A DNA stretch of 21,449 nucleotides, taken from a virus. The notes below the pieces were generated by a model. That model had not been told where the DNA came from, made no database searches, and worked only from the letters and a program-made list of their open reading frames with translations. The stretch spans positions 1-21,449 of the IMG/VR virus record IMGVR_UViG_3300020408_000052. One strand, written 5' to 3'. The first letter of the stretch is position 1, and the number at the start of each line of letters is the position of its first letter. Of the stretch, positions 1-21,449 are shown one piece after another. Made by a program: the position numbers and the translations under genes.

Positions 1-80
1 TCACTGGAAGTAGTATCTAATTGACCATCAACTAGATCAACAAGTAAACTACCATCTGTTTTGTTTAATTTATAACTCAT
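1..80 (-). CDS. Phage tail fibre-type protein, 5' end only (runs off the window)
   Basis: Only the first 26 codons are present; the gene continues past base 1. The start ATG (80-78) shares one base with the TAA stop of the upstream 676-residue fibre gene (TAATG). A strong Shine-Dalgarno GGAGG sits six bases upstream, inside the last codons of that gene, so start choice is firm and translation is probably coupled. The visible protein begins MSYKLNKTDGSLLVDLVDGQ and continues LDTTSS. This resembles the N-terminal pattern of the neighbouring 676-residue fibre (MSY start, then a G-x-(L/I)-x-V stretch and a TS pair) and of tail fibre genes I recall from marine T4-like phages. The N-terminus of such fibres is likely the virion-attachment part, so this looks like a second, paralogous fibre. 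The rest of the protein, including the receptor-binding end, cannot be seen. Confidence 0.8.
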   Translation of the reverse strand, partial: MSYKLNKTDGSLLVDLVDGQLDTTSS

Positions 81-2110
81 TAAATGCCTCCAGTATAAAT
101 TATATAATTCAATGTGATGTAAGGATTCATTACATCCATCTGTTGTCCTATTGTGCCACTTATTCCACCTGAATTAGGTAATTGTTGTGCACCTGTTGTA
201 TTTGTTAAATCAGGTCCATCTCTAGTTGTCACTTCATTATCTGTTGACGCACCTGCAATATTTCTTGAAGCAAAGAATTGATCGCCATTGTTTGCTCTCA
301 TGTTGTGTTCGTGATCCGGTAGGTTTTCTTTTGTGATTGTTTTCTTCTCATCACCTGCACCTTGACCTAAATTATCTGCCGCTACCGCAGTAACTCTGTC
401 TGCTGAACCTTGACCTAAACCTGGATTTGCCATATTGTCTTTACCTAGTGGGAATCTGCCTCGTAAATCAGGTAATTTAAATACAGCCGAAGTTGTAGGC
501 GTTCCGTATTGTGTTCCTATTACACCATAAAGTGTGCTGTACACCGCTCTGCTTATTTCTGCACCATCACACATCAACCAGTTAGCAGGAGCAGTGGCAC
601 CTGCAAATAAAGTTATTGAACCTACTGGTGGAGTTGGAATAGTGCTTACAATGTTACCAACAGTAGTTTTAAAAATTCCTGATGTGCCTTGTGTTCTATT
701 GATTATTAATTCATCACTTACTTGACTTGTTGTTGTTAATGTTTGGTTACCAATAAACGAATTGCTTATACTTGTATTAAAAGTTTTAGATGTGCCGCCT
801 GTTTGTCCATCAAAAGTAAAACTTGTTGCTGTAACATCACCAGTCATGTTAAATGTTGTTGCTTGAGTCAATTTATTAGATGAACCTGCTGTACCTGATA
901 CTGTACCACTTACGTTTCCTGTTAGGTTTCCAACAAAAGTATTTGCATAAACATTTCCGTATTGATTATTTGTAGAACCTAGGTTGTGTATGTTATTTGC
1001 AGAAGGTGTAATGTTGTTTGCAGTTAAATTACCTGCAATACTTGTATCATTACCAACAAATAATTTTTTAGCAACACCTAAACCACCCTTAACAACAAGA
1101 GAACCTGAACCAATATTAGTTGCATCAGTTGTATCATTTGCTGTTACTATGCCATCTGCGGACAAAGTGCCTGCAACATCTAGCACAGCAGTTGGATTTG
1201 TTTTCATCACACCAACTTGTCCTGCTGAACTCAATCTCATCACAGTAGTTGTTGTGCCTTGGTTGTTTAATCTGAAATCTATTTCTTCATCTAGTGTGCC
1301 TAATTGGAATATACCTGCTTGTTGTTCAACAAACATTTTAAATGATCCTGCGGCACCTACTTCTATACCATCATCTGTTTTTATTTTAATTGGAAAATCT
1401 GTTAATGAAGTTGTATCTGCTCTTAAAAAATTACCTGCCGCAACTGTTGAACCACTTACAACAAGAGCATCTGCTTTTTCGGCTGTGCCATAAAATTTAC
1501 CAACACCGTCTCCTTTGATATTTGCTATACTTAAATTTATTCCTGGACGCAGTTGTGAAAAACCAGGTATTGTAGATTTTGGAGTGAATGAATCTGTGGC
1601 AATAATTGCCGCTGTTTGAGCCGCAACTTCTAATTTTATAATTGTGTAGTCTAAATCATCAGTTCCTTTGATTGTTGTAGGTGTTGCACCAGTTGTCAAT
1701 CCTGAACTGTATTGTGGGCCTACTAGAATCCAACCTGATCCTGTGAATAGATATAATTGTTGTTGATCTGTATCAACCCATAAATCACCTGTAATACTTT
1801 CTGAAGCACTTGGTTGATTAATGGCTTTTTTAAGTCCGCCTGATGCTACCCATGTTGTACCATCATAAATTTTTAATTGGTTTACACCTGCTGTTGTATC
1901 AAACCAAGTTTGACCTTGTATTGGTCTTAATGGAGCCGTGCTATTAGCAAAATTTTCTAATACGTGTAGAAAATTCTCTGCTATAATTGTACCATATGAT
2001 GTTGTGTTTTTTCCTGGAAACTGTAAACTAGTTTGACTGTTCACTGTGTTGTCTTCGACAGTGATAGTACCTTTGTTTACTGCATCAGAAAAACTTATGG
2101 TATATGACAT
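80..2110 (-). CDS. Tail fibre protein with C-terminal phage tail-collar domain
   Basis: A 676-residue structural protein, probably a host-contacting tail or short-tail fibre. The N-terminus (about residues 1-60) has the marine T4-like fibre pattern (GTITVEDN, then FPGKNTTSYG and AENFLHVLENFAN). Two tandem WFDT/WVDT repeats follow at about 65-89 and 107-130, each ending in a TGSGW- or DGTTW-like turn. The middle (about 200-480) is rich in G, N, T and S with short beta-type repeats such as NLTGNVSGTVSGT, as expected of a trimeric fibre shaft. From about residue 493 comes a tail-collar domain (Pfam PF07484 type): PVGSITLFAGATAP, NWLMCDG, then LPDLRGRFPLG, a LPDHEHN motif near 597, and a closing MNPYITLNYIIYTGG. 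The architecture recalls T4 gp12 and microcystin-dependent-protein-like tail proteins. The start ATG at 2110 has AGGGG six bases upstream, inside the end of the preceding gene, three bases after whose stop it begins. Receptor unknown. Confidence 0.9.
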   Translation of the reverse strand: MSYTISFSDAVNKGTITVEDNTVNSQTSLQFPGKNTTSYGTIIAENFLHVLENFANSTAPLRPIQGQTWFDTTAGVNQLKIYDGTTWVASGGLKKAINQPSASESITGDLWVDTDQQQLYLFTGSGWILVGPQYSSGLTTGATPTTIKGTDDLDYTIIKLEVAAQTAAIIATDSFTPKSTIPGFSQLRPGINLSIANIKGDGVGKFYGTAEKADALVVSGSTVAAGNFLRADTTSLTDFPIKIKTDDGIEVGAAGSFKMFVEQQAGIFQLGTLDEEIDFRLNNQGTTTTVMRLSSAGQVGVMKTNPTAVLDVAGTLSADGIVTANDTTDATNIGSGSLVVKGGLGVAKKLFVGNDTSIAGNLTANNITPSANNIHNLGSTNNQYGNVYANTFVGNLTGNVSGTVSGTAGSSNKLTQATTFNMTGDVTATSFTFDGQTGGTSKTFNTSISNSFIGNQTLTTTSQVSDELIINRTQGTSGIFKTTVGNIVSTIPTPPVGSITLFAGATAPANWLMCDGAEISRAVYSTLYGVIGTQYGTPTTSAVFKLPDLRGRFPLGKDNMANPGLGQGSADRVTAVAADNLGQGAGDEKKTITKENLPDHEHNMRANNGDQFFASRNIAGASTDNEVTTRDGPDLTNTTGAQQLPNSGGISGTIGQQMDVMNPYITLNYIIYTGGI

Positions 2111-2113
2111 CTA

Positions 2114-2725
2114 TTACCCCTCGTTAAAACCTGTCAAACTTTGTACTCTAACAGTGTAATCTATTTGCACTAATCTGTTTAAACTTTTTTGTACAGGATG
2201 AAAAACCACGTGTGTTAAAAGTTTACCTGTGCCACTTGGCGAATAACTAACAAGTCCTAATTCATCAAACACATATAAACTATTTGCCTGCGATGCTTGA
2301 TCAACTGCATCTTGTCCATTTGGCTCACCGTAATCTAAAAGACAAGTAACAAGAACATCTGTATAATTTGTTCCGTTTACGTGTCTAGTTTCTATTTTAT
2401 TTCTCTGAGGATCTAAGTTTGTTACACTTCTATCATCAACTACTTTGCTATATGTTTGATTATACAGACTTGCATTTGTGCCAGTACTGTTAGGAGTCAA
2501 ATATGTAATAATTCCTGTTGGATCAACACTTGTTCCGCCGTTACCAAACGCCATTGAATTAATAAAACCTTGACCTTGATTAGCAACACTCTCCGCTAAA
2601 GCAATACTCATGTTCTCATAGTGAATTGCATTGCGTTTATTGACGAAAACAGCGCCTGATTCAGGGTCATGTATCTTAATATGACCTTGTATTAAAACTC
2701 CGTTGTTTTCATTAAATTTACTCAT
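2114..2725 (-). CDS. Conserved phage virion structural protein, 203 residues
   Basis: I recognise this as a protein conserved next to the baseplate and fibre genes of marine T4-like phages, but its exact role is not known to me. Visible blocks are GHIKIHDPESGAVFVNKRNA (about 14-33), HYENMSIALAESVANQG, a glycine-rich AFGNGGTSVDPTGIITYLTP, then FDELGLVSY and LLTHVVFHPVQKSLNRLVQI near the C-terminus. There is no signal peptide, membrane segment or obvious enzyme motif. Such a small, beta-rich protein between a baseplate gene and a fibre gene could be a connector or fibre-attachment protein; that is inference from position. The start is supported by GGAG five bases upstream of ATG and by a late promoter box 19 bases upstream. 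The gene ends three bases before the tail fibre gene, so the two are probably cotranslated. It could also be a counterpart of one of the small T4 baseplate or pin proteins, but I see no specific motif for that. Confidence 0.82.
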   Translation of the reverse strand: MSKFNENNGVLIQGHIKIHDPESGAVFVNKRNAIHYENMSIALAESVANQGQGFINSMAFGNGGTSVDPTGIITYLTPNSTGTNASLYNQTYSKVVDDRSVTNLDPQRNKIETRHVNGTNYTDVLVTCLLDYGEPNGQDAVDQASQANSLYVFDELGLVSYSPSGTGKLLTHVVFHPVQKSLNRLVQIDYTVRVQSLTGFNEG

Positions 2726-2744
2726 TTATGCTCCAATTTCTATT

Positions 2745-2754
2745 GTATTTATTG
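2745..2754 (-). promoter_or_regulatory. Putative T4-type late promoter box upstream of the 203-residue gene
   Basis: On the minus strand the sequence reads CAATAAATAC. It matches seven of eight positions of the T4 late promoter box TATAAATA (AATAAATA here). The box ends 19 bases before the ATG, so a transcript starting about six bases downstream would have a leader of roughly 15 bases holding the Shine-Dalgarno GGAG. An identical 10-mer lies at almost the same distance from gp6. The last codon (CAA) and stop (TAA) of the giant gene are part of the box. Promoter activity is inferred, not shown. Confidence 0.65.
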
Positions 2755-5700
2755 CGGCGGAGCCACTTCTTTTTGACGTATGAATCTTGCGATGTCATTA
2801 TCCGTCTGACTCAGTGGATCTGTGCCTTCTTGCCAAATTTTACCTTGTTTACGTATCACCACAATTTTGGCATTTGCGGCTGGTGTATTAGTAAATGTAA
2901 TCACAGGATTTACACCATCTACTGTGAATTCTGCTGACACAGTGTCATCTGCTTCAGGACTGTCCTGTCCGTTTGCTGGATTGTACTGTGAAATACTGTT
3001 TTTACGCATTCTCTTACCGCCAACAAATAATTCAAATTGATTAGCATTTGTTGGAGTAAACGAAATAGTTAATTGATTATTTGACACATCTGCTCCTGTG
3101 TACACTTCCGATACAAACTCATCTTTGTAAGGAACTGTCTGGAATCCACTTTGATCATGAACTTCTGTGTCAGCAAAGTGTTGAGTTGGTACTCCTGTGC
3201 CATATGTACCTCTTCTTAATTGTTGTAATTTGTTACCATCCTTGATCCAATATTCAATTCTTTCACCATCTATGAAAACAATGCCAGGTAAACTAGCAGT
3301 GATATTTGGTTCCGTTATTCCTGTTGCGTCTTTCAAAACAATTTCTTTGTCATACCAGTACAATGTATTTGCAAGGAAGTATTGTCTATCATTTCCTATA
3401 CGTTTAAAGTGTGTTCTGTTCATCATATCTTTGAACTGTCTGTATGCAAATTTACCAATGAAACTTGGTGCAGAGAAATGCATGACATCTATTTGATCAT
3501 TTTGACTTACAGTTCTAGAAATCAGCACTCTCATTTGATCATTTGACACAGTGTAGTCCACACTTGGTGCTAGCCATTCTCCGTTCAATGACACCCAAAC
3601 ATATTGAGCATCAACTGCCGGCTTACGTAGATAGATTACACCGTTTGTTAATTGATTGTATTGATAATAATCGTCGCTGTTTACTGTGATTGACAATCTA
3701 GCAATCACATCTGCCTGTTCTCTTTCAATGTCTGCTATGTCATGTTTACTGAACTGATAAGCAGTAACTTTTGTATTCTGTGTTGGTGCATTGGTCAATG
3801 TCAACACACCAGCGTCTGATACACTGTATTGTCCATTGTCTATGAACACATCTAAAATATCACCAACAACACCCACACCTGACTCTAGTGTAACACTAGA
3901 ATTTCCTGGATTCCATCTGTATTGTGAACTTGTCATTTCAACATCATTTAAAAATGCTCTTACGTCAGTTGAATTAATACTGCCCGGTACTATTTGCCAA
4001 TTTTCAATTTCATATTCTCTTAATGCTGAAACTTTAAATTGTTTGTACCAACCACTTCTTAACATATTGTCTCCAACTTTAACAATTACATTAGTTGTCA
4101 AAGGCTGTTGAGCAAAAGGTGTTGGCGATAATTGATAAGTTGCTGTGCTTCCGTCACCAGTGAATTCATTTTGCGTAACTTCACTGAATGATTGACTTGC
4201 ACTTTCATATACACAAATACTAATAACAGCATCTATCGCCGGCGCTGTGTTAAATCTAATTGCTACTCTATTTGGTACAGCAAATGAACTGTCTGTTTCT
4301 AAAACTTGGAATGTTGTTCTTTGACCGTTTACTCTAACAAATACTGAAATTTTGCCTGCTGTGTATTTTGCTCTTGTAACAAAGTCAACTGTTGAACCAT
4401 CACCAGTGAATGTATCTACATCTAAAACAGATTCGCCATTGTTGCCCATAGTAATAAAATTAATTTTATTGCCATTTGCAGGTGCACTGTTGAATATGAT
4501 TTTTTTGTTTTGATAATCAACTGTGAATAAATTGCTGTTGTATAATATGTTGTTTACTGAAACAAATACAGCATCAGCACTTTGCGGATAATCTGTGTAA
4601 GCAAATTCAGTTGTAGTACCATCACCTATATAATTGTAACTGTTAATTTTACTTCCAGTGTTTGAACCTCTATCATAAACTTGTATGTCTAATGTGTCTA
4701 AAACTTGTCCTGGTACAAATTCTTCAGGTCCATGCGATGACGTCGGAGTTACAAATCCATCTCCATCAACATTTATATCCTCAGCACTTAAACCTTGTGC
4801 TGTAGAGTATGCTAAATCACCACCTTGTAAAAGTGTATCAACTTCTTTAGGATCAGGTAAGAAAGAACCATCGCTTGATGATTTTCTTATTATTATTGTG
4901 TCATTGCCCGTTTCAACAGCACTGATATCGACAGTTTTTGTAGAGCCGTCACCAATGATTGTTTCCATTACAGCATTGACATTTGTTTGCTGTGGTGTTC
5001 CAAAATTTGGATCATCAACTCTTACACCATTTCTGTATACATTGTATTGTACATTGGCTTCTAATGTTTTAGAAAGTGTTAATGATAATGTACTTTGATC
5101 CAGATAGAAAACTTCGTCTTCATAACTTTCATCATACGTGTCCCACTCACCATCCATAAACGGTTGGTTGTCCCAGCCTGATTTATTTTCAAATCCTATA
5201 CTACGTACTTCTACTCCACCATAGTCTATACCTTCAATTACCTGTGCAAGTTCCTTGCCTGGCATTCCAGCAGTTGGAGAGTAATATAAATTCACTCTAT
5301 CTTGTGTTTGTAACACATCTTGATCAATCAAATATTCTATAGATATATTTGCGTTGTTTGCCGGAGGTAAAGTGAATGAAACATAACCACAATTTCTTGT
5401 GTACGATTTAGTTTCATCTACATCATTATTAAAAGTGTATTCGCTTCTTAATTTTAATTGATTGTTTACTTTTACTTTGACAGTTGTTGTACGTAAATCC
5501 ATTGGCCATTTCAATTTAAATTTCAATTGACTTGCGTTGCCAGAGAATGTTTCTGTTCTTGTTAAATTAGCAAGTAAAAGATCTCCAGTTGTTCTGTCAA
5601 ATTTTACACCAATGTGCGTTGATCTAACAAGGCTATCACCTAAAACTGCATTGGCTTCAGCAACTGTGCCTGTAGTTGATCCTAAAATGTTTACTGTTGG

Positions 5701-8700
5701 AGCACCAATGTATCCACTACCACCATTTGTTACATTTATTCTGTTTATTGTTCCATTTTTGATATATGCTGTTGCTGTGGCTCCAGAACCTCCGCCCCCA
5801 ACTATTTCTATTGTAGGTGCGTTTTTGTAAAGTGTTCCACCTTGTTTTATATTAATAGACTTGATTGAAAAACCTACATTATCTTTCCAATGTTTGTTTG
5901 GATAAGTGTTTATGTTGTCTGCATTTACTAATGCATTGTTTTCTACCCTAATATTTGAAGGAGTAATTACTCCATTGATATATCTTGGCGGTAAATCAAA
6001 ATCTGTTAAAGAAGTATTAGTAGGTTCAATTTTATCATAAGAACTTACATATTCTCTAATTTTAGATTTGTATGGTTTTATTTCTTTAATGTAATCTTCA
6101 TAGTTGGATAGATTATCATTTTTAAATGTGACTTTTTGTTTCAAGTCGCCTACATTGTGTTGTGCTGTAACAAAACTTGTTTTAAATACCCAATCATTTA
6201 GAGTATCTTCTGATAAAGCATATCTAATACTTGCAAAGAACAATTTGTTGTATTCTAATTTTAATTCTTCAACAAATATGCTGTCCCTTACAGTTTGTAA
6301 AATAATTCTTGTTTCTTCAATAGGCTGTCTATCATAAAGTTGAACGTCAAAACTATTTGAATCAAAACCTATATTTTGATTTGCGTAATCATATAATTTT
6401 GTGTTAAATTGTATTGTTCCATTCTGTCTTCCCACAGTTTTGTAATTTACTGTGTAGTCAACATCCTCTTTATTATCTACTTTTTCTAATAGTAACCAGC
6501 CACCTGTGCCCACAGTTTCAATTTTTACTATGTCGCCTATATCACACTCGATTGCGTCTAATTCATAAGTTTGTGAAACTTTTTTATCAATGGCAGTAAG
6601 TTCACTGTATCCTGTGTCATACCAATCAGCATAGTTCCAATACAATCCAACATTGTAACTTTGTATTCTTGTACGTGTCCAACCCTCTGTTGTGTAAGAG
6701 TATATTGCCCATTTGCCTGTAACAGTGCTGTCTGCATTTACTAAAGCACTGAAATCACGCACAGTGATTGTGTCTATTGACTTGTAATTACTACCTTGTT
6801 CACGTACAACAGCATTTGACACTGAACCATTTACGTCTATTGATAATTCTATTACTGCACCTGATCCTGTTGTTGTGTTTATTGTTATTGTTGGTTTAAA
6901 TTTATAACCTTTACCTGCGTCTGAAACAAATACAGATTTAATTTTTCCGTCTTCAATTGTTGGAACTAGAGTTGCTGTTTTTACTGTACCAACACCAACA
7001 AATTGTAAATCTTTTTCTGTGTCAACTGTAACATCATACAAACCTGTTGCTGTTAAAGGTGCTGGATCAGATTTTGTTAAACTGGATAAGTCTACTTCAT
7101 CTACAATTAAGTTAGAAATTAATGTGCTGTTGATTCTTTCAATTGCTTGTTTCAAAGCCTCTTGTTTGTTTTTGAACCAACTTTGTCTTGGTTGCATCAA
7201 CGTACCATATTTTAATTTTTCACTTAATTCAGGATCTGGAACGTGATTTTCTAATTCATCGTAACCAATTAAACTGTTGAACCAAACAGTTTCAATGTCT
7301 GTTGGGATTTTGCTAGACGCTAAATTTTCAGTTACTATTGCATACTCTTCATGAATATCATTATTTGTGGCTGTGTTAATCAACCTAAAGTTTATTACAG
7401 CATCTTTATCACTTATTAATCCGCCACAGTTTACAATAGCAAATTTATTTGAACCAAATATCGTTACATATTTGTATCCTTGAGATCTTGGATCTTTAAT
7501 TAATTTTGACACGCCATTTGCAGATAAACTTCTTCCTTCAATCTGCGGAATCGATGTTTTATCTTTTACCCAGTAAAAATAAACATTTGTAAACACACCT
7601 GCAACTTGATCATATTGTTTTTTCAACACAAAGTTATTAGTGTTTGAAACTGTGCCTGTTATACCTAAAGATAAACCTTCTGGACTTGCACTTAAAGTAT
7701 TCCACTGAGTAGGCGTGTATTTTGATTGTGTCCATTCATGTATATCTATTGTTGCTCCTGGAAACAATTTATTCCAGTAAGCATTATTGAAAATTATATT
7801 ACTTTGATAAGGATAATAGTATTGTGCTTTGCTTATATCCCACCATAATCTTCCTACCTGGGTGTGGTCCCAATGATTCAAATCATCTTGTTTTGTGGAG
7901 CCTGATTGATTGTAGTATGCTGGATCATATTTTGTTTTGTAGAAAATTTCTTCTTCTGCTGGCCCTGGTATTTTTCCAAAGATCGGATCAATATAATCTA
8001 GATTTGCCAAAACTTTTTTAGTTTTTTTATTGTATAAGAATACACTTTTAATTTTTGTTAAATCAGGTTGTTCTATTCCACCAACAGTTTCATGTACACT
8101 TGTCCAGTTATTTGCATCTTGAGATCTACGGAAGTCAATAGTTGTACCTACTTCTTCATCTATTAATTGTAGATTAGGCATTCCAACATAAACGTGGTTT
8201 ACATTTACTAACAAATTAGAACCAAATTGCTGTATGCTTGTATCTGCATAAGTGAATTTTTCTGCATACAATAATGTGTTATCAAATTTTTCATAAATGT
8301 GAATTGTACCTGTGTCTTGTACAATTTTTGTGAATGACGTCATTTCATTATCGAAACTTGTTGTGCCACTATCAAAAGCAGTGTTAATTGTCATGTCACC
8401 TTTTAAACTTGTTACAGCAAGAATATCTCCACTGAAAGATAAAGCATATCCAAAGTTTTCACTTACTTCTTTAGCAGGACTTGTTAAAGTTTGTGTTAGT
8501 GAATATAGACCTGAATCGTCTGTTGCTTTCTTGTAAACATAAACAGCACCCATATCTATATCAGTAAAGTCTTTTAGAGGAGATCCAACAGCGATTAATT
8601 CACCATCGCCACTGATACTGATATCAGCACCAAAATTAATTGTAGGTCCTGAATCATCTGGTGCAGTGATTGTTTGTTTGTATGTGTAATGATTGTCATG

Positions 8701-11700
8701 CAATCTGTAAACAATTATTTTTTGACTGTCATTTGAATACAATACATTTGCAATAATATTGTTTCCATTTGTGTCAATGTCAAATCTATTTCCAAACTGA
8801 ACCATGCTGTTTTGATCTAGAGTACTATCATTCTCTAATTCAACTCCAGAATCATTTGGAATGTAGCCTAAGAAATCTGTGTGCGTATTCTGTAGTTGCC
8901 AATTTGCTGTGTCAAATGCACCAGCAATCATATTAGTTGTTGCTTTGTACAATTGATTGTTATACACAACTAGTTCACCTGTTTGATAAGCCACTGTGTT
9001 TTCAAATACGCCTCTGTATTGAGGATCAATACCTAACCACCAATTTTTAGTAGCACTGTTTTCTATGAAATAAATTTTGCCTGGTAAATTTGTAGTGCCG
9101 TCACCTTCTGCACCAATGTACGCAACAGTTTCACTGCCCACTGTTCTAATTTTAATCCTAGAACCAAATCTTAATCCAGTGGCGGCGTCAGGTATGCTGT
9201 AACCACCTGCAAAACTAAATTGTCCACTAGTTTCTTTTTTGTACACAAGGAAACAACCTTGGTTAGTGAACGCACTCTGTACACCTTCGCCTATTGGAAT
9301 GTTGTAAACTTGTATCCAATCTCTATTGACACTGCTTGGTGTGTTTGCAGAAACATTAATACCATCCAATGTTTGTTCGTCCCAAGTCCAATATTCAATA
9401 TCTCTTCCAAAGTATTCTGTGATTGTGCCTGAGAAGTTAATTGGTGCTGTGTGTTCAAACACTAATAAATTACCAATTATTCCTGGAGGCATATTGCTAT
9501 CTGTAAATGCTGTTTGTTCAATATTACCTAACAATCTATTTGGTGTACCTACAACTGTGATCGTTCCATTGAAGCCTGCATTGGAACCTTGTACAAATGG
9601 CATACCATTGCCTGATAAATTTTTGATCCATAATCTATATTTTTGCAATCCTGTATATTGAATTGCCGCCACTGTACCTTCTCCACCAAAGCCTGCTGTT
9701 TGTGTGTAAGTAGTATCACATCTGACAACGTCACCAACTGTTGGCACATAGAAGTTTGCGTTATTGTCCGGTTGTGAGTCAACATCAACATAGCCTTCCC
9801 AAACATCATTGATTGTTTTTAATCCGTTGGTGTCAGCATTAGAAATATTCAATCCTGGGAAAGTGTATCTGTTGTTTGACACAGTGTTAAACCAAACATT
9901 GATCTGATCACCTGCCTGTTTGCCTAGTGCATGATAACTTGTTTGAACGTCTGTTCTGATAAAATACTTGTTACTTAACACACTGACTGGCGAACTGTTT
10001 GCCTGCCAACTGTTTGTGCTTTGATCCACATAGTAACTTTGTGAATAAGACAGCATACCGAACTCAGCATTATAAACTGGACCTTGCGGACTGATAGGCA
10101 TCCATGGTATCTCTAATGAGTTATTGAAATGGCTGATTGTTCTTGTTATACCTTGTCTTACAATGTCATATATTACCAAGTGATTAGATGTATCTGCACC
10201 TAAATCTGTTGAAACTGCTGTTGGGAAGTCAACTCTCCACCAGCCGCCTAGGTGATTGTAATCTTCTGTGATCACTCTGTCATAGGCACCTATTTCTAAA
10301 TTTCCAAAATTGATTGAGTCTGAAGTAGAAAATACACCTTGCACATCTTTCAAATAGATAAGAGTTTTTGTTCCAACTTTGTTTACATAAACTACTGTTC
10401 CTTGTGCTGTATCTGTTGTAAGCACATTACCAACCACAGGATCAGTCAATGTTATATCAACTTTAAGAATTTCATCAATTTTTTCAACAATAGGTATTGC
10501 TTGTCCTGTGAATATTTCATTGCTGATTGTTGATACATTAATATTTTCTCCAAACGGTCCTTTTGGATCCTTTTGATAATTGTTTCTGTCTTGGTTATAA
10601 TCTGATGTGAAACTTAAATAATCTAGATATAACTTGTCACCAATTTTTGTGCCGTTGTATTGATCAGCACTTGCTCTTATTAAAAGGTGATTTGTTGTTG
10701 TGCCTGTGTGTACATAATCACCTATTAACATATTAGTGATTGCTGAGCCTGTTGCTTCGTTGTATAAACCCGCGGCATCAAAAGTTGTAAAATCTACTGA
10801 AGGATCTGCACCAATAATTTGATTAGTTGCTCTCCATAATTGTTTTTTGTATTGAACAATATTTCCTGTTGCATAATTTTGTGTGTCAACAAATTGTCCT
10901 TTGTATTCTGTTTTTAGATTGCTGGCATCTGGAGCACCAACTAAAATGTAATCACCTTCTGGGGAAATTTCCATTGCTTGTCCAAATTTACTGTTTGAAC
11001 CAAATAAATCTGTCTGCTGATAGATAGGATCTACAGTTGGTGATTGAATTACTTGTATCAGTCTTAATGTAGCACTTTCAGTTCCTCTACTGAACACATA
11101 AATTTGTCCATCATTTTCATCTGGTTGTCCTACTAATAGTATTGTGTTATTTTTGTTTGCTGATAATACTTGTCCAAAACTTACATCACCTGAATCTGTT
11201 GTTGAACTTACTGTGTCATGCTGTTTGAAAACAAATTTATTGTTTACAATTTTCCATTTACCATCATTACTTTGATCTACCCAGAATTTTTCATCATCTT
11301 TTAATCCTTGATCAACAATTCTTTGATTTATTTCTGCAATATCAGACACACGACTTGTAACAAGTCTTCTTACAAATCCTACTGCTGTTGTAATAGATTG
11401 GAATCCTGTTTTTGGTTCGCACACAATTTGATTTAAAGATACTGAACTACATTTTAACACATAGTCAGAACCATTTGCATTCACAACAAAAATCTCTCCA
11501 ACTGCCATTTCAGCATTGTTTAAAGTGGTAACTGTGATTCCATTAGGACCTGCAACAACACTTGTGATTGTTTGATTAGTATTTGAATATCTAAACACAT
11601 TCCATGAATTGTTGTAGTTTCCTACCCAAACATATTGTCCATCTTTTAATGTTGTTAAAGTTGTGCTTGTCAATAAATCATCATAACTGCCAACTGTAAC

Positions 11701-14700
11701 AGATATGTCAATTGGATTTACTGGTCCTGCAGTTTTGATGTATGTGTTTTTGTCATATTTTATAGGAAAAGGATTGTGTGTGTAATTTTCAGGTTTTAGA
11801 TACACCTCGCCTGATTGTATTCTGTACACTAGATCTGTTTCTGCTCCTGTGCCTGTATCTGTTAATTCGACTGGTTGAGGATTCAATCTTACTTTGGATT
11901 CATCCAGCACATATTCTATCTCGTCGAAAGTATCCGAAGCACCGTATTGTCCTTTACGTATGCCCCACTCTTCATAGAAATCAACGCTTTCTTTGTCCGC
12001 ACTTGCTAAAGCGTCAAACAATTTGCTTAATGCATTTGATGTTCCTTTTTCTCTAATGTAACCTTGATAAAATTTGTATTGAGCAACATCATCATTTATG
12101 ATATTTCTTAAGTACTCTCTTGGTTGATAACCAATCAAGTGTTGTGCCATTCTTTGTTGGTCAGTATCAAAGTTGTCTGTATCTAAATCGTAAAAGTCAG
12201 CAAACTGGTTTGCTTTGTAATCAAAGTTTGCATACAGAGAAGGTTGTGGGCGGTTGTCTAATCTACGCCAGTCTTCTTCATTAAATTTTTCTACTGCTTT
12301 TAATTTACTATTTGCTGTGTAATAAAATTGTTTGTGTTTGACCACATCACTCATAGCATATTTTGTAAATGGTGCCCATTCTTGTATTTTCGCTTCATCA
12401 AATATAAAGCCTGGAGATACTCCACTGCCGTCCCACTCAGTCAAGTATCCTAATACTTTGATTCTATCTTGTTTGTAACCACTTGCAGGATCAAAAATTA
12501 AGTCATTGAAAGTGGTTGTGTTATCTATGACACAAACGTTTTCTTTTTGCACCACAGGAATCTTGCAGAAATATATTCCATTTATAGTGTCTTTGAGCAG
12601 TAATTCAAATACATTTCTATCCCTTGTAACACGCACAAAGTTTTTGTCTAAATTGTTTCCGTCTTCTTTTAACACGCCGTAAGAATAAAAATTATCCAAC
12701 ACATTATCAGTAGTTGCATTTGGAGTTTCTAAGACTAATCTCTCTGCAGATGGACTCAAACTAATCACACTGCCGGCGTCCCAATTTTGTGTAGTCCAGT
12801 ATAAAAATTCACGCACTGACAATTGCCAGTTAGAAACTTTTTCTAAACTCTTTTCAAAATCATTAAATTTAAAACCTTTTGATTTTAGGTATTCTCCATA
12901 TCCTAAAATCACATCAACCACTTCTTGAACAGTTTCGTAGGTTGTGCCATATGCAACTGTTGAAACATCTGTGCTGAATTGTTTTCTTAGTTGTGCAACT
13001 GCTCCTCCTTCGATAGGCAATTCAACAAGTTTTACAAATTTTGATAGGTCGAAAGTGCTTTCTGAAAGGTGTTGTGTCTCTACTGCATAAAATTCATTGG
13101 CATATTTTACATATTGTCCAACATCATATCTTTTGTTTTCTGCCCAATTTACATAAGACGCACTTACTCCACCAACATTGATAGTTGGATCAGCAGTGAT
13201 TGGAATTGGAGCATAATATTTTATTACAGGATTGTTTTTGTCATAACCTTTTACAAGATATCCTGATGTAGTCTTTTCTATTATTAAAGCACTGTAAGTG
13301 ATAAGTTCAACAGCAGAACTTGTATTGTAAATTAATTTGTAATTTTCTTCAGGAACAAAAATATTGGCAGTGTTTGTAGGAGACTTACTGTCTAATACTA
13401 ACTTGAATTTGTCTTTGTTACTGAATCCTCTTATTTTAAATCCTATTTGTGCTTTGATATTTTTAATTTTTGCTTTGTAGTCTGCATAACTATTGACTAG
13501 ATTTACTTCAACAAAATCATAGATGTAGTTTACAAGTCCAGCAGTTAAGACTGTTGTTTTTTCAGATACAGCACTTGGAAATACCAAAGCGGAAGGTTGT
13601 AATCTTAAACCAGTTGAATAAACAATTTGCCCTGCATCATTTCTTTTTACTCTGCTTGTATCCCAACCTATACCAATTACTTTTGCTGGTTGGTGCAGTA
13701 AGAATGCTTTTAATATTGCAAAAGGATAATCCGAACTTCTTCTCCAAGCAGTTTCTACTGGACTGTGATCTCCAAATGCATACTTGGATTTCGTTAAATT
13801 TAAAACTACCTCTCTAGCATATCCACTTTCAAAAGGACTTCTTATTGTGCCTGTGCTTGTAACAGGAATATAAGAAGTTAGATTTGGTCTTTTGTATTTG
13901 TCTAGTACAACTAATTTTTTGTTAGGTTCTCTTACAACGCCTGCTTCCATATCTTTCCATAGCACAAGATTTTCTTTTGTGTACGGAGCCGGACCGTAAG
14001 TTGTTTCCCACCATGTTGGTTTTTCTGTGAAACCTATTATTTCCCATGGAGTGATATTGGGTCTATCTGTGCCAAGTAAATTTTTGTATATGCCTCTCCA
14101 ATGTCCTAATAATTTTTCACCTGTTGGTGACACAGCATTAGAATAATTCCAGGTCAAACTATTTGTATCTTGATGATATGTGTTTGCTGTATAATCTTCA
14201 TTACCAATAAATGTTGCCCATTCATTGTAATTTTGTAACAACACAGTGTTTATTGAATCATGATTAAACAAGTTTGTTCTGCCTGCTTTAGGAATAAAAG
14301 CATTGTAGTCTAACAAATCACTATTGTAAGTCGTCTTAATATTATTGTAAATTCTTTTTTCTAATTCTAGTATTAAATCATCTCTATAATCACCGTATGC
14401 TTTTGTAATACTACCGTCGTGTCCTTGTATAACATCTACAGGAGTGACTAAAGTGGTGTCGCTGTATTTTTGTGGAATATATTTTGGATATAAACCTAAT
14501 TTTGTTGGCGTTGCTGGAATGTGAGATCCGTTTGATGTGTCAAACTCTCTGATAACAATTTCATCATCAAGTGTAAGTGTTTTGGTTACGTTCACAAATC
14601 CATTTGTAAAAACATAATCTTGTCCGTGTAAAAGTTGTTCACCATTGTGGTACACGTTTACTGCTTGAATTGATAAACTGTTTAAATCAAAGTTTGTTGA

Positions 14701-17442
14701 TATTGCATAGAATTGACTGTTTGTGTCTAATACTTTGTGTGTTGTTGATTTAAATGCACCAATACCCAACATATCTGTTTGGAAAAATGCAGATGATTCT
14801 GTGTAATTTTTATTAATTGCCTCTAAAACTTTGTCCACTGCAACATCCACATTGCCATCAAAACCTAAGTTTGTTGCTTTTTCAACAAATGCTCTTTTAA
14901 ATCTTAAGTATGCTTCTTGACTGTATGCAATAGAATTTACTACGTGAATATCTTTTCTTAACAAAGTGTACATTGCAAGACTGAGTGGTCCTGAATGTTG
15001 TAAAAATTTTCTACCAAATTTTGTTGCATTTGGAAAATCTCTTAAATTACTTGCACCTGGAGTAACGCCTTCAATGCCTGTAAGTTCATTTGTGATTGTT
15101 TTAACATGGTCAGTTACTTGTCCAAGAGTAAAAGATGAAATATTATCATTTAGTGTGTTACTTTCTAAATTGTTAGGAAACTCATAGTGTCCATTTGTAT
15201 TTTTAATTGAGGCACTAGATGTTTTAATTACAACCACATCACCCACTGTTAATGCCTGACTGAAATTAATGTAAGCAACTGAATTAATTCTGTTTATTGT
15301 GTAATCTGTAAGTTCTTTTTTAATTTGGTTATTGACAAAAACTTTCACAGTTAAATCATTAAGGTCTCCGCTTTTATCATACACATCAACAGCAAAGTCG
15401 TTTGTTTGTCTTGCAGTTACATCGTATAATCTTTCAACTCTTTGATAACTCTCAGTGTCTGCTTTTTCCCAACCATTTTGTAAACTGTTTGTTGTTCTGT
15501 CAGTGAATTTTTTTAAAAATGCTGTGTCAGTGTTTACAGTTGTTTGTGTGTCGTCACCATATACAAAACTATCATTTACTAGATTAAAATCAAAAGTGAT
15601 ATCACCAATGTTGTTTACATTAAGATATTTTATTGGAAATCCTAATTCAGGATCGTTTGCTCCTACACCCTCTTGGTAACTAAAAACTTTGTTTCCTCTA
15701 AAACTTGAGTTGCTGTAATTTGTAGTATCTGTGTAACTGATTCCAGTTTCATCAAAAAGTTCAAACATTGGCGCTTGATTGACTGTTGTTTTTTCTTGTG
15801 TAAGTTGCCAAGTTGTTCCGTCGAACCAATAAATTTTACCTTGATTTTTTGTACCTTGAGTAACAAGCACCGTTTCATTTTCTAAACTTGTAGCATCTGT
15901 TACTTCAACTAAACTGATTTGTCTTGTTGTCGTATTGTTTTGTGTAAAATCTAAAAATTTAACCTCATAAATTTTGTTTTTCACAAGCGGATCTGTATCT
16001 GCTGTGAACATTACTTTCATTCCATTTGTAAGTTCTACGCCATCTATGTGATATCCTACTGCTCCTTCAACATCGCTCATTGCGTCTGTTGTTACAGTAT
16101 CAATTAAATTTATGTTACCTTTACTTGATGTTCCAAAGTTGTATAATTTTAATCCTGCTTCAAATTCTATAATTGGTCTTCTTGCTCTTAAAGATTGATC
16201 AACATTAGCAATCTGACCATTTGCTTTTGCACTGGCTTCAATGACAGACTTATGAATCCATCTGTTGTGTCTGCTCCAAGGATTTCTGTCTGGAGATGCT
16301 TTGTTAATGACTACATAGTCTTTATTCAGGGCGTAAGATGTCGCTGTGCCAAATCCTACAGTATCAAATTGTGTTGTATCAAATGGCACAGGAGTATTTT
16401 CTGTGTAAGAACTTACAACTTCTAAATTTTGTACATTTATTAATTGTATAGCATCACCTACTCCTTCAACATAATATTCTCCTTCTGCGTATTCAGTTGG
16501 AGTAATTGTGCCTTTGAAATTAATTTTCATTCCATTAGACAATTCTGTGCCGTCGGATAATGTGTAAGATTTTTTACCTATTAATTCTTTTGCAACATCT
16601 AGTTCACTGTTTTCATCTATAGTGTATATTTTTATTAGTCCCCAAGCATTAATGTCATTGTTTGCACCGTAGTATAACTTATCTGGTGCTGTGTCTGAAA
16701 CCGTGAATTCGATGACGCCTTTTTCAACTTTTTGTTGACTAACACCAACATTGTATATAAAGTCATCACTGGAACTTCTTGCAGTCTTAATTGTAAACGG
16801 AAGACCTTGTGCTGATATATCAAACTTGTATGTTTGACCTTTGTATAATGTTAAAGTTGGATTTACAGTTTTGCCATCTGGTGTAAAGATATAAGCATAA
16901 TTGTCGCCTTGATCACTTTTTGTAACCGTGTATGTGCTGACTACTGATCTTTGCTGACCCGTTACTGATACTGTGGATGCTCCGTAAGGTAGCCAAAAAT
17001 ATTCTCTATAATTAACAAATTTGTCCCAATTAATTTTTGGAGACCATGTGTAATATTCCTGTGCATTCAAATTGGAATGATCATCAGCATAGCCGTTTAA
17101 ATTTTTTACTTGATTAATATAGTCAATATAATCTTTGAAAAAATTAACATTACCTAATTCATCTGTCTGTGTGATTGCAGGTTCAAATTGATAATTTTGT
17201 CTATCATCATTGATGTCTTTAACATAGTAATCGTCTGCTTTGTAAGACTGTGTGTTCTTCCTACCATAATACGCAGAAATTTTTTCCAGTGTTCCGCTGG
17301 AAATCATTTGATCTAGTGTGCTGTTTAAAAATTTTTGATTGGCAGAAGTTCTAAAATACTTAGGTAGAAACTCCGCAGATTTTCTTCTGTTAGATTCAGA
17401 CCCTACTGGAACTGGAAATTCTTTCTTGTTGTCGTATGCCAT
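2749..17442 (-). CDS. Giant modular baseplate/tail structural protein, 4897 residues
   Basis: One open frame of 14.7 kb without a break. The N-terminus (RKSAEFLPKYFRTSANQKFL, then LNAQEYYTWSPKINWDKFVN near residues 125-145) and inner blocks resemble a large structural protein I recall from marine T4-like phages. These blocks are PTWWETTYGPAPYTKENLVL near 1140, MAQHLIGYQPREYLRNII near 1760, GRLWWDISKAQYYYPYQ near 3200, PRQSWFKNKQEALKQAIERI near 3425 and FIDGERIEYW...RRGTYGTG near 4730. Between them are four CBM5/12-like aromatic modules (about 1431-1472, 1688-1726, 2180-2222, 2809-2849), seven FG-GAP-like motifs (2089-3072), two glycine-rich GSGY repeat blocks (about 3487-3558 and 3857-3934) and GDGST beta repeats (about 4164-4440). 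No signal peptide, membrane helix or protease motif is seen. The ATG overlaps the gp6 stop (TAATG), with a weak GGA five bases upstream. Position after gp6 matches T4 gene 7 (1032 residues), suggesting a wedge role for part of it; glycan binding is inferred. An exact function cannot be assigned. Confidence 0.88.
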   Translation of the reverse strand: MAYDNKKEFPVPVGSESNRRKSAEFLPKYFRTSANQKFLNSTLDQMISSGTLEKISAYYGRKNTQSYKADDYYVKDINDDRQNYQFEPAITQTDELGNVNFFKDYIDYINQVKNLNGYADDHSNLNAQEYYTWSPKINWDKFVNYREYFWLPYGASTVSVTGQQRSVVSTYTVTKSDQGDNYAYIFTPDGKTVNPTLTLYKGQTYKFDISAQGLPFTIKTARSSSDDFIYNVGVSQQKVEKGVIEFTVSDTAPDKLYYGANNDINAWGLIKIYTIDENSELDVAKELIGKKSYTLSDGTELSNGMKINFKGTITPTEYAEGEYYVEGVGDAIQLINVQNLEVVSSYTENTPVPFDTTQFDTVGFGTATSYALNKDYVVINKASPDRNPWSRHNRWIHKSVIEASAKANGQIANVDQSLRARRPIIEFEAGLKLYNFGTSSKGNINLIDTVTTDAMSDVEGAVGYHIDGVELTNGMKVMFTADTDPLVKNKIYEVKFLDFTQNNTTTRQISLVEVTDATSLENETVLVTQGTKNQGKIYWFDGTTWQLTQEKTTVNQAPMFELFDETGISYTDTTNYSNSSFRGNKVFSYQEGVGANDPELGFPIKYLNVNNIGDITFDFNLVNDSFVYGDDTQTTVNTDTAFLKKFTDRTTNSLQNGWEKADTESYQRVERLYDVTARQTNDFAVDVYDKSGDLNDLTVKVFVNNQIKKELTDYTINRINSVAYINFSQALTVGDVVVIKTSSASIKNTNGHYEFPNNLESNTLNDNISSFTLGQVTDHVKTITNELTGIEGVTPGASNLRDFPNATKFGRKFLQHSGPLSLAMYTLLRKDIHVVNSIAYSQEAYLRFKRAFVEKATNLGFDGNVDVAVDKVLEAINKNYTESSAFFQTDMLGIGAFKSTTHKVLDTNSQFYAISTNFDLNSLSIQAVNVYHNGEQLLHGQDYVFTNGFVNVTKTLTLDDEIVIREFDTSNGSHIPATPTKLGLYPKYIPQKYSDTTLVTPVDVIQGHDGSITKAYGDYRDDLILELEKRIYNNIKTTYNSDLLDYNAFIPKAGRTNLFNHDSINTVLLQNYNEWATFIGNEDYTANTYHQDTNSLTWNYSNAVSPTGEKLLGHWRGIYKNLLGTDRPNITPWEIIGFTEKPTWWETTYGPAPYTKENLVLWKDMEAGVVREPNKKLVVLDKYKRPNLTSYIPVTSTGTIRSPFESGYAREVVLNLTKSKYAFGDHSPVETAWRRSSDYPFAILKAFLLHQPAKVIGIGWDTSRVKRNDAGQIVYSTGLRLQPSALVFPSAVSEKTTVLTAGLVNYIYDFVEVNLVNSYADYKAKIKNIKAQIGFKIRGFSNKDKFKLVLDSKSPTNTANIFVPEENYKLIYNTSSAVELITYSALIIEKTTSGYLVKGYDKNNPVIKYYAPIPITADPTINVGGVSASYVNWAENKRYDVGQYVKYANEFYAVETQHLSESTFDLSKFVKLVELPIEGGAVAQLRKQFSTDVSTVAYGTTYETVQEVVDVILGYGEYLKSKGFKFNDFEKSLEKVSNWQLSVREFLYWTTQNWDAGSVISLSPSAERLVLETPNATTDNVLDNFYSYGVLKEDGNNLDKNFVRVTRDRNVFELLLKDTINGIYFCKIPVVQKENVCVIDNTTTFNDLIFDPASGYKQDRIKVLGYLTEWDGSGVSPGFIFDEAKIQEWAPFTKYAMSDVVKHKQFYYTANSKLKAVEKFNEEDWRRLDNRPQPSLYANFDYKANQFADFYDLDTDNFDTDQQRMAQHLIGYQPREYLRNIINDDVAQYKFYQGYIREKGTSNALSKLFDALASADKESVDFYEEWGIRKGQYGASDTFDEIEYVLDESKVRLNPQPVELTDTGTGAETDLVYRIQSGEVYLKPENYTHNPFPIKYDKNTYIKTAGPVNPIDISVTVGSYDDLLTSTTLTTLKDGQYVWVGNYNNSWNVFRYSNTNQTITSVVAGPNGITVTTLNNAEMAVGEIFVVNANGSDYVLKCSSVSLNQIVCEPKTGFQSITTAVGFVRRLVTSRVSDIAEINQRIVDQGLKDDEKFWVDQSNDGKWKIVNNKFVFKQHDTVSSTTDSGDVSFGQVLSANKNNTILLVGQPDENDGQIYVFSRGTESATLRLIQVIQSPTVDPIYQQTDLFGSNSKFGQAMEISPEGDYILVGAPDASNLKTEYKGQFVDTQNYATGNIVQYKKQLWRATNQIIGADPSVDFTTFDAAGLYNEATGSAITNMLIGDYVHTGTTTNHLLIRASADQYNGTKIGDKLYLDYLSFTSDYNQDRNNYQKDPKGPFGENINVSTISNEIFTGQAIPIVEKIDEILKVDITLTDPVVGNVLTTDTAQGTVVYVNKVGTKTLIYLKDVQGVFSTSDSINFGNLEIGAYDRVITEDYNHLGGWWRVDFPTAVSTDLGADTSNHLVIYDIVRQGITRTISHFNNSLEIPWMPISPQGPVYNAEFGMLSYSQSYYVDQSTNSWQANSSPVSVLSNKYFIRTDVQTSYHALGKQAGDQINVWFNTVSNNRYTFPGLNISNADTNGLKTINDVWEGYVDVDSQPDNNANFYVPTVGDVVRCDTTYTQTAGFGGEGTVAAIQYTGLQKYRLWIKNLSGNGMPFVQGSNAGFNGTITVVGTPNRLLGNIEQTAFTDSNMPPGIIGNLLVFEHTAPINFSGTITEYFGRDIEYWTWDEQTLDGINVSANTPSSVNRDWIQVYNIPIGEGVQSAFTNQGCFLVYKKETSGQFSFAGGYSIPDAATGLRFGSRIKIRTVGSETVAYIGAEGDGTTNLPGKIYFIENSATKNWWLGIDPQYRGVFENTVAYQTGELVVYNNQLYKATTNMIAGAFDTANWQLQNTHTDFLGYIPNDSGVELENDSTLDQNSMVQFGNRFDIDTNGNNIIANVLYSNDSQKIIVYRLHDNHYTYKQTITAPDDSGPTINFGADISISGDGELIAVGSPLKDFTDIDMGAVYVYKKATDDSGLYSLTQTLTSPAKEVSENFGYALSFSGDILAVTSLKGDMTINTAFDSGTTSFDNEMTSFTKIVQDTGTIHIYEKFDNTLLYAEKFTYADTSIQQFGSNLLVNVNHVYVGMPNLQLIDEEVGTTIDFRRSQDANNWTSVHETVGGIEQPDLTKIKSVFLYNKKTKKVLANLDYIDPIFGKIPGPAEEEIFYKTKYDPAYYNQSGSTKQDDLNHWDHTQVGRLWWDISKAQYYYPYQSNIIFNNAYWNKLFPGATIDIHEWTQSKYTPTQWNTLSASPEGLSLGITGTVSNTNNFVLKKQYDQVAGVFTNVYFYWVKDKTSIPQIEGRSLSANGVSKLIKDPRSQGYKYVTIFGSNKFAIVNCGGLISDKDAVINFRLINTATNNDIHEEYAIVTENLASSKIPTDIETVWFNSLIGYDELENHVPDPELSEKLKYGTLMQPRQSWFKNKQEALKQAIERINSTLISNLIVDEVDLSSLTKSDPAPLTATGLYDVTVDTEKDLQFVGVGTVKTATLVPTIEDGKIKSVFVSDAGKGYKFKPTITINTTTGSGAVIELSIDVNGSVSNAVVREQGSNYKSIDTITVRDFSALVNADSTVTGKWAIYSYTTEGWTRTRIQSYNVGLYWNYADWYDTGYSELTAIDKKVSQTYELDAIECDIGDIVKIETVGTGGWLLLEKVDNKEDVDYTVNYKTVGRQNGTIQFNTKLYDYANQNIGFDSNSFDVQLYDRQPIEETRIILQTVRDSIFVEELKLEYNKLFFASIRYALSEDTLNDWVFKTSFVTAQHNVGDLKQKVTFKNDNLSNYEDYIKEIKPYKSKIREYVSSYDKIEPTNTSLTDFDLPPRYINGVITPSNIRVENNALVNADNINTYPNKHWKDNVGFSIKSINIKQGGTLYKNAPTIEIVGGGGSGATATAYIKNGTINRINVTNGGSGYIGAPTVNILGSTTGTVAEANAVLGDSLVRSTHIGVKFDRTTGDLLLANLTRTETFSGNASQLKFKLKWPMDLRTTTVKVKVNNQLKLRSEYTFNNDVDETKSYTRNCGYVSFTLPPANNANISIEYLIDQDVLQTQDRVNLYYSPTAGMPGKELAQVIEGIDYGGVEVRSIGFENKSGWDNQPFMDGEWDTYDESYEDEVFYLDQSTLSLTLSKTLEANVQYNVYRNGVRVDDPNFGTPQQTNVNAVMETIIGDGSTKTVDISAVETGNDTIIIRKSSSDGSFLPDPKEVDTLLQGGDLAYSTAQGLSAEDINVDGDGFVTPTSSHGPEEFVPGQVLDTLDIQVYDRGSNTGSKINSYNYIGDGTTTEFAYTDYPQSADAVFVSVNNILYNSNLFTVDYQNKKIIFNSAPANGNKINFITMGNNGESVLDVDTFTGDGSTVDFVTRAKYTAGKISVFVRVNGQRTTFQVLETDSSFAVPNRVAIRFNTAPAIDAVISICVYESASQSFSEVTQNEFTGDGSTATYQLSPTPFAQQPLTTNVIVKVGDNMLRSGWYKQFKVSALREYEIENWQIVPGSINSTDVRAFLNDVEMTSSQYRWNPGNSSVTLESGVGVVGDILDVFIDNGQYSVSDAGVLTLTNAPTQNTKVTAYQFSKHDIADIEREQADVIARLSITVNSDDYYQYNQLTNGVIYLRKPAVDAQYVWVSLNGEWLAPSVDYTVSNDQMRVLISRTVSQNDQIDVMHFSAPSFIGKFAYRQFKDMMNRTHFKRIGNDRQYFLANTLYWYDKEIVLKDATGITEPNITASLPGIVFIDGERIEYWIKDGNKLQQLRRGTYGTGVPTQHFADTEVHDQSGFQTVPYKDEFVSEVYTGADVSNNQLTISFTPTNANQFELFVGGKRMRKNSISQYNPANGQDSPEADDTVSAEFTVDGVNPVITFTNTPAANAKIVVIRKQGKIWQEGTDPLSQTDNDIARFIRQKEVAPPQ
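3910..4980 (-). repeat. GDGST beta repeats near the C-terminus of the giant protein
   Basis: Four copies of a GDG(S/T)T motif stand at about residues 4164, 4272, 4347 and 4431. The last three are FTGDGST or YIGDGTT followed by an alternating hydrophobic strand, and two of them are followed by strands such as VFVSVNNILYN and VFVRVNGQRTTF. This is the pattern of tandem beta-sandwich repeats common in phage fibre and baseplate proteins. The copies diverge at protein level; on the DNA two share only the short stretch tcaccagtgaat. The number of repeats is a minimum from reading by eye. Confidence 0.6.
5640..6985 (-). repeat. Two glycine-rich GSGY repeat blocks in the giant protein
   Basis: Two related blocks lie at about residues 3487-3558 and 3857-3934. 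Each contains a pair of half-repeats with the pattern V-x-x-x-G-x-G-Y-x-x-x-P-T-(I/V)-x-I followed by a GSGA or GGSGA turn. Examples are VSDAGKGYKFKPTITI, GGGGSGATATAY and VTNGGSGYIGAPTVNI. Repeats of this look are frequent in marine phage structural proteins and are likely beta-structured. The two blocks are separated by about 300 residues of unrelated sequence. Confidence 0.65.
8170..11190 (-). repeat. Seven FG-GAP-like propeller motifs, split into 2 + 5
   Basis: Motifs of the integrin-alpha FG-GAP type appear in the giant protein near residues 2089 (VSFGQVLSANKN), 2153 (KFGQAMEISPEGDYILVGAP), 2758 (LRFGSRIKI, then VAYIGAEGDG), 2883 (VQFGNRFDIDTNGN), 2937 (INFGADISISGDGELIAVGS), 2996 (ENFGYALSFSGDILAV) and 3072 (QQFGSNLLVNVNHVYVGMP). 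Several are followed by a strand ending in YVF or YVY. Spacing of 54-76 residues fits propeller blades, except for a gap of about 605 residues after the second and 125 after the third. Seven motifs is the usual blade number for FG-GAP propellers. The assignment is by eye. Confidence 0.65.
8890..13150 (-). repeat. Four CBM5/12-like aromatic modules in the giant protein
   Basis: Four segments of about 40 residues share a pattern: aromatic start, Y-x-x-G-x-x-V-x-(Y/H), an aromatic pair with A, and an F-x-x-x-x-W/F end. They begin near residue 1431 (VNWAENKRYDVGQYVKYANE), 1688 (IQEWAPFTKYAMSDVVKHKQ), 2180 (FVDTQNYATGNIVQYKKQLW) and 2809 (YQTGELVVYNNQLYKATTNM). This resembles the small chitin/cellulose-binding domains CBM5/12 (ChtBD3). 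Copies three and four lie directly after the second and third FG-GAP motifs. Sugar binding is inferred from the pattern only. Confidence 0.55.
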
Positions 17443-20400
17443 TAATATCCACTGCCTCCTCCACTAGAGCCTCCTGAACTAGAACTCGTAGAACCTGTTG
17501 CACTCGAACTAGAAGCAAGTGTGCCACTTAATGAAGATGACGTAGACGTAGAACTTGTTGTCACTGTGCCAGTGGCTTTAATTTGTGCGGCTGTGACCGC
17601 ATCTATAATTTCAATATCTGAAACTTTTGCTCCACTTATGAAAATTTCATCGCTTTCTGAACTGATTTCAAACAAACTTCCGAAACTTTGATTGCCTGCT
17701 TTCGGTACAATTATAAAGTTTGAAATGTCCGGTGCTAACTCTAACATAACAAAAGCCGATAGTTCTGTAAAGTAAAAACTATCTCCAAAGTTCCAATTTT
17801 CTAAAGCAAAAAATTCATTTATTGCAGAAATCACTCTGCTTTTTATATCAGCATCATTTGTAACTTCTTCGCTATTTTTAACAATTTTAAAAGTTGCTTG
17901 TAAATCTGCACTTGCATTTTCACCAAATAACACTTTGTATTTTACAGGGTGATATATTAATGTATCACTAATTGACTTCATTGTTGATAATGAAGCATTA
18001 AAATTATTGTACAAAGAATCACTGCTTGGTAATAGAGGTGGTGTAGCAGTAACACCTGCTAACCATTGTCTAAAATCAATATCATATGTTCTTGTTAAAA
18101 CGTACATATCTATAATGTTTGTTACACTAGGATCTAATCTCGTATTGCCATCAACTGTGTGTACATATTGGAATTTTACTTTGTCTCTTCCTAAATGAGC
18201 AATGTAATTTGTTTCTTCTGAAGTTGTGTTAGTTGTTGTGTTAACCTTTTTAAATGAATTTGTATCAACAATGTAAACTATTGAACCATCAACATAATCG
18301 CCTATTGCACCAACTGAACTTTGTCTCACATAAATCATTTCTTCTGTTGCATCAACATACGCATATCTTTGAGTACCGTTTTGACCATCAATTAATTTTT
18401 GGAAAACATATTTTGATGTAATGTTCACAGTAGGAGCAACAACATCATTGAAAGCATCTGGATTATCAACTATTCCATCTTGGTCACTATCAAAATGAGT
18501 CAATTCAAGTTTTGAACTATCAATATAACCTTGTGCTGTTCTAAATTCTGTTGCAACACTAAAGTCAATATCATTAGTGAATGCTGTTGTAGTGTCTGGT
18601 TTTGTGTTAAAAGATAAAACAGATATTCTGTCTTGTAAAGTTTTTCCTGTTACTATGTTGAAATTTCTATCTACACTGTCATAGAAAAATCTAACTTCTC
18701 TTTTACTTTCAAATACATAACGCAATGATCTTGTAGCCATTGTGTATGTTGCACCATTATTTGTAAAACGCAAAATCCAACTTGAATCTAATTGTTGATT
18801 TGTTACATCACCAGTTTTACCTGTGCTAAAATCACCGTACACATTTAAATTATTTTCGTCAATAACTTGCCATGACCTTGTTGCAACGTCATATCTTAAT
18901 CCAAAATTGTTGTAAGCAAAAGTTTGATCAATAATTAAAGTTTTAATATCATTTGCAATTTGTTTAGAAAATTTAGGAAGTATTTGTGTTGCAATAGCAT
19001 CACTTGGCACCACATCATTAAATTGTATTGGTCCTGATCCTGTTCCTGGATCTGTTGCGCCATCGTTGTAAACACTTACAACAGCAGTCCATATGTAAGT
19101 TTTAGAACCTAAGTGATCAGCCGCTCCAGACATTAATGAGCCGTCTGCCATAAAATGTTTGCCTGCTGGTGCTTCAAATTTTATCATTGCACCTGGTTCA
19201 ATGTATTTCAATTGACTTGCTGTAAATCTACCCACTTGATAATCAACTGCTGAAGCAGAATCTTTTAATTTCCCTGTAGATGAATTTGTGTCTTTACTTG
19301 ATTGCACCCAAGTTGCATTTAAATCAGTTAATAATATTTTTGGAAATTTTTCTATGTAATAATTTCTAACATTTTTGTTAGCCAACATAGGTTCAATTTT
19401 GTTTATTATTACTGCTTCAATATCTGTTTGTGTGGTAAAATCAAAATTATCTACAGTTTCATTTTCTTCTTTGTAAATTACACCGTCATTGCCAAACAAA
19501 TTTGTGTTACTGTATTTTCCTGTTGCATCTATTAAATCAAAATATCTTGATATACCACTTGCTGTTCTATTAATTGCTTTTACTTTTATAATTTCTTGAT
19601 TAGTTCCTAAAGGAGCAACATTATAATCTTCAGCGGTAACCATTCTGCCTTGCGTGTAATATGTTGCTGGGGCATTAGTTTTAATATTTTCAGTTGATTC
19701 CGATGTTGTTGCATTGTCAACTGTGTATTGTAAACCTAATGTTAAAGTCATTGTTTCAGTTTGGTTATTCTGTGAAACATAATCTATATCTACAGCAATG
19801 TTCTGCATATCGTCAGGAACCATTCTTAAATTTTGATTTGCACTTGTTCTGTAATATACTCTAAAATTACCTTGTGGCAAATTTCCAAACACTCCGTCAG
19901 CAAATTTTAATTGTATTCTATCTTCTGCTCTACTTAAAACTGTGTAAATGTCTTTTATAGATTTGACAGTAGAATTAAAAATTACATTGTTTCCAACTAC
20001 ACTGTCAACTTTTGTCCATAATGTATCTTCTGCACCAGCATCATTTAATGAATATAACCAAACGTCTGTGTTGTTTATATTTCTTGCATCAATTGAAACT
20101 GATTCATTATTTGAAGGATTTGTTATTGTAAAATCTCCTTGATCCAAAACTCCTTGTCTAAAGTGGCAGAAAAATCCTGTGTTAGGACTTGAATTTCCTT
20201 TACCATCATCTCTATGAACGAAACTTAATGGCTCACTTACTTTAGGTGCTTGTTCTTGTAAACTTTCATTGTCAAATGTTGTTGATACTATTTCAAATTC
20301 TAAACTTTGTCCACTAATACTTTTTGAAAAAGTATAAACAGGCGTATCTAAAGTCGCTGTGTTGAATCTATATTGTGCAGTAGGAATAGAATCTATTGTT

Positions 20401-20930
20401 GCTGATTTAATTGGTTTTCCAAATTTTTCATTTTCGCCTAAACCTGCATTTAAAACTTTTATAAATTGTTCATACCAGTTTGCATTTCCTGAATCATTCC
20501 AAGACACAGTTTGATTTGCAAGATTTAAATTGTTGCTATCAATTATATTTTCTGTTGTTGAAATACTTGTTAATTTAAGTAAGCCATTACCTGCTTGGTT
20601 TCTTGTTGGATTGTAACTTATTAATCTTGCTAAACGTAAAACACTTTCACGTCTACTTGCTAAATCTATAAAATTTTCTCTTGCGTTTAAATCTGTTCTA
20701 AATGAAATGTTTTGTCCTAAAAAAGCAATTAAGTCAATAAGTGCAAGATACTCTGATGATTCAATGTAATCATTAAAATCTTCAGGATAATTGGACCTGA
20801 TGTATTGAATCATTGTTCTACGGATAGTATCAAAATCGTAACTTTTGAATTCTGCATTTTTATAAGATTGGTATATTCTTTTCCAATCTTCTGCTAACAA
20901 TAATCGGTTTTGTCTATCTGTAGATGCCAT
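17442..20930 (-). CDS. gp6: Baseplate wedge protein gp6 (T4-like)
   Basis: gp6 forms the inner ring of the T4-type baseplate by dimerising between wedges. The N-terminal block (about residues 49-111) has the family's conserved run: NYPEDFNDYIESSEYLALID, then FRTDLNARENFIDLASRRES and LARLISYNPTR. A Baseplate_J-like core follows, with LKFADGVFGNLPQGNFRVYY near 337-360 and GRMVTAEDYNVAPLGTNQEI near 427-445. The C-terminal block (about 1033-1088) has NWNFGDSFYFTELSAF and a GSLFEISSESDEIFISGAKV segment, also typical of marine T4-like gp6. At 1162 residues it is much longer than T4 gp6 (660). A TSP3-like, possibly calcium-binding stretch DSDQDGIVDNPDAF sits near 814-828, and the protein ends in a Ser/Thr then Gly-rich tail (about 1122-1162). 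The start has AAAGGA four bases upstream and a late promoter box 20 bases upstream. The stop overlaps the ATG of the giant gene. Confidence 0.95.
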   Translation of the reverse strand: MASTDRQNRLLLAEDWKRIYQSYKNAEFKSYDFDTIRRTMIQYIRSNYPEDFNDYIESSEYLALIDLIAFLGQNISFRTDLNARENFIDLASRRESVLRLARLISYNPTRNQAGNGLLKLTSISTTENIIDSNNLNLANQTVSWNDSGNANWYEQFIKVLNAGLGENEKFGKPIKSATIDSIPTAQYRFNTATLDTPVYTFSKSISGQSLEFEIVSTTFDNESLQEQAPKVSEPLSFVHRDDGKGNSSPNTGFFCHFRQGVLDQGDFTITNPSNNESVSIDARNINNTDVWLYSLNDAGAEDTLWTKVDSVVGNNVIFNSTVKSIKDIYTVLSRAEDRIQLKFADGVFGNLPQGNFRVYYRTSANQNLRMVPDDMQNIAVDIDYVSQNNQTETMTLTLGLQYTVDNATTSESTENIKTNAPATYYTQGRMVTAEDYNVAPLGTNQEIIKVKAINRTASGISRYFDLIDATGKYSNTNLFGNDGVIYKEENETVDNFDFTTQTDIEAVIINKIEPMLANKNVRNYYIEKFPKILLTDLNATWVQSSKDTNSSTGKLKDSASAVDYQVGRFTASQLKYIEPGAMIKFEAPAGKHFMADGSLMSGAADHLGSKTYIWTAVVSVYNDGATDPGTGSGPIQFNDVVPSDAIATQILPKFSKQIANDIKTLIIDQTFAYNNFGLRYDVATRSWQVIDENNLNVYGDFSTGKTGDVTNQQLDSSWILRFTNNGATYTMATRSLRYVFESKREVRFFYDSVDRNFNIVTGKTLQDRISVLSFNTKPDTTTAFTNDIDFSVATEFRTAQGYIDSSKLELTHFDSDQDGIVDNPDAFNDVVAPTVNITSKYVFQKLIDGQNGTQRYAYVDATEEMIYVRQSSVGAIGDYVDGSIVYIVDTNSFKKVNTTTNTTSEETNYIAHLGRDKVKFQYVHTVDGNTRLDPSVTNIIDMYVLTRTYDIDFRQWLAGVTATPPLLPSSDSLYNNFNASLSTMKSISDTLIYHPVKYKVLFGENASADLQATFKIVKNSEEVTNDADIKSRVISAINEFFALENWNFGDSFYFTELSAFVMLELAPDISNFIIVPKAGNQSFGSLFEISSESDEIFISGAKVSDIEIIDAVTAAQIKATGTVTTSSTSTSSSLSGTLASSSSATGSTSSSSGGSSGGGSGY
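17445..17567 (-). repeat. Low-complexity Ser/Thr/Gly-rich C-terminal tail of gp6
   Basis: About the last 40 codons of gp6 encode a simple-sequence tail: stretches of S and T (for example TSSTSTSSSLSG and ASSSSATGSTSSSS), then GGSSGGGSGY. It is likely disordered or a flexible linker. The same bases supply GGAGG about 13 bases upstream of the giant gene's ATG. Confidence 0.8.
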
Positions 20931-20950
20931 GATGTCCTTTTGTAATATCA

Positions 20951-20960
20951 GTATTTATTG
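20951..20960 (-). promoter_or_regulatory. Putative T4-type late promoter box upstream of gp6
   Basis: The minus strand reads CAATAAATAC, identical over ten bases to the box before the 203-residue gene and differing at one position from the T4 late box TATAAATA. It lies in the 49-base gap between gp25 and gp6 and ends 20 bases before the gp6 ATG, leaving room for a short leader with the Shine-Dalgarno AAAGGA. In T4-like phages such boxes are read by RNA polymerase with the phage sigma-like gp55 and the clamp-linked coactivator gp33. Activity here is inferred. Confidence 0.65.
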
Positions 20961-20979
20961 TATGACATAAACTACGCAT

Positions 20980-21420
20980 TTAATTTAGTAATCCGTTGTT
21001 TTGGTCAAAAGTTAATTTAAGTCTTTCAGAAATGTTATATTTCAAATATTCTAACTCAATTTCAATTTGTATGCCCGATTCAAATGGCGTAACAACAATG
21101 GCAGTTGCTCTAATTCTAGGGTCACTATCGATAATTGACTGTACATTGTTTTTTAATGCTACTTCCACCTCGTCTGTAAGTGGATCAAATAATATATCCC
21201 AAATAATTGTGCCAAATTCAGGATTCTCTAATTTTTCCCCTTGTCTAATGTGGAAATGATTTAATAAATCTTGCTTGATAAGACCTATATCATATAAAGC
21301 AAATGAAGAGTTGGCTTCATTCACTGTGCTGATACCTCTGTACATTTTCTGACTAGGTGGCTGTGTTTTGAACTCTTTGCCTGCTACCACCGTCTCTTTA
21401 TATAATTTTTTCTCTGCCAT
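20980..21420 (-). CDS. gp25: Baseplate wedge protein gp25 (GPW/gp25 family)
   Basis: gp25 is a small wedge protein that anchors the sheath initiator region to the baseplate; the family (Pfam GPW_gp25, PF04965) also includes the TssE/HsiF sheath-baseplate proteins of type VI secretion. The 146 residues are close to T4 gp25 (132). The family core runs from about residue 38 to 135: LYDIGLIKQDLLNHFHIRQG, then GEKLENPEFGTIIWDILFDP (61-80) with the acidic/aromatic pattern typical of the group, SDPRI (99-103) matching its DPR element, and a final amphipathic beta hairpin. The ATG at 21420 is the only sensible start, as the next Met is at residue 26 and closer to the core. No convincing Shine-Dalgarno is visible in the 29 bases before it, which is unlike the other genes here. 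The gene is followed by a 49-base gap holding a late promoter box and then gp6, a wedge neighbour. Confidence 0.94.
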   Translation of the reverse strand: MAEKKLYKETVVAGKEFKTQPPSQKMYRGISTVNEANSSFALYDIGLIKQDLLNHFHIRQGEKLENPEFGTIIWDILFDPLTDEVEVALKNNVQSIIDSDPRIRATAIVVTPFESGIQIEIELEYLKYNISERLKLTFDQNNGLLN

Positions 21421-21449
21421 AACAATATTTACTTTATTTTTAACCCCCT

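Follow-up and report, generated by a model that had tools for sequence, protein, structure and literature searches.

A giant protein from a known jumbo-phage family, encoded where T4 has gene 7, with a predicted integrin alpha-like propeller between its conserved halves

The stretch of DNA analyzed (the window), from a marine phage, comprises 21,449 bases and is a complete virus record, so that only relatives can supply a broader genomic setting. It is dominated by one giant open reading frame (ORF) with an ATG start, 4897 codons and no internal stops. This frame takes up 68.5% of the window, and the mass predicted for its product is 547.7 kDa (about 548 kDa). The giant gene, its neighbors, and the segments of its product are listed in Table 1. 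The order gp25-gp6-giant-small gene-fiber is conserved, and the gp6 stop and the giant start overlap by one base. Since the stop-free run is so long, the frame is not due to chance; furthermore, profile comparison matched four stretches covering most of the product to phrog_10938, annotated as "virion structural protein" (1.5e-302). The original prediction, made from the sequence alone, of one uninterrupted frame that fills about two thirds of the window and is no chance artefact was thus borne out, as was, by profile matches, its view of the product as a virion or baseplate protein encoded by a single gene adjoining gp6 and gp25.

Table 1. Genes of the window and segments of the giant protein, in gene order
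Feature	Positions	Strand	Size or residues	Basis or remark
Baseplate wedge gp25	20980..21447	(-)		GPW_gp25 3e-06; open at contig end
Baseplate wedge subunit gp6	17442..20930	(-)	1162 aa	phrog_10646 8.4e-303
Giant gene	2749..17442	(-)	4897 aa	phrog_10938 virion structural protein; T4 gene 7 position
N-terminal conserved half	11578..17442	(-)	1-1955	Kept in environmental and cultured members
CBM5/12-like module	13018..13164	(-)	1427-1475	VIA-align, chitin-binding domains, Z about 7
CBM5/12-like module	12250..12393	(-)	1684-1731	Fold match to Milano baseplate chain 8fqc_P1, Z 8.1, 45 residues, 1.2 A
Helical segment with FYxGxIxxKGT motif	11743..12240	(-)	1735-1900	Predicted model; low confidence alone
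Predicted integrin-alpha-like seven-bladed propeller with insert	8101..11235	(-)	2070-3114	AF2 model, fold match
FG-GAP blade 1	11065..11184	(-)	2087-2126	Blade profile
FG-GAP blade 2	10858..10995	(-)	2150-2195	Blade profile
Insert between blades 2 and 3 (561 residues)	9175..10857	(-)	2196-2756	Blade profile
FG-GAP blade 3	9040..9174	(-)	2757-2801	Blade profile
CBM5/12 module between blades 3 and 4	8923..9003	(-)	2814-2840	Pfam CBM_5_12
FG-GAP blade 4	8674..8799	(-)	2882-2923	Blade profile
FG-GAP blade 5	8515..8640	(-)	2935-2976	Blade profile; Pfam FG-GAP_2 2922-2970, 2.8e-10
FG-GAP blade 6	8329..8460	(-)	2995-3038	Blade profile
FG-GAP blade 7	8101..8232	(-)	3071-3114	Blade profile
Second conserved half	5893..8034	(-)	3137-3850	Family conservation
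C-terminal part, more variable	2752..5892	(-)	3851-4897	Family comparison
Gene downstream of giant, phrog_11259	2114..2725	(-)	203 aa	Profile match; conserved, no function assigned
Fiber-type protein, phage tail collar domain	80..2110	(-)	676 aa	Collar 7.2e-20

A scan of viral contigs with the giant as query returned 76 distinct loci; several are near-identical, and locus counts are therefore not independent. The gene lies fully inside the contig in 44 of them; complete largest frames number 45, but that of L047 encodes gp6, while the giant there extends past the contig end. A single giant ORF of 3390-5368 aa is present in 43 of these 44 environmental loci, and in 32 of the 43 the end of gp6 coincides with the first base of the giant. 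The sole exception is L044, in which the giant is divided into two frames (break at L044 18017-18345); at this point 133 nt present in the near-identical, intact L075 are missing, and an assembly fault is therefore likely. Independent contigs with the single ORF include L013 (98% identity, 4897 aa) and L011 (94%, 4896 aa). The giant was also a single ORF in all eight named phages fetched, namely, PA5oct (3857 aa), Atu_ph07 (4449 aa), RaK2 (3326 aa), SCTP-2 (3807 aa), Vibrio 2.275 (3771 aa), 121Q (3323 aa), CBB (3340 aa), and Phosso (4555 aa), and the preceding gene is annotated as baseplate wedge in six of them. In Vibrio 2.275 that gene is gp6-sized and annotated with CBM5/12. The unnamed gene before the giant in Salicola phage SCTP-2 (L005 4612-13902) encodes 3096 aa, far above other gp6 genes, and possibly represents a second giant wedge protein. 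Counting against a single gene, several annotated features lie under the match in four named records (K64-1 NC_027399 and Salmonella SD-1, SD-2, and SD-6); one feature does so in the other K64-1 record (AB897757). Given the single ORF in almost all complete environmental loci, the giant gene is not an assembly artefact, and the possibility raised alongside the original prediction, that homologues would be separate genes, does not agree with what was found in these loci and in the eight named phages fetched.

The giant belongs to PHROG 10938, a family that is known but has been described little and that is filed by PHROGs under "head and packaging." Searches with tblastn matched residues 1-2700 to 64 and residues 2701-4897 to 57 named phage records (E up to 1e-5 in both cases), and a conserved 461-residue slice to 58 (E up to 10). 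The relatives were mainly RaK2-like, PA5oct-like, and Atu_ph07-like jumbo phages. When the entire window was compared with named phages by megablast, the sole match was a short stretch of gp6, shared with nine PA5oct-like phages. Similar giants are thus present in other large T4-like phages, as the original prediction had suggested, among them PA5oct, Atu_ph07, RaK2, 121Q, and CBB. The giants of RaK2/PBECO4/121Q/CBB/PA5oct/Atu_ph07-type jumbo phages share with that of the window the gene position, the two conserved halves, and the very long ORF, whereas in six cultured members that were tested the product is shorter (3323-4449 aa) and the giant gene carries no FG-GAP blades. Among the listed results of literature searches, limited to papers outside subscription, we found no description of the giant protein. 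Separately, phrog_2885, annotated as "baseplate wedge subunit" and matched by L003:18528-19223, has 4179 positions, and other giant wedge families therefore exist.

Several homologues have been detected by virion proteomics. The PA5oct homologue, gp355, carries an ESI-MS/MS tag in its record, and CBB_236, which is the same gene as the giant homologue, is reported in the virion with 21 unique peptides that cover 7.72% of it (PMC5259590). For phAPEC6, gp245 (381.88 kDa) is reported with 17 peptides and 7.6% coverage beside gp244, a "baseplate wedge" (PMC7247149); judging from size and gene order, gp245 is probably the giant homologue. As homologue coverage is only about 8%, a full-length chain in the virion lies beyond these data. 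The detection of homologues and the location directly after gp6 place this PHROG 10938 member in the position of T4 gene 7.

The original prediction also held that recognizable blocks run from start to end of the protein. This stood for its middle, with named domains (FG-GAP and CBM5/12), and not for the rest, which is conserved within the family and matches no described domain. For the whole giant, Pfam CBM5/12 reached 1.4e-06, over the cut-off, and the fold matches agree. In the model of slice 1010-1975 (pLDDT 69, with a poor helical part at 1735-1900), the clear fold matches were the two CBM5/12-like modules; the first of these has a Pfam CBM_5_12 match under the cut-off (5.3e-05) and the second no Pfam match. 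No known wedge fold was among the matches listed for this slice, and phage baseplate chains matched it only through small CBM-like domains. The concern that no slice might resemble a virion protein was thus answered in part, by the baseplate chains matched through these small domains and not by a wedge fold in the conserved part. Profile searches against PDB gave nothing useful for residues 1-1010 and 3840-4897 and only a tailspike stretch for residues 3100-3860. There was no match in NCBIfam, and the one phmmer hit of the giant against PDB was judged to be due to chance.

A short segment at window 16513-16896 (giant residues about 183-310) is common to Synechococcus phage tail-fiber-type proteins and looks like a mobile accessory domain by sequence; its best listed matches were 6e-6 in a marine virus record and 1e-4 in Bellamy. 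The cyanophage matches listed for the N-terminal slice, a list beyond which 122 further records fell, were confined to about residues 177-310 and fell in a tail-fiber-type gene. Bellamy gene 29, annotated as "baseplate wedge initiator," is that tail-fiber-type gene, and we therefore rejected it as evidence on gp7. Elsewhere, at 129-135 kb of the record of L054 (G004), two frames of about 1640-1690 aa contain several repeated CBM5/12-like matches.

The AF2 model of residues 1955-3130 (mean pLDDT 78.8, pTM 0.60) aligned to integrin alphaM with a Z score of 34.2 over 353 residues (3.1 A, 15% identity; VIA-align). The best 50 rows of this search were integrin alpha chains, most of them aligned from the first residue of the chain. 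In Foldseek, too, integrin alpha heads made up most of the top PDB rows, the best of them at 1.7e-07, with an IFT-A component at rank 1. Like the integrin alpha-chain head of the alpha-I type, the predicted fold has seven blades, the second and third of which are separated by a large insert; it differs in that identity is about 15% and in that the giant is a phage virion protein. In animal integrins, alpha-I domains are inserted between propeller blades 2 and 3. The insert of the giant occupies the corresponding place, and the shared position may reflect convergence or a common tolerance of that loop. A simple DxDxDG-like pattern occurred once in the blades of the window and nowhere in L033, L062, L071, and L076, and the blade cation loops do not appear to be clearly conserved. 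FG-GAP propellers occur in other viral proteins. The proposal that part of the giant faces the host gains support from the CBM5/12 modules and the predicted seven-bladed propeller, which make this part look host-facing.

The segment between the conserved halves, with 1176 aa in the window (1955-3130), varies largely among members. In most environmental members it holds roughly 660-1270 residues with FG-GAP blades, and its equivalent spans 118 aa in RaK2 and 121Q, 145 aa in L080, 178 aa in Vibrio 2.275, 260 aa in PA5oct, 414 aa in SCTP-2, and 1398 aa in Atu_ph07. Pfam FG-GAP_2 was present in all 21 members scanned (the window and 20 environmental members, a set outside which L080 falls), and CBM_5_12 in 15 of the same 21. 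Among the seven giants of another comparison set, Pfam FG-GAP was found only in the window. A blade profile partly trained on the same sequences was run on 40 giants or fragments of giants and gave exactly seven matches in 26, window included; one of the 26, L076, owes its seventh to a weak match that lies far downstream. The longest linker lies between blades 2 and 3 in 24 of these 26 members, which are not independent (94-576 residues; 561 in the window). A held-out blade profile, built from five window-like members, detected blades in 26 of 27 other environmental giants, with 1-6 in each of the 26, and none in the 6 cultured giants or in 33 shuffled sequences. L080 has no propeller, and this profile found no blades in it. 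As propeller-free versions exist (RaK2, 121Q, and L080), the basic role of the protein does not depend on the propeller.

FG-GAP matches were confined to the frame of the giant in five environmental records searched, whereas the related jumbo phage Atu_ph07 carries an FG-GAP propeller in a separate gene outside the giant (a stand-alone 409-aa frame at about 243.0-243.3 kb in the record of L003). An Atu_ph07 protein named hemagglutinin was a fold match and is probably the product of this gene, which could be the source of, or a parallel to, the inserted propeller. The listed results of literature searches, limited to papers outside subscription, contained no description of FG-GAP or integrin-type propellers in phage tails, and the terms FG-GAP and RaK2 are absent from the main text of a study on marine jumbo phages (PMC9123017). 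What is new is the propeller variant between the conserved halves, the family itself being already known.

In T4, genes 7-12 come after gene 6. T4 gp7, a wedge subunit of 1032 aa, is encoded directly after gp6 as the giant is, but has no detectable sequence similarity to the giant, which is about five times longer. When nine slices of the giant were compared by profile with 16 individual T4 proteins and with a gp7 family of five members, no probability exceeded 5.9%; against the five gp7 sequences, hhalign reached at most 5%. The FYxGxIxxKGT motif near residue 1790 resembled T4 gp7 around residue 736; it was discarded as a link, since its focused score (14.6) was exceeded by shuffled controls (up to 17.8 in 20). 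In Pfam and PHROG scans of ten members, the motif segment matched its own family and weak others, except in L003, in which an extra segment of its own gave other PHROG matches down to 4.7e-07. We also searched 11 records, namely, seven environmental ones that may be fragments, PA5oct, Atu_ph07, RaK2, and T4. While gp53 was found in all 11 (four over the cut-off), the gp8 profile and the five-sequence gp7 profile each matched the T4 control and none of the 10 non-T4 records, all of which were matched by the profile of the giant. The giant thus occupies the T4 gene 7 position, and homology to gp7 is unproven; since sequence gives no link, equivalence rests on gene place and the absence of another gp7 in these records. 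A gp7 substitute, VrlC, has been reported in cyano- and pelagimyophages (PMC7029224); the giant may share with it this replacement of T4 gp7 in marine T4-like phages.

The reading that we favor, at a probability of roughly 0.6, is that PHROG 10938 giants are wedge scaffolds that do the work of T4 gp7, to which, in most environmental members, an outward, host-binding propeller module is added. About six copies would join gp6, gp53, and gp25 in the wedge, where the giant would perform the work of gp7 and its two conserved halves would form the scaffold. By sequence and model, the predicted propeller of most environmental members lies in the linker between the halves, with CBM5/12-like modules in its loops and nearby. 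A fold by itself does not establish function; the propeller may touch the host, and the module would point outward, bind host surface sugars or proteins, and help to anchor the baseplate or trigger contraction.

The main competitor, which we consider unlikely, is that the giant is a tail fiber, whisker, or other adhesin attached near gp6 and outside the wedge core. The CBM5/12 modules and the propeller, the beta-rich model, and the variable middle would all suit an adhesin, and the RaK2-like phage CBB is reported to have whisker-like tail structures (PMC5259590). Against this speak the adjacency to gp6 with the frequent one-base overlap, the high conservation of the conserved halves, and the failure to find another gp7 in the records searched. 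The merger suggested in the original prediction, in which one gene joins and replaces the wedge genes 7, 8, and 10 of T4, appears more doubtful still. It would account for the position after gp6, the length, and the lack of gp7 and gp8 elsewhere in the records searched, but the profiles detected no T4 wedge sequence in the giant: no slice matched any of the 16 T4 proteins or the gp7 family, and gp8, gp9, and gp10 domains gave no match inside it with Pfam or profiles. Moreover, three environmental records have a weak gp9/10_N-like stretch, below the cut-off, in a 239-aa frame distinct from the giant, and PA5oct keeps its own gene annotated as gp10-like. We regard as very improbable that the product is a precursor whose cleavage yields several mature proteins, leaving no giant chain in the virion. 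The modular layout and the low peptide coverage of the homologues (PMC5259590, PMC7247149) would fit such processing; on the other hand, no sign of cleavage was seen, and the phAPEC6 table gives one product of 381.88 kDa, maybe only a predicted mass (PMC7247149).

In contractile tails, adhesion parts are usually found in separate fiber proteins. In a widespread group of environmental jumbo phages, a likely host-facing fold seemingly lies within the wedge-position protein itself. We tentatively propose, as a possibility short of an even chance, that environmental relatives of RaK2- and PA5oct-type phages carry an integrin-alpha-like head within the linker of a wedge protein of half a megadalton; host sensing and contraction would then be united in one chain, and an exchangeable insert between blades 2 and 3 would provide specificity. 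Family members with and without the propeller permit a clean comparison, and the system makes it possible to ask directly whether a wedge protein can set off contraction by contacting a receptor.

Follow-up and report, generated by a model that had tools for sequence, protein, structure and literature searches.

The window, i.e. the whole stretch of 21,449 nucleotides analysed here (a 21.4-kb metagenomic virus record from IMG/VR, a genome fragment of a marine jumbo phage), is A+T-rich (about 66%) and consists of a single block of minus-strand genes. A gp25-like baseplate wedge gene is followed by a gp6-like wedge gene, a giant ORF sharing one base with the latter, a gene for a 203-aa protein and a tail collar/fibre gene (Table 1). 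Where ORFs were called by script, as the longest frames with a simple choice of start, the calls are crude. A search with the 203-aa protein matched 60 phage records; almost all come from jumbo phages (RaK2, 121Q, CBB, Atu_ph07, Phosso and others), and identity is below 60% in every case. Sinorhizobium phage Phosso exhibits the same gene order as the window, and Agrobacterium phage Atu_ph07 shows it, too, with two small genes inserted. The positional counterpart of the giant ORF is annotated as virion structural protein in both of these phages, and the homologue of the 203-aa protein as structural protein in CBB and in Salmonella phage 7t3. Neither Rfam nor tRNA scanning gave a match in the window, and Rfam found none at the corresponding Atu_ph07 junction either.

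Table 1. Genes and candidate transcription signals of the window.
Feature	Position	Strand	Basis
Candidate late-promoter box at the junction, core ATAAATA; extended form CAATAAATAC at 2745-2754	2746..2752	minus	sequence
End of the giant gene, with CAA (2754-2752) as last codon and TAA (2751-2749) as stop, common to the box	2749..2754	minus	sequence
Predicted 5' leader: +1 = G2740, Shine-Dalgarno GGAG at 2734-2731, ATG from 2725	2726..2740	minus	T4 geometry and sequence
Second candidate box (CAATAAATAC as well), located 21 bp ahead of the gp6-like gene, with +1 predicted near 20946	20952..20958	minus	sequence
Giant virion-structural-like ORF, 4,897 aa, upstream of the junction box	2749..17442	minus	ORF list
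203-aa gene (phrog_11259), first downstream of the junction box	2114..2725	minus	ORF list and family match
Tail collar/fibre protein, 676 aa, second downstream of the junction box	80..2110	minus	Pfam Collar
Baseplate wedge (gp6-like), 1,162 aa, first downstream of the second box	17442..20930	minus	ORF list and family match
Baseplate wedge (gp25-like), 146 aa	20980..21420	minus	ORF list and family match

The initial annotation had described a late promoter box built from the last codon and the stop of the giant gene. This description holds, as CAATAAATAC on the minus strand contains both the CAA and the TAA with which the 4,897-aa ORF ends. The window has just two copies of the heptamer ATAAATA, at 2752-2746 and 20958-20952; both are in minus-strand orientation and inside CAATAAATAC, 20 and 21 bp ahead of a minus-strand ATG. 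Shuffled sequences let 9.91 +/- 3.34 copies be expected, so that ATAAATA is, if anything, avoided in the window. If placed at random, both sites would fall 4-35 nt before one of the five starts with P = 1.4e-5. Reversed sequences did not serve as controls here, because ATAAATA is identical when read backwards and the other reversed control retains the core.

The exact T4-type core ATAAATA is present at the predicted positions -12 to -6 of the junction, and the base at -13 is A instead of the T of T4-type boxes. The T4 late box is given as spanning -13 to -6 in passages of two papers (PMC1524935, PMC2988020); the same passages report A at -13 in 9 of 50 T4 sites (PMC2988020) and a poor conservation of this position in other T4-like phages (PMC1524935). 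T at -13 is a tolerated rather than a defining position. The box is followed by CAATAGAAATT, i.e. by AT-rich DNA just downstream. A transcription start near base 2740, as proposed in the initial annotation, agrees with T4 geometry, which would place +1 on G2740 and leave a leader of 15 nt. The further proposal that the box serves fibre genes applies in part: a virion gene, the collar/fibre gene, does lie downstream, but it is the second one, after the 203-aa gene of unknown function. Scanning of the region 1900-3500 revealed no sigma-70 site at the junction on the minus strand and no intrinsic terminator at the junction; the sole terminator-like site of this region (1 found, 0.5 expected) lies within the giant gene at 3298-3282.

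For the analysis of conservation, loci with relatives of the 203-aa gene were taken from IMG/VR, namely the 80 best ones out of at least 599 and hence closer relatives. Upstream DNA is included in 78 of these loci (L067 offers only 11 nt of it, and the L019 sequence begins within the gene), and adding the window gives 79 sequences and 65 distinct junctions. After the box had been found in every usable locus, the junctions were anchored on it for column counts. The tree on which changes were counted by parsimony has a length of 9.9 substitutions per site and was derived solely from the 203-aa gene; because the loci share kinship, their counts are not independent, for which the parsimony counts correct in part. 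The comparison over the codon third position, which the initial annotation had suggested as a check, found the box invariant there and over the stop, with ATAAATA present and its TAA serving as stop of the upstream gene in 78/78 usable relatives as well as in the window. Each of the seven box columns shows 0 changes among the 65 junctions. The other third codon positions in the last eight codons have undergone 7-20 changes, the columns 8 to 15 bases past the start of the stop 8-17, and the two columns immediately after the box 4 and 5. The distance from the box to the ATG changed 24 times on the tree and amounts to 16-22 nt, once to 30 nt.

The last codon is AAA in 24, CGA in 20, CAA in 17 and GAA in 4 of the 65 junctions, with A as third base in all of them. 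It changes 4 times on the tree and its third base not once, so that few independent events underlie the constancy of the third base; where the preceding codons specify one of the same four amino acids, A occupies their third position in a fraction of 0.54-0.77. Positions 1 and 2 of the Pro codon ahead of the last codon show 0 changes as well, as coding would explain. Alternatively it might be that the conservation is a coincidence, or is driven by the protein, in an A+T-rich sequence that encodes a conserved L-P-x-stop tail; Leu-Pro before the last residue is indeed nearly invariant. However, the last residue varies, yet position 3 of its codon and the three bases after the stop stay constant. 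Furthermore, ATAAATA falls below expectation in the window, and only 0.005 copies per 45 nt are expected in the relatives. We regard this explanation as extremely improbable.

The next junction of the cluster was inspected, too: in 0 of the 80 loci does the box occur at up to 60 nt from where the 203-aa gene ends. At the far end of the window (78-82, minus strand) the stop of the collar/fibre gene overlaps the next ATG as TAATG with no box, which makes this a junction without a late promoter of its own.

Beyond these closer relatives, 17 distinct isolates were chosen among the 60 matching phage records, and 16 of them carry the exact box ahead of the cluster with the 203-aa gene. The lone exception is Salicola phage SCTP-2 (35% identity), which keeps the gene order and has no exact ATAAATA. 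A loss of the box under a kept gene order, named in the initial annotation as evidence against a promoter, was thus found in this distant phage only and in none of the 78 usable relatives. In Phosso and Atu_ph07 the giant gene keeps its frame but closes one codon sooner (TAATAAATA), so that the final base of its stop is also the first of the box. The ten phages of the RaK2 group do not have the giant gene next to the cluster, and their box precedes the gene leading the cluster; in GAP32 it precedes an ATG lying upstream of the annotated start. Except in Hallingskeid, the gene annotated on the upstream side of the box lies on the opposite strand in these phages (9/10).

These arrangements bear on the possibility that the conserved element acts in the RNA, where AUAAAUA over the stop could take part in termination-reinitiation, ribosome standby or mRNA cleavage with no new transcript being made. 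AU-rich RNA can act as a standby or cleavage site, and the location at a gene junction with an overlapped stop would suit such a role. Its distance to the next ATG, however, varies from 16 to 30 nt among the relatives, and the box stays in Phosso and Atu_ph07 though the giant gene ends one codon earlier. Moreover, a Shine-Dalgarno-like word of their own follows the box in 71 of 88 leadered genes, and no terminating ribosome arrives at the box in the nine RaK2-group phages with the upstream gene on the other strand. A role at the RNA level is therefore very improbable in our view.

A comparable preference of ATAAATA for gene starts was observed in five contigs of relatives (G001, G002, G004, G006 and G007; 948,534 bases), where its 215 copies make it the least frequent among 21 7-mers of equal composition. 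Of these copies, 83 are located 8-35 nt before a start (103 if 4-35 nt are considered). The 20 other 7-mers, all of them commoner, reach 11-36 each, the two highest being those able to overlap ATAAATA. The base at -13 of the 83 boxes is G in 38, A in 25, C in 10 and T in 10 cases. Among the boxes with an ATG 4-40 nt on (n=129), 31 overlap the stop of the upstream open frame, 23 of them with their own TAA; 18 pooled control 7-mers gave 63/1,276, an imperfect control since not every permutation contains TAA. The corresponding values are 4/26 for a T4 stretch (controls 6/300), 4/27 for CBB (40/530) and 5/37 for Atu_ph07 (30/592). The 31 cases indicate that overlap with a stop is a common habit of this clade, of which the junction in the window is one case.

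ATAAATA also resembles a -10 element, and the promoter might be read by the host sigma-70, or by another sigma, instead of a gp55-like factor. Apart from the lack of a sigma-70-like site at the junction, the 88 leadered boxes show no -35 signal: only the positions -6 and -1 before the box exceed 0.18 bits, with a maximum of 0.34. A gp55-like late sigma (phrog_12791 and phrog_234) was detected in 17/17 related records, with a stop inside the phrog_12791 match of G008, and we give recognition by another sigma little chance. The family phrog_12791 is a longer one of 286 positions, to positions 141-248 of which residues 17-115 of T4 gp55 align. A clamp of the gp45 type (phrog_223) was found in one of the 17 records as a weak match (E 1e-5). 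PF02916 matched none of them, but it gave no match anywhere in this search, controls included; the bacterial beta clamp PF02767 was missing from all 17 while its controls matched. Since no clamp of the gp45 type appeared beyond the one weak match, these phages may not use T4 late transcription in its activated form. For CBB, the passages available of its description report a gp55-like sigma and no detected homologue of gp33 or gp45 (PMC5259590). The Atu_ph07 paper names a homologue of the late-transcription sigma, the word 'promoter' being absent from its main text (PMC6102473).

Judged from the sequence, the junction box is very probably a T4-type late promoter that is read by a gp55-like sigma and gives rise to RNA from near base 2740. 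Comparison supports this promoter reading strongly: the late promoter postulated in the initial annotation fits the conserved box, its position before the cluster and the sigma present in the relatives. Initiation at 2740 and the late timing are predicted. The phage gp55-like sigma, bound to the host RNA polymerase, would recognise (A)ATAAATA at -13 to -6, the AT-rich DNA beyond the box would open, and the RNA would begin near base 2740. Its leader would offer the GGAG ribosome site, and the transcript would cover the 203-aa gene and the collar/fibre gene. As the TAA of the box doubles as the stop of the giant gene, no spacer would remain between the two transcription units. The giant gene itself would be transcribed from the second box with a start near 20946, about 18 kb earlier.

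That a separate transcript uncouples the dosage of the fibre, as the initial annotation had put it, we infer from this arrangement; it is plausible that fibre output is freed from the ~18-kb transcript of the second box. Two observations lend indirect support to a separate cluster transcript. One is the box that the cluster possesses away from the giant gene in the ten RaK2-group phages. The other is a strong hairpin of 10 bp with a T-run in Vibrio phage 2.275.O, which separates the giant gene from the box preceding the 203-aa gene (L169:1427-1450; detected by folding, z -4.4, and missed by a pattern-based terminator scanner). Because no terminator was found at the junction of the window, read-through is to be expected there.

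The second box is kept in 69 of 80 sequences (the window and 79 loci, without L125, whose match starts inside the gene). Seven of the 11 sequences lacking it have another short frame directly ahead of the gene, and four have a changed site, CTAAATA or GTAAATA (L130-L132 and L143). By eye, a recurring stretch like TACGTAGTTAA or TACGCACTT is visible in many relatives (L083-L162) between the stop of the gp25-like gene and the box of the gp6-like gene. A general upstream element at the boxes was considered as well and dropped, as the column scan of the 88 boxes shows none.

A further class of boxes became apparent from their distance to the start codon. In the five contigs, an ATG opening at least 60 codons stands exactly 5 nt past the box in 21/215 cases, compared with 3 cases at a distance of 4 nt and 2 at one of 6 nt (e.g. 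L217:17343-17357 and L221:6932-6946 for the 5-nt spacing); controls with the same filter gave 31/10,939. With this filter the 5-nt spacing was found neither in CBB (54 boxes) nor in Atu_ph07 (96 boxes, 400 kb) or T4 (56 boxes, 140 kb). Without the open-frame filter the contrast is weaker, namely 29 versus 12 in backwards controls (G001-G008) and 29 versus 18 in nine named phages. As this unfiltered pattern is less telling, the class rests on the filtered count and on the loci of families. The 5-nt spacing is present in 79/80 loci of the family phrog_13986 (30/31 distinct upstream sequences) and in 73/75 loci of the virion family phrog_13484 (23/24 distinct upstream sequences), the latter count omitting 4 of 79 loci whose match lacks the gene start. 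The virion family phrog_11591 has a spacing of 8 nt in 78/80 loci, and none of 19 distinct upstream sequences contains a Shine-Dalgarno-like word.

T4 geometry places +1 on the A of the ATG at a distance of 5 nt, so the peak of ATGs at this position fits the predicted start. Shine-Dalgarno-like words occur within 20 nt in 14/31 distinct upstream sequences of phrog_13986 and in 7/24 of phrog_13484, which counts against a purely leaderless reading. On balance we lean slightly towards the view that this marine clade packs its late promoters into gene borders, so that one stretch would end a gene and form a promoter and, in one class, the start codon would be the first base of the RNA, yielding leaderless virion mRNAs. 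Phage mRNAs lacking a leader are in themselves nothing new; a passage of the AR9 paper calls phage transcripts often leaderless (PMC5312081). The class with 5-nt spacing would make leaderless late translation directly testable.

The late promoters of T4 (TATAAATA, read by gp55) share the core ATAAATA and stand ahead of virion genes, too. T4 also uses the TAA of a box as stop of the upstream gene, between genes 17 and 18 (box 98501), 21 and 22 (104083) and segF and soc (15609), each 27-29 nt before the next ATG when compared with the annotation. As T4 exhibits the identical overlap, the arrangement at the junction is not new; no remark on a stop overlap was found in the literature passages searched (PMC2984593, PMC5259590, PMC2988020, PMC6102473, PMC5312081, PMC9004378, PMC1524935, PMC7892883). 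The junction differs from T4 by the A in place of T at -13, the sigma of the longer family phrog_12791 and the lack of a clearly recognisable gp45 clamp in the related records. A late-promoter motif with the same ATAAATA is described for the related RaK2-like jumbo phages CBB and GAP32; in the passages available, it is predicted at 35 sites of CBB and derived from upstream regions of structural genes (PMC5259590). Unlike in the window, the giant gene of CBB is not beside the cluster of the 203-aa gene, and the box lies before the gene leading the cluster and not on a stop. Late promoters of the form NATAAATA, with a relaxed first base, are reported upstream of late genes of cyanophages, which are marine T4-like phages as well; these cyanomyoviruses differ in that they are said to carry homologues of g33 and g45 (passages of PMC2984593). 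Read as a promoter, the junction box belongs to the known late promoters of the T4 type; it is economically placed and not a new kind of element.

These findings support a T4-type late promoter code in marine relatives of the RaK2 and Atu_ph07 phages, drawn from metagenomic phages alone. Stop codon, codon third position and promoter would be under joint constraint at such junctions, and the boxes offer a route by which late transcription units can be delimited in the structural regions of jumbo phages even where RNA data are lacking. How late promoters work without gp45 clamp and gp33 may be tested in phages in which neither of the two is recognised but a gp55-like sigma is.

Finally, a gene insertion was noticed in the cluster of Atu_ph07 (L164:19127-20561), where gp178, which resembles GIY-YIG/NUMOD3 homing endonucleases, is located between gp179 and gp177. 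The former is an ORF of 42 aa resembling the N-terminus of the 203-aa protein, the latter a full-length homologue, and the box remains ahead of gp179, gp178 and gp177. PA5oct has a comparable short leading ORF.

Follow-up and report, generated by a model that had tools for sequence, protein, structure and literature searches.

A predicted integrin-type seven-bladed beta-propeller with nested insertions in a giant baseplate-region protein of a jumbo-like phage

Do seven FG-GAP-like repeats that are spread over about a thousand residues of one giant viral protein belong to a single beta-propeller, and what are the domains that lie between them? The question is raised by IMG/VR virus record IMGVR_UViG_3300020408_000052, a stretch of 21,449 nucleotides that was analyzed whole and is referred to here as the window. 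The best overall explanation, to which we assign a probability of roughly 0.7, is a nested one-propeller architecture that would display inserted modules.

Gene order and the giant protein

All of the main genes of the window lie on the minus strand (Table 1); these are genes for a gp25-like protein, a gp6-like protein, the 4897-aa protein P0001, a 203-residue protein, and a tail-collar protein. Open reading frames on the plus strand that overlap them were treated as incidental. P0001 matches PHROG 10938 ("virion structural protein"; E 1.5e-302) by a profile match over its N-terminal region, and this match together with its place after gp6 assigns it to that family. Its residues 1-1700 have relatives in RaK2-, PA5oct-, and Atu_ph07-type phages, where they also occur after gp6, and the PA5oct homolog, gp355, is annotated as detected by ESI-MS/MS. 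Homology to T4 gp7 was considered and dropped; profile A5 (residues 1-1700) gave no match to T4 gp7 in PDB sequences, and P0001 is gp7-like in position only. A match to PHROG 460 ("head closure") at 3856-3931, which sits in a repeated glycine-rich stretch, was set aside as functional evidence. The 203-residue protein (window 2114-2725; PHROG 11259, unknown function) is encoded between P0001 and the tail-collar gene.

Since the window is a fragment of a virus, P0001 might be taken for an assembly artifact or a chimeric open reading frame joining separate genes. This is refuted by the presence of the same colinear reading frame in many independent contigs of widely differing identity (L004, L006, L058, L009, and L015), full-length relatives included, and we regard its probability as negligible.

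Table 1. Features of the window, with P0001 residues where they apply
Feature	P0001 residues	Window coordinates	Strand	Basis
gp25-like baseplate wedge subunit		20980..21447	-	Pfam GPW_gp25 E 3e-6
gp6-like baseplate wedge subunit		17442..20930	-	PHROG 10646 E 8e-303; relatives include Atu_ph07, PA5oct
P0001, giant 4897-aa virion structural protein with propeller		2749..17442	-	single ORF
Weak CBM5/12-like module	1433-1467	13042..13146	-	8.5 bits; profile A5-chitinase A1 ChBD E 0.45
CBM5/12-like module before propeller	1688-1728	12259..12381	-	19.2 bits
N-terminal closing ("velcro") strand	2073-2079	11206..11226	-	predicted strand before blade 1, both models
Blade 1, four strands	2089-2150	10993..11178	-	FG motif, DSSP, profile map
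Blade 2, first half (strands 1-2, FG...VGAP)	2153-2175	10918..10986	-	
Insertion of 551 residues in blade-2 2-3 loop	2176-2726	9265..10917	-	absent or short in relatives
CBM5/12-like module, first half	2180-2218	10789..10905	-	HMM from intact relatives, 45.2 bits
Nested beta-rich region, about 480 residues, splitting the module	2219-2698	9349..10788	-	
CBM5/12-like module, candidate second half (...SSVNRDWIQVYNIPIG)	2700-2717	9292..9345	-	aligned with intact modules
Blade 2, second half (strands 3-4)	2727-2756	9175..9264	-	
Blade 3	2759-2805	9028..9168	-	FG motif, profile map, predicted strands
Second CBM5/12-like module	2809-2851	8890..9018	-	50.3 bits; Pfam CBM_5_12
Blade 4	2883-2932	8647..8796	-	FG motif, profile map, predicted strands
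Blade 5	2937-2992	8467..8634	-	Pfam FG-GAP_2 at 2922-2970
Blade 6, conserved acidic TTFD-type loop	2997-3068	8239..8454	-	
Blade 7	3073-3125	8068..8226	-	FG motif, profile map, predicted strands

Evidence for a single propeller

The initial annotation had reported seven FG-GAP-like motifs with a gap of about 605 residues between the second and the third, and both observations hold. FG-x-x-[hydrophobic] motifs begin at residues 2089, 2153, 2759, 2883, 2937, 2997, and 3073, with 606 residues separating the second from the third, and Pfam matches were obtained for FG-GAP_2 (E 2.8e-10) and CBM_5_12 (E 1.4e-6). A propeller profile of 462 columns, built only from relatives of 830 aa or less, none of which has the insertion of the window, scored 376 bits on the P0001 region versus -23 +/- 9 (maximum, 7) for 100 shuffles. 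On stretches of P0001 wholly outside the propeller the same profile scored -28 to -3, and on two stretches holding blades 1-2a only it scored 15 and 32. FG opens all seven window blades, and an aromatic-Gly pair is found, depending on the blade, in 106 to 185 of 185 relatives. The proline of the GAP/Cage motif is present in four of the seven window blades (1, 2, 5, and 7), not in all as the integrin-type criterion asks. There are no strict DxDxDG calcium loops in the window blades, with one DxDxNG in blade 4, and a relaxed calcium-loop motif matched 24 times in 7 x 185 blades. Repeated acidic words of the TTFD type (..TAFDSGTTSFDNEMTSF..) are found in the blade-6 2-3 loop and, as judged from the consensus, are conserved in most relatives.

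Homologous regions numbering 185, the window and its relatives from viral contigs, were gathered for comparison. The shortest relatives, among them L233 (459 aa) and L249 (462 aa), consist of seven unbroken FG-GAP repeats, and the blade-2 insertion is absent or short in these two as well as in L303, L076, L072, and L060. The predicted model of L249 (pLDDT, 90.0; pTM, 0.87) has seven four-stranded blades and a leading strand, and Foldseek aligned it with integrins alpha-M, -X, -4, and -5 and with G-beta; the matches span more than 400 columns, and their E values reach 1e-12. By sequence alone, profile A4 matched integrin alpha-6 (E 1.7e-8), alpha-4 (1.1e-6), and alpha-L (2.2e-6). Because insertion-free relatives have seven contiguous blades and a confident fold, and because blades 1 to 7 of the window all align in order to those of L249, it is well supported by these comparisons that P0001 residues about 2073-3125 would form one integrin-type seven-bladed beta-propeller whose blade 2 is split by the insert.

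The position of the cut follows from where the chain leaves and returns. P0001 exits the propeller after ...YILVGAPDASN (residue 2175) and re-enters it at NQGCFLVYKKE (about 2727); the exit is strand 2 and the return strand 3 of one blade, which places the insertion in the 2-3 loop of blade 2 and thus divides the blades 1.5 + 5.5. A division of 2 + 5 had originally been proposed, which describes the grouping of the motifs (two and then five) but not that of the blades, as the 551 inserted residues lie inside blade 2. The accompanying idea of one propeller with domains in its loops is upheld by the uninterrupted relatives and the order of the blades, with the amendments that the cut falls within blade 2 and that the insert is itself nested. 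CBM-like modules had been placed after blades two and three, and both are recovered, the former as the first half of a module only.

The model of the window itself (mean pLDDT, 83.8; pTM, 0.70) has strands at all expected blade positions. Its Foldseek matches to integrins are poor as superpositions overall (rmsd, 11-13 Å; TM to target, 0.3-0.4) and do not bridge the insert, and mean-field coevolution, applied to all 185 sequences (effective number, 127) and to 94 window-type sequences (effective number, 52), was dominated by gap patterns, was uninformative across the insert, and gave no direct contact signal there. Both results could be held to favor two unrelated or incomplete folds, in which blades 1-2a and 2b-7 do not meet and no seven-bladed disc exists. 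The poor superposition would also arise if the matching covered the contiguous 5.5 blades only, and it speaks neither for nor against a closed ring. Against two folds are the uninterrupted relatives, in which the seven corresponding blades follow one another in identical order and for which a propeller is modeled with confidence, and the fact that the halves of blade 2 are strands 1-2 and strands 3-4 of one blade; we consider two separate folds very improbable. We infer that the chain of the window closes around its insert as one propeller.

A module inside the blade and a region inside the module

In L060, L055, L068, L293, and other relatives, the blade-2 loop is 64 to 72 residues long and constitutes a complete CBM5/12-like module, and the nested region of about 480 residues is absent from these four. 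L036, L059, and L060 align to the window protein at 2209 and at 2698 with only about 10 residues between. In window-type relatives, by comparison, the first half of the module and its last strand region (SSVNRDWIQVYNIP; TSDNRDWEPAYYIP in L060) flank the approximately 480 residues. Scored as a whole, the split module of the window reached 41.8, whereas 300 shuffles averaged 17.5 +/- 5.5 and the highest of them reached 38.3. Its second half alone scored 20.5 versus 6.9 +/- 4.0 (maximum, 22.0), and the assignment of that half by itself is made with moderate confidence. The split-module pattern recurs across the long insertion class (mean score, 52). Comparison of relatives shows the layers to be nested, with a CBM5/12-like module interrupting the 2-3 loop of blade 2 and about 480 beta-rich residues interrupting that module. 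A Pfam search of this inner region gave no match. Within it (window 9349-10788), a segment of about 75 residues is duplicated (VG..V.T.TA.GTV.YV...IYLK.V.G), the two copies matching each other with an hhalign E value of 3.6e-10.

As a whole protein, P0001 passes the Pfam CBM5/12 cutoff (28.6 versus 26.2 bits). The second module (2809-2851) probably sits in the loop leading from blade 3 to blade 4, the alternative being the 3-4 loop. Among PDB sequences it matched phage tail spike and tail fiber chains with E values of 7-8e-4 (tail spike 8fqc and tail fiber 9rkv), and chitinase was among the matches of the CBM module only weakly. In L018, a tandem CBM5/12-like pair (open reading frame residues 2929-2973 and 2983-3027) occupies the loop where the window has one module, which suggests a change in copy number. 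Taking propeller, opened blade 2, split module, and second module after blade 3 together, we consider the whole architecture highly probable.

History of the insertions among relatives

Across the 185 regions, the insertion in the 2-3 loop of blade 2 measures 0 to 14 aa in 36, 15 to 44 in 9, 45 to 89 in 25 (CBM type), 90 to 299 in 14, and 300 or more in 101, and relatives bear insertions in other loops as well. A quick FastTree phylogeny was made from residues 1-1700, which exclude the propeller; its branches to the outgroup of three jumbo-phage giants are long. On this tree, insertion class changes 8 times versus 20.7 times in shuffles. The three outgroup giants group together, a clade of 28 rows has the propeller without the blade-2 module, and the clade holding the window contains CBM-only, intermediate, and nested forms. 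The simplest reading of these sequences puts the propeller before the module and the module before the inner region, with some losses (L036, L050, and L076).

The alignment of PA5oct gp355 (L311 11974-23547) with P0001 runs to 1880 and resumes at 3132; about 315 residues lie between, in place of the whole propeller, and no FG-GAP repeat was detectable in them. The propeller is missing there and is therefore an optional module, one that, by these alignments, has been added to or lost from the PHROG 10938 giants. In the giant of Sinorhizobium phage Phosso, the protein adjacent to gp6, no FG-GAP blades were detectable in the part examined. A separate Phosso protein, XYS97267.1 (L309 8863-18630), has about 40 FG-GAP-like repeats, perhaps several propellers in a row. 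The short-form profile was also run against bacterial genomes; it returned 29 pattern matches, none of them a relative.

Such natural intermediates can be arranged in order, from no propeller through the bare propeller and the propeller with a module to the module with a stretch inside it, and would serve as a series of steps for the growth of very large phage proteins through insertion.

Possible functions of the propeller and its modules

We propose that the propeller would serve as a rigid tail-tip platform on which modules that contact glycans or receptors are held and varied. The 2-3 and 4-1 loops would place both modules on one face of the propeller. Display of putative binding modules at the baseplate, suggested by the position of the gene, the virion evidence for the homolog, and the CBM-type modules, would be the likeliest function, and we put its chances at about even.

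Phage tail proteins likewise carry CBM5/12-like modules, whose role there need not be host binding. A serious rival to display is a role as structural adaptors, in which the propeller and its inserts would join neighboring baseplate or fiber proteins and add girth to a very large baseplate, the CBM5/12-like modules contacting other proteins and not host sugars. The giant gene adjoins gp25 and gp6, the module is optional and clade dependent, and the nearest PDB matches of the CBM are phage tail spike and fiber chains rather than chitinase, all of which would suit an adaptor. Assembly interfaces are usually conserved, however, whereas the content and position of the inserts vary strongly among relatives, and CBM-type modules recur in several loops; an adaptor role accordingly appears possible but less probable than display.

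If display is correct, the nested architecture hints at how jumbo-like phages could assemble and diversify their host-contacting parts, and it makes the propeller a testable candidate for the recognition of hosts by uncultured jumbo-like phages of aquatic habitats.

Comparison with known systems

The PHROG 10938 giants of the RaK2/PA5oct/Atu_ph07 type share with P0001 residues 1 to about 1880, the part from about 3107/3132 onward, and the order gp25-gp6-giant, and differ from it in that PA5oct gp355 and the examined part of the Phosso giant are without detectable FG-GAP blades. Viral FG-GAP proteins with propeller-like structural matches are present in BFVD, from uncultured Caudovirales, cyanophage S-TIM5 (H6WG31), and Atu_ph07 ("hemagglutinin"); at 393 to 473 aa, those named are much shorter than P0001. 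In the literature collection searched, no paper on FG-GAP propellers in phage baseplates was found. The P0001 modules resemble CBM5/12 modules, such as the chitinase ChBD and those of phage tail spikes, by sequence, and the blade-2 copy differs in being split.

Integrin-type propellers, which also occur in bacteria, have four antiparallel strands per blade in a closed ring whose N-terminal strand completes blade 7, and carry DxDxDG calcium loops in blades 5-7 in metazoans and in all blades in bacteria (PMC3192720). P0001 resembles the integrin alpha propeller in its seven FG-GAP-like repeats, its predicted four-stranded blades, and a predicted strand before the repeats that would fit the last blade. 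Unlike integrins, it lacks conserved DxDxDG loops and sits in a phage baseplate-region protein. Lacking the calcium loops and having the GAP proline in four blades only, the propeller is classed here as integrin-type in fold and similarity and not as a member of the integrin family.

In alpha-I integrins, the alpha-I domain is inserted between blades 2 and 3, directly after a conserved proline (PMC12422189). P0001 likewise has a large domain inserted near blade 2, but inside the blade, in its 2-3 loop, instead of at the blade 2/3 junction, and the insert is a CBM5/12-like module with a nested region instead of a vWFA domain. The parallel is one of the same fold and a nearby site. In a more tentative reading, for which we put the odds slightly below even, this family of jumbo-phage-like baseplate proteins would use an integrin-type propeller as a general docking disc that has accepted domains into its loops time after time, one layer within another (propeller, CBM5/12-like module, further region), diversifying contacts with the host; by analogy it would be the phage counterpart of the integrin alpha-I insertion.
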